A stretch of DNA of 61,823 nucleotides from Ruminococcus sp. (GTDB taxonomy: Bacteria > Bacillota_A > Clostridia > Oscillospirales > Ruminococcaceae), in assembly GCF_016283395.1 (NCBI RefSeq), contig NZ_JAEEMU010000051.1, positions 1 through 61,823 on the forward strand. Direction: 5' to 3'. This document shows, piece after piece, positions 1 through 61,823 of the stretch. A program made the translations under genes and the position numbers. Under the pieces are notes generated by a model. It saw only the letters and a list, made by a program, of their open reading frames with translations. It ran no database searches and was not told the DNA's origin. The first letter of the stretch is position 1; each line of letters opens with the position of its first letter.

Positions 1-791
1 TGCTGGGACACCCTGACTTTGAAAAGACCGATTTCTCATACATGAGAACAGGTATCATGGCAGGTTCGCCTTGTCCGATCAAGACAATGGAAGAGGTAGT
101 TGAGAAGATGCACATGAGCGAGATATGCATCACTTACGGACAGACCGAGGCTTCACCTGCTACCACCATGAGCAAGACGACAGATACCCTTGAACAGCGC
201 GTAAATACAGTCGGCGGACCTATCTTCGGAGTTGAGTGCAAGATAGTTGATCCCGAGACTAATAAGGAAGTTCCCGACGACGTTGACGGCGAGTTCGTAG
301 CAAGAGGATACAATATAATGAAGGGCTACTATAAGATGCCCGAAGCAACTGCAGCAGCTATTGATCCCGAAGGCTGGCTCCATACAGGAGATCTTGCAAG
401 AAGACGTTCTTCTGACGGCTACTTCAAGATAACAGGCCGTATCAAGGATATGATAATCCGCGGCGGCGAGAACATCTATCCAAAAGAAATAGAGGACTTC
501 CTCTATACATATCCTAAGGTAAAGGATGTACAGGTAATCGGTGTTCCTGATGAGGATTACGGCGAAGAGATAATGGCTTGTATCGTTCTCCAGGACGGCG
601 AGACTGCTACTGAAAAGGAAATAAAGGAATTCTGCCTTGCACGTATGGCAAAGCACAAGTGCCCTAAGTATGTGGACTTTGTAGATGGATTCCCAATGAA
701 TGCAGCAGGAAAGATACTCAAGTACAAAATGAGAGAGCAGGCAGTTGAAAAGCTCAAGCTCCACAAGGCAGACAGTATCGTTACTGCATAA
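1..791 (+). CDS. Acyl-CoA synthetase, AMP-binding family (C-terminal part, truncated by window edge)
   Basis: The reading frame is open from base 3 and continues upstream of the window; the first ATG at 42 is internal. The visible part is the C-terminal half of an acyl-adenylate-forming enzyme (ANL superfamily), which activates a fatty or carboxylic acid with ATP and transfers it to CoA in the cytoplasm. Seen motifs are YGQTEASP (A5-type), GWLHTGDLA (A7), the hinge region GRIKDMIIRGGENIYPKEIE (A8) and, near the end, AAGKILKYKMRE with the catalytic Lys of A10. This pattern fits medium/long-chain acyl-CoA ligases of the FadD/FadK type rather than acetyl-CoA synthetase, but the substrate cannot be read from this half. 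A terminator-like hairpin follows. Confidence 0.9.
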   Translation, partial: LGHPDFEKTDFSYMRTGIMAGSPCPIKTMEEVVEKMHMSEICITYGQTEASPATTMSKTTDTLEQRVNTVGGPIFGVECKIVDPETNKEVPDDVDGEFVARGYNIMKGYYKMPEATAAAIDPEGWLHTGDLARRRSSDGYFKITGRIKDMIIRGGENIYPKEIEDFLYTYPKVKDVQVIGVPDEDYGEEIMACIVLQDGETATEKEIKEFCLARMAKHKCPKYVDFVDGFPMNAAGKILKYKMREQAVEKLKLHKADSIVTA

Positions 792-807
792 ATTTATAGT
801 TTATAAT

Positions 808-850
808 AAGGGGGGGATCTTTCCGCAGAAAGGTTCTCCCTTAACTTTTT
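808..850 (+). terminator. Probable terminator after acyl-CoA synthetase gene
   Basis: AAGGGGGG pairs imperfectly with CTCCCTT and the inner TTTC pairs with GAAA, followed by AACTTTTT. It sits 17 nt after the stop codon. Confidence 0.55.
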
Positions 851-945
851 CACAGGCTGACGGGAGTTCTTTACCGCTGATTGACATAAGAAGTAATATG
901 CTATATACTTATATAAAGACAGCTTTTTCTTCAAGGAGAACTAAT

Positions 946-2376
946 ATGGGAAACTTTTTTACATCTACTCAGATATACAACAACGAAAAGCTCGGCAGAG
1001 AAGAATTTATAGAGAATTTTTGTAGCAAAATGGCAGAAGAAGGCTATATTCCATGTGACGATGATGAAAGCGAACTTTCATATATCTTGAAATTTGCTGA
1101 TAACTGCAATTGGGTGACAATAACCTCGGAATCCTATGGACAGGGAAATGCAGAATCTAAAAAGGACACGGGCAGACTTGCGAAAATGCTTGGGACAGTT
1201 TGTGTAAATACAGTTTGTATCGACAGCGACTGTGCTATATTGGAATTGTATGACAAAAACGGTAAAAAAGCTGATACGTTTACGATCGGACGAGCTGATG
1301 ATTATTTCGGCGATGATATTCCGCAGCCGTCGGAAAAGATATGGAAGTCATTTCTGAGTAAGGACAGTTCATGGGAACAGTTTACCCAAATATGCAGCTC
1401 GGATGAAGTCTTCGTTGAAGACGGGGTATCAAAGCTTGCACCGATCATCGGTATGGATTCCTGTAATATTAATTTTTCGGCAGAAGATGCAGATGAAATA
1501 GATACAAATTGTGTTTTCCTTGATTTTAAGTCGGCAAGGTCTTTTATAACTATGTCTAAGAACGGCAAAACGGTCGAAACTCAGCCAAAAAAGCTTACCC
1601 TAAATGCAGCATTTAAGCAGTTATTTGGCGAAGCACTTGAACCGTTAGGATTTAAGGCAATAAAATGCAGATATCCGTATCTCGTTAGAGTGATAAACAA
1701 TGAAATATTGCATATAATCACATTTGCCAAAGTAATAGGCAGTGAAACAAAGTTTATAATATATTCAGGTGTGGCAACTATATATAGAAATGAAATAAAT
1801 TTTGATCAAAGTATATTGTTTAATACTAATTGGTTAAGTGATACCAAAAAGTATTGGATGAAAAACTTATATGAGGATCCGGACGGAAAAAGCTTTTTTG
1901 AAAAACAGTCTTATTATAGTTTTGATGATAACGAAACTTTGCTATCTGCTTTAGAGTTGGCTCTGAGGCACCTAAAAAAATATGTTTTACCTGTTTTGGA
2001 TAGCGTTAATTCGCTTAAAGAATGCATAAAGTATTTTTGGTGTTATAACTCAAACCTTCGTATTTATTCATTTGACGAGGATTTTCATAATGAAGATAAG
2101 AATAATGAAGGTTTATTGTATTTTGTAATTGACGACCACAGTGATATGATGAATGAATTTGCATATTGGAGCGACTTGGAGAAAAAATATGCGGTAAAAT
2201 ATGGAAGTAATCTAAATTCACTTGAAAACTACATAGATACTATCAATGATTTTAGAATACAGCAAATCCAAAAACGTGATAAAATATATAATAATGCAAG
2301 TGATTATGAAAAAACAATGGAAGAAATTAAAAATAGAATGAAAAAAAATAATGAATATCTTGCAAGTAAAATATAA
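946..2376 (+). CDS. Hypothetical protein, 476 aa
   Basis: I do not recognise a family. The frame is open from 745, but that overlaps the previous gene; the ATG at 946 has a clear AAGGAG 7 nt upstream and is chosen as start. There is no signal peptide or membrane segment, so the protein should be cytoplasmic. It is acidic in its first third, with many Asp/Glu and Ser, and has a Lys/Asn-rich, probably coiled C-terminus (last ~25 residues). The second half of the gene is clearly more AT-rich than the first and than its neighbours, with many AAA, AAT and TTT codons, which may point to a different origin of that half. It stands alone between a terminator-like hairpin and the alaS T-box promoter. 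Function unknown. Confidence 0.7.
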   Translation: MGNFFTSTQIYNNEKLGREEFIENFCSKMAEEGYIPCDDDESELSYILKFADNCNWVTITSESYGQGNAESKKDTGRLAKMLGTVCVNTVCIDSDCAILELYDKNGKKADTFTIGRADDYFGDDIPQPSEKIWKSFLSKDSSWEQFTQICSSDEVFVEDGVSKLAPIIGMDSCNINFSAEDADEIDTNCVFLDFKSARSFITMSKNGKTVETQPKKLTLNAAFKQLFGEALEPLGFKAIKCRYPYLVRVINNEILHIITFAKVIGSETKFIIYSGVATIYRNEINFDQSILFNTNWLSDTKKYWMKNLYEDPDGKSFFEKQSYYSFDDNETLLSALELALRHLKKYVLPVLDSVNSLKECIKYFWCYNSNLRIYSFDEDFHNEDKNNEGLLYFVIDDHSDMMNEFAYWSDLEKKYAVKYGSNLNSLENYIDTINDFRIQQIQKRDKIYNNASDYEKTMEEIKNRMKKNNEYLASKI

Positions 2377-2475
2377 TAACTGTAGGAAAAAATAGCTGTA
2401 AAAGAAAAAAATCTTGAGATTTTAAAATCATATGGCTTGATATGAGCAGTTTTTTCAGAAATATTTGCAAAACCA

Positions 2476-2504
2476 TTGACTTTTGAGTGAAACAGCGTTA
2501 TAAT
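2476..2504 (+). promoter_or_regulatory. Sigma-A promoter of the alaS operon
   Basis: TTGACT at 2476-2481, a 17-nt spacer and a perfect TATAAT at 2499-2504, just upstream of the T-box leader. Confidence 0.8.
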
Positions 2505-2514
2505 AATAAAGTAT

Positions 2515-2730
2515 AGCAATGACGGGAATGACTGTAACAAATGCGGTGCAGAGAGAAAGCGGTAGGTGTGAGCTTTTACGCATGATACAGGTGCTACCCC
2601 TGAGCTACTCTGAGAAATCGGGGCGTATTTCTGCGTTAAGGATATCGAGGAAAGGAATTTGTTCCTTTTGAATTTGGGTGGTACCACGAAAGCCTTCGTC
2701 CCATTTATGGCGGCGGGGCTCTTTTTGTTT
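2515..2730 (+). promoter_or_regulatory. T-box leader, specifier GCU (Ala), upstream of alaS
   Basis: The leader contains the hallmark T-box sequence GGGTGGTACCACG at 2676-2688, which pairs with the uncharged tRNA acceptor end in the antiterminator. In the specifier loop, GTGCTACCCCTGAG holds GCU at 2593-2595, followed by the usual A and the downstream GAG, so the leader should read tRNA-Ala. A competing terminator follows at about 2690-2730 (AGCC...GGGGCT, then CTTTTTGTTTT). Uncharged tRNA-Ala is expected to switch on alaS and, because no terminator is seen until 14028, possibly the whole downstream operon. The 2377-2475 stretch before it shows only AT-rich sequence. Confidence 0.93.
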
Positions 2731-2826
2731 TAATTCGGAAATACGGATTAAACTGTAACAGTGTCCTTGATGCGTGATGTAATTACGCATTATGAATTAT
2801 GAATTAATTAAAAGGAGATCATTTTT

Positions 2827-5454
2827 ATGCAGTGGACAGGTCTTAACGATCTACGTGAAAAGTATTTATCTTTCTTTGAGAGCAAGAACCATACAAGAAT
2901 GGCAAGTGCTTCTCTTGTGCCTCAGGGCGACAAGAGCCTTCTTCTTATAAATTCTGGTATGGCTCCTCTTAAAAAATTCTTCCTCGGACAGGCTACTCCT
3001 CCGAACAAGAGAGTTACCACCTGTCAGAAATGTATAAGAACTCCCGATATCGAAAGCGTTGGTAAGACAGCTCGTCACGGTACATATTTCGAGATGCTGG
3101 GTAACTTCTCTTTCGGCGATTACTTCAAGACTGAGGCTATCGAGTGGGCTTGGGAATTCCTTACAAAGACTCTCGCTATCCCTGCTGAAAAGCTCTGGAT
3201 AACTATTTTCGAGAGCGATGATGAAGCTGAACAGATATGGGAAAATCATATCGGTATCCCTCACGAAAGAATTATCCGTCTCGGTAAGAAGGATAACTTC
3301 TGGGAGCACGGTTCAGGTCCTTGCGGTCCATGTTCTGAGATACACTTCGACCGCGGTGAGGCTTACGGTCCTTTCGAGAGCTTCGAGCAGGCAAGCGACT
3401 GCGACAGAGTAATCGAGATATGGAACCTCGTTTTCAGCCAGTTCGACAGCGATGGTGAAGGTCACTATGCTGAGATGAAGAGCAAGAACATCGATACAGG
3501 AATGGGACTTGAAAGACTTGCTTGCGTAATGCAGGGCGTTGATAATATATTTGAAGTTGATACCGTTCAGAATATCATGAAGCATATCTCTTCAATTGCA
3601 GGTGTTGAGTACAAGAAGGACGCTAAGAAGGACGTTTCTCTCCGTGTTATCACCGATCATATCAGAAGCACAACATTCATGGTAGGTGACGGTATTCTTC
3701 CTTCAAATGAGGGACGCGGCTACGTTCTCCGCCGTCTGCTCAGAAGAGCTGCACGTCACGGCAGACTCTTAGGCGTTAAGAGACCTTTCCTTACAGAGGT
3801 ATGTGATACAGTTATAAATGAGAATGCAAATGCTTATCCCGAGCTTGCTGAAAAGCGCGACTACATCAAGAAGATCATCGGTGTTGAGGAAGAAGCTTTT
3901 GCAAAGACTATCGACAAGGGTACTGAGCTTCTCAATCAGTTCACAGAAAAGCTTGCTGCTGAGGGCGGTAAAGTTCTTTCAGGTGACGATGCATTCAAGC
4001 TCTCCGATACATACGGCTTCCCTATAGACCTTACAGAAGAGATCTGCGAGGAGAAGGGCTATAGCGTTGACCGTGACCGCTTTACAGAGCTTGCCAAGGA
4101 GCAGAGAGCAAGAGCTAAGGCTGACCACGCTGCTAAGGCTGGTTCTTCATGGGCTGACAACAGCATAAAGGTAGACGCTCCTGCTACTATATTCACAGGT
4201 TATACCGATTTTGAGGCTGAGGATGCTGAAATACTTGCCATCTACAAGGACGGCAATGAAGTTGAAACTGCTGTAGAGGGCGATGATGTCGTTATCGTTC
4301 TCGATGTTACTCCTTTCTACGCTGAGAGCGGCGGACAGGTAGGCGACACAGGTATGATAATCAATGGTGCGAATATCGCTTCTGTTGATGATACTATAAA
4401 GTCTGAGGGACATTTCCTCCACATCGCTACTGTGGAGCAGGGAAGCATCTCAAAGGGCGACAAGGTACTTGCTCAGATAGAAAAAGACCGCAGAATGGCT
4501 ATCATGCGTAACCATACTACTGCACATCTTCTCCAGCACGCACTCAGACAGGTGCTCGGCGATCATGTTCATCAGGCAGGACAGCTTGTTAACGAAAAGG
4601 CTTGCCGTTTCGACTTCAACCACTTCAGTGCAATGACTGAGGAGGAGATAGCAAGAGTCGAGGATATAGTAAATGCTGAGATAATGTCTGCATTCCCTGT
4701 TACTATGCAGGAAATGCCAATCGAGGAAGCAAGAAAGCTTGGTGCTATGGCACTCTTCGGTGAAAAGTACGGCAATACTGTCCGCGTTGTAACTGCAAAC
4801 AAGTCAGTTGAATTCTGCGGCGGTACTCATATATCAAATACTTCTCAGATTGGTCTTTTCAAGATAGTTTCTGAGAGCTCTGTTGCAGCAGGTGTAAGAC
4901 GTATCGAGGCTGTAACAGGTATGAACGTTATCGCTCTTCTCAACGAGTTCAAGAATACTATCATCAAGTCCGCAAAGGCTCTCAAGCTGGCTAATATCAC
5001 AGAGCTCCCCGAGAAGTGTGCAGCTATGACAGCTGAGGCTAAGGAGAAGGACAAGAAGCTGGAAAGCCTTACTCAGCAGATAGCTAACTCAAAGACTGCT
5101 GCTCTCTTTGACAATGCAAAGGAAGTCGGCGGCGTGAAGATAGTTTCTGCAAGAATGGACGGCTCTGCTCCCGATGCTCTCAGAAAGCTCGGCGACAGCG
5201 TAAAGGACAAGGACGAAGCTATAATCGCTCTCTTTGCAGGTACTATCGGCGAAAAGGGTACTTTCTACTGTGTCTGCACAAAGGACGCTGTTGCAAAGGG
5301 TGCTAACGCAGGCAAGATCGTTCGTGAGATAGCTGCTGTTACAGGCGGTAAGGGCGGCGGAAAGCCTGACGGTGCTATGGCAGGTGCAGGAGATATCTCC
5401 AAGATCGATGAAGCTATGGGCAAATTTGAAGAAATAGTAAGCGCATCACTTTAA
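2827..5454 (+). CDS. alaS: Alanyl-tRNA synthetase
   Basis: This cytoplasmic class II synthetase charges tRNA-Ala and edits mischarged Ser/Gly. At 875 aa it has the normal full length. The start ATG follows AAAAGGAG. The N-terminal catalytic core begins with WTGLNDLREKYLSFFESKNH and contains NSGMAPLKKFFLG and the motif 2 region RYYRTPDIE-like CIRTPDIESVGKTARHGT. The editing domain carries the zinc/metal motif HTTAHLLQHAL (HxxxH) and, further on, CGGTH. The C-terminal region is helical/oligomerising and ends in the Gly-rich GGKGGGKPDGAMAGAG, typical of the C-Ala DHH-like domain. It is the first gene behind the alanine T-box and begins a long co-directional operon. Confidence 0.98.
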   Translation: MQWTGLNDLREKYLSFFESKNHTRMASASLVPQGDKSLLLINSGMAPLKKFFLGQATPPNKRVTTCQKCIRTPDIESVGKTARHGTYFEMLGNFSFGDYFKTEAIEWAWEFLTKTLAIPAEKLWITIFESDDEAEQIWENHIGIPHERIIRLGKKDNFWEHGSGPCGPCSEIHFDRGEAYGPFESFEQASDCDRVIEIWNLVFSQFDSDGEGHYAEMKSKNIDTGMGLERLACVMQGVDNIFEVDTVQNIMKHISSIAGVEYKKDAKKDVSLRVITDHIRSTTFMVGDGILPSNEGRGYVLRRLLRRAARHGRLLGVKRPFLTEVCDTVINENANAYPELAEKRDYIKKIIGVEEEAFAKTIDKGTELLNQFTEKLAAEGGKVLSGDDAFKLSDTYGFPIDLTEEICEEKGYSVDRDRFTELAKEQRARAKADHAAKAGSSWADNSIKVDAPATIFTGYTDFEAEDAEILAIYKDGNEVETAVEGDDVVIVLDVTPFYAESGGQVGDTGMIINGANIASVDDTIKSEGHFLHIATVEQGSISKGDKVLAQIEKDRRMAIMRNHTTAHLLQHALRQVLGDHVHQAGQLVNEKACRFDFNHFSAMTEEEIARVEDIVNAEIMSAFPVTMQEMPIEEARKLGAMALFGEKYGNTVRVVTANKSVEFCGGTHISNTSQIGLFKIVSESSVAAGVRRIEAVTGMNVIALLNEFKNTIIKSAKALKLANITELPEKCAAMTAEAKEKDKKLESLTQQIANSKTAALFDNAKEVGGVKIVSARMDGSAPDALRKLGDSVKDKDEAIIALFAGTIGEKGTFYCVCTKDAVAKGANAGKIVREIAAVTGGKGGGKPDGAMAGAGDISKIDEAMGKFEEIVSASL

Positions 5455-5511
5455 TAAATATATCGGAGCGGTATCTCCGCTCCGTACATCTTGATACAAA
5501 GGAGAATTATT

Positions 5512-5865
5512 ATGGATTGTTTATTCTGCAAGATCATTGACGGCGAAATTCCAAGTACAAAGGTCTATGAGGACGAATTTGTTTTTGCTTTCAAGGACAT
5601 CGCTCCTATAGCTCCTGTTCACTATCTGATAATACCAAAGGTACATATCTCATGCGCAAACGAGATCACTGAGGAAAACTCAAATGCTGTAGCAAAGGTA
5701 TTCGAGGCTGCTGCCAAGATAGCTAAGGCTGAGGGTATCGAAAGCTATCGTATAATCAATAACTGCGGAGATGACGCAGGTCAGACAGTCAAGCATCTTC
5801 ACTTCCATATGCTTGCAGGCGTTAAAATGGGCTGGGGACCTGAGTCTCTCGGCAAGACTGAATAA
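5512..5865 (+). CDS. hinT: HIT family protein (HinT-like purine nucleoside phosphoramidase)
   Basis: A 117-aa histidine triad protein of standard length. The HxHxHxx signature is seen near the end as KHLHFHML, and the N-terminus MDCLFCKIIDGEIPSTKVYE is typical of the HinT branch. The family hydrolyses AMP-linked phosphoramidates and acyl-AMP, including aminoacyl-adenylates released by tRNA synthetases, which fits its place behind alaS. An upstream ATG at 5491 exists but the start at 5512 has AAAGGAG at the right distance. A GC hairpin (GGAGCGG/CCGCTCC, 5464-5484) lies between alaS and this gene; it lacks a T-run, so it is more likely an mRNA processing or stability element than a terminator. 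Confidence 0.93.
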   Translation: MDCLFCKIIDGEIPSTKVYEDEFVFAFKDIAPIAPVHYLIIPKVHISCANEITEENSNAVAKVFEAAAKIAKAEGIESYRIINNCGDDAGQTVKHLHFHMLAGVKMGWGPESLGKTE

Positions 5866-5877
5866 GGAGAAGATGTT

Positions 5878-6417
5878 ATGGCAAATACTTATAAAATGAC
5901 TATTGCAGGTCTTGAAAGAGAGCTGCCTATATGTCCTCTCAACGACAAGATAGATATTGCGGCTTTTGTAATGTTCTCTGATGTTGAGCTTACTATGGCT
6001 GTTGCAAGTGAGCTTCTTAAAAGGTCTCCGTATTTCGATGTTATCCTTACTGCTGAGTCTAAGGGTATCCCGCTTGCTTACGAAATGTCAAGAAGCAGCG
6101 GCAAACCTTATGTGGTTGCAAGAAAGTCCGTAAAGCTTTACATGACAGATCCTATTGCTGTTACTGTAAAGTCTATAACTACTGCTGATGAGCAGACACT
6201 TTATCTCTCTCAGGAAAAAGCTGAGATGCTCAAGGACAAGAAGGTGCTCATCGTTGATGACGTTATAAGCACAGGCGAGTCTCTTACTGCTCTTGAAAAG
6301 CTTGCAACTGAGGCAGGCGGAGATATCACAGGTAAGTCGGCTGTTCTCGCTGAGGGTGATGCTGCTGACAGAAAGGATATCATCTTCCTTGAGAAATTAC
6401 CTCTCTTCTTTAAATAA
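5878..6417 (+). CDS. Adenine-type phosphoribosyltransferase
   Basis: A 179-aa cytoplasmic type I phosphoribosyltransferase. The PRPP-binding loop is seen as VLIVDDVISTGESL (acidic pair DD followed by TG), and an upstream stretch ESKGIPLAYEMSRSSGKPYV matches adenine/xanthine PRTases (Apt-like). Such enzymes salvage a purine base to its nucleotide using PRPP. The length fits Apt (170-185 aa), but the exact base is not determinable here. It starts 12 nt after hinT, with the Shine-Dalgarno AAGGAGAAG overlapping the hinT stop, and ends 11 nt before the next gene, so it is clearly part of the operon. Confidence 0.85.
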   Translation: MANTYKMTIAGLERELPICPLNDKIDIAAFVMFSDVELTMAVASELLKRSPYFDVILTAESKGIPLAYEMSRSSGKPYVVARKSVKLYMTDPIAVTVKSITTADEQTLYLSQEKAEMLKDKKVLIVDDVISTGESLTALEKLATEAGGDITGKSAVLAEGDAADRKDIIFLEKLPLFFK

Positions 6418-6428
6418 GGAATAAAATT

Positions 6429-8483
6429 ATGAAGCGAAAAATGATTGGTGCTGCGGCAGCGTATATGGCGGGATTATTTTTCGCTTCATTTTTTACAAGT
6501 CCTGCGCTGCTGATAGTTCTTTCGGCAATGATAGCTGCTGCACTTGTTATTGTCAGAAAGTACGGAGCACAGAAAGGCGACTATATAGTTCTTGGAGTAT
6601 TCTTCGCGGCGGCAATTTGCGTCTTTTCGGCTTATTCTGCCGTAAGATATTATCCTGCGGTCGCTATGGACGGCAAAAGCGGAAGCTTTAAAGGTGAAGT
6701 AGCCAATGTCGTTCGCTATGAGGGCGGAAGCGCGTCATATATCCTCAGCGGCAGGATAAATGATGATATATCTGCAAAAGTCAGCTTTTACAGCAGTTCC
6801 TGTGAGGCGGACTACGGCGATATCATTTCCATAGAAAGCTGTGACTTTTCAAAGCCGTCAAAGGATTATCTCTTTGACAGCGAAAGATACTATAAGTCCG
6901 ATGGAGTTTTTCTGAGTATCGGAAATGCCGAGGGTGTAAGAGTAGAAACAAGGGACAGCCGCAGACTTAAAAAGCTTATTGTCGGCTACAGGGAGGATAT
7001 TATTTTCGATTTCCGTACCGAGCTTGGCAAGGACAGTGGTGACCTGCTTGCAGGCATGGTTTTTGGCGAAAAGCGAGGCATGGACGAAAATCTGAAAACG
7101 GCTGTATACCGCAGCGGTATCGGGCATATGCTGGCTGTTTCGGGACTTCATGTTTCGGTTGCCGTATTTGTTCTGATGACGCTGCTGAGTATACTTCATG
7201 TAAACAGGTATCTCTCATTTATCGCAATGGAGCTTATCCTTATATTCCTTACGGCTATGGCTGACTATCCTGTTTCTGCTGTGAGAGCTGCCATAATGAT
7301 GAATTTCATGTATGCGGCAAGGCTTTTCAGACGGCAGAACGATACCTTTAATTCGCTGGCAGGAGCTGTATTACTCATATGTCTGTTACAGCCATATGTT
7401 GTTTATGATGAGGGCTTTATCCTGTCAGTTGCAGGTACCTTTGGTATCGGAGTTTTTGCACAGTATATGACAAATGTTATGCCGAAGGAAAAGCCGCTTC
7501 AAAAGCTGATAAGAAGCTTTGCGGTGATGTTATGCACTACTGTGTGCGTATTCCCGTTTTCTGTGCTGTTCTTTGACGAAACGTCGCTTATATCACCTTT
7601 GACTAATCTCATAGTTGTGCCGCTTTGCTCACTGTCAATGGTGATCGGACTTGTTTACGCGCTTACAGGCGGCGTGTTTGACTTGCTACCTGTTTCAAAG
7701 TTGATAAATGATGTTATACTGGAGATGTCGGACAGACTGGCTCATATAAGGTGGACGCATTTCTCCTGCGACAGCAAAACCATAGTCGCTATACTTCTGA
7801 TATGTACATTTATGACTGTTGTTGCAGCTGCTTTGTTCCGCAGCAGGAGATTTATCAGTATATGTATCTCTTTATCGGTGGGAGCTGTGTTTATAGGTTC
7901 GGGAGTTCATCGTATAATGAAGAATTCCGTTCTCACAGTAGCTGTTCTCGGAAAGGGCAATAATGCTGCGGTTGTGGTGTGCAGGGACGGCTGTACGGAT
8001 ATAATCGACCTCAGCGGTAATTACCGCTCGGCTTCCTATGTGAGAAAATACCTTATGAGAAACGGTATTTCAGCGGCTGAAAACGCTGTGCTCACGGCAA
8101 AGGTGCAATCGGCTTTTGCTTCATATGATAAGGAACTGGAATTCACTGATATCGGGAAATGGTTCGTATTCAGCGATACGGATATAACTGGTGCATCGTG
8201 TAAGGATATGATGTATTTCCATGACAAGGCTGTGTCCATAGAACATGATGATCTTCATATAAGGTATGATGACGGCATACTTACTGTTGGTGACAAAAAC
8301 GGTGAGATAGCTTTTGTGAAGTCTGCGGATATAAATGCTTCTGACAGTGATATTGCAGTGTGTTACGGAAAAGCTCCAAAGGATACAGACAAGAGCGCGG
8401 ATAATATTATCTGCCTTGACGATAACAATAATTTTGAGATAGTGCTGTCGGAGAAGGGCAGCTGCATGATAAGGAGGCTCTGA
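6429..8483 (+). CDS. ComEC/Rec2-like competence membrane protein with degenerate C-terminal domain
   Basis: A 684-aa polytopic membrane protein. It has two to three N-terminal helices, an OB-like soluble region (about residues 75-180), and the conserved competence core with the signature HMLAVSGLHVS at about 236-246 and further helices to about 480. ComEC forms the channel for single-stranded DNA during transformation. In the family the C-terminus is a metallo-beta-lactamase domain starting with DVGQGD and containing HxHxDH. Here the last ~180 residues (from about 500) begin VLTVAVLGKGNNAAVVV but have no HxHxDH; a Ser/Tyr-rich sequence replaces it. Length is somewhat short for the family. It may be a shortened or non-nucleolytic ComEC. 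It overlaps holA by one base. Confidence 0.88.
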   Translation: MKRKMIGAAAAYMAGLFFASFFTSPALLIVLSAMIAAALVIVRKYGAQKGDYIVLGVFFAAAICVFSAYSAVRYYPAVAMDGKSGSFKGEVANVVRYEGGSASYILSGRINDDISAKVSFYSSSCEADYGDIISIESCDFSKPSKDYLFDSERYYKSDGVFLSIGNAEGVRVETRDSRRLKKLIVGYREDIIFDFRTELGKDSGDLLAGMVFGEKRGMDENLKTAVYRSGIGHMLAVSGLHVSVAVFVLMTLLSILHVNRYLSFIAMELILIFLTAMADYPVSAVRAAIMMNFMYAARLFRRQNDTFNSLAGAVLLICLLQPYVVYDEGFILSVAGTFGIGVFAQYMTNVMPKEKPLQKLIRSFAVMLCTTVCVFPFSVLFFDETSLISPLTNLIVVPLCSLSMVIGLVYALTGGVFDLLPVSKLINDVILEMSDRLAHIRWTHFSCDSKTIVAILLICTFMTVVAAALFRSRRFISICISLSVGAVFIGSGVHRIMKNSVLTVAVLGKGNNAAVVVCRDGCTDIIDLSGNYRSASYVRKYLMRNGISAAENAVLTAKVQSAFASYDKELEFTDIGKWFVFSDTDITGASCKDMMYFHDKAVSIEHDDLHIRYDDGILTVGDKNGEIAFVKSADINASDSDIAVCYGKAPKDTDKSADNIICLDDNNNFEIVLSEKGSCMIRRL

Positions 8484-9565
8484 TGCCACAGACTGATCCT
8501 AAGACTATAAAGGCTCAGCTCAGAAAAGGTGAACTGAAAAATCTGTATTATATTTTCGGCAAGAATATCCCCGAGGTGGAAAAGCTTACAAAGCAGATAA
8601 TACAGGCTGCGGTGGGGGACAATGAGGAGTTTGCTCTCAATAAGCTTGACGGTCGTTATCTCGATACCTCCGAGCTTTATGATATGATACAGATGATGCC
8701 TATGATGTCGGAATACAACTGTATACTCATTAATGACTATAACTGCGAAAAGCCCCGTGAAAACATGGCAGGTCTGCGCAGTGACGATCTCAATAAAAAG
8801 CTTCTGGAAGTACTTAAAGATATACCGTCTCAGACTGTGGTCATATTCAATGTTACAGGCTTTGAGATAGCGGTAAAAACTGATTATAAAACAGGCAGGA
8901 GCACTATCAAGGATAAGAACAAGAAGCTTGCTGACCTTGCAGAGAAAAACGGTGAGCTTGTTGAGTGTCCTATCAAAAGCGAAAATGAGCTCGCCAAGGA
9001 TATCGCTGCAAGCTTTTCAGCAAGAGGCAGCCTTATATCCCTTGACAATGCCCGTGAGCTGGCTGTGATGTGTCAGTCCGATACCCTTACCATAAAGAAT
9101 GAGATAGACAAGCTTTGCTCTTATGCGGGAAGCGGCGAGATAACTGCGGATATTATCCATAATCTCGTTCACAGGCAGAGCGATGTTACCTTTTTCAAGC
9201 TGGCAGACGCTGTTTCTGCATTCAATAAAAGGGCAGCTTTCGAGGCTCTTGATGAACTTATGCAGGACAGGGACAACAGAGGTGCTGTACTGGCAAATAT
9301 AACTGCTTCGTTCATTGATATGTACCGTGCTTCATGTGCAAGAAAATGCGGAAAACAGGTTGCTGATGTGAAAGCGGATTTCGCTTATGTATGGGAGTTT
9401 AAGGTGAAGAATGCTTTCCGTGACAGCTCGAAAATGAGCATACGCAGGCTGAGGGAGTGTATCAGGATACTGAGGGATACCAATATCACCCTTAACTCAG
9501 GGGGCTGCGACGAAAAAACTGTACTTGAACAGACAGTGACTAAAATGCTTATGACTAAAAATTAG
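8483..9565 (+). CDS. holA: DNA polymerase III delta subunit
   Basis: A 360-aa HolA-type clamp-loader subunit, which opens the sliding clamp at the replication fork. Characteristic features are the N-terminal LRKGELKNLYYIFGKNIPEVEK, a divergent AAA+ fold without a Walker A motif (as expected for delta), and the C-terminal helical domain with FKVKNAFRDSSKMSIRRLRECIRIL followed by the usual terminal DxxxK-type helix. Its ATG overlaps the comEC stop (TGATG at 8481-8485). Firmicutes commonly carry holA directly after comEC, supporting both calls. AAGGAGG lies 6 nt upstream inside comEC. Confidence 0.92.
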   Translation: MPQTDPKTIKAQLRKGELKNLYYIFGKNIPEVEKLTKQIIQAAVGDNEEFALNKLDGRYLDTSELYDMIQMMPMMSEYNCILINDYNCEKPRENMAGLRSDDLNKKLLEVLKDIPSQTVVIFNVTGFEIAVKTDYKTGRSTIKDKNKKLADLAEKNGELVECPIKSENELAKDIAASFSARGSLISLDNARELAVMCQSDTLTIKNEIDKLCSYAGSGEITADIIHNLVHRQSDVTFFKLADAVSAFNKRAAFEALDELMQDRDNRGAVLANITASFIDMYRASCARKCGKQVADVKADFAYVWEFKVKNAFRDSSKMSIRRLRECIRILRDTNITLNSGGCDEKTVLEQTVTKMLMTKN

Positions 9566-9575
9566 CGGAGGTCTT

Positions 9576-10175
9576 ATGATTAAGTTAGATGAAGCCATTA
9601 TCGTGGAGGGTAAATACGATAAGATAAAGCTTTCGTCGATAGTTGACGCTGTTATCATCGTTACCAACGGCTTCGGTATTTTCAAGGATACGGAAAAGCT
9701 TGAGCTTATCCGCTATTATGCAAATAAAACAGGTATTATCATACTCACGGATTCTGATGCGGCAGGTCGCAAGATACGCGGCTATATCAAAGGAGCTGTT
9801 GGCAGCGGCAGGATAACAAATGTGTATATCCCCGATGTTTTCGGCAAGGAAAAACGCAAGACTAAGCCCTCCGCCGAGGGAAAGCTAGGCGTTGAGGGAA
9901 TAGATGCGGATATTCTGAAAGAGGCTTTCAGAAAGGCAGGCATCACTGCTTCCGAAAAGGGTACACGCTCAGATATTACTAAGCTCACGCTCTATGAGCT
10001 TGGACTCAGCGGCAGTGCAAACAGCAGTATGTTCCGTGAGAAGCTTCAGGTCAGTCTCGGGCTGCCGAGACAGCTTTCCGCAGGTGCTCTGGTGGAGGTG
10101 CTGTGTACCATGATGAATAGCAGTGAACTTGCGGAGCTGACGGAGAAGATAAAGGAGGAAAACAATGGTATATAG
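9576..10175 (+). CDS. rnmV: Ribonuclease M5 (Toprim; 5S rRNA maturation)
   Basis: A 199-aa Toprim endonuclease. It opens with the typical EAIIVEGKYDKIKLSSIVDA (the catalytic Glu of VEGKYD) and continues with ITDSDAAG-like LTDSDAAGRKIRGYIKGA, giving the DxD metal site. The family cleaves the 5S rRNA precursor together with ribosomal protein L18 in low-GC Gram-positives. The C-terminal half (about 110-199) is the family's DUF4093-like extension. Length fits RNase M5 (about 180-190 aa). It starts 10 nt after holA and its 3' end overlaps the next gene by 11 nt. Confidence 0.92.
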   Translation: MIKLDEAIIVEGKYDKIKLSSIVDAVIIVTNGFGIFKDTEKLELIRYYANKTGIIILTDSDAAGRKIRGYIKGAVGSGRITNVYIPDVFGKEKRKTKPSAEGKLGVEGIDADILKEAFRKAGITASEKGTRSDITKLTLYELGLSGSANSSMFREKLQVSLGLPRQLSAGALVEVLCTMMNSSELAELTEKIKEENNGI

Positions 10176-11544
10176 CAGTCTGATGTTTATATACGGGTTC
10201 CTGCCGGTTGCTCTGCTGCTCTATTATCTGACGCCGAAAAGGTTCAGAGAATATGTAATGCTTTTTGAGAGTATGGCTTTCTGCTGCTTTATAAGTCTCT
10301 ATTTCTTTTTATATATCGCTGCTTATTCCATTGTGAATTTCCTGTTCGGCAAAACGATAGGCAAGCTGAGAAAAAACGAGAAGCTTGCTGCGATACCGCT
10401 CACTATCGGTATCATATTCGACCTGATAATGATATTCGGATTCAGAACGAAGTACTTTATGTGGCTGCATGATATGCTTCATGCGCCTGAAGGCTTTTAC
10501 CCCATAGGAATATCCTTTTTTACTCTTTCTGCCATTGGTACGCTCATAGATACCTACAAGGGAAGAATAAAGGCGGACATGAGCTTTGTCAGATATACGC
10601 TTTATATCATGTTCTTCCCGAGACTTATTATGGGGCCGCTGCTCAGATACGGTGTGTTTGCCAAAGTACTTGACAGCCGCAATGAAAACCTTACAAATAT
10701 CGGTATAGGTATGTCATTGTTCATAAAGGGTCTTGCTAAAAAGGTGATCGCTGCGGATAATCTTTATATGCTTTATTCTGCTGTACGAAGCAGCGACGTG
10801 AGCAGTATCTCCGCTGCAACTGCATGGACAGGCATTACTGCTTATCTTTTCTGCCTTTACTTTAACCTGTCGGGATTTGCTGATATGGGTACGGGAATTG
10901 CTTACTGCTTTGGTCTGAAATTCCCTCAGAGCTTCAATTATCCGCTGCTCAGTACAAGAATAAAATACTTTGCCGCACGGTGGCAGTCGCAGGTAATACA
11001 GTGGCTCAGAAGGTACATTACCAAGCCGCTGTACAGTGCGTGTACAAAAAAATGGATAAGAGAGATAGTATTTGTTGGCGGATGGACTCTTTTCGGATTT
11101 TGGTATACCGTTTCATTCAATGGAGTAATATGGGGATTAATAATGGGTATTGCTCTCATTATTGAAAACTATGTGCTTCCTGAGAAGGTAATGAAATTTA
11201 CAGGTATTATTTATACTTTCCTTGTGGTAATACTGTGTACGGTATTCCTTTCGGGAGACAGCCTTGCTTTTTCTGTAAAATATCTTCTGGCGATGTTAGG
11301 CGGAAATGGCGTGATAGCAGATGCGAAGTTCTTCTATCTTCTGAAATCGTATATTGTTCTTCTTTTGATAACTATGTATGCTTCCACGAGCCTTTTCAGA
11401 AATATGATGGTACGTTCGGGAAAGGTAAAGATACATAATATTATTGCTGTTGCTTCACCTCTGATCGCTGTGGCAACGCTTATCATATGCACTGCACTTA
11501 TCTCATACAGCGGAAGCTCGGATATGATTCTTATCTATTTGTAA
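10165..11544 (+). CDS. MBOAT-family membrane protein (AlgI/DltB-like) lacking the catalytic histidines
   Basis: A 459-aa polytopic membrane protein with the MBOAT/AlgI fold: N-terminal YSSLMFIYGFLPVALLLYY, then GISFFTLSAIGTLID and FPRLIMGPLLRY, and a conserved NLSGFADMGTGIAYCFGLKF. Family members pass an acyl group across the membrane to a partner that acylates surface polymers. The family's two conserved His should lie in WHxSLS and WHG. Here they read RWQSQVIQW (Gln274) and GFWYTVSFNGVIWGL (Tyr314), so both are replaced although the surrounding Trp and WGL residues are kept. The start has a strong AAAGGAGG and overlaps rnmV by 11 nt. It is paired with the DHHW-type protein downstream. Possibly catalytically inactive or repurposed as an export channel. 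Confidence 0.85.
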   Translation: MVYSSLMFIYGFLPVALLLYYLTPKRFREYVMLFESMAFCCFISLYFFLYIAAYSIVNFLFGKTIGKLRKNEKLAAIPLTIGIIFDLIMIFGFRTKYFMWLHDMLHAPEGFYPIGISFFTLSAIGTLIDTYKGRIKADMSFVRYTLYIMFFPRLIMGPLLRYGVFAKVLDSRNENLTNIGIGMSLFIKGLAKKVIAADNLYMLYSAVRSSDVSSISAATAWTGITAYLFCLYFNLSGFADMGTGIAYCFGLKFPQSFNYPLLSTRIKYFAARWQSQVIQWLRRYITKPLYSACTKKWIREIVFVGGWTLFGFWYTVSFNGVIWGLIMGIALIIENYVLPEKVMKFTGIIYTFLVVILCTVFLSGDSLAFSVKYLLAMLGGNGVIADAKFFYLLKSYIVLLLITMYASTSLFRNMMVRSGKVKIHNIIAVASPLIAVATLIICTALISYSGSSDMILIYL

Positions 11545-11555
11545 GGAGGGGTAAT

Positions 11556-12692
11556 GTGAATAAGCTTAACAGGACAATGAGTATCATTACGGCTGTATTA
11601 TCCTTGACTGTCATTTCTTCATTGAGCCTTATGTCTCTTTTCGGGGAAAAGATACAGTGGTCATTTGATGAAAACAGACAGCTTTCAGCTTTGCCTGAGC
11701 CCTCTTTTAAGGAAATGTACAATGGAGAATGGTCTGAAAAGACCGACAGATATGTAACGGACCATTTTGTGGGACGCAGTAAATGGATATATGCAAGCAA
11801 CCGTATGCAGGAGCAAATGACTGAGAGTATTGTGAACGGTGTCTACGTCAGCAGTGAAAGATTGCTTGATACAGTCATACCTGAACAGGATAAAAAGGCT
11901 TTTTCGGATAATATAAGCTTTGTCAATTCCTTTTCAAAGGAGTATAAGGATACTACAACAGTTTACTTTGCTGCTATCCCGTCGTCTACGGGGATATACG
12001 GTGATATCCTTCCTTCGGATTTTATAAGCCGCTCGGACAGTCAGCGTATAAATGAACTTTATGAACAGCTTAGCAGTAAGATTCGCTGTATCGATGCTTA
12101 CAATATCCTTAAAATGATGAAGGATAACTACATTTTCTACCGCAATGATACTAAATGGACAAGCTATGGGGCATACTGTGTTTATAAGACTGTGATACAG
12201 AAGCTCGGTTTTCAGCCAACTTCTTATGACAAGTATTCCATTGAACACGTTTCGGACAGCTTCAGGGGTGATCTCTATAACAGGACTCTTTCTGATAAGC
12301 CAAAGGCTGATATACTTGATATATACTATTATCCTGACGGTGCCGAGGTGGTATCCTGCGAGAGAGTGCTCAATGACGGCTCGGTGTCGGAAGGGGAGAT
12401 CTATGACAGGAGCAGGCTTGGTTCAAGTGATAAGTATTCGATGTATCTCGGAGAAGATGTGCCTGTGCTTAAAATAAAAACGTCGAACCAGAACGAAAAA
12501 AAGCTTCTCGTTATCAAGGACAGCTATGGGGATTGTTTCATTCCGTTCCTTATTCAGCATTACAGCGAGATCATTGTCGTATCTCCCGATCAGCTTGACC
12601 GACCTCTTGCTGATATCATAAACATAAACAATTACGGACAGACATTGTTCCTTTTCGGTATCAATGATCTTGATGAAAAAATATCTTTTTAA
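11556..12692 (+). CDS. DHHW/AlgX-type SGNH-like protein with altered catalytic motif
   Basis: A 378-aa membrane-anchored exported protein. I choose the GTG at 11556, 5 nt after AAGGAGGGG; the overlapping ATG at 11554 reads straight into a stop. The N-terminal helix (about residues 8-30) is a signal anchor. The body matches the DHHW partner of MBOAT proteins: ENRQLSALPEP near the N-terminus, a central D-x-x-W-T motif, and KDSYGDCFIPFL with the nucleophile-type Ser at 323. In the family the central motif is DHHWT (or DTHWT in AlgX/AlgJ); here residues 198-202 are DTKWT, so the catalytic His is Lys200. It lies 11 nt after the MBOAT gene, so the two should form one complex. Both partners lack catalytic His. 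Confidence 0.82.
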   Translation: MNKLNRTMSIITAVLSLTVISSLSLMSLFGEKIQWSFDENRQLSALPEPSFKEMYNGEWSEKTDRYVTDHFVGRSKWIYASNRMQEQMTESIVNGVYVSSERLLDTVIPEQDKKAFSDNISFVNSFSKEYKDTTTVYFAAIPSSTGIYGDILPSDFISRSDSQRINELYEQLSSKIRCIDAYNILKMMKDNYIFYRNDTKWTSYGAYCVYKTVIQKLGFQPTSYDKYSIEHVSDSFRGDLYNRTLSDKPKADILDIYYYPDGAEVVSCERVLNDGSVSEGEIYDRSRLGSSDKYSMYLGEDVPVLKIKTSNQNEKKLLVIKDSYGDCFIPFLIQHYSEIIVVSPDQLDRPLADIININNYGQTLFLFGINDLDEKISF

Positions 12693-12708
12693 GAAAGGAT
12701 CTGATCTT

Positions 12709-13488
12709 ATGAAGGCTTTAGTTACAGGTGCAACATCAGGTATCGGACAGAGTATTGCAAGAAAACTTGCAAAGAGAGGCTGGGAGCTCATCCTGACGGG
12801 ACGCAATGAGAGTATGCTCAGAGAAATGCAGAAAACTATCGGAAAGGGTACTGAGATAATCGCTGCCGATCTTTCAAAGCGTGAAGAGGTATTCAGAGTT
12901 TACGAGTTCTGCAAGGGAAAAGATGTGGATATGCTGGTCAATAATGCAGGATACGGTCTTTTCGGTAAATTTGATGAGACTGATATGAATGACGAGCTTG
13001 CTATGATAGATCTTAATGTAACGGCTCTTCATATACTTACAAAGCTTTTTCTGCGCGACTTTAAGAGAAGGGATTACGGTACTATCCTCAATGTTGCTTC
13101 TGTTGCAGGCTTTATGCCGGGACCGCTCATGGCAACATATTACGCTACCAAGAATTATGTGCTCAAGCTCTCTATCGCTATATATGAGGAGCTCCGCAGA
13201 TCAAAGTCGAATGTTACTATCACTGTTCTCTGTCCCGGACCTGTTGCTACTAACTTCAATAACCGCGCAGGCGTAAGCTTTTCAGTAAAGCCCATAACTG
13301 CTGATTATGCCGCTGAATACGCTCTGCATAAGGCTTTTACAGGCAAGCTGTTTGCTATTCCCGGACTTACCGTAAAGCTTGGTGCTTTCGCTTCAAGATT
13401 TGTGCCTTATAAGATACTTTCAGCTATCGTATACAATGTTCAGCAGGCTAAAAAGACCTCGGACGGGAAGGACAGGGCATTGAAATAA
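12709..13488 (+). CDS. Short-chain dehydrogenase/reductase
   Basis: A 259-aa cytoplasmic classical SDR. Seen motifs are the Rossmann TGATSGIG at residues 7-14, the adenine-ring NNAG in LVNNAGYGLFG, the Ser of NVASVAG, and the catalytic YYATK pair (YxxxK). The cofactor is likely NADP(H), as an Arg (TGRN) follows beta-2. Substrate unknown; the closest pattern is the DltE/YqjQ-like SDR group. The start at 12709 has AAGAAAGGA upstream; an in-frame ATG at 12664 would overlap the preceding gene. It overlaps the next gene by one base, so they are translationally coupled. Confidence 0.9.
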   Translation: MKALVTGATSGIGQSIARKLAKRGWELILTGRNESMLREMQKTIGKGTEIIAADLSKREEVFRVYEFCKGKDVDMLVNNAGYGLFGKFDETDMNDELAMIDLNVTALHILTKLFLRDFKRRDYGTILNVASVAGFMPGPLMATYYATKNYVLKLSIAIYEELRRSKSNVTITVLCPGPVATNFNNRAGVSFSVKPITADYAAEYALHKAFTGKLFAIPGLTVKLGAFASRFVPYKILSAIVYNVQQAKKTSDGKDRALK

Positions 13489-14027
13489 TGAGAGATATCA
13501 GCTACAGAGTAGCTCTCGGTGGCATCGTTTCCGCTCTTTGTCTTGTTACGATGTTTCTTGCAGGAGTAATTCCTGTACTTTATCTGCTGCTTCCCGGGAT
13601 AGCAGGGATACTTCTTATGATAATCGCTGTTGAAGTCAACACAGGCTGGGCGTTCCTTACTTATCTCGCCGTCAGCCTGCTGTCGATCTTCGTAACATTC
13701 GATAAGGAAGCGGCTCTTGTTTTTATAATGTTCTTCGGACATTATCCAATACTCAGATTTTATATCGAGAAGATACCGCTGAAGCTTATTAAGCTTTTGA
13801 TAAAGCTTGCTGTTTTCAATGTGTGTATCATAGCTTATTTCTACGTTACTGTCTATATCTTCGGACTTGATGAGATGCTGGAGGAATTTGATGAGATTGG
13901 AAAATACGGGGCTTACATAATGCTCGGCATATCCAATCTGGTATTTCTTGTCTATGATATCGATCTTGTAGTTATGTATAACCTCTATCGGAAAAGGCTT
14001 ATGCCTAAATTTCGTAAAAAAAGATGA
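13488..14027 (+). CDS. Small polytopic membrane protein, unknown function
   Basis: A 179-aa integral membrane protein with about five helices (roughly residues 8-25, 28-48, 52-78, 100-125, 143-165) and a basic C-terminus (RKRLMPKFRKKR) that should lie in the cytoplasm. I do not recognise the family with confidence; the helix pattern recalls small conserved Clostridia membrane proteins and substrate-binding S components of ECF-type vitamin transporters, but no diagnostic motif is visible. The start overlaps the SDR stop (TAATG), and a terminator follows directly, making this the last gene of the alaS operon. Confidence 0.7.
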   Translation: MRDISYRVALGGIVSALCLVTMFLAGVIPVLYLLLPGIAGILLMIIAVEVNTGWAFLTYLAVSLLSIFVTFDKEAALVFIMFFGHYPILRFYIEKIPLKLIKLLIKLAVFNVCIIAYFYVTVYIFGLDEMLEEFDEIGKYGAYIMLGISNLVFLVYDIDLVVMYNLYRKRLMPKFRKKR

Positions 14028-14071
14028 CCGTGACCGTTTTTTGCAAAGCGGCTGCGGTCTTTTCTTTTATA
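14028..14071 (+). terminator. Terminator of the alaS-led operon
   Basis: GACCG pairs with CGGTC with inner CCG/CGG, followed by TTTTCTTTT. It starts right after the stop codon. Confidence 0.75.
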
Positions 14072-14072
14072 C

Positions 14073-14101
14073 TTGATTTATTAATATTTATGTGCTATAA
14101 T
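14073..14101 (+). promoter_or_regulatory. Sigma-A promoter of mtnN, extended -10
   Basis: TTGATT at 14073-14078, 17-nt spacer, TGC directly before TATAAT at 14096-14101. Confidence 0.75.
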
Positions 14102-14131
14102 AAAAAAGTAATTTGACTTAGGAGTGATATT

Positions 14132-14809
14132 TTGAATACTATTGCAATAATCGGAGCAATGCCATCAGAGCTTGCTGATATCAGAGAAATTCTCGGTGAA
14201 GCAGAAATAAAGCACATATCAGGCTTCGACTTTTACATCAACACCAAAAACGGCAAAACTGTGATAAACGCCTGCTGCGGTATAGCAAAGGTGAATGCAG
14301 CGGTTTGTACACAGGTCATGATAGATAATTTCCACCCCGATTGTGTGATAAATACGGGTATCGCAGGCGGTATGAACAGTGCAGTTAAGGTTTGCGATGT
14401 CGTTATATCCACAGAAGTTCTTCCTCACGATCTCGACCTTCATTTCCTCAAGGATTATCCACCCTATTGCGGTGTATTCAAGGCGAATGGCGCGCTTATG
14501 GATACTGCTGAAAAGGTTTGCGGAGAGTTTGGCGTTAAGTCTTTCAGAGGCCGTATCGTTTCGGGCGATGCTTTTATTACAAGCAATGTTGTAAAAAAAG
14601 CTATACAGGAAAAATTCGATCCTTATGCCGTTGATATGGAGAGTGCGGCAGTTGGTCACTGCTGTTTTCTCAATGAGCTTCCTTATGTCAGTGTGCGCTG
14701 CATTTCAGATAATGCAGATGATGAGGGAGCAATGTCGTTTGACGAATTTGAAAAGATCGCAGCTAAGCGAGTTGCGGAGATAGTACTTCGTATGGCTGAG
14801 CTGCTCTGA
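14132..14809 (+). CDS. mtnN: 5'-methylthioadenosine/S-adenosylhomocysteine nucleosidase
   Basis: A 225-aa cytoplasmic enzyme that removes adenine from MTA and SAH, feeding methyl-cycle and autoinducer metabolism. Diagnostic sequence: IAIIGAMPSELADI at the N-terminus (catalytic Glu region), INTGIAGGM, SGDAFI, and VDMESAAVGHCCF (substrate-binding MExxA) followed by VRCISDNADD with the catalytic Asp. The start is a TTG at 14132, 4-5 nt after GGAGTGAT; no ATG is available in frame upstream. Length is typical (about 230 aa). It has its own promoter and lies 14 nt before the dockerin gene, so the two may be co-transcribed. Confidence 0.95.
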   Translation: MNTIAIIGAMPSELADIREILGEAEIKHISGFDFYINTKNGKTVINACCGIAKVNAAVCTQVMIDNFHPDCVINTGIAGGMNSAVKVCDVVISTEVLPHDLDLHFLKDYPPYCGVFKANGALMDTAEKVCGEFGVKSFRGRIVSGDAFITSNVVKKAIQEKFDPYAVDMESAAVGHCCFLNELPYVSVRCISDNADDEGAMSFDEFEKIAAKRVAEIVLRMAELL

Positions 14810-14823
14810 AAGGAGTTTTAATC

Positions 14824-15696
14824 ATGAAAAAATTATTATCAATTATGTCATCAGCAGTTATTGCTGCCGGTATGGTCTCAGCATTTACTGTAAATGCAGC
14901 TGATGAGGCACCATCTGTTTATTTTACTGTAGATGATAAGGCTGACGGTGTTGAAACACTTAAATTTGGCGGTATCTTTGTAAATACAAAGGAAAATACT
15001 TCGGCTATCCCATGTGCTGTATACATAAAGGACGAAAGCAAGAAGGCAGGTCAGATCTTCGTTAAGGCTATTGCTGACAAGTCACTCAAGCTTTCTGACC
15101 TTACAGGTCCTAATGAGCTTTACAAGGGTGCTCCTTATAAGGGATTTGAGACTGATGACAGCATGAACCTCAATACATTTGAGGATCTTAATATGATCGC
15201 TGTAAACTACTCAAAGGTTTCTTCTGAAAAGCCTATGGAGCTTAACGGTGAGAAGTCCGATTCATATCCGCTTGCTTGCTTCAAGGCTAAGTTCGATGAT
15301 AATGCTCAGGGCGGCTTATATAACCTCAAGGTTTACAGCAGCGGTGCTTACTTCAGCGGTATCATTCTCCGTAACGGTGACGGTACATTCAAGGAGTATG
15401 ATCCTATCGATAGCAGCAAGCCGCTTGCTATAATGGCTTCTGACAGAAAGCTCGGCGATATCAATAACGACAGCAAGTGGGACTCTGTTGACGTTTCAGG
15501 TATCATGAAGGAGTATTCAAGAGTTTCATCAGGTAAGGACGGTATCTTTGACGGTAATCAGAGAGCTGCTGCTGATATCAACGGTGACGGTCTTGTTGAC
15601 TCTGTTGATGCAAGTAACCTCCTTGCTTACTATGCTTACCTTTCTTCAGGTGACGGTACTTCTTCACTCAATGATTTCGTAAAGAACAGAAAGTGA
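14824..15696 (+). CDS. Secreted dockerin protein, possible short cohesin-like/dockerin adaptor
   Basis: A 290-aa exported protein. The signal peptide is MKKLLSIMSSAVIAAGMVSA... with likely cleavage after VNA (about residue 25). Residues about 28-195 form one beta-rich domain of unknown identity; the stretch GGLYNLKVYSSGAYFSG recalls the closing strands of cohesin-type modules, but the match is weak. A type I dockerin starts at about residue 210 with two Ca loops (DINNDSKWDSVD and DINGDGLVDSVD) and ends near 275. If the first domain is a cohesin, this would be an adaptor of the ScaC kind; otherwise it is a small cellulosome-attached accessory protein. It begins after AAAGGAG and is followed by a strong terminator. 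Confidence 0.8.
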   Translation: MKKLLSIMSSAVIAAGMVSAFTVNAADEAPSVYFTVDDKADGVETLKFGGIFVNTKENTSAIPCAVYIKDESKKAGQIFVKAIADKSLKLSDLTGPNELYKGAPYKGFETDDSMNLNTFEDLNMIAVNYSKVSSEKPMELNGEKSDSYPLACFKAKFDDNAQGGLYNLKVYSSGAYFSGIILRNGDGTFKEYDPIDSSKPLAIMASDRKLGDINNDSKWDSVDVSGIMKEYSRVSSGKDGIFDGNQRAAADINGDGLVDSVDASNLLAYYAYLSSGDGTSSLNDFVKNRK

Positions 15697-15702
15697 TAAT
15701 AT

Positions 15703-15733
15703 AAAAAGCAGCCTTATGGCTGCTTTTTTGTTG
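15703..15733 (+). terminator. Terminator after dockerin gene
   Basis: AAAAGCAGCC - TTAT - GGCTGCTTTTTT, a perfect hairpin with T-run. Confidence 0.9.
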
Positions 15734-15741
15734 CTGTAAAT

Positions 15742-15772
15742 AAAATCGGGAACATGAAAATGTTCCCGATAA
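15742..15772 (-). terminator. Terminator of the sodium:solute symporter gene
   Basis: ATCGGGAACA at 15745-15754 pairs with TGTTCCCGAT at 15761-15770; on the minus strand a T-rich tail follows, directly after the symporter stop. Confidence 0.8.
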
Positions 15773-15776
15773 TTTT

Positions 15777-17369
15777 TTATAATGACTTATTGAGACTGCT
15801 GAATGCGTTGTCAACTACCTTTTGCTCAGGTGCCTTTGTAAAGCTGCTTACTATCGGTACGATAATAAGTGATACGATCATTGCAAATGCTCCTGCATTG
15901 ATAGGTGAGAGAAGATTTAACGGGCAGTTCATTTCGATTATGGACTGCTTGAGTCCGCTGAATGCTTCGATATTCATGCTGAACAGTACCATGTGTGTTA
16001 CGCTTATGCCAACACCTGTGATGAAGCTTGCTGCACAAGCAGCAGGTGATGCCTTCTTCATGAACAGACCATAGAGGAATGGTCCGAGGAATGCACCTGA
16101 AAGTGCTCCCCATGAGTAGGACATGAGTGTTGAGATTGATGCGTTTTTGTTGCAGGCGATTATTACGGAGATTATAAGGAATACTGCAATGAATATACGC
16201 ATGAACTTTACCTGATGCTTGTCATCGAAGCCCTTGATGCGTGGCTTGATAAGATCGTTTGTAAGTGTTGAGCTTGATGTAAGTACCAGTGATGAAAGAG
16301 TTGAAAGTGAAGCAGAAAGAACGAGTACAACAACAAGTCCGATAAGAATACTTGGAAGTGCCTGATGTATAAGTGCAGGTACCATTGTATCGTATACAGG
16401 CTTTCCGTCAACTGTATCAATAAGTGCTCTGCCCGAGCCGTCTGTACCGTCAAGTGTGCAGTAGAGTCTTACAAATCCGCCCATGAAGTATGAGCCGCCT
16501 GCTACTACGATAGCAAAGAATGTGGAAATTATTGCACCCTTCTTGATAGCCTGTTCGTCCTTGATAGCGTAGAACTTCTGTACCATCTGAGGAAGTCCCC
16601 ATGTACCAAGTGAAGTAAGGATAACGACGCCGAGAAGGTTTATCGGATCAGGTCCGAACATTGAACCGAGGGTACCTGTTTCGGTCTTACCGTCGGAAAT
16701 AGTGTTGAGCGCATCAAGTGCAGCAGAAAGACCGTCTTTCTTCTGTACTGTAAGTGCTACGACTGTTCCGATACCTATGAGCATGATGATGCCCTGGAAG
16801 AAATCGTTGAGTGCTGTTGCCTTGTATCCGCCGAGTGTTACGTATATGGCAGAAAGTACAGCCATTGCGATGATTATGTATGTTGGACCGTTTTCGCCAA
16901 GCTTGAATACCATTCCGAACAGACGGGAAAGTCCGTTGTATACAGATGCTGTATAAGGAATGAGGAATATGAATACGATAAGTGCTGATGCTGTTTTGAG
17001 TTTTGTGGAGTTGAAACGATGCTCGAAGTATTCAGGCATTGTTTTGGCTCCGAGGTGATTTGTCATAAGACGTGTTCTCTTTCCTAAGAGGAAGAATGGT
17101 ATAAGGCTGCCGATCAACGCATTGCCTATTCCTACCCATGTTGCTGATGCTCCGTACATCCAGCCGAACTGACCTGCATATCCGATGAAAACAACTGCTG
17201 AGAAGTAAGTCGTTCCGTATGAGAATGCTGTCAGCCATGAACCAACATTTCTTCCGCCAAGCATGAAGTCTTCAGATGACTTAGTTCGCCTTGACATGTA
17301 AATTCCTATACTTACCATTATAGCGATGTAAATGGCAAGTATGACGAATGTAGCGACTTTTGCGCCCAT
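15777..17369 (-). CDS. Sodium:solute symporter (SSS family)
   Basis: A 530-aa, roughly 13-helix transporter of the SSS/LeuT-fold family, which imports a small solute with Na+. Seen are the N-terminal YMSRRTKSSEDFMLGGRNVGSW, typical of PutP/PanF/sialic-acid type symporters, the GYKATALNDFFQGIIMLIG segment of the family signature, and SASLSTLSSLVLTSSSTL, a stretch that usually carries Na+-coordinating Ser/Thr. The substrate (amino acid, pantothenate, sugar acid) cannot be told. It is a single-gene unit on the minus strand with its own consensus promoter and a terminator. Confidence 0.88.
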   Translation of the reverse strand: MGAKVATFVILAIYIAIMVSIGIYMSRRTKSSEDFMLGGRNVGSWLTAFSYGTTYFSAVVFIGYAGQFGWMYGASATWVGIGNALIGSLIPFFLLGKRTRLMTNHLGAKTMPEYFEHRFNSTKLKTASALIVFIFLIPYTASVYNGLSRLFGMVFKLGENGPTYIIIAMAVLSAIYVTLGGYKATALNDFFQGIIMLIGIGTVVALTVQKKDGLSAALDALNTISDGKTETGTLGSMFGPDPINLLGVVILTSLGTWGLPQMVQKFYAIKDEQAIKKGAIISTFFAIVVAGGSYFMGGFVRLYCTLDGTDGSGRALIDTVDGKPVYDTMVPALIHQALPSILIGLVVVLVLSASLSTLSSLVLTSSSTLTNDLIKPRIKGFDDKHQVKFMRIFIAVFLIISVIIACNKNASISTLMSYSWGALSGAFLGPFLYGLFMKKASPAACAASFITGVGISVTHMVLFSMNIEAFSGLKQSIIEMNCPLNLLSPINAGAFAMIVSLIIVPIVSSFTKAPEQKVVDNAFSSLNKSL

Positions 17370-17453
17370 TTGTATCCCGACCTTTCAGTAGCTTACAGTG
17401 TAAAATGATAAACCTGTAAAGCTTTAAATGATTAAAGTTATAAACCACGTCTA

Positions 17454-17482
17454 ATTATACTATATTATTCATAATTTGTCAA
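17454..17482 (-). promoter_or_regulatory. Sigma-A promoter of the symporter gene
   Basis: On the minus strand: TTGACA (17482-17477), 17 nt, TATAAT (17459-17454). Perfect consensus. Confidence 0.88.
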
Positions 17483-17561
17483 TACCTAATTATGAAAAAT
17501 AGCTATTTTACGTAAATAATTTGTTATACCAATCAAACTGTAAAAATTAAATCGTGTATTA

Positions 17562-17590
17562 TTGACTTTGTATTTGCAATATGGTACAAT
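17562..17590 (+). promoter_or_regulatory. Sigma-A promoter of the MORN-repeat gene
   Basis: TTGACT 17562-17567, 17 nt, TACAAT 17585-17590. The rest of the 17370-17689 gap is AT-rich and holds only this and the divergent symporter promoter. Confidence 0.75.
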
Positions 17591-17689
17591 AGAAGCGATG
17601 AATTATGCTTTAATTTAATAATGGATTTAATAATACAACTCGTCAGATTCTCCCTAAAGATCTGAAAGTGATGATTTGGAGAAGATAAT

Positions 17690-18823
17690 ATGGGAATGCT
17701 GGATTTTCTTAAAGTTAGCAAAGGTATAGCAAATAATATGAATTATTCAAGCTCTGTGCTGGGTACAGGTATGTATTCAGGTCATGTCGGTTCATCAAGA
17801 AAGCCCGACGGACGCGGAGTATTTATTAACGACCTTGACATTGAATATGACGGCGAGTGGAAAGACGGCAAGCTTTGCGGTTTCGGAAGAAAATATGCAA
17901 AGGGTTATTATGATATCGGACAGGGCGAGGGTGACGAGGCAAGTAAGTCCCTTGTTTATGCAGGAGATTTCGTGGACGACAGATTTCACGGCAATGGTAA
18001 GCAGTACTGGCAGACAGGCAAGCTCCAATATGACGGGGAATGGATGTATGGCTGGAAATGTGGTGAGGGTACTGAGTTCTATGAGAACGGAAAGGCGAAG
18101 TACGTTGGCTCATGGAGCAGAAGCAGATATCACGGCAGAGGTGTTTTTACATACAAAAATGGCGATGTCATCGAGGGTGAATGGATAGAAGGTCTGCTTG
18201 AGGGCGAAGCTCTTTTCAAGACTCGTGAGGACAACTGCGTTTATAAGCGTAATTATAAAGAGGGAAAGGTCATCACAGAGGAGCTTATCAGCGGTACACC
18301 AAAGCCTTCTCCAGATGCTAAAAGAGTTATCGAATTCGATAACGGCAGATATGAGGGCGAAGTCGGCTTTACGGGAAAAATGCACGGAAAAGGTGTCTTT
18401 ACTTATACAAACGGCAATGTTTACGAAGGCTGCTTCAATGAAGGCGTAAAGCAGGGAAAAGGGGTTTTCAGATTTGCTGACGGCGATGTGTACGAAGGCG
18501 AATACGAAAACGATATGAGAAACGGTGTCGGCGTTTACAGCTACAAAAACGGAAACAAGTATGACGGTGAATGGTGCGATAACGTAAAAAGCGGTCATGG
18601 CGTTTTCTGTTACAGTAACGGAGACAGGTTTGAAGGACGTTTTGAAAACAGCCTCAAACATGGAAAGGGTACTTTTTACTTTAAAAACGGCGATGTTTTT
18701 GAAGGCGAGTGGGAAAGTGACCTGCGCCACGGAAAAGGTATACTTACCTGTGCTGACGGTGTGAAAAAAATACAGAAATGGGACAGGGACAAGCTCGTGA
18801 GTGAGTCGCCTATATTCCAGTAA
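17690..18823 (+). CDS. MORN-repeat protein
   Basis: A 377-aa cytoplasmic protein made almost wholly of MORN repeats (about 23 residues each, core YxGEWxxGxxHGxGxxxxxxG). At least ten are visible, for example YDGEWKDGKLCGFGRK, YEGEYENDMRNGVGVY and FEGEWESDLRHGKGIL. A short insert (about residues 180-215) separates an N-terminal set from a more regular C-terminal set. There is no signal peptide or membrane helix. MORN repeats form extended beta-hairpin rods that bind membranes or proteins; no enzymatic domain is fused here. It has its own promoter and terminator. Role unknown. Confidence 0.9.
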   Translation: MGMLDFLKVSKGIANNMNYSSSVLGTGMYSGHVGSSRKPDGRGVFINDLDIEYDGEWKDGKLCGFGRKYAKGYYDIGQGEGDEASKSLVYAGDFVDDRFHGNGKQYWQTGKLQYDGEWMYGWKCGEGTEFYENGKAKYVGSWSRSRYHGRGVFTYKNGDVIEGEWIEGLLEGEALFKTREDNCVYKRNYKEGKVITEELISGTPKPSPDAKRVIEFDNGRYEGEVGFTGKMHGKGVFTYTNGNVYEGCFNEGVKQGKGVFRFADGDVYEGEYENDMRNGVGVYSYKNGNKYDGEWCDNVKSGHGVFCYSNGDRFEGRFENSLKHGKGTFYFKNGDVFEGEWESDLRHGKGILTCADGVKKIQKWDRDKLVSESPIFQ

Positions 18824-18831
18824 ATATAAGT

Positions 18832-18866
18832 AAAACGCTTCAGTTCAACACTGAAGCGTTTTTTTA
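18832..18866. terminator. Bidirectional terminator between MORN gene and convergent anti-sigma-like gene
   Basis: AAAACGCTTCAGT - TCAAC - ACTGAAGCGTTTTTTT: long perfect hairpin, T-run on plus and A-run giving a T-run on minus. Confidence 0.92.
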
Positions 18867-20093
18867 TTATTTTTTAAAAAGTTCGATCTTTGTGAAGTCT
18901 GTAAGATCAGGCTCGATATGCTCGACAGGGATATCCACCTGAAGATCTGTCGTTTTTAAATAATCAATAACTGTTCCGTTGCTGCTGACTGTATATTCGA
19001 TAAGTATTCCTGTATAAATATCAACAGCGAGAGTAAAATCATTGCCTTTATCGTTAATTCCAGATAATTCGGCTACTGTTCTGCCGATACGTTCTGATAT
19101 ATTATTTATTTGCCAGTTTTCAAAACGCATTAGCCAAGGTAAGGCTATTTGATCGGGCATGAGTACGTTAAATTCAAATCCCATGAACGCATTACATATA
19201 TATGTTGAAAAGCTGTAATCAGGAGGAGATACGTCAATATATCGATAGTTATCTTCAGTAAGTTTTATCTCATATTGCCAATCATTTGGAATTACTGTGT
19301 AATTATTACCGTTATAGATTTTATCTATTACTTTTTCACTGCTTATAAATTTTTCCGAAATAATATCAGAATAATTGGAATGTTTATTATAGATTTCCCG
19401 CTTATTGAAATCATCCTGAAAATCTACTGATGTATAATGTGAGAGGTCATTGGAATAAGGAAAATTTATAGTTCCTTTAGCGGTATCATAGTAAAGATAG
19501 CTGTTGAGCATCATGTGGTAGATATAGCTTTTTGCTTCAAGAGAATTGATATCATAGCCGTCACTTTGCAGAAGCTCCGCGTAATGCTTTGTATCAACTC
19601 TGTATTTGTGTCTTTCGTTCCAAGGGATAGTAATACTGTGCTCAGCGGCAAGCTCTTTTGCTTCGTCATGTGTTTCGGCATAATGCGGAGTTTCATGTAG
19701 CTGCAATTCTATAAAATTTGTTTCAGTGACGGTATTCTCCTCCGATATCTCAGTAACTTCAGCTTCTGTAGCTTCTTCCGCCTGGGCAATAGTTGATTCT
19801 TCTGTTATCTGCTGTGCAGAAGTGGTGTCGTTAAAGTTGTCAGCAGGCTTTGCTGTGCGGTTCTTAATTATTAATGCTCCGCCTGTGACTGCACCTCCTA
19901 CGAGAACAAGTGCAGAAGCTGCTGCAAGAAGCTTTCGCCATACAGGACTGCGATAGGCTTCTACGCCTTGTACAAGAACTACGGCGTCTGGATTTTCAGC
20001 TTTCTCTTTGACAACAGTACTTATATCTGCGGCTTCTTCGATGAGTTCGGGGCGTATGCCGTTAATTGCCTTATCAAGCATCTCGGTCGTCAT
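18867..20093 (-). CDS. Single-pass membrane protein, putative anti-sigma/sensor partner of ECF sigma (cassette 1)
   Basis: A 408-aa protein whose ATG overlaps the stop of the ECF sigma gene by 4 nt, which implies coupled translation and a functional pair. The cytoplasmic N-terminus (about 1-52) has no HxxxCxxC zinc anti-sigma motif. One membrane helix follows (about 54-76: LLAAASALVLVGGAVTGGAL), then a Thr/Glu-rich linker to about 125 and an outer domain of about 280 residues rich in Tyr, Asp and Asn. The segment VQGVEAYRSPVWRKLLAAA is closely similar to VSGVEVYKKKWQRTALVAA in the partner of cassette 2, so the two belong to one family. The anti-sigma role is inferred from gene order and topology. 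The outer domain is not recognised. Confidence 0.75.
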   Translation of the reverse strand: MTTEMLDKAINGIRPELIEEAADISTVVKEKAENPDAVVLVQGVEAYRSPVWRKLLAAASALVLVGGAVTGGALIIKNRTAKPADNFNDTTSAQQITEESTIAQAEEATEAEVTEISEENTVTETNFIELQLHETPHYAETHDEAKELAAEHSITIPWNERHKYRVDTKHYAELLQSDGYDINSLEAKSYIYHMMLNSYLYYDTAKGTINFPYSNDLSHYTSVDFQDDFNKREIYNKHSNYSDIISEKFISSEKVIDKIYNGNNYTVIPNDWQYEIKLTEDNYRYIDVSPPDYSFSTYICNAFMGFEFNVLMPDQIALPWLMRFENWQINNISERIGRTVAELSGINDKGNDFTLAVDIYTGILIEYTVSSNGTVIDYLKTTDLQVDIPVEHIEPDLTDFTKIELFKK

Positions 20094-20647
20094 AGCTCAA
20101 AACCTTCTTTCTCTAAATACTTTTTTAGTCGCTTTCTCATGCGAAAAAGAATTGAACCTACTGTTTTGGCATTTAGCTGAAATGACTCAGCGATTGCTTC
20201 TATGCTGTCATAATACCAGTATCGTCTGATGAATATTATACGATTTTGCTTATCCTCACTCATAAGGAAAGCGTTTATGGAATTGCTGAGTTCTGACATG
20301 ATACGTGCATCTTCTGGAGTTTGCTTATCGGATACTATGTCGGAAAGCTCCTCATATGACAGGCAGCCGTCACTCTGACGCTTGTTTGCAGTATTATAGC
20401 GGTATTTGGACAGTGCGAGCCTTTTGGTTATCTGGCATAAATAGGCAGAAAAGTGCATAGGACGATCGGGCGGGATAGAATTCCAGGCTTTCATAAATGT
20501 GTCGTTTACACATTCTTCCGAATCTTCCTTTTGTTTCAGTATGTTTTCTGCAATACGGTAACAGAGCTTACCGTACTTTTTCTCGGTCTCGGATATAGCA
20601 CGTTCATCTCTGTTCCGGTAGAGTTCAATAATAGAGGTATCGTCCAT
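20090..20647 (-). CDS. ECF-type RNA polymerase sigma factor (cassette 1)
   Basis: A 185-aa sigma-70 family ECF factor with sigma2 (LCYRIAENILKQKEDSEECVNDTFMKAWNSIP, about residues 27-60) and sigma4 (QNRIIFIRRYWYYDSIEAIAESF...NAKTVGSILFRMRKRLKKYL, about 130-180). The start is taken as the ATG at 20647, 5 nt after AAAGGAGGG; the ATG at 20674 lacks a ribosome site. A predicted autoregulated ECF promoter lies 33 nt upstream. It is divergent from, and very similar to, the sigma factor at 20871 (both begin MDDxSIIELxRxRDExAI), so the two are likely duplicates. Confidence 0.92.
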   Translation of the reverse strand: MDDTSIIELYRNRDERAISETEKKYGKLCYRIAENILKQKEDSEECVNDTFMKAWNSIPPDRPMHFSAYLCQITKRLALSKYRYNTANKRQSDGCLSYEELSDIVSDKQTPEDARIMSELSNSINAFLMSEDKQNRIIFIRRYWYYDSIEAIAESFQLNAKTVGSILFRMRKRLKKYLEKEGFEL

Positions 20648-20680
20648 ATGATCCCTCCTTTCGAGGTCCCTCATTATATT

Positions 20681-20708
20681 AGACGCAAAAAAACAGAAAA
20701 CATTGCAC
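20681..20708 (-). promoter_or_regulatory. Predicted ECF promoter of the cassette 1 sigma gene
   Basis: Minus strand: GTGCAATG (20708-20701), 15-nt T-rich spacer, CGTCT (20685-20681). Same 8-15-5 geometry as the other ECF promoters in the region; spacer resembles that at 24313. Confidence 0.6.
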
Positions 20709-20798
20709 CTCTGCGAAAAAAAATATCAATGATCTCATTCAGTACTTATAATTTAGTACAGAGCGTTTATAAGGATACGCATAAATATTTCTTTGAAA

Positions 20799-20826
20799 GT
20801 GAAATATCAGCCGCAATAATTCAACT
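20799..20826 (+). promoter_or_regulatory. Predicted ECF promoter of the cassette 2 sigma gene
   Basis: GTGAAATA 20799-20806, 15 nt, CAACT 20822-20826 followed by ATATA. 44 nt upstream of the sigma start codon. The weakest of the six matches. Confidence 0.5.
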
Positions 20827-20870
20827 ATATAGGTAAGAGGACCTCATGCCTCATGAAAGGAGGCTCAGCC

Positions 20871-21425
20871 ATGGATGATAATTCGATAATAGAATTATTC
20901 CGAAAAAGAGATGAGACAGCAATCGGTGAATTGCAGCGAAAATACCATAAGCTCTGCTTTTATATCGCAGGTAATATTCTCTCTCATCGTCAGGACATAG
21001 AGGAATGTGTGAATTCGGCATATTACGAAGTCTGGAGCAATATACCGCCTGATGAGCCGAATGACCTTAAAACATATCTGTGCCATACCGTCAAGAACAA
21101 GGCTCTGGACAAGCTGAAATACAATTCCGCAGAAAAACGGAACAGTAAATTTGCTGTTTCGCTGGAAGAACTTTCCGAATGTATCCCAGATTATCGAGAG
21201 GATATTGGCGAGGAAAAAGCTCTTGCCGAGGCTATAAGCCGCTTTATCAGGACACAGGACGAGCTGCACAGAAAAATATTCGTAAGGCGTTACTGGTACG
21301 GTGACAGTCTTGCTAAAATCGCTGAATACTACGATATAAAGGAGCGCACAGCCGCAACTTATCTTTTTCGGATGAGAAAAAAGCTAAAAGCTTATTTAAA
21401 GAAAGAAGGTTACGATCATGAATAA
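20871..21425 (+). CDS. ECF-type RNA polymerase sigma factor (cassette 2)
   Basis: A 184-aa ECF sigma factor. Region 2 is LCFYIAGNILSHRQDIEECVNSAYYEVWSNIP, with the core-binding helix and the -10 recognition part; region 4 is the C-terminal helix-turn-helix RRYWYGDSLAKIAEYYDIKERTAATYLFRMRKKLK. The ATG at 20871 is preceded by AAAGGAGGC; an upstream ATG at 20853 overlaps the ribosome site and is rejected. It is divergent from the homologous cassette 1 sigma gene, with 223 bp between them, and overlaps the following membrane protein gene by 8 nt. Confidence 0.92.
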   Translation: MDDNSIIELFRKRDETAIGELQRKYHKLCFYIAGNILSHRQDIEECVNSAYYEVWSNIPPDEPNDLKTYLCHTVKNKALDKLKYNSAEKRNSKFAVSLEELSECIPDYREDIGEEKALAEAISRFIRTQDELHRKIFVRRYWYGDSLAKIAEYYDIKERTAATYLFRMRKKLKAYLKKEGYDHE

Positions 21426-22380
21426 GCTGAAATTATTTAAAGTCATTGACCTTATTGACGACGATCTTATAAAAGAGGCTGAGATAAAATCAAAAGATAA
21501 ATCGTCATCGGAGAATGAAAGAGAAGAAAACATCATTGTTTCGGGCGTTGAGGTATATAAGAAGAAATGGCAGAGAACTGCCCTTGTCGCAGCTGCTTTT
21601 CTGTTGGTGGTAGGTCTCAGCGCAGGAGGTGTACTTATGTTCAGAAATCGTCCGCCTATGCTTGATGATCCAGCTCTGCCGTCGGATATATCGGCGACTG
21701 ACTCGACTTCGCCATTTGAACGTGTGACCGACGGTGAGTCATCGACTACAAATACAAAGAAAAACGAAAAAGCAACAAAAGAAAGCTCAGATATAACCGT
21801 TACTGCTGCTGTGAAAGATGAAAACAAACCAGCAGTAACTACTGCCCTTGATCCGATGTACGCAGAAATAAACCTGATCTCTCAACCACAAAGCGATAAC
21901 CCCACACAAACACAGGAGACAGGTACAGAAGACTTCATCAATCATGCAAAAGAGTTTCCTGTGGTAACTACGCCCGACGGTACAGAACTGCCTATTGCTA
22001 CAAAGTCTGATAATGTTGAGGACTTTATTAACCATGCGCAGGATTTTCCTGTAGTAACTTCTCCTGACGGCAGCCAAAAACCTATCGCAACAAAGCCTAT
22101 AGTCGATGATCCTGATGGCTTTGCAAACTTTGATATATTTGAAAGTCTTGCAAGTCTGCGTTACTCGCCTGATACCTGTGACGGTCTTCCCGAATATGTG
22201 CTGCTTGCTCCTGACGGAACATGGTATTATATTAACCTGAGTTCCGGCTGGATATGGCGAAAAACGCCAGATCACCAGTGGACTCAGCCGCCCGAAGAGG
22301 CATGGCTTACAAAAACTCAGCTGTCTTATCTCAGACAGCACGGCGAAGAAATAGGTATGCGTCTTGACATCTTTGACTGA
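21418..22380 (+). CDS. Single-pass membrane protein with internal 30-residue duplication, putative anti-sigma/sensor (cassette 2)
   Basis: A 320-aa protein coupled to the upstream ECF sigma gene by an 8-nt overlap. The cytoplasmic part (1-55) is charged and lacks a zinc anti-sigma motif; the membrane helix is about 58-78 (ALVAAAFLLVVGLSAGGVLMF). The outer part begins with a Ser/Thr-rich linker and contains two copies of a 30-residue unit (DFINHAxxFPVVTxPDGxxxPIATK), encoded at 21928-22017 and 22018-22107 with an exact 90-nt period. The C-terminal ~80 residues are Trp/Tyr-rich (PDGTWYYINLSSGWIWRKTPD) and may be the sensing domain. It shares the VxGVExY...W helix-flanking segment with the cassette 1 partner. 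Function inferred from position. Confidence 0.75.
   Translation: MNKLKLFKVIDLIDDDLIKEAEIKSKDKSSSENEREENIIVSGVEVYKKKWQRTALVAAAFLLVVGLSAGGVLMFRNRPPMLDDPALPSDISATDSTSPFERVTDGESSTTNTKKNEKATKESSDITVTAAVKDENKPAVTTALDPMYAEINLISQPQSDNPTQTQETGTEDFINHAKEFPVVTTPDGTELPIATKSDNVEDFINHAQDFPVVTSPDGSQKPIATKPIVDDPDGFANFDIFESLASLRYSPDTCDGLPEYVLLAPDGTWYYINLSSGWIWRKTPDHQWTQPPEEAWLTKTQLSYLRQHGEEIGMRLDIFD
21928..22107 (+). repeat. 90-nt in-frame tandem duplication in the cassette 2 membrane protein gene
   Basis: Two adjacent 90-nt units encode EDFINHAKEFPVVTTPDG... and EDFINHAQDFPVVTSPDG..., with silent and conservative differences, so the duplication is not recent. Confidence 0.85.
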
Positions 22381-22402
22381 TAACATCAATAAACATAAGA
22401 GA

Positions 22403-22434
22403 AAGCCGTATTCATTGCGAATACGGCTTTTATC
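22403..22434. terminator. Terminator between convergent cassette 2 and dockerin gene
   Basis: AAAGCCGTATTC - ATTGC - GAATACGGCTTTTAT. Works on the plus strand and, less well, on the minus strand. Confidence 0.85.
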
Positions 22435-22449
22435 ATTTTGATATTAGTT

Positions 22450-24159
22450 TCAGCTCTCTGCTGGGGCACTATACTTCGCAATAAGCTCCTGTGCTTTTTC
22501 TTCACTGATGTAGAATGTAGTTCCGCGTTCTACCATATTGGTATGAACTGCACCATTCGGATATACCCTGATACCAAAGCCGTATCTGCCTAAGAACGGT
22601 ATATCACAGCCTATTTCAAGTTCACAGTAGTTCTCGGCTGTGCGGTCTATCTGAGAGATGTTGCCAAGATAATCATCATGGCTCGATGAAGCAGCAATAT
22701 CTCTGTCTCCGAAGAGCATATTATAGATATAATCCTGGTCAGCTGTATACTTTTCGTATTTGAAAGCAGGCTTATATACGTGACAGTAAACGTGGTTGAT
22801 GCTCAAAGTGTTTTCAAGATCAAAGTCATCAATGATCTGACCGACTGTCTGTGGCTCATACCACATATTGCGGTAAACATGGTAATTGTTGCTTCCGCTG
22901 TACTGTACGGCTACTGCTAACTCTGTAGAAATATCGTTCAGTGCGAATACCTTTCCTGTGCTGCCGTTCTTTTCATGGTCAAGGACTTCATATTCGCCCA
23001 TTTCTTCGCCTATTGCAGAAAGTCCGAGAGTTGCGCCACAGTTTATGTATTCCGTCTCATTTACCTTTACTGTGAAGTTGTTGTCTTCTTCTGTAAAGTC
23101 TACGTAATCGTAGTTGATAAGGGTGATATCATCGTCCTTCTGTGGGATAGGCACACTGCCGAGACCGAGAAGGCTCATCTGTATCTCTCTTGCGTCGTTG
23201 TTTGTGAGTCCGTTGCCGTCAGTGTCGCCGTTTACCTGTCCCTGTGCGGTTATGCCGCCGTCTGCGGAGATACCGTATTTATCGGGATTTGCCAGCGACT
23301 GCATTATCATAATGGAGTCGGAGAGATCAACATAGCCGTCAATATTGGCATCGCCCATAGTACCGTCAATAATAACAGGTTCGTTGCAGTAATACATCTC
23401 AGGATTAAGGAGCGCAAGCTCGGTCATTCCCCACATGAATTCCAATTTGTCGCCGTTACCCTGAATACTCTTCACGGTCTCATAAAGAGTATTGTCTTTG
23501 CTACGGTAAAGGTCATTTCTTCCATTATATGTAAAAAATAGCTTTCCCTCTACATCGCTCTTTTCGGCTGTGAAGTCGGGATATTTGTCTGTAAATTCAC
23601 CAGCCGTCATATCACCGCTGTAGTATACGCCGCCTAAACCTACGTAATTTGCAGTATCCTCATAGAGTTTGTAATGCATATTTATGGCAGTTACTTCGGG
23701 ACAAGCCTTTAAAAGCTCGAGAGTATAGTCATAGGCTTCTCTTGATACAGCACTGATTATCTCATATTCCTTGCCGTTCTTGCGGAAAGTAGGCATTTTT
23801 AGGTTCTCGGATTCAACAGCTGCCTTGATATCATCATATGGGAGCACCGTTCCTTCTTCCACTTTTATAGCTGTAACAACAGATTCTATATTAATAATGT
23901 GGAACTTGTTGTTTTCGTCAAGTGTAACAAGAGAGCGGTTGAATCTCCAGTCGGGAGTTGCTTTATCCTTGCCGCCGCTCAGCCATACGTAATTTCCTGA
24001 GATGTCCTGAACAGCTTCATCAAAGGTCATACCCTTGTAACTGAATGATTTTGCAGCTGTTTCAACAAGATTGGGGGAGTCAGCATTTGCAGGAAGTGCG
24101 GAAGCTCCGCCGAATACCATAGCCGCAGCTGCTATAATTGACATTATCTTCTTTTTCAT
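22450..24159 (-). CDS. Secreted protein with internal dockerin module (predicted target of cassette 3 sigma)
   Basis: A 569-aa exported protein; signal peptide MKKKIMSIIAAAAMVFGGASALPANA. The N-terminal domain (about 30-265) is not recognised. A type I dockerin lies in the middle, about residues 268-335, with both Ca-binding loops (GDANIDGYVDLSDS and GDTDGNGLTNND), and a second unrecognised domain (about 340-569) follows, ending in FYISEEKAQELIAKYSAP. Dockerins are usually terminal, so the internal position is unusual. The gene starts after AGGAGG. Its promoter mirrors that of the ECF sigma gene at 24401, with the same -35 (GTGAGACA), -10 and spacer length, so it is likely controlled by that sigma. 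No glycosidase or peptidase motif was seen. Confidence 0.82.
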   Translation of the reverse strand: MKKKIMSIIAAAAMVFGGASALPANADSPNLVETAAKSFSYKGMTFDEAVQDISGNYVWLSGGKDKATPDWRFNRSLVTLDENNKFHIINIESVVTAIKVEEGTVLPYDDIKAAVESENLKMPTFRKNGKEYEIISAVSREAYDYTLELLKACPEVTAINMHYKLYEDTANYVGLGGVYYSGDMTAGEFTDKYPDFTAEKSDVEGKLFFTYNGRNDLYRSKDNTLYETVKSIQGNGDKLEFMWGMTELALLNPEMYYCNEPVIIDGTMGDANIDGYVDLSDSIMIMQSLANPDKYGISADGGITAQGQVNGDTDGNGLTNNDAREIQMSLLGLGSVPIPQKDDDITLINYDYVDFTEEDNNFTVKVNETEYINCGATLGLSAIGEEMGEYEVLDHEKNGSTGKVFALNDISTELAVAVQYSGSNNYHVYRNMWYEPQTVGQIIDDFDLENTLSINHVYCHVYKPAFKYEKYTADQDYIYNMLFGDRDIAASSSHDDYLGNISQIDRTAENYCELEIGCDIPFLGRYGFGIRVYPNGAVHTNMVERGTTFYISEEKAQELIAKYSAPAES

Positions 24160-24212
24160 AATAAGACCTCCTTAAATAAAATTATAAGGCGTGATTTTTG
24201 TTTTCACTAATA

Positions 24213-24240
24213 AGTCGTAAAAATCTGCGTTTTGTCTCAC
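24213..24240 (-). promoter_or_regulatory. Predicted ECF promoter of the internal-dockerin gene
   Basis: Minus strand: GTGAGACA (24240-24233), 15 nt, CGACT (24217-24213) followed by TATT. Identical -35 and -10 cores to the divergent promoter at 24305. Confidence 0.8.
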
Positions 24241-24304
24241 CCTTTTTCCAAAAAAATTCAGAAAATATACGTTGAAAAATTTTTTCGGAAAATTTATAAT
24301 TTAG

Positions 24305-24332
24305 GTGAGACATTTTCTCTTTTTTTACGACT
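24305..24332 (+). promoter_or_regulatory. Predicted autoregulated ECF promoter of cassette 3
   Basis: GTGAGACA 24305-24312, 15 nt T-rich spacer, CGACT 24328-24332 followed by TATATA. With the promoter at 24213-24240 it forms a mirror-image pair across a 64-bp centre. Confidence 0.8.
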
Positions 24333-24400
24333 TATATATGAAGAGACATATCACTAAACCAAAACGGGCACAGAAAATGCGCCTGCGAAAGGAGTTTAAT

Positions 24401-24955
24401 ATGGATAACGGTGCAAGTAGCTACCGCCGTTTCCTTGATGGTGATAAAAATGCTCTTATTGATATAATAGAGAACTACCGCCGCGGACTGGTTCTGTTTA
24501 TCAACAGCATTACAGGCGATTTCTGCCTTGCTGAGGAAATTGCGGAGGAGACTTTTCTGAAGCTTTATGTGGACAAACCGAAATTCTCGGGGAAGTCCTC
24601 GTTCAGATCATGGCTTTATTCTATAGGAAGGAATACTGCGATCGACCATATCAGAAAAGCCTCAAAGCTTGATGAAGTGCCTGTTGATGACTTTTATGAG
24701 GTGGCGGACAGGGAGGATATAGAGCAGGATTATATCAAAAATGAGGACAAAAAACATCTCCTCAGAGCATTGGAAAAGCTGAACGATGATTACAGACAGG
24801 TACTGTATCTTATATATTTCGAGAATTTCAGCAACACTGAAACGGCTAAGATAATGGGCAGATCGGAGAGACAAATAAGAAATCTTCTCTATCGTTCAAA
24901 GGAGTCTTTACGGAATATCTTAGAAAAGGAGGGCTTCAGATATGAGGGAATATGA
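24401..24955 (+). CDS. ECF-type RNA polymerase sigma factor (cassette 3)
   Basis: A 184-aa ECF sigma factor. Sigma2 spans about residues 20-85 (FCLAEEIAEETFLKLYVDKPKF, SFRSWLYSIGRNTAIDHIRKAS); sigma4 spans about 120-175 (DDYRQVLYLIYFENFSNTETAKIMGRSERQIRNLLYRSK). The frame is open to 24305, but that would place the start inside its own promoter; the ATG at 24401 has GAAAGGAG upstream. It overlaps the downstream membrane protein by 14 nt. It closely resembles the cassette 4 sigma (both have xxCYRFLxGDKxAIxxII...YRxGL-type N-termini), and both differ from cassettes 1 and 2, so there are two sigma subgroups. Confidence 0.93.
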   Translation: MDNGASSYRRFLDGDKNALIDIIENYRRGLVLFINSITGDFCLAEEIAEETFLKLYVDKPKFSGKSSFRSWLYSIGRNTAIDHIRKASKLDEVPVDDFYEVADREDIEQDYIKNEDKKHLLRALEKLNDDYRQVLYLIYFENFSNTETAKIMGRSERQIRNLLYRSKESLRNILEKEGFRYEGI

Positions 24956-25961
24956 CAAAAAGACCTTGAAGATCGCCGAGCGAATATTTGAAAAGGGCGA
25001 TGAGATATTAGAGCAGCGTCAGAAAAAAGCAGCTAAGATACGTCATATCTCCTATGCAGTATCGGGACTTTGTGCGGTGCTGATAGTCTGCTTCGGCGTA
25101 TGGAAGATACTGCCGTCGATCAATAAGCCTGACAACAGCTTTGATGACTCTAATACTGTTATCACTACGGAAGCTCCGACTGATACTGTAACTACAGCTG
25201 CTCCGACAGCTGAAAATACAACTGTTACAGTGACTGCAAATGTGGTCACTACTATAAAAACTACTGCCAAAAGTACGGAAACAGCGGATGCTGTAACCGC
25301 AAAAACTTCGGTTCAAGGAACAACTGCTGTGAATAATACCGTTACTCGCAGGACTACAGCTAAGACGACTGAAAAAATAACACATACCACGGTATATAGC
25401 AATACTACGGAGGTTCCGATAGCGACTTCAACTACATCATGGTCGGGAGAAGAGATCGCCCATATGATCACATCGGTAGTAAATGAGAGCTTAGAAGATG
25501 GGTGGACTACTGTAAAAACTACGATTGCAGACATACCTGTAGGGCCTGTTACAACTAAAAAAACTTCCGCTAATTCCACTATAATCTCAACGGTAAGCAC
25601 TCGTGTGACAGAAGAACCTGTTATCAAGCCTGTTACTACTTCGACTTCGGTCATGCCAACCGATATCAATTCATTATTCAAGTTATACCCCGTAAGCGTA
25701 AGCCTTGATAATGTACGATATGATAAGGGTACTGCCGAAAGTAATCCAACAAGCGCAGTAGAAATCAAAATAGGAGATTTTATCCGCAAGGCAAGAGTAA
25801 CGATATATATTACAAATAAAAATAAAATAGTGCAGACAATGGAAGTTTATGAGATAAAAGGAAGAAGTTCCGAACAGGCTGTTGCTGTAAGGCTGAATGA
25901 TACCGATGAATATTTTGAATTCAGAAACTATAATTACAGAAAAGAAGATGACGGTTCATAG
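24942..25961 (+). CDS. Single-pass membrane protein with Thr-rich stalk, putative anti-sigma/sensor (cassette 3)
   Basis: A 339-aa protein coupled to the sigma gene by a 14-nt overlap. The N-terminal ~35 residues are cytoplasmic, highly charged and helical (KKTLKIAERIFEKGDEILEQ), with no zinc motif. One membrane helix follows (about 36-55, AVSGLCAVLIVCFGVW). A long Thr/Ser/Val stalk (about 65-235) would span the cell wall. The last ~90 residues form a domain shared with the cassette 4 partner (IGDFI..., VYEIKG...EQAVAVRLND, NYNYRKED). This topology matches RsgI-like extracellular sensors, but there is no RsgI N-terminal motif or carbohydrate-binding module I can recognise. Anti-sigma role inferred. 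Confidence 0.78.
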   Translation: MREYDKKTLKIAERIFEKGDEILEQRQKKAAKIRHISYAVSGLCAVLIVCFGVWKILPSINKPDNSFDDSNTVITTEAPTDTVTTAAPTAENTTVTVTANVVTTIKTTAKSTETADAVTAKTSVQGTTAVNNTVTRRTTAKTTEKITHTTVYSNTTEVPIATSTTSWSGEEIAHMITSVVNESLEDGWTTVKTTIADIPVGPVTTKKTSANSTIISTVSTRVTEEPVIKPVTTSTSVMPTDINSLFKLYPVSVSLDNVRYDKGTAESNPTSAVEIKIGDFIRKARVTIYITNKNKIVQTMEVYEIKGRSSEQAVAVRLNDTDEYFEFRNYNYRKEDDGS

Positions 25962-25964
25962 AAA

Positions 25965-25997
25965 CGAAAGCCCACTCATTCGAGTGGGCTTTTTGCT
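25965..25997. terminator. Bidirectional terminator between cassettes 3 and 4
   Basis: AAAGCCCACTC - ATTCG - GAGTGGGCTTTTT. Perfect stem; serves both convergent genes. Confidence 0.92.
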
Positions 25998-25999
25998 GT

Positions 26000-26935
26000 T
26001 CAGTTATCGTTTTTCTGATAGTTCGGATCGGTGAACAGGTAGTATCCTTCGGTAAAGCTGTATTCGTTTACCAGTCTTAAAGCAACGGCTTCTTCCATAT
26101 CCACATCTTTTATAGTGTATACACCCATTGATATTATTTGCCTTGTTCCGTCAGGGTGTATCATTTTTAATGATACCAAACTGATAAAGTCGCCTATCCT
26201 TTCGTTTTCTATAAGGGTGTTATGCTTTTCGTAGTCAACGTAAGTACCGTTCTTCTTTATTTCGATTGTGGCAGTTGAAGCAAGGAATATCTCGGTCATA
26301 GTATTCTTATTGGGCGGTGGATCGGTTATTCCTCCGGGTGGTGTTGTAACATCAGTTGTGACAGGTTCTGTGGTGACTACGAAAACTCCTGTTGTCGGCG
26401 ATACAGTCGTTACGTGGACTTTGCCTGTAGTTGATGTCTGGGCAGCAGTCGCAGTTGTTGACACTGGGGGAGAAACTGTCGTTAAAGCAGCTGTGGTTGT
26501 TGTAGCTTTTCTCGTTGTTACAGGAAGTGAAGTTGTTCTGTAAGGAATTGTCGTCCTTATAGGAACTGCCGCAGTAGCTTTTGCAGCAGTTGTTTTTGTC
26601 TCCGCAGCTTTTGTTGAAATAGAAGTTGTTTTTGCGGAAGAGGCTGTCGTTTCCGTCTTAGTTGCTGTCGTCAGTGGGGGAGTAGTCTGTGTGGATGTTA
26701 CTGTAGTTTCAGCTGTTGTCACGGTAGTTATAACTATATTGGTATCATCAAAGTTGTTTTTATTTTCGAGAGAAGGACGGAGTTTCCATACTCCGAAGCA
26801 GACCAGTACAGCGGCACAAAGTCCCGAAGCAGTCAGAGATACCCGTTTGATACGCATTGAACGTATACGCTTGCGTTCAAGAATGGCATCGACTTCCTTA
26901 GTGACTATTTCAGCCATTTCTTTATAGTCCATCAT
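26000..26935 (-). CDS. Single-pass membrane protein with Thr-rich stalk, putative anti-sigma/sensor (cassette 4)
   Basis: A 311-aa homologue of the cassette 3 partner with the same layout: a short charged cytoplasmic part (ITKEVDAILERKRIRSMRIKR-type), a membrane helix (about 31-50, SLTASGLCAAVLVCFGVW, almost the same sequence as in cassette 3), a Thr/Ala/Pro-rich stalk (about 65-215) and a ~95-residue outer domain with ERIGDFISLVSLK, GVYTIKDVDMEEAVALRL and DPNYQKND. The start overlaps the sigma stop by 14 nt, the same overlap as in cassette 3; an in-frame ATG one codon on is equally possible. No zinc-binding anti-sigma motif. Convergent with cassette 3 across a shared terminator, so cassettes 3 and 4 look like an inverted duplication. 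Confidence 0.78.
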   Translation of the reverse strand: MMDYKEMAEIVTKEVDAILERKRIRSMRIKRVSLTASGLCAAVLVCFGVWKLRPSLENKNNFDDTNIVITTVTTAETTVTSTQTTPPLTTATKTETTASSAKTTSISTKAAETKTTAAKATAAVPIRTTIPYRTTSLPVTTRKATTTTAALTTVSPPVSTTATAAQTSTTGKVHVTTVSPTTGVFVVTTEPVTTDVTTPPGGITDPPPNKNTMTEIFLASTATIEIKKNGTYVDYEKHNTLIENERIGDFISLVSLKMIHPDGTRQIISMGVYTIKDVDMEEAVALRLVNEYSFTEGYYLFTDPNYQKNDN

Positions 26936-27476
26936 ACGAATATCCCTCCTTTTCCAGTTGTTTTTTCAATGCGCCTTTGGCACGGTACAGCAGATCGATG
27001 ACCTGCTTTTTAGATTTCTTCATTATCTTTGCCGTTTCATCGTGATCGAAACCTTCTAAGTAAATAAGATACAATACCTGACTGTATTCAGGCTTTAGCC
27101 TGTTTATAGTTCTGCGCAGCCTGATCTTTTCCTCGTCACTAATATAGCTCTGCTCAATGCTTTCTTCACCTGAGATATCAGCTGCTTCTTCAAGTGGGAC
27201 TTCACGGCGTTTTGAACTCTTTCTTATATGATCGAGAGCAGTATGCCTTCCTATGGCATAGAGCCATGTCTTGAAAGCTCCCTCACCCTTGAATTTAGGC
27301 TGTTCGGAAAAAAGCTTGATAAATGTATCTATAGTCAGTTCTTCCGAAGTGTGGATATCACCGACTATACTGAAAAGGTAAAAAATAAGTCCATCTTTGT
27401 AATCGCGGATTATTTCTTCGATCGCTTTTTTATCTCCTGAGAGAAAACGGCTGTAACATTCAGCACCGTTTTTCAT
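26922..27476 (-). CDS. ECF-type RNA polymerase sigma factor (cassette 4)
   Basis: A 184-aa ECF sigma factor, similar along its whole length to that of cassette 3 (MKNGAECYSRFLSGDKKAIEEII; AFKTWLYAIGRHTALDHIRKSS; YSQVLYLIYLEGFDHDETAKIMKKSKKQVIDLLYRAKGALKKQL). Sigma2 is about residues 20-85, sigma4 about 120-175. The region 4 recognition helices differ (SERQIRNLLYRSK against SKKQVIDLLYRAK), in line with the different -35 blocks of their promoters. The ATG follows AAGGGAGAA. The same ECF promoter type lies upstream and is mirrored at the divergent dockerin gene. Confidence 0.93.
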   Translation of the reverse strand: MKNGAECYSRFLSGDKKAIEEIIRDYKDGLIFYLFSIVGDIHTSEELTIDTFIKLFSEQPKFKGEGAFKTWLYAIGRHTALDHIRKSSKRREVPLEEAADISGEESIEQSYISDEEKIRLRRTINRLKPEYSQVLYLIYLEGFDHDETAKIMKKSKKQVIDLLYRAKGALKKQLEKEGYSYDGL

Positions 27477-27538
27477 AGTATTCTCCCTTCAAAAAATGAT
27501 CGTGAAATTCAACTGTGTATACATTTCTTCTATTAATT

Positions 27539-27566
27539 AGTCGTATAAAAAGCTGTCAAAATCGCA
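27539..27566 (-). promoter_or_regulatory. Predicted autoregulated ECF promoter of cassette 4
   Basis: Minus strand: TGCGATTT (27566-27559), 15 nt, CGACT (27543-27539) followed by AATTAAT. Confidence 0.75.
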
Positions 27567-27674
27567 TACCTGTAAAAGGAATTTTGAGATTTGTAATATA
27601 TGTACAATAACAAAGCTGTCGGTATGGTTATTATAACATAATTTTCGCAGCTTGAAAAGTTTTTTTGAAAAAAC

Positions 27675-27702
27675 TGCGATTTGGGATATGAAAGCTGCGA
27701 CT
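27675..27702 (+). promoter_or_regulatory. Predicted ECF promoter of the dockerin gene at 27799
   Basis: TGCGATTT 27675-27682, 15 nt, CGACT 27698-27702 followed by AATTAGT. Same -35 and -10 cores and spacing as the divergent cassette 4 promoter. Confidence 0.75.
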
Positions 27703-27727
27703 AATTAGTGAAAAGGCAAATAAGTAC

Positions 27728-27774
27728 ATCGGATACATTCAAAACATTCTTATCCGATAGCGTAAAATTTTACG
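27728..27774 (+). promoter_or_regulatory. Leader hairpin and palindrome in the 5' UTR of the dockerin gene
   Basis: ATCGGATA (27728-27735) pairs with TATCCGAT (27751-27758) around a 15-nt loop. A perfect 14-nt palindrome CGTAAAATTTTACG (27761-27774) follows, ending 10 nt before the ribosome site AAAGGAGG. Could affect mRNA stability, translation or bind a regulator; function unknown. Confidence 0.5.
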
Positions 27775-27798
27775 ACACTTTTTAAAGGAGGTCTTAGT

Positions 27799-29379
27799 AT
27801 GAAAAAAATGATCAATATTTTGCTGACAGCTTCAATGCTGGCAAGCTGTATAACTGTTCCATTTACTGCTTTTGCAGCTGAACAGCAGACTGTTGCAGTT
27901 CAGACGAGTGAAGCGGAGGAGAACATCAGGATTTCAGAGGAACTGAAAAAAGACATTGATGCAGGACTTGAAAAGATAGACGTAATGATGTGGTGTACAT
28001 TCAAGATCGATTATTCTATAATTATTCCAAGGGTAAACAAAGCCACTGAGGAATATAAAACCACACTGGATGCATCAGTATATTCAGAAGAAGAGATCAA
28101 CGAAATGGTTGGGGCTTATAAAAATGATCTTTCACAGAAGAAGTATGAGGAAGCTTATGCTGCTAAAACAAAAGAAGTCTGCGATTTTATAGGAATTGAC
28201 GTTTCAGAGGCGAACTTTACAGGAACAGCTCTGAGATGCTCATTAACTCCCGAGCAGATATACAAGATAGCAGGTACAGACCGTATCAAGGGAAGTGTCA
28301 TAAAGCAGTCTGAATATGTATCAGCCGAGGAGTTAGGATATACAGCTGTCGATGCTACCGACTCTGATATCACATTCGATGACATCAGAGGAATGTCACT
28401 TGATGAATTCAAGGCTCTGTTTGCCGAAAATGAAATGACAGATGGTATGAAATACAGGTTATGGTCAAAAGATGATATGGCACAAATGAATAAGATCGGA
28501 AGAGTATGGGTTCTTCTTGAAGCTAATCCGTTCCCTGTATCAAATGAAGCTCTTGCAGAAGATTACAAGGTATGCTGGGAAGATGACAAGATCATCGAAG
28601 AAATGGGACTTCCGACAGATATGTTTGCAATAAAACAGAGAGGAATAAAACAGAGAGGAGCTTTAACTGTAGATAAAGGCGAAGGTTACACTAAGTACTG
28701 TGCTTTTGAGATCATACCTATAACAGCTCAGGCGGATAATAGTATGTATGCGGCTTGGAACTATGTTCAGTTCAATGAATATTTTGCAGGCTTCTACTAC
28801 GATTACATAGCTTGTTCTGATCCGCCGAAAGAAAATAATGATACACAGGTAACAACAACTACAACACTTCCTGAAGATGTACCTATAACAACAACTACAA
28901 CAGTCTCTGCTGAAGTACAGGAAGCAATGGATAAGCTGAACAAGTATATTGAGGACAATGGTCTTGATGCAAAGTGCCTGACAAGTGCAGAGTATCCAAG
29001 CTACTATCCGCCTCTCATTATTGAATATGTAGTTGAAAATGTAACGACTGACCAGAAGAAGCAGATGCTGGAATTTGCTGAGCAGAATGGTATCAGCCAT
29101 GAGCTCTTCACCCTCGTACACATTATCAACGGCGAAAAGGTATACTGGGAGTATGCTACTGTTAATGTAAAAGGCGACGCAAACTGTGACGGTGAGCGTG
29201 ATATGTCAGACGTAGTACTTATCATGCAGGCACTTGCAAATCCTAATAAATACGGCGAAAACGGTACAGCAGAGCTTCACCTGACAGCACAGGGCAAGGC
29301 AAATGCTGACATGGACGGCGACGGACTGACAGTGGGCGATGCTCAGGCTATACAGAAGATACTGCTTGAAATAAACTGA
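27799..29379 (+). CDS. Secreted dockerin protein (predicted target of cassette 4 sigma)
   Basis: A 526-aa exported protein. Signal peptide MKKMINILLTASMLASCITVPFTAFA. Residues about 30-345 form an unrecognised region with amphipathic helices (EELKKDIDAGLEKIDVMMW, EEINEMVGAYKNDLSQKKYEEAY). A Thr-rich linker lies at about 350-372, a small domain at about 375-455, and a C-terminal type I dockerin at about 459-526 with loops GDANCDGERDMSD and ADMDGDGLTVGD. A perfect 15-bp tandem repeat (28629-28658) duplicates five residues (IKQRG). The dockerin closely resembles that of the 22450-24159 protein, including the LANPxKYG linker. It is transcribed divergently from the cassette 4 sigma gene and shares its promoter type. 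Confidence 0.82.
   Translation: MKKMINILLTASMLASCITVPFTAFAAEQQTVAVQTSEAEENIRISEELKKDIDAGLEKIDVMMWCTFKIDYSIIIPRVNKATEEYKTTLDASVYSEEEINEMVGAYKNDLSQKKYEEAYAAKTKEVCDFIGIDVSEANFTGTALRCSLTPEQIYKIAGTDRIKGSVIKQSEYVSAEELGYTAVDATDSDITFDDIRGMSLDEFKALFAENEMTDGMKYRLWSKDDMAQMNKIGRVWVLLEANPFPVSNEALAEDYKVCWEDDKIIEEMGLPTDMFAIKQRGIKQRGALTVDKGEGYTKYCAFEIIPITAQADNSMYAAWNYVQFNEYFAGFYYDYIACSDPPKENNDTQVTTTTTLPEDVPITTTTTVSAEVQEAMDKLNKYIEDNGLDAKCLTSAEYPSYYPPLIIEYVVENVTTDQKKQMLEFAEQNGISHELFTLVHIINGEKVYWEYATVNVKGDANCDGERDMSDVVLIMQALANPNKYGENGTAELHLTAQGKANADMDGDGLTVGDAQAIQKILLEIN
28629..28658 (+). repeat. Perfect 15-bp tandem repeat inside the dockerin gene
   Basis: AATAAAACAGAGAGG occurs twice back to back (28629-28643 and 28644-28658) and is in frame. 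A likely recent slippage event. Confidence 0.9.
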
Positions 29380-29412
29380 ATACTTATATGATAATTAATT
29401 GTATGTAACGAA

Positions 29413-29442
29413 AAATGCCCCTGCACATCAAGTGCAGGGGCA
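29413..29442 (-). terminator. Terminator hairpin (far terminator of tRNA transcript)
   Basis: ATGCCCCTGCAC - ATCAA - GTGCAGGGGCAT; on the minus strand it is followed by TTTTTCG. It also lies 34 nt after the dockerin stop and could act on that mRNA. Confidence 0.75.
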
Positions 29443-29449
29443 TAAAAAT

Positions 29450-29476
29450 TAAAAAAACGTCGATTGATCGACGTCT
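29450..29476 (-). terminator. Terminator hairpin downstream of tRNA-Leu
   Basis: ACGTCGAT - TG - ATCGACGT (29457-29474), with a run of seven T on the minus strand. The 29477-29595 stretch between it and the tRNA shows only short GC-rich direct repeats. Confidence 0.8.
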
Positions 29477-29595
29477 ATATGTTAATTGTACAGAATGGAT
29501 AATAGTGCCGTAAGCGATGTGCGAGTAAGGAACATAAAAAATGAGCGAGCTTGCGAGCGACAACGCGTCTGCGGTCAAGCTGGCTCAGCTTGTAG

Positions 29596-29679
29596 TGCCG
29601 CTGACCGGACTTGAACCGGTACGATATTGCTACCGAGGGATTTTAAGTCCCTTGTGTCTGCCAATTCCACCACAGCGGC
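29596..29679 (-). tRNA. tRNA-Leu (anticodon UAA)
   Basis: The minus strand gives a class II tRNA of 84 nt. Acceptor GCCGCTG pairs with CAGCGGC, discriminator A; the D arm contains TGGTGGAATTGGCAGACAC; the anticodon loop is ACTTAAAAT within GGGACT/ATCCCT, reading UAA; a short variable arm (CGGTAGCAATATCG) and T arm GGTTCAAGTCC follow. CCA is not encoded. Confidence 0.96.
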
Positions 29680-29719
29680 ATAATATGAAGCGGTATACTT
29701 TTGATGATATACCGCCTTT

Positions 29720-29796
29720 TGGTCGAGGTGACAGGATTTGAACCTGCGGCCCCTACGTCCCGAACGTAGTACTCTACCAAACTGAGCCACACCTCG
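29720..29796 (-). tRNA. tRNA-Pro (anticodon CGG), CCA encoded
   Basis: The minus strand folds as CGAGGTG/CACCTCG acceptor, D arm TGGCTCAGTTTGGTAGAGT, anticodon stem TACGT/ACGTA with loop TCGGG reading CGG, and T arm GCAGGTTCAAATCCTGT. Discriminator A followed by an encoded CCA at 29722-29720. It is co-transcribed with tRNA-Leu 40 nt downstream. Confidence 0.96.
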
Positions 29797-29808
29797 GACA
29801 GTATTAAT

Positions 29809-29837
29809 ATTATACCTCAAATGAGCGGCGATGTCAA
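29809..29837 (-). promoter_or_regulatory. Promoter of the tRNA-Pro/tRNA-Leu unit
   Basis: Minus strand TTGACA (29837-29832), 17 nt, TATAAT (29814-29809). Perfect consensus. Confidence 0.88.
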
Positions 29838-29889
29838 GTAAAAATATCAATAAAATAATAATTTTATTTTTTTACAATATCATTGCGAT

Positions 29890-29919
29890 AAAAAGAGCAG
29901 CCTGTAAGCTGCTCTTTGC
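29890..29919 (-). terminator. Terminator of the clostripain-like gene
   Basis: AAAGAGCAGC - CTGTAA - GCTGCTCTTT, followed on the minus strand by TTATCG; directly after the stop codon. Confidence 0.85.
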
Positions 29920-29922
29920 GTT

Positions 29923-32298
29923 TTATTTGATAACGATAGGCTCTGACCAGTAATCCTGATTGTAAATATCAGAGAAACGATAGAGGATATGGCACGCGCC
30001 TGATCCTACGTCTGTATTACTAATTGTCATATTGTCTGAAACTGTTACCTGCTCGCCGATCATGTAGCTGTCCTGATAATTCATATCGTAATCATAGTAA
30101 TCACAGATGAAATCAAGCTTGTCGCCAACACTGAGCTCTGTAAGGTTCTTTGCTACAGCGTTTGTTTCACCGTTAACATAGTCTGTTGAAGCTCCTGCGA
30201 TAAAGCCGTTTGGATTAGCGTTATTGAATACGATTATGAGATTTACACGCTCACCATTGAGTAAAGCAGGTACATAACCTGTAATGATAGTATCATCACC
30301 GCTGTTTGTTGTATCGGTGTGATAGTATGCTACAACGTTTCCGTTGATAGAGAGCCAGTTCTTTTCTGTATCAGCTATAAGGTCGCCCTCTTCTGTCCAG
30401 TCGTAGATGTTGTCGAGTCCAAGGTCGATGTAACCCTGACCGTCATCGTAGAACATATTAAGGTCGAGCTTGTGAACCATTTCCCACTGATTGTCAGCAA
30501 GCTTCATGGTATAAGAATCGTTCTGCTTTTCCCATGTGAGCTTTGATGCGTCAAAGTAGTGAGTTGAAAGGTACTCTGCTGTGTCGTCAACATCAGTATC
30601 CTTCATGAATTCTGTGTTGGTGCTGTCAAGACCTGCTATGCTTCTTCCGCCGCCAAGGAAACTGGAGAGAAGTGAACCGATCATATCAGAGCTGCCTGAT
30701 GAACCTGATGAACCGCCCAGACCGAAGAGTGAACTGAGTGCTGAACCTGTGCCGCCTGCTGCGACCTGTCCGCCTGTTTCAAGCTTAGCAAACTGCTTGA
30801 TACACTTTGAATACTCAGAGTCCATACCGATCTGATTGTATGTATTGCAGGCTGTATCGACATATGATGTACGCTGATAAGGGAAGTAGATAGATACTCC
30901 GTATGCGTTAGTCATGTTTGTAGATGTACGGTTGTACTTGACTGCCTTTTTCAGAGTTTCAGCAAGTGCCTTACCCTCTGGAGTTCCTACGTTTTCTGCA
31001 AGGTTTACAAGGTCTACCTGATCTATGCGTGTGCTTTCGGCAAACTCACGGGTAGAATATCTTGCGTTTGAGATATCCTTGTACTCGTCGTTTGAGATCT
31101 TTGTGCTCACAGACTTTGCAAAAGCATTGAGATCCTTTGGTACTGTGTTTGAGAATTCAGCAAGGTCGATAACAGAAAGAGTAGTCTTCTGACCTCTGCA
31201 CTTCTTTGCACACTCGGAAACGAAATCGTCTACGATATTCTTGCCAATGTCAAGTGTTGCCATGGAAGTATTGCTGCCAAGCTTTGTGAGCCAGTTTGTG
31301 TAGTACCAGCCGATACCCGGCTCTGTTTCCTCAGATGCGATAAGGTAATCAGCGTGTTCGTTGAGCATGAGTGCAGTTTCTGCAGTTGCCATAAGGCAAG
31401 CGTCAAAGCCAACGAAGTCGAACTTAACTCCGCCGCTCTTTAGTGCCTGATTAACACCTGCAAGGCTCATTGAACCGCTGCTCTTGTTCTTCTCATCGTA
31501 GCCGTAGCCTGTAACTGATCCGCCGCCGTGATCCCAGAGGATAAGCTCGTTTCTGTTAGCAGGGAATTTCTTTGAGCAGTACTGTATGAATGATGCAAGG
31601 TTGTTAGGATCAGTCATTGCCTTAGAGCCTTCATCATCGGAAAGCCTCATGACCTGTCCGTTCTTTATCTGATAAATCTGGTTGACTTTATTGCTTATAC
31701 CTGTTGACTTCCATTTTGAGCAGCCGCCTGTGTACACGATAACGTTTACGTTGTCACCGTAGGAAGCACTTGCCATTTCCTGCATATCGGAAGAAGCCAT
31801 ACCGTATTTTGATTCAAGGTCGGTACCGCACATATATATCATTATAGTTACAACGTCCTCGTTGTTGCCCTTGATAACTGTGCGCTTCTCTCTTGAACCT
31901 GTTGCAACAGATGTATCTACTGCGGTATCGCTTGTAGCACTTCCTGTGGCTGTATCTTCAGTGCTGAAATCAAAGCCTGATGGTGCTGAACCGCCGCCTA
32001 AGAGTGAGCCGAGGAGATTTCCGGCTCCGCCTGAACCGCCGCTGTTGCTGCCGCCTCCGCCGCCTGCACCGCTGCCCATAAATTTAAATAAAAGGAAACC
32101 GATTATAAGGAGCGTCATTATTCCGCCGCCGCCGGCAGCTGCTCTCTTTACGCCGCCACCGCCGCCTGTTGATCCGCCTGAATAGCTTCCCGAACCGACA
32201 GGACCTGTGCCAAGTCCGTCGCCGCGTCTATGTGCTCCATTTCCGCCGGATGTGACGTTTTTACGTCTGTTCTGCGGTCTGTTTTGTCTTGGATCCAT
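29923..32298 (-). CDS. Clostripain-family (C11) cysteine peptidase-like membrane protein
   Basis: A 791-aa protein. The N-terminus is basic and Gly-rich (about 1-55), followed by a membrane helix at about 58-76 (GIMTLLIIGFLLFKFMG) and another low-complexity Gly/Ser stretch, so it is probably a type II anchored protein with the peptidase outside. The catalytic domain spans about 145-500. The His of the dyad is in LILWDHGGGSVTGYGYD (about residue 255) and the Cys in FVGFDACLMATAETA (about residue 300). A second Gly/Ser-rich linker (about 525-560) precedes a C-terminal beta-rich domain of ~220 residues. C11 peptidases usually cleave after Arg or Lys. Length is large for the family because of the linkers and tail. 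Own promoter and terminator. Confidence 0.88.
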   Translation of the reverse strand: MDPRQNRPQNRRKNVTSGGNGAHRRGDGLGTGPVGSGSYSGGSTGGGGGVKRAAAGGGGIMTLLIIGFLLFKFMGSGAGGGGGSNSGGSGGAGNLLGSLLGGGSAPSGFDFSTEDTATGSATSDTAVDTSVATGSREKRTVIKGNNEDVVTIMIYMCGTDLESKYGMASSDMQEMASASYGDNVNVIVYTGGCSKWKSTGISNKVNQIYQIKNGQVMRLSDDEGSKAMTDPNNLASFIQYCSKKFPANRNELILWDHGGGSVTGYGYDEKNKSSGSMSLAGVNQALKSGGVKFDFVGFDACLMATAETALMLNEHADYLIASEETEPGIGWYYTNWLTKLGSNTSMATLDIGKNIVDDFVSECAKKCRGQKTTLSVIDLAEFSNTVPKDLNAFAKSVSTKISNDEYKDISNARYSTREFAESTRIDQVDLVNLAENVGTPEGKALAETLKKAVKYNRTSTNMTNAYGVSIYFPYQRTSYVDTACNTYNQIGMDSEYSKCIKQFAKLETGGQVAAGGTGSALSSLFGLGGSSGSSGSSDMIGSLLSSFLGGGRSIAGLDSTNTEFMKDTDVDDTAEYLSTHYFDASKLTWEKQNDSYTMKLADNQWEMVHKLDLNMFYDDGQGYIDLGLDNIYDWTEEGDLIADTEKNWLSINGNVVAYYHTDTTNSGDDTIITGYVPALLNGERVNLIIVFNNANPNGFIAGASTDYVNGETNAVAKNLTELSVGDKLDFICDYYDYDMNYQDSYMIGEQVTVSDNMTISNTDVGSGACHILYRFSDIYNQDYWSEPIVIK

Positions 32299-32327
32299 AT
32301 TAACCTCCGTAATTTTTTCTCTTTAGC

Positions 32328-32342
32328 AGGTCAAATAGACCT
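32328..32342 (-). promoter_or_regulatory. Inverted repeat near the clostripain-like gene's transcription start
   Basis: AGGTC - AAATA - GACCT lies about 10 nt downstream of the -10 box and could be an operator. Short, so chance is possible. Confidence 0.35.
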
Positions 32343-32352
32343 ACTTATTAAT

Positions 32353-32381
32353 ATTTTACACACTTTCACATAGAATGTCAA
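32353..32381 (-). promoter_or_regulatory. Sigma-A promoter of the clostripain-like gene
   Basis: Minus strand TTGACA (32381-32376), 17 nt, TAAAAT (32358-32353). Confidence 0.75.
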
Positions 32382-32409
32382 GTTAAAATGAATTATTTGT
32401 ATTTTGTAA

Positions 32410-32450
32410 AAAATAAGCGCAGCGGCAAGTTTATGGCTTGCAACTGCGCT
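32410..32450 (-). terminator. Terminator of the GH43 gene
   Basis: AGCGCAG..GCAAG - TTTATG - ..CTTGC..CTGCGCT, a long hairpin with two mismatched bases; the minus strand continues with TTATTTTTTAC. Confidence 0.8.
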
Positions 32451-32458
32451 GAGATCGG

Positions 32459-35182
32459 TTATTTGATTATGAGAAGCTTTCTTAGTCCGATACTGTCGAA
32501 GATATCAACAACTCCGTCATAGTTTATATCTGCATATGCAGAGCTTGTTACAGGTTCGTTTTTCAGCAGGAATTTCTGGAGCATTACAAGGTCTGCAACG
32601 GTTACGTCTGTATCGTAATTCACATCGCCTGTACGCGCTTTTTCGGGAGAGAGTATTATCTTCTGGTTTTCAGTGCCCTTGTATTCTTCAAGACGGTAGT
32701 TGAGTGCGGAAGAATCACTGATAACAGTAACGCATTTTTCGTTCTGTACAAGTGAATATGAGCCGTCTTTATTGCAGGTGACTTTGAATTTCTGTGAGCT
32801 TTCGGCATTGTATTCCTTTGTGGTGATATTTCCTGCACTGTCAGATGTGAGTGCATCACCGTACTTGTTTATAATTGTATAGCTGCCGTCATCAAGCTTG
32901 GTGAATTTCCAGATATGGTCGTCTGCGTGATTTAATGAGTCGCCGTTTATTTCATGAATCTGCATATAGCTGTCTAAACCGAATTCTCTGTCTGAAGAAT
33001 TGTACAGGCAGTCTGATGAAGTGTCACGTATGGAGTATGAACCGTCAGCTACGGCAGGGTGAACGGGTTCAAGGCTGAACAGCTGGCAGTCATCGCCTCT
33101 GTATTCCCATTGATTGATGTTTCCGCCGTTTTCCTTTGACCATTCATATACGTCAAAACCGCTTTTTTCATTGGAATAAGCGGTAACAATACCGTAGTAT
33201 GAGCCTTGCTTTTTTAACATGAATTTCTGATTTTCTGCGCCTGTGAACTCCTGCAATTCAATGTTCACGCCGTCACCGTTTGAATTTTCGGCAAGTCCGA
33301 TGCATTTGTGCTCATCGCCTGCTGAAAGTATATAGAAATACTTTTCATCGATAGCTGTGAGCTTCCACTGCTGTGCCCAGCTGCCGTTGAATTCCCACTG
33401 CTGTATATTAGTGCTGATATCAAGGCTTCCGTTTGGCAGATCAACAGCCTTGCCGCTGTTGCGGTTGATGATATAATATGATACGTCGGAATGTAGCTCC
33501 GTACTTGAAATATAGGGGATATAGCTGCTTGGCAGCAGAAAATCCGTGGAATAGACTATCTTTGAGTCCTTGTCGGTGTAGTCGGGGATACCGACCTGAC
33601 GCTCCTTGCCGTTAAATTCTTTCGTTTGTACGCCCCATATGGTCTGATTATTGCTGCCTACTGCGGTGAATGACATTACTTTCTTGCCGTTTTCGTCCCT
33701 GGCTGCAAGGAAGTAACCGCTGTATTTCTGACCGCCTATAGTTATCTCGGCAGCCGAGCTCTCCTGTGACTGTGACCATTTTCCTGTAACTGCACCGCTT
33801 ATTGTACCATCGGAATTTAGCTTTATGCTGCTGTAGTTTATTATCTTTCCGTCTGTGGAAGTACCATGTTTGATGAATTCATAGTCACCGATAATGTTGG
33901 AGTCATCGTAGCCCGATGCGGATATTTCATCGCCTGCGTATTCGTATGGTGCTACAACAGGCCAGCCTTCTTCGTTGAAGTACATGGAGTGTACACGTAC
34001 CTCGTGGAATTCTGCGCCGTCGTCAAATCGGGTGTGATATACAAGATACCATTTGCCGTCATCATCGCGGAGTACGGAGTTATGTCCGCAAGCCATGTAA
34101 GCTTTGCTCAGTGAGCTGAATTTGTAGTTGCCCATGACTTTAAGACCTGTGGAGTCAAGATTGGGATTTGTGGGGAGGACTGCCTGTCTGCCTGCGGGAT
34201 CGGTAAACGGTCCGAGAGGCGATGCAGAGCGGAATACACGCATATTATATCCGCCTGTCGAAGTGAGTCCACCGAATGTTACCCATAAATAATAGTAGCC
34301 TGTATCTGCGTTGTATTCGATGAAAGGTCCTTCACCTGATTTGCCGTAGCCTCCCGATATTTTCGTACCGAAGTAGCTGTCCACCATTCGGCCGTCAGAG
34401 GTAGTGCCTGTTTTCGGGTGTATGCACTGTCCTGTTTTCGGGTCTATTTCAAGGGTGAAGATACCGCCTGACCATGAGCCGTAGCACATATACATCTTTC
34501 CGTTCGTATCATAGTATATGGTAGGGTCGATGGCGTTTGGGAAAAGCTGGTTGTTGAAGTCGTTGTTCCTGAACCAGCTGTTATTGAAGCTTACCTGTCC
34601 TGCGGCAATAAGCTCATCTATATTCGTTGAAGTGTACTTTTTGTTGACGTTCTTTGTTGTGCTCTTTACGTATGCGTCATTATTTGTAAAGCCTGAATAG
34701 ATGAGTGTTTCCACAAAGGTGTACGGTCCTTCGATATTCTTGGCTGCGGCATAAGCTATTACGGAACGCATATATGTTGAGGAGGTGCAGAAGTACATAA
34801 GGTACGCGCCTTTGCTGCCGTCAGAGTTTATGTAGTCTGCATCCCATACCACGTCAGGTGCCCATACGGCAAATCCGCCTGCGCAGTCCTCAAGGTCTTC
34901 ACCTGACCATGCAAAGGCTTTCTTCAGGTTTTGAGAAAGGTTGCCGAACTCCACATTATTTGTGGTAGCATAGCCGTTTGAGAAACGTCTCCAGTTCTTC
35001 AGGTCCGTTGTTTTGGCAGCTTCGATATGTGAGCCGAATACATAATAAGTACCGTTATCCTTGACTATGGAAGGATCATGTACGGATACACGCTGATTTG
35101 CTGCAAAAGAGTTCAGTCCTGTGAAAGCCGACAAGAATATGCAGCCTGAGACAGCTGCTGATATTAACTTTTTCAATTTCAT
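32459..35182 (-). CDS. Dockerin-bearing GH43 endo-arabinanase with ricin-type lectin domains
   Basis: A 907-aa secreted cellulosomal enzyme; the start at 35182 has GGAGGG upstream, and the ATG at 35197 overlaps that site. Signal peptide about 1-28. The GH43 five-bladed propeller (about 30-425) has VHDPSIVKDNGTYYVFGSH (catalytic base Asp), NAIDPTIYYDTNGKMYMCYGS and SGEGPFIEYNADTGYYYLW (catalytic acid Glu), and HNSVLRDDDGKWYLVYHTR, the arabinan endo-1,5-alpha-L-arabinosidase pattern. A C-terminal beta-barrel (about 425-535) typical of larger arabinanases follows. Two ricin-B/CBM13-like domains lie at about 560-700 and 705-845, with repeated QxW-like motifs (NIQQWEFNGSWAQQW, NINQWEYRG). The type I dockerin is at about 850-907 (GDVNYDTDVTVAD, DINYDGVVDIFD). 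Likely debranches or cuts pectic arabinan. Confidence 0.93.
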   Translation of the reverse strand: MKLKKLISAAVSGCIFLSAFTGLNSFAANQRVSVHDPSIVKDNGTYYVFGSHIEAAKTTDLKNWRRFSNGYATTNNVEFGNLSQNLKKAFAWSGEDLEDCAGGFAVWAPDVVWDADYINSDGSKGAYLMYFCTSSTYMRSVIAYAAAKNIEGPYTFVETLIYSGFTNNDAYVKSTTKNVNKKYTSTNIDELIAAGQVSFNNSWFRNNDFNNQLFPNAIDPTIYYDTNGKMYMCYGSWSGGIFTLEIDPKTGQCIHPKTGTTSDGRMVDSYFGTKISGGYGKSGEGPFIEYNADTGYYYLWVTFGGLTSTGGYNMRVFRSASPLGPFTDPAGRQAVLPTNPNLDSTGLKVMGNYKFSSLSKAYMACGHNSVLRDDDGKWYLVYHTRFDDGAEFHEVRVHSMYFNEEGWPVVAPYEYAGDEISASGYDDSNIIGDYEFIKHGTSTDGKIINYSSIKLNSDGTISGAVTGKWSQSQESSAAEITIGGQKYSGYFLAARDENGKKVMSFTAVGSNNQTIWGVQTKEFNGKERQVGIPDYTDKDSKIVYSTDFLLPSSYIPYISSTELHSDVSYYIINRNSGKAVDLPNGSLDISTNIQQWEFNGSWAQQWKLTAIDEKYFYILSAGDEHKCIGLAENSNGDGVNIELQEFTGAENQKFMLKKQGSYYGIVTAYSNEKSGFDVYEWSKENGGNINQWEYRGDDCQLFSLEPVHPAVADGSYSIRDTSSDCLYNSSDREFGLDSYMQIHEINGDSLNHADDHIWKFTKLDDGSYTIINKYGDALTSDSAGNITTKEYNAESSQKFKVTCNKDGSYSLVQNEKCVTVISDSSALNYRLEEYKGTENQKIILSPEKARTGDVNYDTDVTVADLVMLQKFLLKNEPVTSSAYADINYDGVVDIFDSIGLRKLLIIK

Positions 35183-35216
35183 TTTAATACCCTCCAAACA
35201 TAGAAATGTTTATATA

Positions 35217-35246
35217 ATTATAGCATTTTTTTAGTCAAAGTGTCAA
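35217..35246 (-). promoter_or_regulatory. Sigma-A promoter of the GH43 gene
   Basis: Minus strand TTGACA (35246-35241), 18 nt, extended TGC-TATAAT (35222-35217). No ECF-type promoter seen here. Confidence 0.75.
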
Positions 35247-35378
35247 TGGATAAGAAGTGTACAAAAGTATTCAAACTATTACATATAGTGTAAATATTCA
35301 TATCGTGGGCTCTTGCATATATTTTTTTGTAAAAGAATGAGCTTTTTTTGTCAAAAGTTACGATTTTGAACCAAACTA

Positions 35379-35407
35379 TTGGAATTATGGAAAATCTGTG
35401 CTATAAT
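35379..35407 (+). promoter_or_regulatory. Promoter of the riboswitch-controlled operon
   Basis: TTGGAA 35379-35384, 17 nt, TGC-TATAAT 35402-35407. Confidence 0.7.
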
Positions 35408-35440
35408 GTCACTTGTATTCATTGATAATTTAAATGAAAT

Positions 35441-35630
35441 AAGGTAAACGGTGCCTTCCAGCTTCGGTACGGAAGGGTAAAAGGGAAGCAGGTGCGAAAC
35501 CTGAACGAACTCGTCACTGTAATCAGACAGCATTTTTCTATGTGCTCACGCACAGCCACTGTGTAAAAACGGGAAGGCAGAAAAATGTGCTATTGCCTGT
35601 AAGTCAGGAAACCTGCCGCTTATCGGTACA
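35441..35630 (+). promoter_or_regulatory. Cobalamin riboswitch
   Basis: The classic B12-element pieces occur in order: ACGGTGCCTTCC, AAAAGGGAAGCAGGTGCGAAACC, GCCACTGTG, CGGGAAGGC and the B12 box AAGTCAGGAAACCTGCC (about 35601-35617). The ligand should be an adenosyl- or methylcobalamin type corrinoid. A terminator that can act as expression platform lies downstream at 35700-35733. Riboswitches of this kind normally shut the downstream genes when cobalamin is plentiful, so the operon to 42009 is expected to serve corrinoid, cobalt or related tetrapyrrole acquisition. Confidence 0.95.
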
Positions 35631-35699
35631 TGGGATAATTCCCAGGATCACGAGGCATTGATCGTACCATTGCTGCCCGTAAAGTTAACGGGTTTATTT

Positions 35700-35733
35700 T
35701 GATGCCTTCTGCCTGAGCGGAAGGTTTTTTTGC
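35700..35733 (+). terminator. Terminator, expression platform of the cobalamin riboswitch
   Basis: CCTTCTGC - CTGA - GCGGAAGG followed by TTTTTTT, between riboswitch and first gene. Confidence 0.8.
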
Positions 35734-35773
35734 GCACGACCTATGTCTCCTGAAAAAACAGGAGGAAAAGAAA

Positions 35774-36823
35774 ATGAAAATGAGAAGAATGATCGCAGCC
35801 GCTGCTGCACTTACACTTACTGCTGCTTGCTTCACTTCATGCGGTGACAGCGAAAAGAAGGACAGTGGTAATAACGCTGCAACAGAAGCTACTACAACTG
35901 CTGTAACAACTGATGCTGATACTACCGAAGCAACAGAAGCTGAAACAACTACTGAGGCTGAGGAAGAGGACGATGAGGAGAACTACGATACAGGCGATGC
36001 TTCACTTGATAACATCAGAAATCAGGACGAGATCGGTGACAGTGAGCTCCTCGTTATAAGCTTCGGTACAAGCTTCAACGACAGCCGCCGTCTTACTATC
36101 GGTGCTATCGAGAATGCTCTCGAAAAGGCATTCCCTGATTACTCTGTACGCCGCGGTTTCACAGCTAATATCGTTATAGATCATGTTAATAAGAGAGACG
36201 GTATTCTCATTGATGATATAGATGCTGCTCTTAAAAGAGCTGTTGACAATAAGGTAAAGACTCTCGTTGTTCAGCCTACTCACCTTATGAACGGTCTTGA
36301 GTATGAGGAAGTTACAGGAAAGATCGCTGAATACTCAGATGCTTTCGACAAGGTAGTTATCGGCGAGCCGCTTCTTACAAGCGATGACGACTTTGCTAAG
36401 GTAGAAAAGGCTATCACAGAATGGACAAAGGAGTATGATGACGGAGAGACTGCTATCTGCTTCATGGGTCACGGTACAGAAGCTGAGTCAAATGCTGTAT
36501 ATCAGAAGATGCAGGATCTCCTTACAGCTGACGGCTTCAAGAATTACTATGTAGGAACTGTTGAGGCAACTCCTTCAGTTGAAGATGTTCTTGCAAAGGT
36601 AAAGGAAGGCAATTACAAGAAGGTAGTCCTTGAGCCGCTTATGGTTGTTGCAGGCGACCACGCTAACAATGATATGGCAGGCGATGAAGAGGATTCATGG
36701 AAGTCCATATTCCTTGCTGAGGGTTATGACGTTGAGTGTGTGCTGAGAGGTCTCGGTGAGAACGAAGATATCCAGAAGATATACGTTGAACACGCTCAGA
36801 AGGCTATCGACTCTGTAAAGTAA
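35774..36823 (+). CDS. cbiK: Exported CbiK-type sirohydrochlorin cobaltochelatase (lipoprotein)
   Basis: A 349-aa protein with a lipoprotein signal (hydrophobic helix, then ..FTSC, Cys23; Cys19 is an alternative). A Thr/Glu-rich acidic linker (about 25-75) leads to a full CbiK chelatase domain (about 82-349): LLVISFGTSFNDSR at the start, QPTHLMNGLEYEE, and the metal-ligand histidines in FMGHGTEAESNAVY (His233) and VVAGDHANNDM (His296). The spacing of these His fits CbiK. CbiK puts cobalt into sirohydrochlorin in the anaerobic B12 route and is usually cytoplasmic; exported forms are known from Desulfovibrio. First gene after the riboswitch; ribosome site AGGAGG. Confidence 0.9.
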   Translation: MKMRRMIAAAAALTLTAACFTSCGDSEKKDSGNNAATEATTTAVTTDADTTEATEAETTTEAEEEDDEENYDTGDASLDNIRNQDEIGDSELLVISFGTSFNDSRRLTIGAIENALEKAFPDYSVRRGFTANIVIDHVNKRDGILIDDIDAALKRAVDNKVKTLVVQPTHLMNGLEYEEVTGKIAEYSDAFDKVVIGEPLLTSDDDFAKVEKAITEWTKEYDDGETAICFMGHGTEAESNAVYQKMQDLLTADGFKNYYVGTVEATPSVEDVLAKVKEGNYKKVVLEPLMVVAGDHANNDMAGDEEDSWKSIFLAEGYDVECVLRGLGENEDIQKIYVEHAQKAIDSVK

Positions 36824-36888
36824 TAATATAAGTAAAATTATGACCGCAGCCGACTTTATGTCGGCTGCTTCACTAAGAGGTAATTTTT

Positions 36889-37824
36889 ATGTATAAAAAA
36901 ATCGCACTGATCTCACTTTTATTGTCTGCTGCTGTACTTACTTCATGCGGCGATAAGGAAAAAACTTCTTCAAATGAGGCAAAGACTACAACTGCTGCTG
37001 TTGAGACTACAACAGAAGCGGAAACAACTACTACTGTTGCCGAGACCGAAGCTGAGACTACTACCGAACAGGTCACTGCACCTCAGCAGGAAGTCGGATA
37101 TGAGGGCATGGTGGCTGTTGCTGCTGACAAACTCAAAGACGGTGAGTACGATATAAATGTTGATTCAAGCTCGTCAATGTTCAAGATAACCGAATGTAAG
37201 CTTACAGTTGCAGACGGTAAGATGACAGCTAAAATGACTATGAGCGGAAGCGGCTATGAGTATTTATTCATGGGTACAGGCGAAGATGCAGCAAAGGCTT
37301 CCGAAAGCGATTACATCAATGCAGAGGAGAGCGGCGATGTAGTGGCTTTCACTGTTCCTGTTGAAGCCCTTGACAAGGAGATTGACTGTGCTGCTTTCAG
37401 CAAGCGCAAGGAACAGTGGTACGACAGAAAGCTTGTATTCCGCGCTGATTCACTTCCTGATGAGGCTTTCTCTGAAAGCAGATATAATACTGTTGAGTCT
37501 CTCGGCATAAAGGACGGAGAATACAATGTAGATGTAAAGCTTGAGGGCGGCTCGGGAAAAGCATCTGTTGTTTCGCCTGCAAAGCTTACTGTAAAGGACG
37601 GTAAGGCTGCTGCTGAAATTATCTGGAGCAGCAACAAGTACGATTACATGATAGTCGGCGATGAGAAGATACTTCCTGTAAGTACAGAGGAATTTTCTAT
37701 ATTTGAGATACCTGTTACAGGCTTTGACTACAAAATGCCTGTCAAGGCTGATACTACAGCTATGAGTACTCCCCACGAGATAGAGTATACTCTTTTCTTT
37801 GATTCTTCCACAATAACCGAATAA
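36889..37824 (+). CDS. Lipoprotein with two tandem NEAT-like beta domains
   Basis: A 311-aa surface lipoprotein: signal with lipobox VLTSC (Cys20), then a Thr/Glu linker (about 25-65). Two similar domains follow, about 70-185 and 205-311; each starts with KDGEY(D/N)(I/V)(N/D)V and continues ..KLTV(A/K)DGK..A.....S(G/N)xY(E/D)Y(L/M)(F/I)(M/V)G. The pattern, and the Tyr pair in the YEYLFMG / YDYMIVG strand, recall NEAT domains of Gram-positive heme transport, but I could not align a full NEAT signature. It lies between the chelatase and the ABC importer, so tetrapyrrole or corrinoid capture at the cell surface is a reasonable inference. A GC hairpin (36846-36871) without T-run precedes it. Confidence 0.72.
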   Translation: MYKKIALISLLLSAAVLTSCGDKEKTSSNEAKTTTAAVETTTEAETTTTVAETEAETTTEQVTAPQQEVGYEGMVAVAADKLKDGEYDINVDSSSSMFKITECKLTVADGKMTAKMTMSGSGYEYLFMGTGEDAAKASESDYINAEESGDVVAFTVPVEALDKEIDCAAFSKRKEQWYDRKLVFRADSLPDEAFSESRYNTVESLGIKDGEYNVDVKLEGGSGKASVVSPAKLTVKDGKAAAEIIWSSNKYDYMIVGDEKILPVSTEEFSIFEIPVTGFDYKMPVKADTTAMSTPHEIEYTLFFDSSTITE

Positions 37825-37825
37825 A

Positions 37826-38938
37826 ATGCTTAAACGTGTATTTTGCGGAGCTGCTGCTTTAGTTTTGCTTGTTGGCTGCGGCAGTAAAAAAAGTACAGAT
37901 GCTGTTTCTCACGGTGGAAAAATGCTGGAGCTGAAATATGCTCAGCAGTTTTCAGCGGAGTATATCGACAACGACTGTGTACTTGTAACTATTGCTGATG
38001 ACAAATATGTTATAGTGCCTGAGAACAGTGAAGCTCCGAAGTCGGCAGGTGATGCTGTAGTTATTCAGCAGCCCGTGGATAATGTGTATAATGCAGCTTC
38101 TTCTGCTATGGACCTTATTGACGGGGCAGGTGCGCTTGATGATGTGACCATGACTTCCACAAAGTATGATGACTGGAGCTTGCAGAGTATCCGTGACAGG
38201 ATAGACAGCGGCGATATAACATATATCGGCAAGTACAGTGCGCCTGATTATGAGGCTCTCCTCGAAGAGGAATGTGGTCTTGCTGTTGAATCTACTATGA
38301 TATATCACAGTCCTGAAGTCAAGGAGCAGATAGAAGCTCTCGGTATACCTGTTCTTGTGGAGAGGTCAAGCTATGAAAAAGACCCTCTCGGCAGAATGGA
38401 GTGGATAAAGCTTTACGGGCTTATCTTTAACTGCGAGGAGCAGGCGCAGAAGCTGTTTGATGATAAGACAAAGCAGATAGAAGAAATACTCACGGAAGAA
38501 AATACAGGCAGAAAAGCTGCGTTTTTCTATATCAACTCCGCAGGCGGTGTGGTAGTCCGCAAGCCCTCGGATTACGTTCCCGAAATGATGAGAATGGCAG
38601 GGGGAGAGTACATTTTTACCAATGATGACCTGAAAACTGATGAGAACGCACTTTCTTCAATGACTATTCAGCCTGAGTCGTTTTATGAGAAGGCGTGTGA
38701 TGCTGATATTATTTTCTATAACAGCGATATCACAGGAAGTGTCGCAAGTATAGATGATATTATAAAAAAATATCCTCTGCTCAGGGATTTCAAGGCTGTG
38801 AAAAACGGTGAGGTCTGGTGTACGGAAAAGAATATTTATCAGCAGACAACAGGTGCTGCTGATATGATAAAGGAGTTTCACAGCGTTTTCAAGGGTGAAG
38901 CTGATGACAAAATGAATTTTATGTATCGTCTGGAGTGA
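37826..38938 (+). CDS. ABC transporter substrate-binding lipoprotein (BtuF/FhuD-like)
   Basis: A 370-aa lipoprotein, lipobox LLVGC with Cys18. The mature part has the TroA/BtuF-type periplasmic-binding fold: an N-terminal lobe including ESTMIYHSPEVKEQIEALGIPVLVERSSYEKDPLGRMEWIKLYGLIF, which matches the VxxxE / hinge-helix region of class III binding proteins, and a C-terminal lobe ending with NGEVWCTEKNIYQQTTGAADMI. These bind siderophores, heme or corrinoids. The start ATG lies two bases after the previous stop. Together with the next two genes it forms a complete importer; the cobalamin riboswitch makes a corrinoid or its precursor the likeliest cargo. Confidence 0.88.
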   Translation: MLKRVFCGAAALVLLVGCGSKKSTDAVSHGGKMLELKYAQQFSAEYIDNDCVLVTIADDKYVIVPENSEAPKSAGDAVVIQQPVDNVYNAASSAMDLIDGAGALDDVTMTSTKYDDWSLQSIRDRIDSGDITYIGKYSAPDYEALLEEECGLAVESTMIYHSPEVKEQIEALGIPVLVERSSYEKDPLGRMEWIKLYGLIFNCEEQAQKLFDDKTKQIEEILTEENTGRKAAFFYINSAGGVVVRKPSDYVPEMMRMAGGEYIFTNDDLKTDENALSSMTIQPESFYEKACDADIIFYNSDITGSVASIDDIIKKYPLLRDFKAVKNGEVWCTEKNIYQQTTGAADMIKEFHSVFKGEADDKMNFMYRLE

Positions 38939-38944
38939 TAATGA

Positions 38945-39967
38945 ATGAAAGTTCAGCGGCAGCGTATGATATGGGGATATATTATCCTCACCGTTATGCT
39001 TATATTTCTTGCTGTATTGAATATCTGTGCAGGAAGTGCGGATATATCCGTTCATAGAATGATAAATGCGCTCCGCGAGCCTGATACGGATAAAGCTGCG
39101 TACAATATAATAACAGGACTGAGACTTCCTCGTACTGCTGCGGCTGTTATCCTCGGAGGGGCTTTGTCAGTCTCGGGATTTTTACTTCAGAATTTCTTTG
39201 CAAACCCTATTGCAGGTCCTTATATCCTCGGTATATCATCAGGTGCAAAGCTTATGGTGGCACTGCTCATGGTATTCTCATTGTCACAGGGCTTTGCTGT
39301 GAATTCATTCGGCATGGTAACGGCGGCATTTGTGGGTTCAATGATATCAATGGGGATAATTCTGCTCATATCGGGTAAGGTAAAGCGTATGTCCGTGCTT
39401 ATTGTGTGCGGTGTAATGATAGGCTATATATGCTCGGCTATTACTGAGCTTGTGGTGAATTTTTCTGACGACTCTAATATCGTTAATCTGCATAACTGGT
39501 CAATGGGAAGTTTTTCGGGTATCGGAAAAGGCGATGTAATTACTTCGGCAGCTATAGTTTTTCCTGCATGTGTACTTGCTTTTCTGTTGTCAAAGCCTAT
39601 GAACGCTTATCAGCTGGGTGAGGAATATGCGGTAAATTCGGGAGTACATATCAAAGCTTTCAGAGCTTCTCTCATACTGCTTTCAAGTGTGCTTTCCGCC
39701 TGCGTTACAGCTTTTGCAGGTCCTGTTTCCTTTGTGGGTGTTGCAGTTCCACATATCATTAAAAGCGGATTTGGTACGGCAAAGCCTATACGTATACTGC
39801 CTGCCTGTTTTCTCGGAGGTGCGGTATTCTGTCTGCTGTGTGACCTGATAACGAGGACGCTTTTTGCTCCAACAGAGCTGAGTATCAGTACAGTAACTGC
39901 TGTATTCGGTGCGCCTGTTGTTATATATATGCTTCTTCACAAGGAAAGGAGAGGCGGAAATGAATGA
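38945..39967 (+). CDS. ABC transporter permease, FecCD/BtuC family
   Basis: A 340-aa permease with about ten helices. Typical family stretches: TGLRLPRTAAAVILGGALSVSGFLLQNFFANPIAGPYILG, near the N-terminus, AGPVSFVGVAVPHIIK, the coupling-helix region contacting the ATPase, and the following RILPACFLGGAVFCLLCDLITR. It works with the binding protein and the ATPase on either side. The gene starts 6 nt after the binding-protein stop and overlaps the ATPase gene by 8 nt. Confidence 0.92.
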   Translation: MKVQRQRMIWGYIILTVMLIFLAVLNICAGSADISVHRMINALREPDTDKAAYNIITGLRLPRTAAAVILGGALSVSGFLLQNFFANPIAGPYILGISSGAKLMVALLMVFSLSQGFAVNSFGMVTAAFVGSMISMGIILLISGKVKRMSVLIVCGVMIGYICSAITELVVNFSDDSNIVNLHNWSMGSFSGIGKGDVITSAAIVFPACVLAFLLSKPMNAYQLGEEYAVNSGVHIKAFRASLILLSSVLSACVTAFAGPVSFVGVAVPHIIKSGFGTAKPIRILPACFLGGAVFCLLCDLITRTLFAPTELSISTVTAVFGAPVVIYMLLHKERRGGNE

Positions 39968-41072
39968 GATAATGCTGAGTACAAAAGCTCTTTCGGCAGG
40001 TTATGCCAAAAAGGTCATTGTTGAGGGCGTGGAGATAAATGCGGAGCAGGGTAAGATACTGACTCTCATAGGTCCTAACGGTGCAGGAAAATCAACTATA
40101 CTGAAAACTATCTGCCGACAGCTCAGTCCTTTGGGCGGTGCTGTTTATATCGGAAAAGACAAGCTTGAAGATTTCAGCGGCAATCAGCTTGCAAGGTCGG
40201 TATCGGTGCTTCTCACAGGCAGGGTAAAGACCGAATATATGCGGTGCATAGACGTTGTTGAGACAGGACGTTATCCCTATACGGGCAGGCTGGGAGTGCT
40301 GTCTGATAAGGACAGGGAAAAGGTCAGAGAAGCACTCAGGCTCGTTGATGCTGAGGATATCGCTGAATGTGACTTCGACAGGATAAGCGACGGTCAGCGT
40401 CAGAGGATAATGCTTGCAGGTGCTATCTGCCGTGAGCCTGATATTCTTATACTCGATGAGCCTACCACTTTTCTTGATATAAAGTATAAGCTGGAGCTTA
40501 TGAAGATACTGAAAAAGCTTGCCGATGAGCGTCATATAGCCGTTATCATGTCGCTCCACGAGCTGGAGCTGGCTCAGCGCGTTTCCGATACTATCATATG
40601 TATCAAGGGTAAAGGTATCTATCGCACAGGTACTCCGCAGGAAATATTCTCGGGAGGCTGTATTGAGGAGCTTTACGGAGTTGAAAAGGGAAGCTTCTGC
40701 GAAGCCTACGGTTCACCTGAGCTTGGAAAGCTCTCTTCACCTCCCGAGGTGTTCGTTATAGGAGGAGGCGGTAGCGCGATCGCTTTGTACCGAAGTCTGC
40801 GCCGAAAGGGTATCGCCTTTGCGGCAGGTATAATCCACGAAAATGATGTCGAATATCCCGTTGCAGCTGCTCTTGCTTCGGAGCTTGTATCGGAGCAGGC
40901 TTTTGAAGCTGTTTCAGATGAGAAATATAAGGAAGCACTGGAACTTATGAGAAGCTGCGGAAATGCTGTTTGTACGCTGAAAAGCTTTGGTACTATGAAT
41001 GAAAAATGCAGGCAGCTCATGGTCGAAGCTGAAAAAACGGGTATTTTAAGAGGTATAGAGTCATATGAGTGA
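39960..41072 (+). CDS. ABC transporter ATPase, FecE/BtuD type, with extra C-terminal Rossmann-like domain
   Basis: A 370-aa protein; start at 39960 after AAAGGAGAGG (the frame opens earlier at 39909 inside the permease gene). Residues about 1-250 are a standard import ATPase: Walker A GPNGAGKST, Walker B ILILDEPTTFLDI, and the H-loop MSLHE. The signature reads ISDGQRQR in place of LSGGQ, a variant seen in this subfamily. Residues about 260-370 form an added domain starting VFVIGGGGSAIALYR with a Gly-rich, nucleotide-binding-like turn. This extension is absent from ordinary BtuD/FhuC (about 250-270 aa). Its role is unknown; regulation by a nucleotide or corrinoid ligand is a guess. Confidence 0.9.
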   Translation: MNEIMLSTKALSAGYAKKVIVEGVEINAEQGKILTLIGPNGAGKSTILKTICRQLSPLGGAVYIGKDKLEDFSGNQLARSVSVLLTGRVKTEYMRCIDVVETGRYPYTGRLGVLSDKDREKVREALRLVDAEDIAECDFDRISDGQRQRIMLAGAICREPDILILDEPTTFLDIKYKLELMKILKKLADERHIAVIMSLHELELAQRVSDTIICIKGKGIYRTGTPQEIFSGGCIEELYGVEKGSFCEAYGSPELGKLSSPPEVFVIGGGGSAIALYRSLRRKGIAFAAGIIHENDVEYPVAAALASELVSEQAFEAVSDEKYKEALELMRSCGNAVCTLKSFGTMNEKCRQLMVEAEKTGILRGIESYE

Positions 41073-42009
41073 AAAGCCTTTACTTACTAAAAAGATAGTT
41101 GTGCTGCCACTGACTATGCTGTGCTGTCTGCTGTGGGGAAGTGCTTTCCCGTGCATAAAGCTTGGCTGCGGATATTCCCATATATCCTCAGATGATACTG
41201 CTGCACAGATATTGTATGCGGGACTTAGATTTACTCTCGCAGGGATACTTGCGCTCGTTATCGGCAGTATCATTGAGAGAAAGCCTCTTGTTGCGAAAAA
41301 AAGTTCATTTCCTAAAGCTGCAAAGCTGTCACTTTTTCAGACTATACTGCAATATACATTTTTCTATATCGGACTTACAAGGAGCACAGGCATGAAAAGC
41401 TCGGTCATTACGGCTTCAAATGTGTTTCTGTCTATTATTGTAGCTGCTTTGGTATTTCGTACCGAGAAGCTCACCTTACGTAAAATAGCAGGCTGTCTTA
41501 TCGGTTTTTCGGGAGTAGTTCTTATTAATCTAAGCGGTATCGGCGGAGGTTTTAGATTTACGGGTGAGGGATTTGTGTTCCTGTCCGCGCTGTCCTATGC
41601 GTTCTCAGCAGGACTTATCAAACGCTATTCTCGCACAGAGGATACTGTGCTGCTAAGCGGCTGGCAGTTCGTTATAGGCGGCATTTTTATGACTGCCATC
41701 GGTTATATTGCAGGCGGAAGGGTAACGATCACTAATACCAAAGCAGTTCTTATGCTGGTTTATCTTGCATTTGTTTCTGCGGCTGCGTTTTCAATATGGG
41801 GAGTACTGCTGAAACATAATCCCGTTTCAATGATATCGGTTTTCGGTTTTATGAATCCTGTTTTCGGCGTAATACTCTCGTATCTGCTATTGTCAGAAAA
41901 GAGTGACGCAGGTCCGTATAAGGTAGCGGCTGCGCTTGTTCTTGTTGCCGCAGGTATCATTATCGTGAATATTTCACCGTTACAAAAAGACAAAGAAAAA
42001 GCAGCATGA
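41065..42009 (+). CDS. EamA/DMT-family transporter
   Basis: A 314-aa protein with ten predicted helices forming two EamA repeats (about 15-150 and 175-305). The first repeat begins LLWGSAFPCIKLG and ends in IAGCLIGFSGVVLINLSG; the second ends YLLLSEKSDAGPYKVAAALVLVAAGIIIVNIS, both typical DMT signatures. The family exports or imports small metabolites; substrate unknown. It overlaps the ATPase gene by 8 nt, so it belongs to the riboswitch operon and may handle a corrinoid-related small molecule. The stop codon lies inside the terminator hairpin. Confidence 0.88.
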   Translation: MSEKPLLTKKIVVLPLTMLCCLLWGSAFPCIKLGCGYSHISSDDTAAQILYAGLRFTLAGILALVIGSIIERKPLVAKKSSFPKAAKLSLFQTILQYTFFYIGLTRSTGMKSSVITASNVFLSIIVAALVFRTEKLTLRKIAGCLIGFSGVVLINLSGIGGGFRFTGEGFVFLSALSYAFSAGLIKRYSRTEDTVLLSGWQFVIGGIFMTAIGYIAGGRVTITNTKAVLMLVYLAFVSAAAFSIWGVLLKHNPVSMISVFGFMNPVFGVILSYLLLSEKSDAGPYKVAAALVLVAAGIIIVNISPLQKDKEKAA

Positions 42010-42025
42010 TAAGTGCTGCTTTTTG
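41996..42025 (+). terminator. Terminator of the cobalamin-riboswitch operon
   Basis: AAAAAGCAGC - ATGATAAGT - GCTGCTTTTTG; overlaps the end of the EamA gene. Confidence 0.85.
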
Positions 42026-42029
42026 TTTC

Positions 42030-42058
42030 TTGCTTTTGCAGCATTTATGTGCTATAAT
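42030..42058 (+). promoter_or_regulatory. Sigma-A promoter of the two-component system
   Basis: TTGCTT 42030-42035, 17 nt, extended TGC-TATAAT 42053-42058. Confidence 0.72.
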
Positions 42059-42095
42059 ACAATTGTTAAGTTTATTTGAACGGAGTTGTGATGCC

Positions 42096-42767
42096 TTGAA
42101 TAAAATTTTGCTTGTAGAAGATGATAAGGAAATAATCGCAAACCTTACTGAATACCTTTCGGGAGAAGGTTTCAGCGTAAAAAACGCCAACGGACAGACA
42201 AAGGCTCTTGAAATGGTTGAAAATGAACCTTTTGATCTTGTGCTCCTTGATGTTTCTCTTGCTGAGGGAAACGGTTTTGCTGTATGCTCAGCTATAAAAG
42301 CAAATACCTGTATACCTGTTATTTTCCTTACAGCTTCAGGTGATGAATTCAGTACCGTTACCGGTTTCGACCTCGGCGCAGATGATTATATTGCTAAGCC
42401 TTTCCGTCCCCGTGAACTGGTTTCGCGTATCAAGAATATTCTGAGACTTACAGGAAGTACGGGTACTGTTGCACAGCTCGGCGATGTACTTGTGGATACT
42501 GTTAAGGGTACTGCCACAAAGAACGGAAAAGACCTTTTCCTTTCCGCACTTGAATACAGACTGCTCCTTGTGTTCATTAATAACAGGGGAGCTGTTATGA
42601 CACGTACAAAGCTGCTTGAGTCCATATGGGATATAGCAGGAGAATTTGTCAATGACAATACGCTTACTGTATATATAAAGCGTCTGAGAGAAAAAATAGA
42701 GGACGATCCGCAAAATCCAACGATCATAAAGACTGTAAGAGGTATGGGGTACAGAGTTGACTTATGA
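42096..42767 (+). CDS. OmpR-family response regulator
   Basis: A 223-aa two-domain regulator. Receiver domain (1-115): acidic pocket VEDD, phosphoacceptor Asp in LVLLDVSLAEGNG (about residue 51), Thr in FLTASGDE and Lys in YIAKPF. Winged-helix effector domain (about 130-223) with LSALEYRLLLVFINNRGAVMTRTKLLESIW and the recognition helix DNTLTVYIKRLREKI. The start is taken as TTG at 42096, with CGGAG 10-15 nt upstream; the ATG at 42091 is out of frame. It overlaps the kinase gene by 4 nt. The setting next to a FtsX-type ABC transporter suggests a cell-envelope or antimicrobial-peptide stress system. Confidence 0.92.
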   Translation: MNKILLVEDDKEIIANLTEYLSGEGFSVKNANGQTKALEMVENEPFDLVLLDVSLAEGNGFAVCSAIKANTCIPVIFLTASGDEFSTVTGFDLGADDYIAKPFRPRELVSRIKNILRLTGSTGTVAQLGDVLVDTVKGTATKNGKDLFLSALEYRLLLVFINNRGAVMTRTKLLESIWDIAGEFVNDNTLTVYIKRLREKIEDDPQNPTIIKTVRGMGYRVDL

Positions 42768-43768
42768 TGAAGCTTTTGAGAAATATTGAAATTTTTCGTT
42801 CTGTCATTGCTTTTCTCATTCTCTCGCTTGCGGCTGTTATAGCAGTATGGATATATGATGACAGATTTCTTGTTCCTGTGATAGGTTTGTGCAGCGGATT
42901 TACTGCTATACATTTCTTAACTGTTTTTTTCAGATACAGAAAGATATCACAGCTCACCAACAATATTGACAGGATACTTCATGAAAATGAGAATATATGC
43001 CTTGAGGATTACAACGAAGGTGAGCTTGCACTGCTTCAGAGTGAGATACATAAAATGACTGTAAGACTTCGTGAACAGCAGTCTAAACTTATTGAGGACA
43101 AGGTATATCTTGCGGATTTTCTTGCTGATGTTTCGCATCAGATAAGAACTCCGCTCACTTCCATAAATATACTTGTTTCTATGTTGGCTGAGCCTGATAT
43201 ATCATTTGAAAAGCGCGAGCAGACCGTTCATAAGCTTTACGGGCTTCTTTCACGTATCGACTGGCTCATTAATGCTCTTCTGAAAATGTCCAAAATAGAT
43301 GCAGGTACTGTAAAATTCCATGGAGAAAAAATAACCATGCAGCAGCTCCTCGAAAAGGCTTGTATGCCTGTAAGAGTTCCTATCGAACTGCATTGTCAGG
43401 AGCTTGTGGTCGAGGCTGACGGTGAGCTTGAATGTGACATAGCATGGAGCTGTGAGGCTATAGGAAACATCGTAAAGAACTGTATGGAGCATACTCCCGA
43501 CGGAGGTACTATAAAGGTCGTTGGCAGTGAAAATGCGCTTTATTCGGAAATAGTCATCACTGACAGCGGCAGCGGTATCGACGCTGAGGACCTTCCGCAT
43601 ATCTTTGAACGCTTCTATAAGGGACGTGCTTCTGAAGATAAGGGCGGCTTCGGTATCGGTCTTGCACTTGCACGTATGATAATCACGGAACAGAACGGCA
43701 CTTTAAAAGCCGAGAATTACAGCGGCGGTGCAATGTTTACGATCAGATTTTATAAAGGTACGATTTAA
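42764..43768 (+). CDS. Sensor histidine kinase, intramembrane-sensing (BceS-like)
   Basis: A 334-aa kinase. Two helices (about 11-31 and 36-57) are separated by only a few residues, so there is no outer sensor domain, as in intramembrane-sensing kinases of the BceS/VncS type. HisKA contains DVSHQIRTPLTSINI with the phospho-His at about residue 124; the ATPase domain has the N box NIVKNCMEHT, G1 ITDSGSGID, and G2 GFGIGLALARMI. Such kinases usually sense through a partner ABC transporter, which fits the two genes that follow. Overlaps the regulator gene by 4 nt and is followed by a terminator. Confidence 0.93.
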   Translation: MMKLLRNIEIFRSVIAFLILSLAAVIAVWIYDDRFLVPVIGLCSGFTAIHFLTVFFRYRKISQLTNNIDRILHENENICLEDYNEGELALLQSEIHKMTVRLREQQSKLIEDKVYLADFLADVSHQIRTPLTSINILVSMLAEPDISFEKREQTVHKLYGLLSRIDWLINALLKMSKIDAGTVKFHGEKITMQQLLEKACMPVRVPIELHCQELVVEADGELECDIAWSCEAIGNIVKNCMEHTPDGGTIKVVGSENALYSEIVITDSGSGIDAEDLPHIFERFYKGRASEDKGGFGIGLALARMIITEQNGTLKAENYSGGAMFTIRFYKGTI

Positions 43769-43792
43769 GGCAGGTGCTCCTGCCTTTTTCTT
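43766..43792 (+). terminator. Terminator after the histidine kinase gene
   Basis: AAGGCAGG - TGCT - CCTGCCTTTTTC. Separates regulator/kinase from the transporter genes. Confidence 0.88.
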
Positions 43793-43815
43793 TTGTGACA
43801 GATTTGTTATTTTAA

Positions 43816-43848
43816 AGTCACTGAATAGTCATCTTGACATGATAGAAT
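43816..43848 (+). promoter_or_regulatory. Probable response-regulator site and promoter of the ABC transporter
   Basis: Direct repeat AGTCA at 43816 and 43827 (11-bp period, one helix turn) covering the -35 zone of a TAGAAT -10 box (43843-43848) with no good -35. This is the usual layout of an OmpR-type activated promoter. Confidence 0.5.
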
Positions 43849-43879
43849 GTATTCAGAAACTAAGAAAGGGTGTGTCTAT

Positions 43880-44563
43880 ATGGAAATATTAAAAGTTGAA
43901 AATCTGTGCAAGACTTACGGAAGCGGCGAAAATGAAGTCCGTGCGCTTGACAATGTAAGCTTCTCAGTAGAAAAAGGTGAATTTGTTGCAATAATAGGTC
44001 CTTCGGGTTCGGGTAAATCAACTCTTCTGCATATTCTCGGAGGTGTTGACAAGCCTACTTCGGGTAAGGTGTTCATGGACGGAAATGATGTTTACTCTCA
44101 GAATGATGAGCAGCTTGCTATCTTCAGACGCAGACAGGTGGGACTCATCTATCAGTTCTACAATCTTATCCCTGTATTGAATGTAACAGAGAATATTACT
44201 CTTCCTGTTCTTATGGACGGTCAGAAAGTCAACGATAAGCGTCTGAAAGAGCTTATTGAAACTTTGAAGCTTAATGGACGTGAGGAACATCTTCCAAATC
44301 AGCTTTCAGGCGGTCAGCAGCAGCGTGTGTCTATAGGAAGAGCACTGATGAATGCTCCTGCTGTTGTTCTCGCTGATGAACCTACAGGAAATCTTGACAG
44401 TAAGAACAGTCAGGAGATAGTTGAACTGCTGAAACTCTCTAACCAGAAATACGATCAGACTCTTATAATAATTACTCACGATGAGAATATCGCATTGCAG
44501 GCTGACAGGATAATTGCTATTGAAGATGGCAAGATCACTCGTGATGAGGTGATACGCAAATGA
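43880..44563 (+). CDS. ABC transporter ATPase (BceA/MacB/LolD type)
   Basis: A 227-aa ATPase. Walker A GPSGSGKST, Q-loop QFYNLIPVLNV, signature LSGGQQQR, Walker B VVLADEPTGNLDS, and H-loop ITHDE are all present. The sequence is typical of ATPases that serve FtsX-like permeases in peptide-antibiotic resistance or lipoprotein release, not of importers. The start at 43880 follows GAAAGGG; the frame is open to 43847. It overlaps the permease gene by 4 nt. Confidence 0.94.
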   Translation: MEILKVENLCKTYGSGENEVRALDNVSFSVEKGEFVAIIGPSGSGKSTLLHILGGVDKPTSGKVFMDGNDVYSQNDEQLAIFRRRQVGLIYQFYNLIPVLNVTENITLPVLMDGQKVNDKRLKELIETLKLNGREEHLPNQLSGGQQQRVSIGRALMNAPAVVLADEPTGNLDSKNSQEIVELLKLSNQKYDQTLIIITHDENIALQADRIIAIEDGKITRDEVIRK

Positions 44564-47319
44564 ATGTATTCAGTAAAGTAACAGTACAATCACTGAAAAA
44601 GAACAGAACAAGAACTATCGTAACTATTATCGGTATCATACTTTCAACAGCTCTTATTTGTGCTGTAACTACTTCTATCGCTTCTGTTCAGAAGTATGCA
44701 GTTAGCTATTATGAGTATGTTGACGGAAAGTGGCACGGACTTGTCAGCGAAAGTGATGTGGATACTTATAATAAAATAAAAAGCTCGGATAAAGTTGCAG
44801 GTACAGGCAGTCTTAGTTATATAGGATATGCGGAAATAGGCAGCATAAACGAATACAAGCCTTATCTTTATATATGCGGCTTTGAAGAGAATATAGACGG
44901 TCTTATCCCTGTCCATCTTAAATCGGGACGTATGCCGCAGAACAGAAATGAGATAATTATTCCTGATCATCTTGATGAAAACGGCGGAGTATCCTATAAA
45001 GACGGCGATAAGATAACTCTTGAAGTTGGTGACAGAAAGATCGACTCTGATCAGGCGGCAGAATCATTTATAGATTCAGAAGAAAATGCTGCTTATGATG
45101 ATAACGCTGTTCTTACACAGTATTGTCCTGTATATGGTTATGATTCTAATGATAATTTGTTTTTTTCATCTGAATACATTGATGTAAAAGAAACAATAGA
45201 ATATACAGTTGTAGGCACTTATGAGCGTCCTGATTTTGAGCCATATGTTGCTCCCGGATATACAGCACTTACTGTTGCTGATGATATAGATGATAATACA
45301 GAAGTCAGTGTATATTACCGTATGAAGAATGGTAAGGATATATATGACTTCATAAAGGATAACGAGATTGGCGGAAGAACTCACAGTGAGATACTTTTGC
45401 TTACAGGTGTGTCAAGATATGACAGCTTCTACAGTGTTGTTTTCGGATTGGCTGCTATAATTATAGGACTTATAATGTTCGGCTCTATAATGCTCATATA
45501 TAATGCTTTTTCTATTTCTGTTTCGGAAAGAACAAAGCAGTTCGGTCTGCTTTCTTCAATTGGTGCTACAAAGAAGCAGCTGAAAAAAATGGTCAGATTT
45601 GAGGCGTATGCATTAAGTATAATCGGTATCCCTATCGGTATAATCGTCGGAATTGTAGGTATGTGGATAACCTTCCTTGCTATCGGAAGCAAATTTGTTT
45701 CCTTTTCAAATAACAGCTATCAGGAACCGCTGCGCGTATGTGTTTCACCTGTTGCTATAATCGCGGCCTGTGTGATCGCTTTTATCACCATATCCGTATC
45801 TGCGTGGATACCTTCAAAAAGAGCAACTAAGATATCAGCTGTTGAAGCTATCAGACAGAATTCGGATATAACACAGAAAAAATATATCAAAACACCTAAG
45901 TTCATTGCCAAAATATTCGGACTTCCCGGTATGCTGGCTCATAAATACTTCAAGCGCAGCAAAAAGAAGTACCGCGCAACTGTTATCAGTCTTTTTATGA
46001 GCATAGTTCTGTTCATATCAGCTTATTCTTTTACTGCTTATCTTGTCAGTGCAGTCAGTGACACTCATGATACTATGGGCATGGATTATACCTATTCAAT
46101 GTATAATACAAGCAAGATCACGGAGATTTCTGCTGAGAAGATCAATGATATCATAAAGAATACAGACTTTATCACCGATTCAACATTTATCGAATATGAT
46201 AATATACCAGTATCTATCGACAGCAAGTATATTAATGACAGTGCTCTCAAAGATGGATTTGTATTTGACAGATCAGAATCTATGCCGTCAGAAAACGGAA
46301 AGAATTATAAAAATATGGATATATTCTTTGTAGATGATGAATCATTCAGAAAGTTTGCAAAGGATTGCAATGTCGATCCTGATGCATTTTTTGACAAGAG
46401 CACTCTTAATGGTATAGCTCTGGATAATACACTGTATTTTGACGGAGAGTCTGAGAAAATGAAGCGTTTGAAAATGTTCAAAGCTTCTGAATTTGATATT
46501 GGTACGCGTGTATATGATAAAATGGATGGATATTATTTCAACGAGCTCGATGAAGACGGAAATGCTGTTTATGTTGATAAGAATGCTTTTGAAGTAACTG
46601 AAGATAATTCGATAAAGGTGCCTGCAGAAGATTGCAGTAAGGATATATCCATACATATAAGCAAAGTTATAGATGAAAGACCGTTTTTCGTTTATTCGGA
46701 CACACAGTGTATAGTTTTCCCGTTAAATAGTTTTAAATTACTATATGGTGATAAGCAAGAAAATAATGTAAACCATTTTGAATTCTGCATAAAATCTGAT
46801 GATGTTTATGAAGGATATGATGCACTGAAAAACTCATTAAAGGAAAACGGACTTTCTACTGATGGGCTGTACAACTATGCAGATGAGGCTGAGTCAAACA
46901 GAAATATGATAATTATTATCAAGGTATTTGCTTACGGATTTATCATATTGATATCACTTATCGCAGCAGCTAATGTATTCAACACAATAACAACCAATAT
47001 CAGCCTTAGAAGGAGAGAATTCGCTATGCTCAGGTCTGTGGGAATGGGCTCTAAGAGCATGAGAAAAATGCTGAATTTTGAGTGTATTTTGTACGGTACA
47101 AAGGCACTTCTCTATGGTCTGCCGGTGTCGGCAGTTGTTACATATCTTATATATCGCGCTGTAAATGAAGGAGTAGATACGGAGTTCTTTATTCCGTGGA
47201 CAGCCGTTATAGTTGCAGTTCTCAGTGTTTTCATTGTTGTTTTCTCCACAATGATGTTCTCGATGATCAAGATCAGAAAGGATAATACGATAGACGCACT
47301 GAAAAATGAAAATCTGTAA
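44560..47319 (+). CDS. FtsX-family ABC transporter permease
   Basis: A 919-aa membrane protein with two FtsX domains. After the first helix (about 19-42) comes a large outer domain (about 45-285), then three helices (about 290-430: SVVFGLAAIIIGLIMFG... WIPSKRATKISAVEAIRQ, the typical FtsX end). A fifth helix (about 475-495), a second outer domain (about 500-770), and three more helices (about 775-905) follow, ending KIRKDNTIDALKNENL. This 4+4 layout matches large MacB/LolE-like or BceB-like exporters. Together with the ATPase and the preceding two-component system it should act as a sensing and resistance module against envelope-active compounds. Confidence 0.92.
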   Translation: MNVFSKVTVQSLKKNRTRTIVTIIGIILSTALICAVTTSIASVQKYAVSYYEYVDGKWHGLVSESDVDTYNKIKSSDKVAGTGSLSYIGYAEIGSINEYKPYLYICGFEENIDGLIPVHLKSGRMPQNRNEIIIPDHLDENGGVSYKDGDKITLEVGDRKIDSDQAAESFIDSEENAAYDDNAVLTQYCPVYGYDSNDNLFFSSEYIDVKETIEYTVVGTYERPDFEPYVAPGYTALTVADDIDDNTEVSVYYRMKNGKDIYDFIKDNEIGGRTHSEILLLTGVSRYDSFYSVVFGLAAIIIGLIMFGSIMLIYNAFSISVSERTKQFGLLSSIGATKKQLKKMVRFEAYALSIIGIPIGIIVGIVGMWITFLAIGSKFVSFSNNSYQEPLRVCVSPVAIIAACVIAFITISVSAWIPSKRATKISAVEAIRQNSDITQKKYIKTPKFIAKIFGLPGMLAHKYFKRSKKKYRATVISLFMSIVLFISAYSFTAYLVSAVSDTHDTMGMDYTYSMYNTSKITEISAEKINDIIKNTDFITDSTFIEYDNIPVSIDSKYINDSALKDGFVFDRSESMPSENGKNYKNMDIFFVDDESFRKFAKDCNVDPDAFFDKSTLNGIALDNTLYFDGESEKMKRLKMFKASEFDIGTRVYDKMDGYYFNELDEDGNAVYVDKNAFEVTEDNSIKVPAEDCSKDISIHISKVIDERPFFVYSDTQCIVFPLNSFKLLYGDKQENNVNHFEFCIKSDDVYEGYDALKNSLKENGLSTDGLYNYADEAESNRNMIIIIKVFAYGFIILISLIAAANVFNTITTNISLRRREFAMLRSVGMGSKSMRKMLNFECILYGTKALLYGLPVSAVVTYLIYRAVNEGVDTEFFIPWTAVIVAVLSVFIVVFSTMMFSMIKIRKDNTIDALKNENL

Positions 47320-47321
47320 AA

Positions 47322-47351
47322 GAAAGACCTTCCGTTAAGGAAGGTCTTTTT
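47322..47351. terminator. Bidirectional terminator between FtsX permease and ThrE-type gene
   Basis: AAAGACCTTCC - GTTA - AGGAAGGTCTTTTTT, next to both stop codons. Confidence 0.9.
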
Positions 47352-48674
47352 TCAGCTGCTTTTGCGGAAATTTTTGTCTGTGAGTATCCTTGCGAATATA
47401 AGTCCGATAGGAAGTGCCATAACGATTAGAATTGCCTTTGTGAGCCAAAGTCCGCCTGTTGATATGTCATTCAGGGCAATGTAGTATATTGCCTTATACA
47501 TGAACATACCGGGTACCATGATGACAATCGATGGAACAGTAAGAGTTATACGCGGATATCCTATCCAATGCTTTATTGCGGATGCCATAAGACCTGCGCT
47601 GAGAGCACCGATAAATGCGGCAAGTCCTACGTGTATGCAAAAAATATCTATAAGTTCAAGACGCAGGGTATTTGCTATCATGCCGATAACACCTGCAAGC
47701 GCAGCCATTTTGCGTTTGCTGTTGAACATAAGTGAAAAGCCGTAGACTCCGCAGAAGCTTGTAAGCATTATAAGGCAGAAGCGGAGCAGGGGAGATATCT
47801 TGTATTCAACGAAATCCTGCGGATGAAAATTGAAAATAAGTGCGCTGACCCAGCCTGTGAGTGTAGCCATTATGATAATAAGGAGTGCGTATGTTATTCT
47901 TTCTATGCCTGATCTCAGGTCGAGCTTCGAGAGGTCGATACCGCCTGTAATAAGAGGAAATCCGGGGATTACAAAAAGCATGGAGCAGATATATCCCGCC
48001 TGATGTACTGCCGATACATCAAAAAGCATCTCTGCAAGCTTTATGAAAAGTACATATGTACAGCAGGCAGATGCAACGCCTGCGGCTACGTTGGCAAAAA
48101 GAGTGATATGCCTTTCAAGCAGGAGCTTCCTTACGAAATTGCCGATACCTGCACCGAAGAATGCACATATCATTTCCGCAGGTCCGCCTCCGAGAAGAAA
48201 GGTGAAGGCGCAGCAGGCGAGTGCAGAGGCAAGACCTAAGTTCCACGCCTTATAATTGCCTTTCATGTCCTGAAACTTGTCAAGTATCATATGAAACTGA
48301 TGTACCGAATACTTTCCTGCACGTTCTGCAAAGCTGTCAGCAAAATTTTCAAGCTCATTCAGCTTATCTGTATTTACACCTGTGGTATTCAGCGAGATAG
48401 CATTTGTATACATCTCTCCGCCGCTGATACAGGTATATTCTATCGACAGCAGACCGATATCCGCATTGCAGGTGATGTTGAGAGCACGGGCTATCTTGTT
48501 CATAGAAGCTCTGACTCTCCATGCGCCTGTTCCAACCGAAAGCATCATCAGCCCGACTCTGCCTACGAGAGTAGCCTTTTCTTTCAGCGTGGCGTTAATG
48601 GCAGGTTCCGAGCTTTCGCTGTCAACGATCTCATGCCAGTTGATGGGCATATGCTGTTTTCTGAATTTACTCAT
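47352..48674 (-). CDS. Threonine/serine exporter family protein (ThrE-like)
   Basis: A 440-aa membrane protein combining both halves of the ThrE fold. The N-terminal half (about 15-270) has the conserved soluble start EKATLVGRVGLMMLSVGTGAWRVRASM-type and then helices with FPLITGGIDLSKLDLRSGIERI; the C-terminal half (about 285-435) has VIGMIANTLRLELIDIF and TVPSIVIMVPGMFMYKAIY. In two-gene versions these are separate proteins (DUF1212 and DUF3815 types), here fused as in Corynebacterium ThrE. It exports threonine or serine by proton antiport. Single-gene unit with its own promoter. Confidence 0.88.
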   Translation of the reverse strand: MSKFRKQHMPINWHEIVDSESSEPAINATLKEKATLVGRVGLMMLSVGTGAWRVRASMNKIARALNITCNADIGLLSIEYTCISGGEMYTNAISLNTTGVNTDKLNELENFADSFAERAGKYSVHQFHMILDKFQDMKGNYKAWNLGLASALACCAFTFLLGGGPAEMICAFFGAGIGNFVRKLLLERHITLFANVAAGVASACCTYVLFIKLAEMLFDVSAVHQAGYICSMLFVIPGFPLITGGIDLSKLDLRSGIERITYALLIIIMATLTGWVSALIFNFHPQDFVEYKISPLLRFCLIMLTSFCGVYGFSLMFNSKRKMAALAGVIGMIANTLRLELIDIFCIHVGLAAFIGALSAGLMASAIKHWIGYPRITLTVPSIVIMVPGMFMYKAIYYIALNDISTGGLWLTKAILIVMALPIGLIFARILTDKNFRKSS

Positions 48675-48712
48675 AAATACACTCCTTATGTAATTTGTTG
48701 AGCCAATTTTAT

Positions 48713-48741
48713 ATTATATCACATTTATAATGAAAAATCAA
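48713..48741 (-). promoter_or_regulatory. Sigma-A promoter of the ThrE-type gene
   Basis: Minus strand TTGATT (48741-48736), 17 nt, TATAAT (48718-48713). Confidence 0.75.
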
Positions 48742-48746
48742 GAAAA

Positions 48747-48776
48747 ATAAAACGGAAGAAAATCCTTCCGTTTTAG
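48747..48776 (-). terminator. Terminator of the LuxR-type two-component system
   Basis: AAAACGGAAG - AAAAT - CCTTCCGTTTT; minus-strand tail TTATTTTTC. Confidence 0.85.
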
Positions 48777-48783
48777 TGATAGT

Positions 48784-49410
48784 TTATATAATGTTATTTT
48801 TTATAGCAAACACAGCAAGCTGTGTACGGTCCTTCATTCCGAGCTTTTCGAGAAGTCTGGAAATACCGTTGCGCACTGTACCTTCGGCAAGGAAAAGCTT
48901 TGAGGCTATCTCTCTGTTGTCGTAGCCTTCGCATATAAGACGGATAAAATCTATCTCACGTTCTGTAAGGTCGAAATTCTTTGCGTCCTGCTGTACAACA
49001 ACATCTTTCTTTATAGAGCGGAAAATATTATTGCAGAATACATTTATACCGCCTGATACTGCCTTTATAGAGTTGATTATCTTGTCATTGTCCATTTCCT
49101 TGAGGATATAACCGTCTGCACCGCTTGCGATAGCCTTGTCAACAGTTTCCTTGTCGTCAAATGTTGTAAGTACCAGTACCTTTATATCGGGAAGAGTATC
49201 CTTTATCTTTCTTGTGCCGTATCCGCCGTCGTAATCGGGCATACGCATATCCATGAGGACTACATCAGGTCTCAGTCTTATGCTCATTTCATATGCTTCT
49301 TTACCATCGGAAGCTTCTCCTACAACATTTATCTCACTGTCGCCCGAAAGGACGGCTTTAAGTCCTGTTCGGAGTATTTTTACATCATCAGCTATAATTA
49401 CATTTATCAT
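48784..49410 (-). CDS. NarL/LuxR-family response regulator
   Basis: A 208-aa regulator. The receiver domain (1-120) has IADD, the phosphoacceptor in VVLMDMRMPDYDGG (about residue 53), and the Lys of YILKEMDND. The C-terminal GerE helix-turn-helix (about 145-205) has LTEREIDFIRLICEGYDNREIASKLFLAEGTVRNGISRLLEKL. The start overlaps the kinase stop by 4 nt. Target genes unknown. Confidence 0.94.
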   Translation of the reverse strand: MINVIIADDVKILRTGLKAVLSGDSEINVVGEASDGKEAYEMSIRLRPDVVLMDMRMPDYDGGYGTRKIKDTLPDIKVLVLTTFDDKETVDKAIASGADGYILKEMDNDKIINSIKAVSGGINVFCNNIFRSIKKDVVVQQDAKNFDLTEREIDFIRLICEGYDNREIASKLFLAEGTVRNGISRLLEKLGMKDRTQLAVFAIKNNII

Positions 49411-50969
49411 TTCTCCACCCCACCTATCGGAATTTTTATTATCGTATTGAAACCTTCACCTTTGACCGAGGAGAACCTTACAGTACCTCCCAAAGCTTCT
49501 GTGCGTTCGCGGATACCTCTCAGTCCGTTATGCTCGGAAATACTGTCACAGCCTTTTCCATTGTCGAGTATGTACATCTCTATGGCGTTATCAAGGAACT
49601 TGATAATAACATCTATCCTTGATGCCTCGGAATATCTAAGAGCATTTGTTATTGTCTCGCGGCAGTTATCATACATCTCCTTTATGCAGAAGCTGTGTCT
49701 TTCGTCTTCATCACCCTGTATGCAAAGCTCAATATCTACGCCTCTTACGGCTGTGATAACGGTTTGTACTGCGCTTGTGACTGATTTCATGAATTCATCG
49801 TCACGAAGATTGTTTATGGTACATCTTAGCTGCGTTACGCCGCTTCGTGAAAGTCCGTCGATCTCGGAAATGCTCTCAAGCATTTTTTCTTTGTCAGGAT
49901 TTGGCTGTTCGGCATCGTATTTGAGTATTCTTGCCAGAGAGCTTATCATTGTAAAGGTATGACCTGCCGAGTCATGCATCTCCTGCGCTATCCTGTTGCG
50001 TTCCTGTTCAAGGCTGAGTTTTTTTTCTGCTTTCGCAAGATCGTGGTATTCGGTAACATTATTGATAGTTATTACTCGCGCAACATCGTTTCCGCTGTTG
50101 TTCTGGCAGTATCTCTGCTTGATGTTGTAATATTCATTTTCATATTTCAGTTCCATAAGACTGAAATCACTTGGTATCTCCTCGTTCATCATTTCGGATA
50201 TGAGCCGCATGAATTCATAGGAAGTATTTATATTCTTTAAAAAGGGGATATTCTCTGAAAACTTGTTTTTATAGGTTATCCTGTTGTTGTTGTCAAAGAT
50301 CATTACTCCGCTGTCTATATTATTTATAGTTTCGCGGATAGCTATGCTGTTTATATTGAGCAGTCCGTATCGTCCGAGGGCAATAATTATAAGTATACTT
50401 GATATTCCGAAGAACAACGGTGTAAGTGTAACTTTTGAATGGAAAACTCCCGTGAGAGAAAGGGTATTTACTCCGAGGGGGATAGCTGCTGAAAGGATAA
50501 GCAGAAAAGACTGCTTTGTTATCTGTGATGAGCTCCTTGTATGCTTCAGGCAGATTATTGTAATACCTGTGACGATGCATACATAGTATATTACCTGATA
50601 TACGTAGAAAAGTGGTCCGTAAGTAAAACGTTTGTCTACAAATGAGTCGTAGTAAAGATGATGTATCGGATTAGTCAGTACTACGCATACAGCAGATATT
50701 GTAATAAGCGGGAGCAGCCAGAGAAAACGAGGCTTTTTCTTTGAACTGAAGGTGTACTCCTGAGACAGCCAAAGCCACAAAGGGCCGAAGCAGCTTATTC
50801 CAATATTGCCTATTACATAGCTTATCCAGAATTGCTGTTTTGTGTATGAAAACAATATAAGTATCTCAGATACCAACCATAGAACAATTGAAAGCTGACA
50901 GCTCAGAAAAAGGTGAGTAAGCCTGTTGCTGTTACCGCGGCGAAGTACCCATGTGACAGATATAAGCAT
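49407..50969 (-). CDS. Sensor histidine kinase with 7TM N-terminal domain (start uncertain, may extend to 51023)
   Basis: At least 520 aa. The N-terminal part (to about 215) holds six to seven helices like the 7TM sensing module of Gram-positive kinases; a PAS-like segment (about 218-310: NNIDSGVMIFDNNNRITYKNKFSEN) and a HisKA_3 dimerisation domain follow, with the phospho-His in RIAQEMHDSAGHTFTM. The ATPase domain is at the end (MYILDNGKGCDSISEHNGLRGIRERTEALGGT). The ATG at 50969 has no ribosome site and lies within a hydrophobic helix; the frame continues upstream as a good first helix to a strong GGAGG at 51031-51027, where the only nearby codon option is ATT at 51023. It is coupled to the response regulator. 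Confidence 0.88.
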   Translation of the reverse strand: MLISVTWVLRRGNSNRLTHLFLSCQLSIVLWLVSEILILFSYTKQQFWISYVIGNIGISCFGPLWLWLSQEYTFSSKKKPRFLWLLPLITISAVCVVLTNPIHHLYYDSFVDKRFTYGPLFYVYQVIYYVCIVTGITIICLKHTRSSSQITKQSFLLILSAAIPLGVNTLSLTGVFHSKVTLTPLFFGISSILIIIALGRYGLLNINSIAIRETINNIDSGVMIFDNNNRITYKNKFSENIPFLKNINTSYEFMRLISEMMNEEIPSDFSLMELKYENEYYNIKQRYCQNNSGNDVARVITINNVTEYHDLAKAEKKLSLEQERNRIAQEMHDSAGHTFTMISSLARILKYDAEQPNPDKEKMLESISEIDGLSRSGVTQLRCTINNLRDDEFMKSVTSAVQTVITAVRGVDIELCIQGDEDERHSFCIKEMYDNCRETITNALRYSEASRIDVIIKFLDNAIEMYILDNGKGCDSISEHNGLRGIRERTEALGGTVRFSSVKGEGFNTIIKIPIGGVEK

Positions 50970-51144
50970 ACCGCACAGTCCGAGTATCAGAAGTACGGCG
51001 GAAACTATTGTTGACGTAGTAATGCACCTCCATAAACAAAAATTATATATTTATTATAACACATGAGATGTTTTTAGGCAATATTTTTTTGTAAAAAATA
51101 TGCCGAATTATAAGCGGTGCAATATAGAAGTTATCATGAAAAAA

Positions 51145-51176
51145 AAAGAGAGTCCTCTTTAAAAGGGGACTCTCAT
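51145..51176 (-). terminator. Terminator of glnN
   Basis: GAGAGTCCTCTTT/AAAAGGGGACTCTC, minus-strand tail of eight T. Confidence 0.88.
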
Positions 51177-51226
51177 TAATAAGCATAAAAGTATTTATGT
51201 CGGCACCAAAACAAGTGCGGCTTTTA

Positions 51227-53323
51227 TCATACGTTGTAGATGATCTCTGAATAAGCGGGGATAGGCCATTTAGCAGCAGGCATATTGAGCTCGATCTCGT
51301 CTGCGATGCTTCTCATGATATCCATTTCAGCAAGTACAACATCGTGGAAGAATTCAGCCTGCTTCTGGATACCGCTTACTGCGTTTGCCTCGGTTACTCT
51401 CTGTTCGAGTCTCTCGATAGACTCATAGAAGCGGTCAGCAAGGTCGTTGAGCTTATTTGCGATCTTCTCATCAGTCTTGCTTGTAAAGCCTATCTGCTTC
51501 TTTGTAGCGATAGACTCGCAAAGAGTCTGAACGTAATCCATAGTAGCAGGAAGAAGCTGTTTTCTTGCCATTTCTACCATTGTACGTGCTTCGATACGGA
51601 TAGTCTTTGAGTACTTTTCGAGATGTATCTCAGTTCTTGCAGCTACCTCGTTCTGATTGTATATCTCAAATTTGCGGAAGATACGTACATTCTTCTCGTC
51701 AGTATAGTGAGGCATACAGTCAACAGTTGAAACATAGTTAGGAAGTCCTCTTCTTTCAGCTTCCTTGACCCACTCAGCAGAATAACCGTCACCGTTGAAG
51801 ATAATTCTTCTGTGATCCTTGATAACGCTCTTGAGGAGCTTTCTTACCTCTGCATCGAAATTATCCTTGCCCTTGAATGGTTCAAGAATTTCAGTGAACT
51901 GACTGAGCTCCTCACACATGATAGTATTGAGAAGAACATTAGGACAAGCAATATTATCGGAAGAACCTACCATTCTAAATTCAAAGCGGTTTCCTGTGAA
52001 AGCAAAAGGTGAAGTTCTGTTTCTGTCTGTGGAGTCCTTGGGGAATGAAGGAAGAGCGTCAACACCTATCTTGAAAGCACGAGTCTTTGTCTTGTACTCT
52101 GTATCGTCCTCTATAGCCTGTAATACAGCTTCAAGTTCTTCACCGAGGAACATGGATACGATAGCAGGAGGAGCTTCGTCTGCACCGAGTCTGTGGTCGT
52201 TTCCAGCGGAAGCAGCAGAAAGTCTCATAAGGTCTGCATACTCATCAACGCCCTTGATAAGAGCACAGAGTATAGTAAGGAACTGGAGATTATCCATAGG
52301 AGTATCTCCCGGATCGAGAAGGTTTTGACCGTCGTTTGTGGACATAGACCAGTTGTTGTGCTTACCTGAACCGTTTACACCCTCAAAAGGCTTTTCGTGG
52401 AGCAGACAAACAAGTCCGTGTCTGAGAGCTACCTTCTCCATTACTTCCATAGCAAGCTCGTTCTGGTCTGTACCCAGGTTGGAAGTAGTGAATATAGGAG
52501 CCATTTCGTGCTGTGCAGGTGCAACTTCGTTATGCTTGGTCTTTGAATATATACCGAGCTTCCAGAGTTCCTCATCAAGATCAGCCATATAAGCAGCTAT
52601 TCTCGGACGAAGATTTGCGAAATACTGATCGTCAAGATCCTGTCCCTTAGGAGGCTTTGCACCGAAAAGTGTTCTTCCTGTAAGGATAAGGTCTTCACGC
52701 TTATCATACATTTTTTTATCGATGATGAAATACTCCTGCTCTGCACCAACTGTAGAGGTAACTCTTGTAACTCTGTCGTTTCCGAAAAGCTTGAGGAAGC
52801 GGACAGCAGTCTTGCTGAGAGCCTGCATAGAGCGAAGCAGAGGTGTTTTCTTGTCAAGTACTTCACCTGTATAGGATACGAAAACTGTAGGGATATAAAG
52901 GCTGCCTTCCTTAACGAAGCAGTAAGAAGTCGGATCCCATGCTGTATATCCTCTTGCGGTACTTGTCTGTCTCAGACCGCCTGAGGGGAAAGAAGAAGCA
53001 TCAGGCTCACCTTTTACAAGTGCCTTGCCTGAGAACTCCATAATAGCCATTCCGTTTGAAGCAGGGCTGATAAAGCAGTCATGCTTTTCAGCAGTAGAGC
53101 CTGTCATAGGCTGGAACCAGTGAGTATAATGAGTAGCACCTTTTTCAATAGCCCATTCCTTTATTGTATTTGCAACAACATCGGCTGTAGCCATATCTGC
53201 AAGAGGCTCACTGTTCTGCATGGTTCTCTTGAGAGCTTTATAAACATTTTTGGGAAGTCGGTTTTTCATTACTTCCTCATTGAACACATTGCACGCAAAG
53301 ATCTCGGGGATATTAATTGACAT
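51227..53323 (-). CDS. glnN: Glutamine synthetase type III
   Basis: A 698-aa GSIII, full length for this dodecameric class (about 700 aa against 450-470 for GSI). It makes glutamine from glutamate, ammonia and ATP in the cytoplasm and is the main ammonia-assimilating enzyme in many gut Ruminococcus and Bacteroides. Seen features: FGCNVFNEEVMK-like N-terminus (IFACNVFNEEVMKNRLP), HYTHWFQPMTG, GAEQEYFIID (metal-binding Glu residues), KHNEVAPAQHEMAPIF, the GSIII-typical GVNGSGKHNNWSM, and NRTSPFAFTGNRFEFRM. The start follows GAGGAGG. Its promoter carries an unusual direct repeat, a candidate nitrogen-control site. Confidence 0.97.
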   Translation of the reverse strand: MSINIPEIFACNVFNEEVMKNRLPKNVYKALKRTMQNSEPLADMATADVVANTIKEWAIEKGATHYTHWFQPMTGSTAEKHDCFISPASNGMAIMEFSGKALVKGEPDASSFPSGGLRQTSTARGYTAWDPTSYCFVKEGSLYIPTVFVSYTGEVLDKKTPLLRSMQALSKTAVRFLKLFGNDRVTRVTSTVGAEQEYFIIDKKMYDKREDLILTGRTLFGAKPPKGQDLDDQYFANLRPRIAAYMADLDEELWKLGIYSKTKHNEVAPAQHEMAPIFTTSNLGTDQNELAMEVMEKVALRHGLVCLLHEKPFEGVNGSGKHNNWSMSTNDGQNLLDPGDTPMDNLQFLTILCALIKGVDEYADLMRLSAASAGNDHRLGADEAPPAIVSMFLGEELEAVLQAIEDDTEYKTKTRAFKIGVDALPSFPKDSTDRNRTSPFAFTGNRFEFRMVGSSDNIACPNVLLNTIMCEELSQFTEILEPFKGKDNFDAEVRKLLKSVIKDHRRIIFNGDGYSAEWVKEAERRGLPNYVSTVDCMPHYTDEKNVRIFRKFEIYNQNEVAARTEIHLEKYSKTIRIEARTMVEMARKQLLPATMDYVQTLCESIATKKQIGFTSKTDEKIANKLNDLADRFYESIERLEQRVTEANAVSGIQKQAEFFHDVVLAEMDIMRSIADEIELNMPAAKWPIPAYSEIIYNV

Positions 53324-53364
53324 AGAATTTCCTCCTCAGAGCATAGAAGCTCTTAATATACAAT

Positions 53365-53411
53365 ACTCCATCATAATTTAAAATTATATCACTCCATCAG
53401 CTTTTTGTCAA
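53365..53411 (-). promoter_or_regulatory. glnN promoter with flanking 9-bp direct repeats
   Basis: Minus strand TTGACA (53411-53406), 17 nt, TATAAT (53388-53383). TGATGGAGT occurs twice on the minus strand, in the spacer (53399-53391) and just after the -10 box (53373-53365), 26 bp apart. A 15-bp AT palindrome (ATAATTT-A-AAATTAT) overlaps the -10 box. Possible repressor or activator site. Confidence 0.7.
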
Positions 53412-53529
53412 TATAAGGACAGCCTTAACAACATCACTTTTCCATGTTGATACAAAATAACCGCAACTCCATGTTAAAAAAGGTATATTATGACAAGGAC
53501 GGAGTTTTGTGCAAAAATTGGTATGACAA

Positions 53530-53559
53530 AAATACTGCCGATCATTGATCGGCAGTACG
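53530..53559 (-). terminator. Terminator of the CapD-type gene
   Basis: TACTGCCGATC - ATT - GATCGGCAGTA, minus-strand tail TTTTTGTC. Confidence 0.88.
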
Positions 53560-53595
53560 TCGTACATTCCCATGAAAGGAACATTATTGACATTA

Positions 53596-55533
53596 TTAAG
53601 CTGACTCCGCAGCAGATACAAGAGTTTCCTTTTTAAGCTCTTTGCTGTTGAATTCATCAGGTGTGGTAAATGTAGGAACCATATCATGCAGAGCTTCAAC
53701 AGCGATCTTTTCATTGTTTTCAAGTGCAGCATTTCTCAGTGCATTGAGTCTGAAAGCAAAGGACATTTCATCGATCTCTATCTGCTTACCGATAAATATG
53801 AGCTTATTGGAAGTTTTCTGGAGACCTTCTTCATTCATAAGAAGCTCTTCCTTAATCTTCTCACCGGGGCGGAGACCTGTGAACTTGATCTCAACATCCT
53901 TGTACGGCTCTTTTCCGTACATACGGATAAGATTTTCGGCAAGAGTAACTATTTTTACAGGCTGTCCCATATCAAGAACGAAGATCTCGCCGCCGTGAGC
54001 AATAGCAGCAGCCTCCATTACGAGACTTACAGCCTCAGGTATAGTCATAAAGTAACGGATTATATCAGGGTGTGTAACAGTAACAGGTCTGCCTTGTTCT
54101 ATCTGCTTTCTGAAAAGCGGGATAACAGAACCGTTTGAACCGAGAACGTTGCCGAAACGCGTTGTAACGAATTCAGTTCTTCCTTCATGCTGCTGTGCAA
54201 GATACTGAACTATCATTTCACAGCATCTCTTTGACGCACCCATAACGTTTGTAGGATTAACAGCCTTATCTGTAGATATCATTACAAACTTCTCAACGTT
54301 GTGGAACTGAGCAAGTGTAGCAACATTGAAAGTACCAACAATGTTATTCTTGATAGCTTCCATAGGGGATACTTCCATAAGCGGAACGTGCTTATGTGCA
54401 GCTGCATGGAAAACAACATCGGGCTTGTAAGTATCGAATATCTGATTCATACGGAAGTAATCACGTACAGAAGCGATAAGAGTTACAAGATCAAGCTCAT
54501 CGCCGTATTCCATCTTCAGTTCCTGCTCTATCTCGTAGGCGTTGTTCTCATAGATGTCAACGATTATGACCTTCTTAGGAGAGTACTTTGATATCTGACG
54601 AACAAGCTCCGAGCCAATGCTTCCGCCGCCGCCTGTTACCATACATACCTTGCTGCCTATGAAGTTTTTGATATCCGCATTATCAAATTTGATAGGATCA
54701 CGGCCGAGAAGATCCTCAACTTTGATATCACGTATCTGATTGATGATAGTCTTGTTTTTATCGTCAAAAACAAGGTTTCCGATAAAAGGAACGACCTTTA
54801 CAGGTACTTTAGTATCTGCACATATGTCAAGTATGCGCTTTCTCTCGTCCTCAAAACAAGAGGGGATAGCAAAGAGTATCTGTTCGATATTCTTCTCCTT
54901 GACGAATCTGTAGATCTCAGCAGTAGTTCCTACGATCTGAACACCGCTGATCTCAGAACCTATCTTCTCCTTGTCATCGTCGATAATGCAGACAGGATCA
55001 AACATTGTTACCTGCTTGTCTTCCGAATACGGAGAATTCTGAGCGTTGTGTATTTCCTTGAGTATAGTCTTGCAGGCTTGACCACCGCCGATAACCATTG
55101 TACGCTTACCATTGAAGGACTTTGGCTGTGCAAGAGTTATGAACGCTGTCTTGAAAAAGTATCTGAAAAGACAAACACCCAAGACAATAAGTGCAAGATG
55201 AAAAAATGAATAACTTAGCTCATATGTGCCGTCGATTATATAAACGATAGCCGTTGAGCAAACGATACCGACTATTGAACCGTAAACACAAGTAAGATAA
55301 TCTTTACTGTTGAAGTATCGCCACAGCTTGTGATAAGCACCCGCTATGAACATTCCGCCGATACAGCATATGGCACTCACAGCACCTGATATCACAAGTT
55401 TTGACTCATCAATGTCCCGCCCGACAAATGACAAGCAAAAATTCGCGATAAGTGCTGCAACACATATTATAAATACGTCAGCTACAGCAAGAACGATTTT
55501 CCGACACTTAAAGCTTCTAAACAGATCTCTCAT
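53596..55533 (-). CDS. Membrane-bound nucleotide-sugar 4,6-dehydratase (CapD/PglF/WbpM family)
   Basis: A 645-aa enzyme. Four N-terminal helices (about 12-33, 44-65, 80-100, 107-128) are followed by a first Rossmann-like domain (about 135-280: TMVIGGGQACKTIL) and the catalytic extended SDR domain (about 290-600), with the NAD motif VTGGGGSIGSELVRQ. The catalytic motif is SMK-type in this family: here VMISTDKAVNPTNVMGASKR, where the usual Tyr of YxxxK is Met (MGASK), as is normal for this group. It converts UDP-GlcNAc to a 4-keto-6-deoxy sugar for surface polysaccharide or protein glycosylation. Single gene; start after AAGGGAG. Confidence 0.93.
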   Translation of the reverse strand: MRDLFRSFKCRKIVLAVADVFIICVAALIANFCLSFVGRDIDESKLVISGAVSAICCIGGMFIAGAYHKLWRYFNSKDYLTCVYGSIVGIVCSTAIVYIIDGTYELSYSFFHLALIVLGVCLFRYFFKTAFITLAQPKSFNGKRTMVIGGGQACKTILKEIHNAQNSPYSEDKQVTMFDPVCIIDDDKEKIGSEISGVQIVGTTAEIYRFVKEKNIEQILFAIPSCFEDERKRILDICADTKVPVKVVPFIGNLVFDDKNKTIINQIRDIKVEDLLGRDPIKFDNADIKNFIGSKVCMVTGGGGSIGSELVRQISKYSPKKVIIVDIYENNAYEIEQELKMEYGDELDLVTLIASVRDYFRMNQIFDTYKPDVVFHAAAHKHVPLMEVSPMEAIKNNIVGTFNVATLAQFHNVEKFVMISTDKAVNPTNVMGASKRCCEMIVQYLAQQHEGRTEFVTTRFGNVLGSNGSVIPLFRKQIEQGRPVTVTHPDIIRYFMTIPEAVSLVMEAAAIAHGGEIFVLDMGQPVKIVTLAENLIRMYGKEPYKDVEIKFTGLRPGEKIKEELLMNEEGLQKTSNKLIFIGKQIEIDEMSFAFRLNALRNAALENNEKIAVEALHDMVPTFTTPDEFNSKELKKETLVSAAESA

Positions 55534-56075
55534 AATATAAAACTCCCTTCACCCCGACCATTGTATTGCTTGATCGCTCACCACATAAAGTATAAAGATA
55601 TTATTAAAACATCACAGAATATTTAATGCAGTAAACTAAAGATTTTATTTATATATAAATCTCATCTAAACTAATACAATTCAATTATACTTATTGTTGC
55701 AAAAAAATCAAGAGCAAAACAGTTATCACTAAAAAAGTTTATTATTTTTTGTTACATATCACAAATAACACAGTGATTTTAGCTGCTCATTAGGTCATTT
55801 ATTCAGCTATTTTTTAGCGTTTTGTATTTGCTTAGATGTTTTATACTACAAGTACTTCGTAATGATATAACACTTTGTAAATCAAAAATTAATTAGTATC
55901 AGCATTAATCAAATACATATTTTATTAATTATTTTGTTTGAGAGTGCTTTTTGTCATTCATAAAGTGACATTTGTCACGAAGAAAATGACGAACGACATC
56001 TTAAAAGAATTCCGAAAACGTGATATTATATAGTCACAGCAAAAACAAAAGCTCCTTACAGAAAGGATGGTCATT
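55534..56075. other. Long AT-rich intergenic region
   Basis: About 540 bp between divergent genes with no convincing gene or RNA. It is very AT-rich. One structured element is visible: GTGACA-TT-TGTCAC at 55965-55978, a perfect 6+2+6 inverted repeat, about 100 bp before the start of the next gene and a possible operator. A TATTAT box near 56023 could be the -10 of that gene, but its -35 is poor. Confidence 0.5.
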
Positions 56076-58556
56076 ATGACAGATTTATTGACTTTTATCT
56101 TTATTTTAATGCCGATAACGATACCGCTTATTGTAATAGGCTTAGTTAAGCTTTCGGACAGAAATAAGAACAGCAACAATTATCCACAGTATCTTTACTA
56201 TAACAATAATCAGCCTTACGATTACAACAATCCGGGTTACAATATCAGCAACAGCAATATTGCTCCCGAAGGCTTTGGAAATACTCCTACGCCTCTTCCT
56301 AAAAGTCCTCAAGCTCCGACAGAAAAAGCTCCTTCACCTGCGTTGCAGAAAGCTGAGCCTGAAAAGCCAAAGAAATCAAAGCCTGATATGACAGTTTCAA
56401 ATATACTGTTTCTTATCGGTACAGTATTTGTAGTTCTTTCAGGACTTGCCTTTGGCGTTGCAAGCTGGGTAAACACATCTCACACAGGTCGAGTTCTCAT
56501 AATAGTTGCAGCAGCAGTTATCGCGTATATCCTCAGTTGCGTAGTATCAAAGTCACTTAAACTCTCAGGCACATCTATGTCGTTTTATGTGCTTGGTACA
56601 GGTTTCGTATCCACAGCATTACTTACAGCTGGCTACTATCAGATAATGGGAAAATGGTTCTCATTTGATGGTGACGGAGCATTTGCACTGCTTGCATTCT
56701 CATCAATTATAGCAGCAGCTCTCATGTTCATAGGCGCAAAGCTTTTCAGGAATATCGTTCTTGTATACACTTCACTTTCAGCCGCAGCACTCTCACTTTT
56801 ATTTACTATTATACATGTAGCTGACACATATGCTTCGCGTTCAGTTCTTTTCGCAGCAGCTCAGATAGTAATAACAGCTTTCATATATCTGGCAGCTCCG
56901 CTCAAGAGCAGCAAATACGAAGCACCTGTAAAAAATGTAGGCACAGTAACAGCAATTATCTTTGGCTCATCGGCATTAAGCTATGTCATAACAACTCTTT
57001 CAGCACCAACATTCGCAAGCTATTTCATAATCGCAGCAGCTGTCATTCAGTTTGCTTTTTACGGAATTTACAAGAAGATCTCAACTCTTATCGGCGTTGA
57101 ATCAGTTCTTTCACTGATACTCTCATTTATGATATACGTTTCGCTTTCAAATGCATACAGCGATAAACTCGGCATAATAGCATTTTCACTTATAACAATG
57201 GTCATCTACTTTATACACCGCTTTGTTCCTATATTAAAGAACAAATTCGCAGAGCTTATCACTTTTTTATCAGTTATGTTCACAACATTCTTATGCATAG
57301 GAATGATAAGAACAAATTCATTTGTACCTTATCTTATGATCGCAGCAATAGCATCAGTTATAGTTGATTCTTACTTATTCAGCAGTGATCCAACAGTAAA
57401 GATACTTGCAGGACTCTTTACACCTGTTATACCTGCAAGTGCAGTTATGACTATCTCAAGATATTACATCGTTTCACAGGAATACTACTTTAACAATATC
57501 ATCTGCATGAGCATACTCGCAGGACTTCTCATAGGCTTTGCAGCAATTATACTCTGTACACCATTTGGCAAGAAGATCAAATCTGAAGCGGCTGTATATT
57601 CAAATCTCGGATTAGCAGGTATAATCCTTCTCTCAACACAGCAGTACAAGCTTTTCACTCTTATCACAGCAGCGCTTTGCCTTATCCATTTTGCACTTTC
57701 CAACAAATCAAAGTTCAACATCACAGCAGCTTTATCTTCATTTGCACTTATCAAGATAACATACCTTATGGCAAGTGAATATTCAGAAAACAGCATAGTA
57801 CCTGAGATAGCAATGTTCATCACAGTTATCGTCTATGCAGTTCTTTCAAGAGTAATTTATCCAGAGGCTATCATGTGTGATAAAGGCAGCAAGAAAGTTG
57901 TTGATCCTCTTATCACTGTTGCAATAGTAGCTGTTTTCAAGGTATTCGGCATTACAGACCTGTCAGTATTCCTCGGACTTATTGCCTGCGCAATTTTCTG
58001 CACAGGACTCGTTAAAAAGAATTTCAGCGATAAAGCAGTTTCCGTACTTCTTACATTATCTACAGCCTTCACAGTCATCGCACTCATAGAGCGTCCGTTC
58101 TTCATCTTTGAGTCAAGAGCTGTAACAAACAAGATAACTCTTGCAATAATCGCTTCATCAGGTTTTGCAGTACGCTTTATCTGGCGTAAATTCGAGAATA
58201 TAGCAAAGAACTTCTCACAGATCATATTCATATTTACATTCGTATCACTTCTTATTGATGCTATAGTATTTGACACAGCAGAAAACACTATCTTTGTAAT
58301 GGCAGTAATGATGATCGTACTTTTAGCTTCTATCGTATCAAGATCAAAGACATGGTTTATCACATCAGCTGCTTCACTCTTTACAATAACAGTATTTGCA
58401 ACAAGGGATTACCTCATGGCACTCAACTGGTGGATATATCTTTTCCTCGCAGGTGTTATTCTTATCGGACTTGCAGCAACAAATGAATATCTCAAAAAGA
58501 ACAACGAAACACTCAAAACATCTGTCGCTAAGAAATTCAGCGGCTGGACATGGTAA
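56076..58556 (+). CDS. Large polytopic membrane protein, unknown function
   Basis: An 826-aa protein. I take the ATG at 56076, properly spaced from GAAAGGA; the ATG at 56067 touches the ribosome site. A first helix (about 3-22) is followed by a Tyr/Asn-rich segment (about 35-65) and a Pro/Lys-rich linker (about 70-108: TPLPKSPQAPTEKAPSPA), then about 20 helices fill the rest without sizeable soluble domains. The helix train resembles DUF2157-like / SCO7613-type actinobacterial and clostridial membrane proteins, but I see no firm signature. Codon choice favours A-ending codons (ACA, GCA, ATA) more than the neighbouring genes. Single gene with terminator. Confidence 0.75.
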   Translation: MTDLLTFIFILMPITIPLIVIGLVKLSDRNKNSNNYPQYLYYNNNQPYDYNNPGYNISNSNIAPEGFGNTPTPLPKSPQAPTEKAPSPALQKAEPEKPKKSKPDMTVSNILFLIGTVFVVLSGLAFGVASWVNTSHTGRVLIIVAAAVIAYILSCVVSKSLKLSGTSMSFYVLGTGFVSTALLTAGYYQIMGKWFSFDGDGAFALLAFSSIIAAALMFIGAKLFRNIVLVYTSLSAAALSLLFTIIHVADTYASRSVLFAAAQIVITAFIYLAAPLKSSKYEAPVKNVGTVTAIIFGSSALSYVITTLSAPTFASYFIIAAAVIQFAFYGIYKKISTLIGVESVLSLILSFMIYVSLSNAYSDKLGIIAFSLITMVIYFIHRFVPILKNKFAELITFLSVMFTTFLCIGMIRTNSFVPYLMIAAIASVIVDSYLFSSDPTVKILAGLFTPVIPASAVMTISRYYIVSQEYYFNNIICMSILAGLLIGFAAIILCTPFGKKIKSEAAVYSNLGLAGIILLSTQQYKLFTLITAALCLIHFALSNKSKFNITAALSSFALIKITYLMASEYSENSIVPEIAMFITVIVYAVLSRVIYPEAIMCDKGSKKVVDPLITVAIVAVFKVFGITDLSVFLGLIACAIFCTGLVKKNFSDKAVSVLLTLSTAFTVIALIERPFFIFESRAVTNKITLAIIASSGFAVRFIWRKFENIAKNFSQIIFIFTFVSLLIDAIVFDTAENTIFVMAVMMIVLLASIVSRSKTWFITSAASLFTITVFATRDYLMALNWWIYLFLAGVILIGLAATNEYLKKNNETLKTSVAKKFSGWTW

Positions 58557-58589
58557 AACCAACGCTTGGCAATTAACATCATACTAATA

Positions 58590-58624
58590 AAGAAGGACCT
58601 CTTTAAAAAAAGGGGTCCTTTCTA
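58590..58624 (+). terminator. Terminator of the polytopic membrane protein gene
   Basis: AAGGACCTCTTT - AAAAA - AAGGGGTCCTTTCT. Could also serve the convergent EamA gene. Confidence 0.8.
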
Positions 58625-58650
58625 TTTTGCTGTATTATTACATTTGCAAC

Positions 58651-59535
58651 TCATGCTGAACGGCGTTTTATGTCCAGTTGTGCGATGATGACTGCTGCAA
58701 AAACAAGTGCGCAGCCTGTAAGCTCCTTTGCGCTGAGCTGTTCGGACAGTATGAGCCAGCCTGATAGGGCGGCGAAAACTGATTCGAGACTCATAAGCAG
58801 CGTAGCAATGGCAGGGGGAGTAAAACGCTGTCCGATTATCTGCAATGTGTATGCTGCTCCGCAGGACATGATACCTGTGTAAAGAATGGTGTATCTTGCG
58901 GCTATGATATCATTTACGTGGGGCTCTTCAAACAAGAACATACAGACAGACATAAGCGTTCCTGCCGTGAAAAACTGTATGCATGACATCATCATGCCGT
59001 CAGCATTTTTTGCGTTGAAGTGATCTATTGTGAGTATGTGGAGCGCGTAGAAAAAGGAGCACATAAGTACGTAAAGGTCTCCCTTTGAAAGTGTGAGACC
59101 TTCTTCTATGCAAAGCAGATAAAAGCCTGTAACTGCTATAACTGCACATATCCATACCTTTAAGCTGCATTTTTTGCCGAGAAATATTCCGAGCAGAGGG
59201 ACTATTATTACATAAAGAGCAGTGATAAAGCCTGCCTTTCCTGCTGACGTAAGACTTATACCGTATTGCTGGAGTGAGCTTGCGATGAATAAGATGATTC
59301 CGCAGCATATACCGCCTGATATAGTTTCGGGCAGACGAGATTTTTCGCGTTTCTTGTCCTTGACTCTGAATAAGAATATTATTGGTATAAGCACGATACC
59401 GCCAAGTAATGTTCTTACGGAGTTGTATGTGAACGGTCGGACATACTTCATTCCTTCGCTCTGTGCAACAAATGCAGTACCCCATATCATCGCTGTGATA
59501 AGCAGCATTATACTGCCTTGAAGTTTCTTTGACAT
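58651..59535 (-). CDS. EamA/DMT-family transporter
   Basis: A 294-aa protein with ten helices in two EamA repeats. Signatures: MLLITAMIWGTAFVAQSEGMKYVRPFTYNSVR at the N-terminus, SSLQQYGISLTSAGKAGFITALYVIIVPLLGIFLGKK, and in the second repeat TPPAIATLLMSLESVFAALSGWLILSEQLSAKELTGCALVFAAVIIAQL. This resembles the YdcZ/RhaT-like drug/metabolite transporter group of Firmicutes. Substrate unknown. It lies 19 nt after the TtcA-like gene and is probably co-transcribed with it. Confidence 0.9.
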   Translation of the reverse strand: MSKKLQGSIMLLITAMIWGTAFVAQSEGMKYVRPFTYNSVRTLLGGIVLIPIIFLFRVKDKKREKSRLPETISGGICCGIILFIASSLQQYGISLTSAGKAGFITALYVIIVPLLGIFLGKKCSLKVWICAVIAVTGFYLLCIEEGLTLSKGDLYVLMCSFFYALHILTIDHFNAKNADGMMMSCIQFFTAGTLMSVCMFLFEEPHVNDIIAARYTILYTGIMSCGAAYTLQIIGQRFTPPAIATLLMSLESVFAALSGWLILSEQLSAKELTGCALVFAAVIIAQLDIKRRSA

Positions 59536-59554
59536 ATATCATCACCAAAACGCT

Positions 59555-60400
59555 TCAGGAATGATCTTCAAATTTATTCGTTCCCTTTACGCTAAGACCT
59601 TTGTCAAAGTCATCAAGGAAATGGTGATATTCGTTTCCTCTATGGTAGGAAATGAGTGTTTGCAGATTGACGTTTTCAACGCTTCGGAATATATTCATAT
59701 CAACAGAAGGATTGACTCTACGCAGAGTTTTAAGAAGCTGTTTTACTTCGGCACGTTTAGAGCTTCCTTCACTTCTTGTTATTCGGCAGGCGCACTGTAT
59801 GAAATGCAGATCATTATACTCCGACCATTTTATTATATCTTCTTCGCGGACAAGATAAAGCGGACGTATCACCTGTACGTTTTCATAGTTTTCGCTGTGT
59901 ATCTTGGGCATCATCGTCTGTATCTGCGAGCCGTAAAGCATACCCATAAGGATAGTTTCTATTACGTCATCGAAGTGATGACCGAGGGCTATTTTATTGC
60001 AGCATAGTTCCTGAGCTGTTTTGTACAGCCAGCCGCGGCGAAGTCTTGCACAGAGAAAGCAAGGGTGCTTTTTTGCTTTTGCAGTGGACTCAAAAATGCG
60101 TGTGTTCATTATTTTTACGGGTATATCCAGTAATTCCGCGTTGGCGATTATCTTGCTGCGATGCTCATCAGTGTATCCCGGATCCATGACAATATATTCG
60201 GTATCAAAGTTTATACTGCCGTATTTCTGCAAACGCATAAGACACTTTGCCATAAGCATTGAATCCTTGCCGCCTGATATGCAGACAGCTATCCTGTCGC
60301 CAGTTTCGATCATCTTGTATTCATCTATGCCTTTTCTGAATTTAGACCAGATGCTTTTGCTGAATTCGCCTGTAAGTGACCTGTCGATATTGATATCCAT
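59555..60400 (-). CDS. TtcA-like PP-loop ATPase (tRNA thiolation family)
   Basis: A 281-aa cytoplasmic protein. The start at 60400 has AAGGAG upstream; the longer frame to 60463 begins upstream of it without a ribosome site. The PP-loop is CISGGKDSMLMAKCL (about residues 40-55). Conserved Cys pairs are seen in HPCFLCARLRR (CxxC) and, later, IQCACRITRSEG, and GHHFDDVIETILMG is the TtcA family motif. TtcA makes 2-thiocytidine at tRNA position 32 with an Fe-S cluster; related TtcA-like proteins in Firmicutes may have other targets. Confidence 0.88.
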   Translation of the reverse strand: MDINIDRSLTGEFSKSIWSKFRKGIDEYKMIETGDRIAVCISGGKDSMLMAKCLMRLQKYGSINFDTEYIVMDPGYTDEHRSKIIANAELLDIPVKIMNTRIFESTAKAKKHPCFLCARLRRGWLYKTAQELCCNKIALGHHFDDVIETILMGMLYGSQIQTMMPKIHSENYENVQVIRPLYLVREEDIIKWSEYNDLHFIQCACRITRSEGSSKRAEVKQLLKTLRRVNPSVDMNIFRSVENVNLQTLISYHRGNEYHHFLDDFDKGLSVKGTNKFEDHS

Positions 60401-60428
60401 AAAGTACTCCTTTTTAATACATATATAT

Positions 60429-60457
60429 AATATATCGTGAATATCATTTAAAGTCAA
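60429..60457 (-). promoter_or_regulatory. Sigma-A promoter of the TtcA-like/EamA operon
   Basis: Minus strand TTGACT (60457-60452), 17 nt, TATATT (60434-60429). Divergent from the cysE promoter. Confidence 0.65.
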
Positions 60458-60494
60458 TAGCAAAAGTGAGCTTTTTTTATGTGTATAAAGTGTA

Positions 60495-60549
60495 TTGACT
60501 ATGTAAAAGAAATATTGTATAATTGTATACGTACTGGTATAAATCAGTA
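60495..60549 (+). promoter_or_regulatory. cysE promoter with inverted repeat at the start site
   Basis: TTGACT 60495-60500, 17 nt, TATAAT 60518-60523. TACTG (60532-60536) and CAGTA (60545-60549) form an inverted repeat with 8-nt centre at about +1 to +20, a possible repressor site (for example for cysteine control). Confidence 0.7.
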
Positions 60550-60570
60550 TAATTGCATTAAGGGGTGGAT

Positions 60571-61530
60571 ATGATGAACAATCTTGAAGAAATGATAAAT
60601 AATCTGACTCATAGCATACTTTCTGATTACAAGGACGATCGTACTATCAATGAGATAAAAACTTTCGATCATCCTGATAACGATGAGATAATAAGTATAA
60701 TCGAAGGTCTGAGAAGAATTATTTTCCCTGGGTACTTCAGAAATAAGAGCTACAGAGTGTTTACTGTAAGAAATAATATGTCCATGATACTTGAAGATGT
60801 TATTTTCAAGCTTATCAGACAGATATATATAGTTCTGAGATATGATGAAAAATACGAAAAGCTTGATGACAACGCATTAAACAGCAACGCTATCCGTATT
60901 ACTTTTGAGTATCTTAATAAGCTTCCGAAGATAAGAGCGTTTATCGAAACTGACGTTCAGGCTGCATATGACGGAGATCCTGCTGCATATAATAAGGATG
61001 AGATAATTTATTCCTATCCCGGACTTTATGCTATACTTGTAAATCGTCTCGCACACGAGCTGTTTGTGCTTGGAGTTCCGCTTATCCCGAGAGTTATGAC
61101 CGAACACGCTCACAGCAAAACAGGTATTGATATACATCCGGGTGCAACTATCGGTAAGTATTTCTTTATCGACCACGGTACAGGTATAGTTATCGGTGAA
61201 ACAACAGAGATAGGGGACTATGTTAAGGTATATCAGGGCGTAACTCTTGGTGCTCTTTCAACAAGAGGCGGTCAGTCTCTGCGCAATAAGAAACGTCATC
61301 CTACTATTGAGGACAATGTTACAATTTATTCAGGAGCTTCTATTCTCGGCGGCGAAACTGTTGTAGGCGCGAATGCTGTCATCGGTGGTAACGTATTCAT
61401 AACACGTTCTGTACCGTCAGGTGCGAAGGTCAGCGTAAAAAATCAGGAACTGAGATATAATTTTGATGACTCTTCCAAGGTTGAGAAATCTGATCTTGAT
61501 AATGATGAAAGCTGGTTTTATATTATATAG
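60571..61530 (+). CDS. cysE: Serine O-acetyltransferase
   Basis: A 319-aa cytoplasmic enzyme that acetylates serine with acetyl-CoA, the first step of cysteine synthesis. The N-terminal helical domain (about 1-180) is of the longer type found in anaerobes, and the C-terminal left-handed beta-helix has hexapeptide repeats: HSKTGIDIHPGATIGKYFF, IDHGTGIVIGETTEIGDYV, YQGVTLGALSTRGG, RHPTIEDNVTIYSGASILG, GANAVIGGNVFITRSVPSG. The catalytic His/Asp pair (IDHGTG) is present. I prefer the ATG at 60571; the GTG at 60565 overlaps the AAGGGGTGG ribosome site. Confidence 0.93.
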   Translation: MMNNLEEMINNLTHSILSDYKDDRTINEIKTFDHPDNDEIISIIEGLRRIIFPGYFRNKSYRVFTVRNNMSMILEDVIFKLIRQIYIVLRYDEKYEKLDDNALNSNAIRITFEYLNKLPKIRAFIETDVQAAYDGDPAAYNKDEIIYSYPGLYAILVNRLAHELFVLGVPLIPRVMTEHAHSKTGIDIHPGATIGKYFFIDHGTGIVIGETTEIGDYVKVYQGVTLGALSTRGGQSLRNKKRHPTIEDNVTIYSGASILGGETVVGANAVIGGNVFITRSVPSGAKVSVKNQELRYNFDDSSKVEKSDLDNDESWFYII

Positions 61531-61550
61531 ACCTTTATGAAAAGAAAATA

Positions 61551-61612
61551 TTTTAGTGCATTTTGCGTAATATAGCCAAAAAGCAAATGCACTAAAAATT
61601 TTTTGAAAAAAA
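61551..61612 (+). terminator. Terminator of cysE
   Basis: TTTTAGTGCATTTTGC and GCAAATGCACTAAAA form a long stem (61551-61566 with 61583-61597), followed by ATTTTTT. Confidence 0.85.
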
Positions 61613-61625
61613 TTCAAAAAAAGTC

Positions 61626-61654
61626 TTGACAACGAGCAGATATCGTGATATAAT
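61626..61654 (+). promoter_or_regulatory. Promoter of the tRNA-Val/tRNA-Asp cluster
   Basis: TTGACA 61626-61631, 17 nt, TATAAT 61649-61654. Perfect consensus. Confidence 0.88.
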
Positions 61655-61698
61655 ATTAAAGTCGTCGGGCGAGAAACCGATGAACAGAAGAATAAAGT

Positions 61699-61774
61699 GG
61701 GGGTTTAGCTCAGCTGGGAGAGCATCTGCCTTACAAGCAGAGGGTCACAGGTTCGAGCCCTGTAGTCCCCACCA
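61699..61774 (+). tRNA. tRNA-Val (anticodon UAC), CCA encoded
   Basis: Acceptor GGGGGTT pairs with AGTCCCC; D arm AGCTCAGCTGGGAGAGC; anticodon stem CTGCC/AGCAG region with TTACAA reading UAC; T arm ACAGGTTCGAGCCCTGT; discriminator A and encoded CCA at 61772-61774. Confidence 0.96.
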
Positions 61775-61781
61775 ATTCTTT

Positions 61782-61823
61782 GGCCTCGTAGTTCAGTTGG
61801 TTAGAACGCCTGCCTGTCACGCA
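61782..61823 (+). tRNA. tRNA-Asp (anticodon GUC), truncated by window end
   Basis: The 5' half is visible: GGCCTCG acceptor strand, D arm TAGTTCAGTTGGTTAGAACG, anticodon arm CCTGCCTGTCACGCA reading GUC. The sequence ends in the anticodon stem. Confidence 0.92.

Follow-up and report, generated by a model that had tools for sequence, protein, structure and literature searches.

The DNA analysed here, called the window, is a stretch of 61,823 nucleotides from Ruminococcus sp. (contig NZ_JAEEMU010000051.1), in which ORF analysis identified four genes for ECF sigma factors, each overlapping a gene for a membrane protein. The overlaps lie at 20090-20093 (4 nt), 21418-21425 (8 nt), 24942-24955 (14 nt) and 26922-26935 (14 nt), in agreement with the initial annotation of this DNA, and the two subgroups that it had distinguished were also recovered, the sigma factors being 48% identical between cassettes 1 and 2, 50% between cassettes 3 and 4, and 21-27% across the groups. 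All four sigmas scored above the TIGR02937 sigma70-ECF cut-off and, at about 180-200 aa and with no sigma domains besides sigma-2 and sigma-4, have the make-up of ECF factors; in Pfam, sigma region 2 was above cut-off in the four of them and region 4_2 in three, sigma 1 falling below. The Pfam scan of the four partner proteins returned no family above cut-off. The features, in order along the window, are these:

18867-20093, minus strand: cassette 1 membrane protein and putative anti-sigma (ORF with a 4-nt overlap with sigma 1)
20090-20674, minus strand: ECF sigma 1 (TIGR02937; likely start 20647)
20675-20708, minus strand: predicted sigma 1 promoter, GTGCAAT-N15-GCGTCTAATATA (similar site upstream of the orthologue at L031)
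20853-21425, plus strand: ECF sigma 2 (TIGR02937, above cut-off)
21418-22380, plus strand: cassette 2 membrane protein and putative anti-sigma (ORF with an 8-nt overlap with sigma 2)
22450-24159, minus strand: d1, secreted protein with a dockerin, encoded divergently from sigma 3 (profile and fold place the dockerin in group 1)
22864-23019, minus strand: d1 domain akin to the a3/a4 outer domain
23149-23361, minus strand: d1 dockerin
24210-24240, minus strand: predicted d1 promoter, GTGAGACA-N14-ACGACTTAT (pattern match)
24305-24335, plus strand: predicted sigma 3 promoter, GTGAGACA-N14-ACGACTTAT (pattern match)
24401-24955, plus strand: ECF sigma 3 (ORF, Pfam, TIGR02937; start downstream of the predicted promoter)
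24942-25961, plus strand: a3, single-pass sensor and putative anti-sigma with a Thr-rich stalk (TM near residue 38, Thr 17%)
25722-25937, plus strand: a3 outer domain, residues 261-332
26000-26935, minus strand: a4, single-pass sensor and putative anti-sigma (TM near residue 31, Thr 21%)
26018-26242, minus strand: a4 outer domain, residues 232-306
26922-27476, minus strand: ECF sigma 4 (ORF, Pfam, TIGR02937)
27534-27566, minus strand: predicted sigma 4 promoter, TGCGATT-N15-ACGACTAATTA (pattern match)
27675-27707, plus strand: predicted d2 promoter, TGCGATT-N15-GCGACTAATTA (pattern match)
27799-29379, plus strand: d2, secreted protein with a dockerin, encoded divergently from sigma 4 (5M2S match; Foldseek)
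29167-29370, plus strand: d2 dockerin

The GTG at 24305 was rejected as the start of sigma 3 because the predicted -35 begins at this very position, and the gene is taken to begin at ATG 24401; the annotated ATG of sigma 1 at 20674 was rejected because it abuts the predicted -10, the start being probably at 20647.

The four cassettes had been read initially as a single system. This reading held for cassettes 3 and 4, with their conserved sigma/sensor/dockerin neighbourhood and shared promoters, but was rejected for cassettes 1 and 2, which are ECF pairs of a different and more widespread family. Members of the sigma 1/2 family were found in 24 of 40 genomes, some of them from other families of the order, and within the window sigmas 1 and 2 point away from each other and show no dockerin link. 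Their membrane proteins, a1 and a2, are 30% identical over 155 aa and have one membrane segment each, judged by eye.

Sensors of the cassette 3/4 family

Cassettes 3 and 4 belong to an expansion in Ruminococcus that was found in 97 of 125 genomes with up to 21 copies. A gene overlaps the sigma gene at 69 of the 70 places of the sigma-3 family, the window included, and a TM segment is present in 144 of 148 distinct partners, K+R averaging 7.7 over the preceding 20 aa and 1.9 after the segment. The single strong membrane segment of a3 and of a4 and their Thr contents fit the Thr-stalk sensors described earlier for this DNA; the description does not extend to the relatives, which bear other ectodomains, dockerins among them. 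Pfam analysis of the 99 non-fused sensors identified seven families in total, each in only one or two members. In one genome (G036) the cassette 3 sensor is frameshifted, yet the sigma and the promoters are retained. There are hints of a NisI/SpaI-like fold in a3 and d1 (NisI being a lantibiotic-immunity domain); the a3 outer domain matches the NCBIfam profile NisI_immun_dup below cut-off (E 0.014). Fold matches of the part of d1 N-terminal of its dockerin were only middling.

The sensor itself ends in a dockerin in 27 of the 148 relatives, and two of these fused sensors match group 1 dockerins at E 4.8e-14 and 9e-13. An internal Met followed by a signal-peptide-like segment is present in 23 of the 27, and a Shine-Dalgarno sequence precedes that Met in 22 of the 23 cases, compared with 12 of the 369 remaining in-frame Met codons, with 22 different hexapeptides standing ahead of the Met codons so marked. 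This combination therefore suggests two products from one fused ORF. The full-length product would be a membrane anti-sigma with a C-terminal dockerin, while the internal start would yield a free secreted subunit bearing the same dockerin. Alternatively, the fused sensor might be made solely as one long polypeptide, its internal start being a relic of recent gene fusion. The unfused form at L060, where a stop codon stands just before a similar Shine-Dalgarno sequence, implies that fusion or fission has occurred and accords with such a relic, as does the missing internal start in the other 4 of the 27 ORFs; against this, the Shine-Dalgarno sequence is confined largely to the signal-peptide Met codons and is kept behind so many different hexapeptides. 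We consider production of the long polypeptide alone possible though unlikely. No fused sensor was confirmed in viral contigs.

Dockerin genes and predicted cassette-specific promoters

The proteins encoded divergently to cassettes 3 and 4 open with signal-peptide-like stretches, and their dockerins, which the initial annotation had already named, are of type I, R. flavefaciens group 1, by sequence and fold. In Pfam the d1 dockerin was unmatched and that of d2 was below cut-off; comparison with 5M2S, a solved group 1 dockerin of R. flavefaciens, gave E 2.5e-27 for d1 by means of a profile and 3.6e-19 for d2, and Foldseek matched d2 to a dockerin with a TMt of 0.86. Among 49 homologues of d1, 34 span at least half of it. 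Outside the dockerin, d2 had no Foldseek match at E <= 0.001, the model being poor (mean pLDDT 56). Pfam found no recognised enzyme domain in d1 or d2, which may be non-enzymatic as initially proposed, but ten outputs scanned in other genomes included one trypsin-like protein and one with a CotH kinase domain. None of the ten contained a glycoside hydrolase, and the link to fibre breakdown is therefore indirect.

Dockerin genes are common in such genomes, the consulted portion of one study giving 180-223 proteins for three strains of R. flavefaciens (PMC4081043), and 25 of 504 background genes carry a dockerin in our data. The cassettes could hence be ordinary envelope-stress ECF/anti-sigma pairs that are chance neighbours of dockerin genes, which make up about 5% of genes. 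The NisI-like hints in a3 and d1 would suit this explanation, as would the 58 of 148 cassettes with no adjacent dockerin (5 of 11 in G036; 13 more of the 148 are cut by ends). Nevertheless, a dockerin is fused, divergent or downstream in 77 of the 148, where roughly 10% would be expected for two neighbours because 5% of single background genes carry one. The divergent dockerin operons of relatives comprise up to three genes. The neighbourhood on whose conservation the initial proposal had been made to depend is conserved for cassettes 3 and 4, even with those 58 cassettes taken into account.

The predicted promoters tie the cassettes to their neighbours more specifically. One pattern is common to sigma 3 and d1, a different one to sigma 4 and d2, and the window contains two exact matches for each pair, the expected numbers with up to two mismatches being 0.00 and 0.01. 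A model of the sigmas' own promoters scored above 12 bits in 129 of 149 distinct sigma upstream regions (0.7% in shuffles) and recovered 78 of 96 in cross-validation; EM found sites in 130 of the 149 real upstream regions and in 14-28 of 149 shuffled ones. Divergent sites above 15 bits accompany 19 of 129 own promoters, 14 of these sites being attributed to dockerin genes; among cassettes with an own promoter, such a site occurs in 1 of 24 with a fused sensor and in 17 of 102 others. In 13 distinct pairs the divergent site differed from the sigma's own by an average of 1.0 of 13, compared with 4.6 when permuted, and 0 of 50,000 permutations were as low, although relatives are not independent and the permutations ignore phylogeny; permutation within cassettes, on just five distinct pairs, gave p 0.008.

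R. flavefaciens YAD2003, the nearest genome, contains the sigma-4 pattern twice and the sigma-3 pattern three times, the latter before the sigma gene itself, the divergent dockerin gene and a distant dockerin gene. Genome-wide scans with the patterns returned 19 sites, of which 12 were own sigma promoters, as expected because the patterns derive from those promoters or their orthologues, and seven lay before dockerin genes, with none before other genes. The distant third sigma-3 site, previously unknown, stands on another contig before a dockerin gene in both G001 and G020, so that the coupling of sigma and dockerin genes first put forward for cassettes 3 and 4 gains both the promoter matches and a further dockerin gene in two related genomes. 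The -10 alone was not enriched as a genome-wide marker in G001 (5 sites, reversed control 9), and the sigma-3 pattern had no match in viral contigs.

Covariation between sigma residues and promoter bases points the same way. Across 99 non-redundant sigmas, residues of the presumed region 4.2 helix vary together with -35 bases, N161 going with A in 64 of 65 cases and D161 with C in 15 of 15; the five top -35 residues are 160, 161, 165, 156 and 167. The real maximum z was 10.7, with values no higher than 7.8 in 60 shuffles; region 4, which makes up 61 of 177 columns, accounts for 11 of the top 20 pairs, the signal being less focused past the first few. Such covariation between region 4.2 residues and -35 bases is what true promoter recognition would predict. 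Considering the excess of linked cassettes, the cassette-specific promoter sharing and the recurrence of the same promoter at a distant dockerin gene in two genomes, chance adjacency of ordinary stress pairs appears improbable. That the divergent promoters are alike because an intergenic segment was duplicated or is palindromic, with no role in regulation, as the location of each pair within a single intergenic region might suggest, is very improbable indeed, given that in both pairs one direction has a different spacer from the other, that the third sigma-3 site is on a separate contig and that promoter bases covary with presumed DNA-reading residues.

A proposed switch and its relation to known systems

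Judging from the gene pairing, the topology signal, the dockerin group, the cassette-specific promoters, their rarity in relatives and the covariation, we consider it probable (about 0.78) that Ruminococcus has a family of mutually orthogonal transmembrane switches, each an ECF sigma with its anti-sigma and a small, almost private set of dockerin genes, and that cassettes 3 and 4 belong to it. The membrane protein would act as the anti-sigma, its short basic N-terminal head holding the ECF sigma in the cytoplasm while the stalk and outer domain sense something extracellular. Upon the signal, the freed sigma would transcribe from promoters that it alone reads, namely those of its own operon and of one or a few group 1 dockerin proteins, which may then dock onto the cohesins of the cellulosome. 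A more far-reaching reading, speculative and rather doubtful in its full form, is that ruminococci possess up to about 20 such ECF switches, orthogonal to one another, each addressed by a nearly one-to-one match of residue to base and serving a private cellulosome subunit or two, that in about one sixth (23 of 148) sensor and subunit form one ORF, and that the cell reads cohesin occupancy rather than sugar. Sensor and free subunit would compete for the same cohesin, and the readout would be the state of cellulosome assembly.

To our knowledge, it is not known how such gut bacteria adjust their cellulose-digesting machine. In a fibre-digesting gut relative of R. flavefaciens, what appear to be private sigma switches suggest how cellulosome composition may be adjusted, and our results yield candidate regulators, predicted promoters and a short target list for the 180-223 dockerin proteins of R. 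flavefaciens. The residue-to-base table may predict the promoter of a new sigma, the family provides a natural set of candidate orthogonal sigmas, and the internal start in ORFs of dockerin-bearing putative anti-sigmas makes direct sensing of cellulosome assembly conceivable. Sigma24C of Clostridium thermocellum is an ECF-type factor. According to the excerpts consulted, sigma24C-Rsi24C combines a sigma with a membrane anti-sigma that has an outer sensing module, and the pair is upregulated on pretreated poplar (PMC3990059), and the GH5 module of Rsi24C interacts with crystalline cellulose (PMC3526467). The window cassettes resemble it in combining a sigma with a membrane protein, here a putative anti-sigma, that has an outer domain; sigma24C-Rsi24C, however, is a single pair with a GH5 sensor, for which those excerpts describe neither a private dockerin output nor a shared promoter.

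The proposed switch system is best read as analogous to SigI/RsgI and not as part of it. In the portions consulted, SigI/RsgI of C. thermocellum, Acetivibrio and Pseudobacteroides is described as several paralogous autoregulated pairs per genome tied to cellulosome genes (PMC3413522, PMC6056542, PMC11557425); the likeness lies in multiple paralogous pairs of a sigma and a single-pass partner with this tie, the anti-sigma role and autoregulation being predicted here. SigI is reported there without a sigma-4 domain (PMC6056542, PMC4711584), whereas the window sigmas have sigma-2 and sigma-4, with region 4_2 above cut-off in sigmas 2, 3 and 4. Unlike RsgI, the four window partners had no RsgI_N match (PF12791) at E <= 1, and neither RsgI_N nor glycoside hydrolase families nor the sensing modules tabulated for RsgI in those excerpts (CBM3, CBM42, CBM35, PA14 and a peptidase) were found in the 99 non-fused sensors at E <= 0.001; across 36 genomes RsgI_N had at most one match per genome, above cut-off in three. 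The outputs also differ, being apparently a single dockerin protein or a few of them. Excerpts of the open-licence PMC literature contained no description of such ECF/sensor/dockerin switches or of internal initiation in an anti-sigma. The dockerins themselves have known counterparts in the R. flavefaciens group 1 dockerins 5M2S and 5M2O, which d1, d2 and two fused sensors match; that of 5M2S belongs to a glycoside hydrolase of family 9, while here they are borne by proteins without a recognised enzyme domain or by membrane sensors. Todor et al. (2020) reportedly used residue/promoter covariation to find that residues of ECF sigma-2 and sigma-4 set the -10 and -35 preference. Our analysis follows the same logic in a natural set of paralogues, mostly from one genus, with dockerin genes as the targets.

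Sigma families and dockerin neighbours

The four ECF sigma genes of the window are each followed by an overlapping membrane-protein gene, with overlaps of 4, 8, 14 and 14 nt as the initial annotation had stated, and all four sigmas score above the cut-off of the ECF superfamily model. That annotation had treated the cassettes as one system with two subgroups. The subgroups stand (sigma 1 and sigma 2 are 48% identical, sigma 3 and sigma 4 50%, against 21-27% between groups), but the single system does not, and we take cassettes 1-4 to be two families rather than one, with a different spread. Relatives of sigma 2 were found in 24 of 40 genomes at E <= 1e-25, other families of the order included, whereas those of sigma 3/4 were found in 97 of 125 Ruminococcus genomes at E <= 1e-50, with weaker matches in other families of the same order; we regard the latter as a Ruminococcus expansion. 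With up to 27 candidates scored per genome the high copy counts are lower bounds: genome G061 (6% contamination) has the most copies, at least 21, and the nearest genome, G001, has 10. Results on relatives given below are those of the sigma 3/4 family.

The divergent dockerin genes claimed for cassettes 3 and 4 were confirmed by sequence and fold searches, in which the dockerins of their products d1 and d2, both with a signal-peptide-like start, matched solved R. flavefaciens group 1 dockerins; Pfam gave no match for d1 and one below cut-off for d2. Gene order in G001 resembles that of the window, with one extra dockerin gene between the sigma-3 orthologue and d1, so that the divergent operon has two dockerin genes; the related genome G020 has two extra and an operon of three. 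Two further genes near the cassettes have no promoter of the sigma 3/4 family above 12 bits:
32459-35197, GH43-GH43_C-ricin lectin-dockerin gene
14824-15696, 290-aa dockerin gene
A gene for a protein with nine MORN repeat matches (17690-18823) adjoins cassette 1, and one for a C11 peptidase of the clostripain family, Gly-rich in its N-terminal part (29923-32298), lies beside a tRNA-Leu/tRNA-Pro pair.

The neighbourhood of sigma, sensor and dockerin, which the initial annotation had proposed to seek in Ruminococcus relatives, recurs there. Among 148 distinct cassettes, 27 have a dockerin-bearing sensor, 24 a dockerin gene in divergent orientation and 26 one downstream, against a background of 25 in 504 genes; 58 have no dockerin link, and 13 more unlinked ones are truncated at the end of a contig or locus. 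Orthologues are among the fetched loci, and the two locus sets have genomes in common. Linked cassettes by genome were 9/10 (G001), 8/9 (G020), 6/8 (G009), 4/7 (G033), 6/11 (G036), 5/9 (G011), 3/4 (G025), 1/2 (G003) and 2/2 (window), and in partly fetched genomes 4/5 (G008, of 10) and 0/3 (G007, of 5, two on very short contigs). The dockerin HMM used for these counts was built from d1 and d2; for seven proteins Pfam was above cut-off in five, below it in one and without a match in one, and two fused sensors, membrane partners whose own ORF ends in a dockerin, match solved group 1 dockerins (E 4.8e-14 and 9e-13). Because none of ten scanned outputs is a glycoside hydrolase, the switches may adjust subunits of an accessory or protective kind instead of cellulases; among the ten are a trypsin-like protein and one carrying CotH, lamin-tail and Fn3-associated domains. 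Divergent output genes lie at 6794-10126 of locus L032 and 6906-10235 of L042, the former (the G001 copy) encoding an unusual cellulosome subunit with lamin-tail, Fn3-associated, CotH kinase and dockerin domains.

Predicted promoters and sigma specificity

Sigma 3 and d1 have GTGAGACA-N14-ACGACTTAT in common, in opposite directions; for sigma 4 with d2 the shared pattern is TGCGATT-N15-RCGACTAATTA. Both were spotted by eye and then exactly placed. A two-block promoter model trained on sigma upstreams predicted a site above 12 bits in 129 of 149 distinct sigma upstreams, compared with 0.7% of shuffles. When the model was trained instead on shuffled upstreams, with the seed unchanged, it gave 14-28 of 149 against 130 for the real ones, and cross-validation recovered 78 of 96 sites, the tested upstreams being less than 60% identical to any training upstream. 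In the first scan, sites above 14 bits preceded 15/67 dockerin genes, 1/68 sensors and 5/434 other genes. A divergent site above 15 bits was present in 19 of 129 (shuffles exceeding 16 or 14 bits amounted to 0.4-1.2%), and its mean distance from the sigma's own site was 1.0 of 13, compared with 4.6 for permuted partners (13 distinct pairs), none of 50,000 permutations being as low. Of these 19 sites, 14 were assigned to dockerin genes, two to genes with signal-peptide-like starts (FD-1 and a MAG) and one to another sigma gene. Two were left unassigned, one of which, in L051, lies upstream of a dockerin ORF for which a start further 5' had been called.

Two other arrangements were seen. In G001 (L034 1657-3338, C11) a radical SAM gene is directly followed by a 233-aa gene that matches our dockerin HMM and has no Pfam match, and upstream lies a strong predicted promoter of the same sigma type, GTGAGAGT-N14-CCGTCTAATAAG (24.7 bits). 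R. flavefaciens FD-1 (L095 2182-8546) has three sigma 3/4-family genes within about 6.5 kb, of which the one at 7962 and its divergent dockerin gene have GTGAGACA and the -10 element TCGTCTAATAAG in common, with spacers of 15 and 14.

Sigma residues and promoter bases covaried across 99 non-redundant pairs (of 129). The strongest signals joined residues 160, 161 and 165 to -35 positions 7, 4 and 3, respectively. Next in strength, -10 positions 2 and 3 covaried with residues 82 and 85, -35 position 7 also with residue 156, and -10 position 5 with residue 66. By the general layout of ECF sigmas, these residues should belong to the recognition helix of region 4.2, to region 2.4 and to the loop that sets -10 specificity; as the promoter model had no sigma information, strong signals at presumed DNA-reading residues were not built in. 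The residue-to-base tables are nearly deterministic: N161 goes with A (64/65) and D161 with C (15/15), R165 with G (66/70), N165 with T (17/18) and Q165 with A (6/6), R or K160 with C (28/28) and E160 with G (40/47), and D82 with G at -10 position 3 (75/75). Sigma 3 (R160, N161) and sigma 4 (I160, D161) differ here, as do their -35 elements. The top z was 10.7 against at most 7.8 in 60 shuffles, and the top five residues all fell within 150-170, against at most two in 60 shuffles, both comparisons ignoring phylogeny. Lower in the -35 list the focus is weaker (region 4 holds 11 of the top 20 and region 2 seven); in the -10 list 18 of the top 20 are in region 2.

Searched in six whole genomes, the sigma 3 pattern had nine sites (three in G001, two each in G020, G036 and G025, none in G007 and G011), and its reversed control had none. 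Four are the sigmas' own promoters and five precede dockerin genes. Among these five, G001, G036 and G025 each contribute the divergent neighbour; the remaining two, not known beforehand, are on another contig of G001 and at its G020 counterpart; the gene behind carries a dockerin (E 5e-29 and 2e-30), which Pfam places above cut-off in L184 and below it in L185. The sigma 4 pattern gave four sites in the same six genomes, none of them outside cassette 4 of G001 and G020, and those of three further sigmas, two with fused sensors, occurred once each in G001 and G020, at the own operon, and nowhere in G036. All patterns together gave 19 sites, 12 of them the sigmas' own, as expected by construction, and seven preceding dockerin genes, with none elsewhere. 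Exact patterns miss variants, such as the G020 divergent site, whose best-scoring spacing is 15, and the -10 element alone was uninformative (five sites against nine for the control).

Membrane partners and fused sensors

In the sigma 3/4 family an overlapping ORF lies 3' of the sigma in 69 of 70 places. A membrane segment was present in 144 of 148 distinct partners (median start at residue 36.5), with a mean K+R of 7.7 in the preceding 20 residues against 1.9 after it, and this position and asymmetry fit a cytoplasmic N-terminus and an outer C-terminus. Like everything reported here, this is evidence from sequence, and the gene and protein layout suggests that each partner may bind its sigma. 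Pfam at E <= 0.001 found seven families in 99 non-fused sensors, each in one or two members, and no CBM, PA14 or glycoside hydrolase; one sensor had a Dockerin_1 match, so 27 is slightly too low a count of dockerin-bearing sensors. The partners of sigma 3 and sigma 4, a3 and a4, have an outer domain that is also present in d1 (i-E 7e-7), which with its orthologues in L031 and L041 is the only non-sensor gene to carry it among 678 genes; one sensor and its own neighbour therefore have a domain in common. For its fold, a NisI-like one is a weak hint only.

In G036 (L051 7491-8375) a frameshift separates the cytoplasmic head from the membrane segment in the sensor gene that follows the sigma-3 orthologue, and control is therefore not kept there; the broken sensor also matches the a3/a4 outer domain, and the sigma, both predicted promoters and the dockerin gene are kept.

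Between stalk and outer part (residues 143-271), 23 of the 27 fused ORFs have a Met followed by a signal-peptide-like segment. A Shine-Dalgarno sequence precedes this Met in 22 of the 23, compared with 12 of the 369 remaining in-frame Met codons in fused ORFs (Fisher 2e-26, uncorrected for relatedness). Because the hexapeptide ahead of this Met varies (22 distinct ones), the nucleotide signal is what is conserved. Four fused ORFs (L092, L116, L139, L141) have no internal start, and in L060 the arrangement is unfused, a stop codon lying immediately ahead of a similar Shine-Dalgarno sequence. Among non-dockerin sensors, a Shine-Dalgarno sequence with ATG and a hydrophobic segment above 1.4 occurred in 0/53 and 0/77 (the sets share some genomes), one of the 53 reaching 1.3 without the shape of a signal peptide. 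One ORF would thus give two putative products: an anti-sigma in the membrane, with a dockerin at its C-terminal end, and a dockerin protein that is secreted and free. We favour use of the second start, since a mid-chain signal peptide should be of little use to the already exported long form.

Comparison with SigI/RsgI

Cellulosome regulation in ruminococci is described as not understood in an extract of PMC4081043, and the FD-1 genome paper (PMC2721979) uses the word 'sigma' twice in its main text, both times in supplier names. An extract of PMC11557425 assigns the RsgI suite to Acetivibrio-type cellulosomes only. RsgI_N was not found in the four window partners, and in 36 genomes, 22 of the genus, it gave at most one match per genome, above cut-off in three. 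The initial annotation had drawn a parallel between the cassettes and SigI/RsgI, which extracts of PMC3413522, PMC6056542 and PMC11557425 describe as paralogous, autoregulated sigma/anti-sigma pairs for cellulosome genes. For cassettes 3/4 the parallel survives as an analogy, that of paralogous pairs tied to dockerins, and not as membership: because the sigma-4 domain is present and RsgI_N absent, we place them outside SigI/RsgI, which is nonetheless their nearest analogue.
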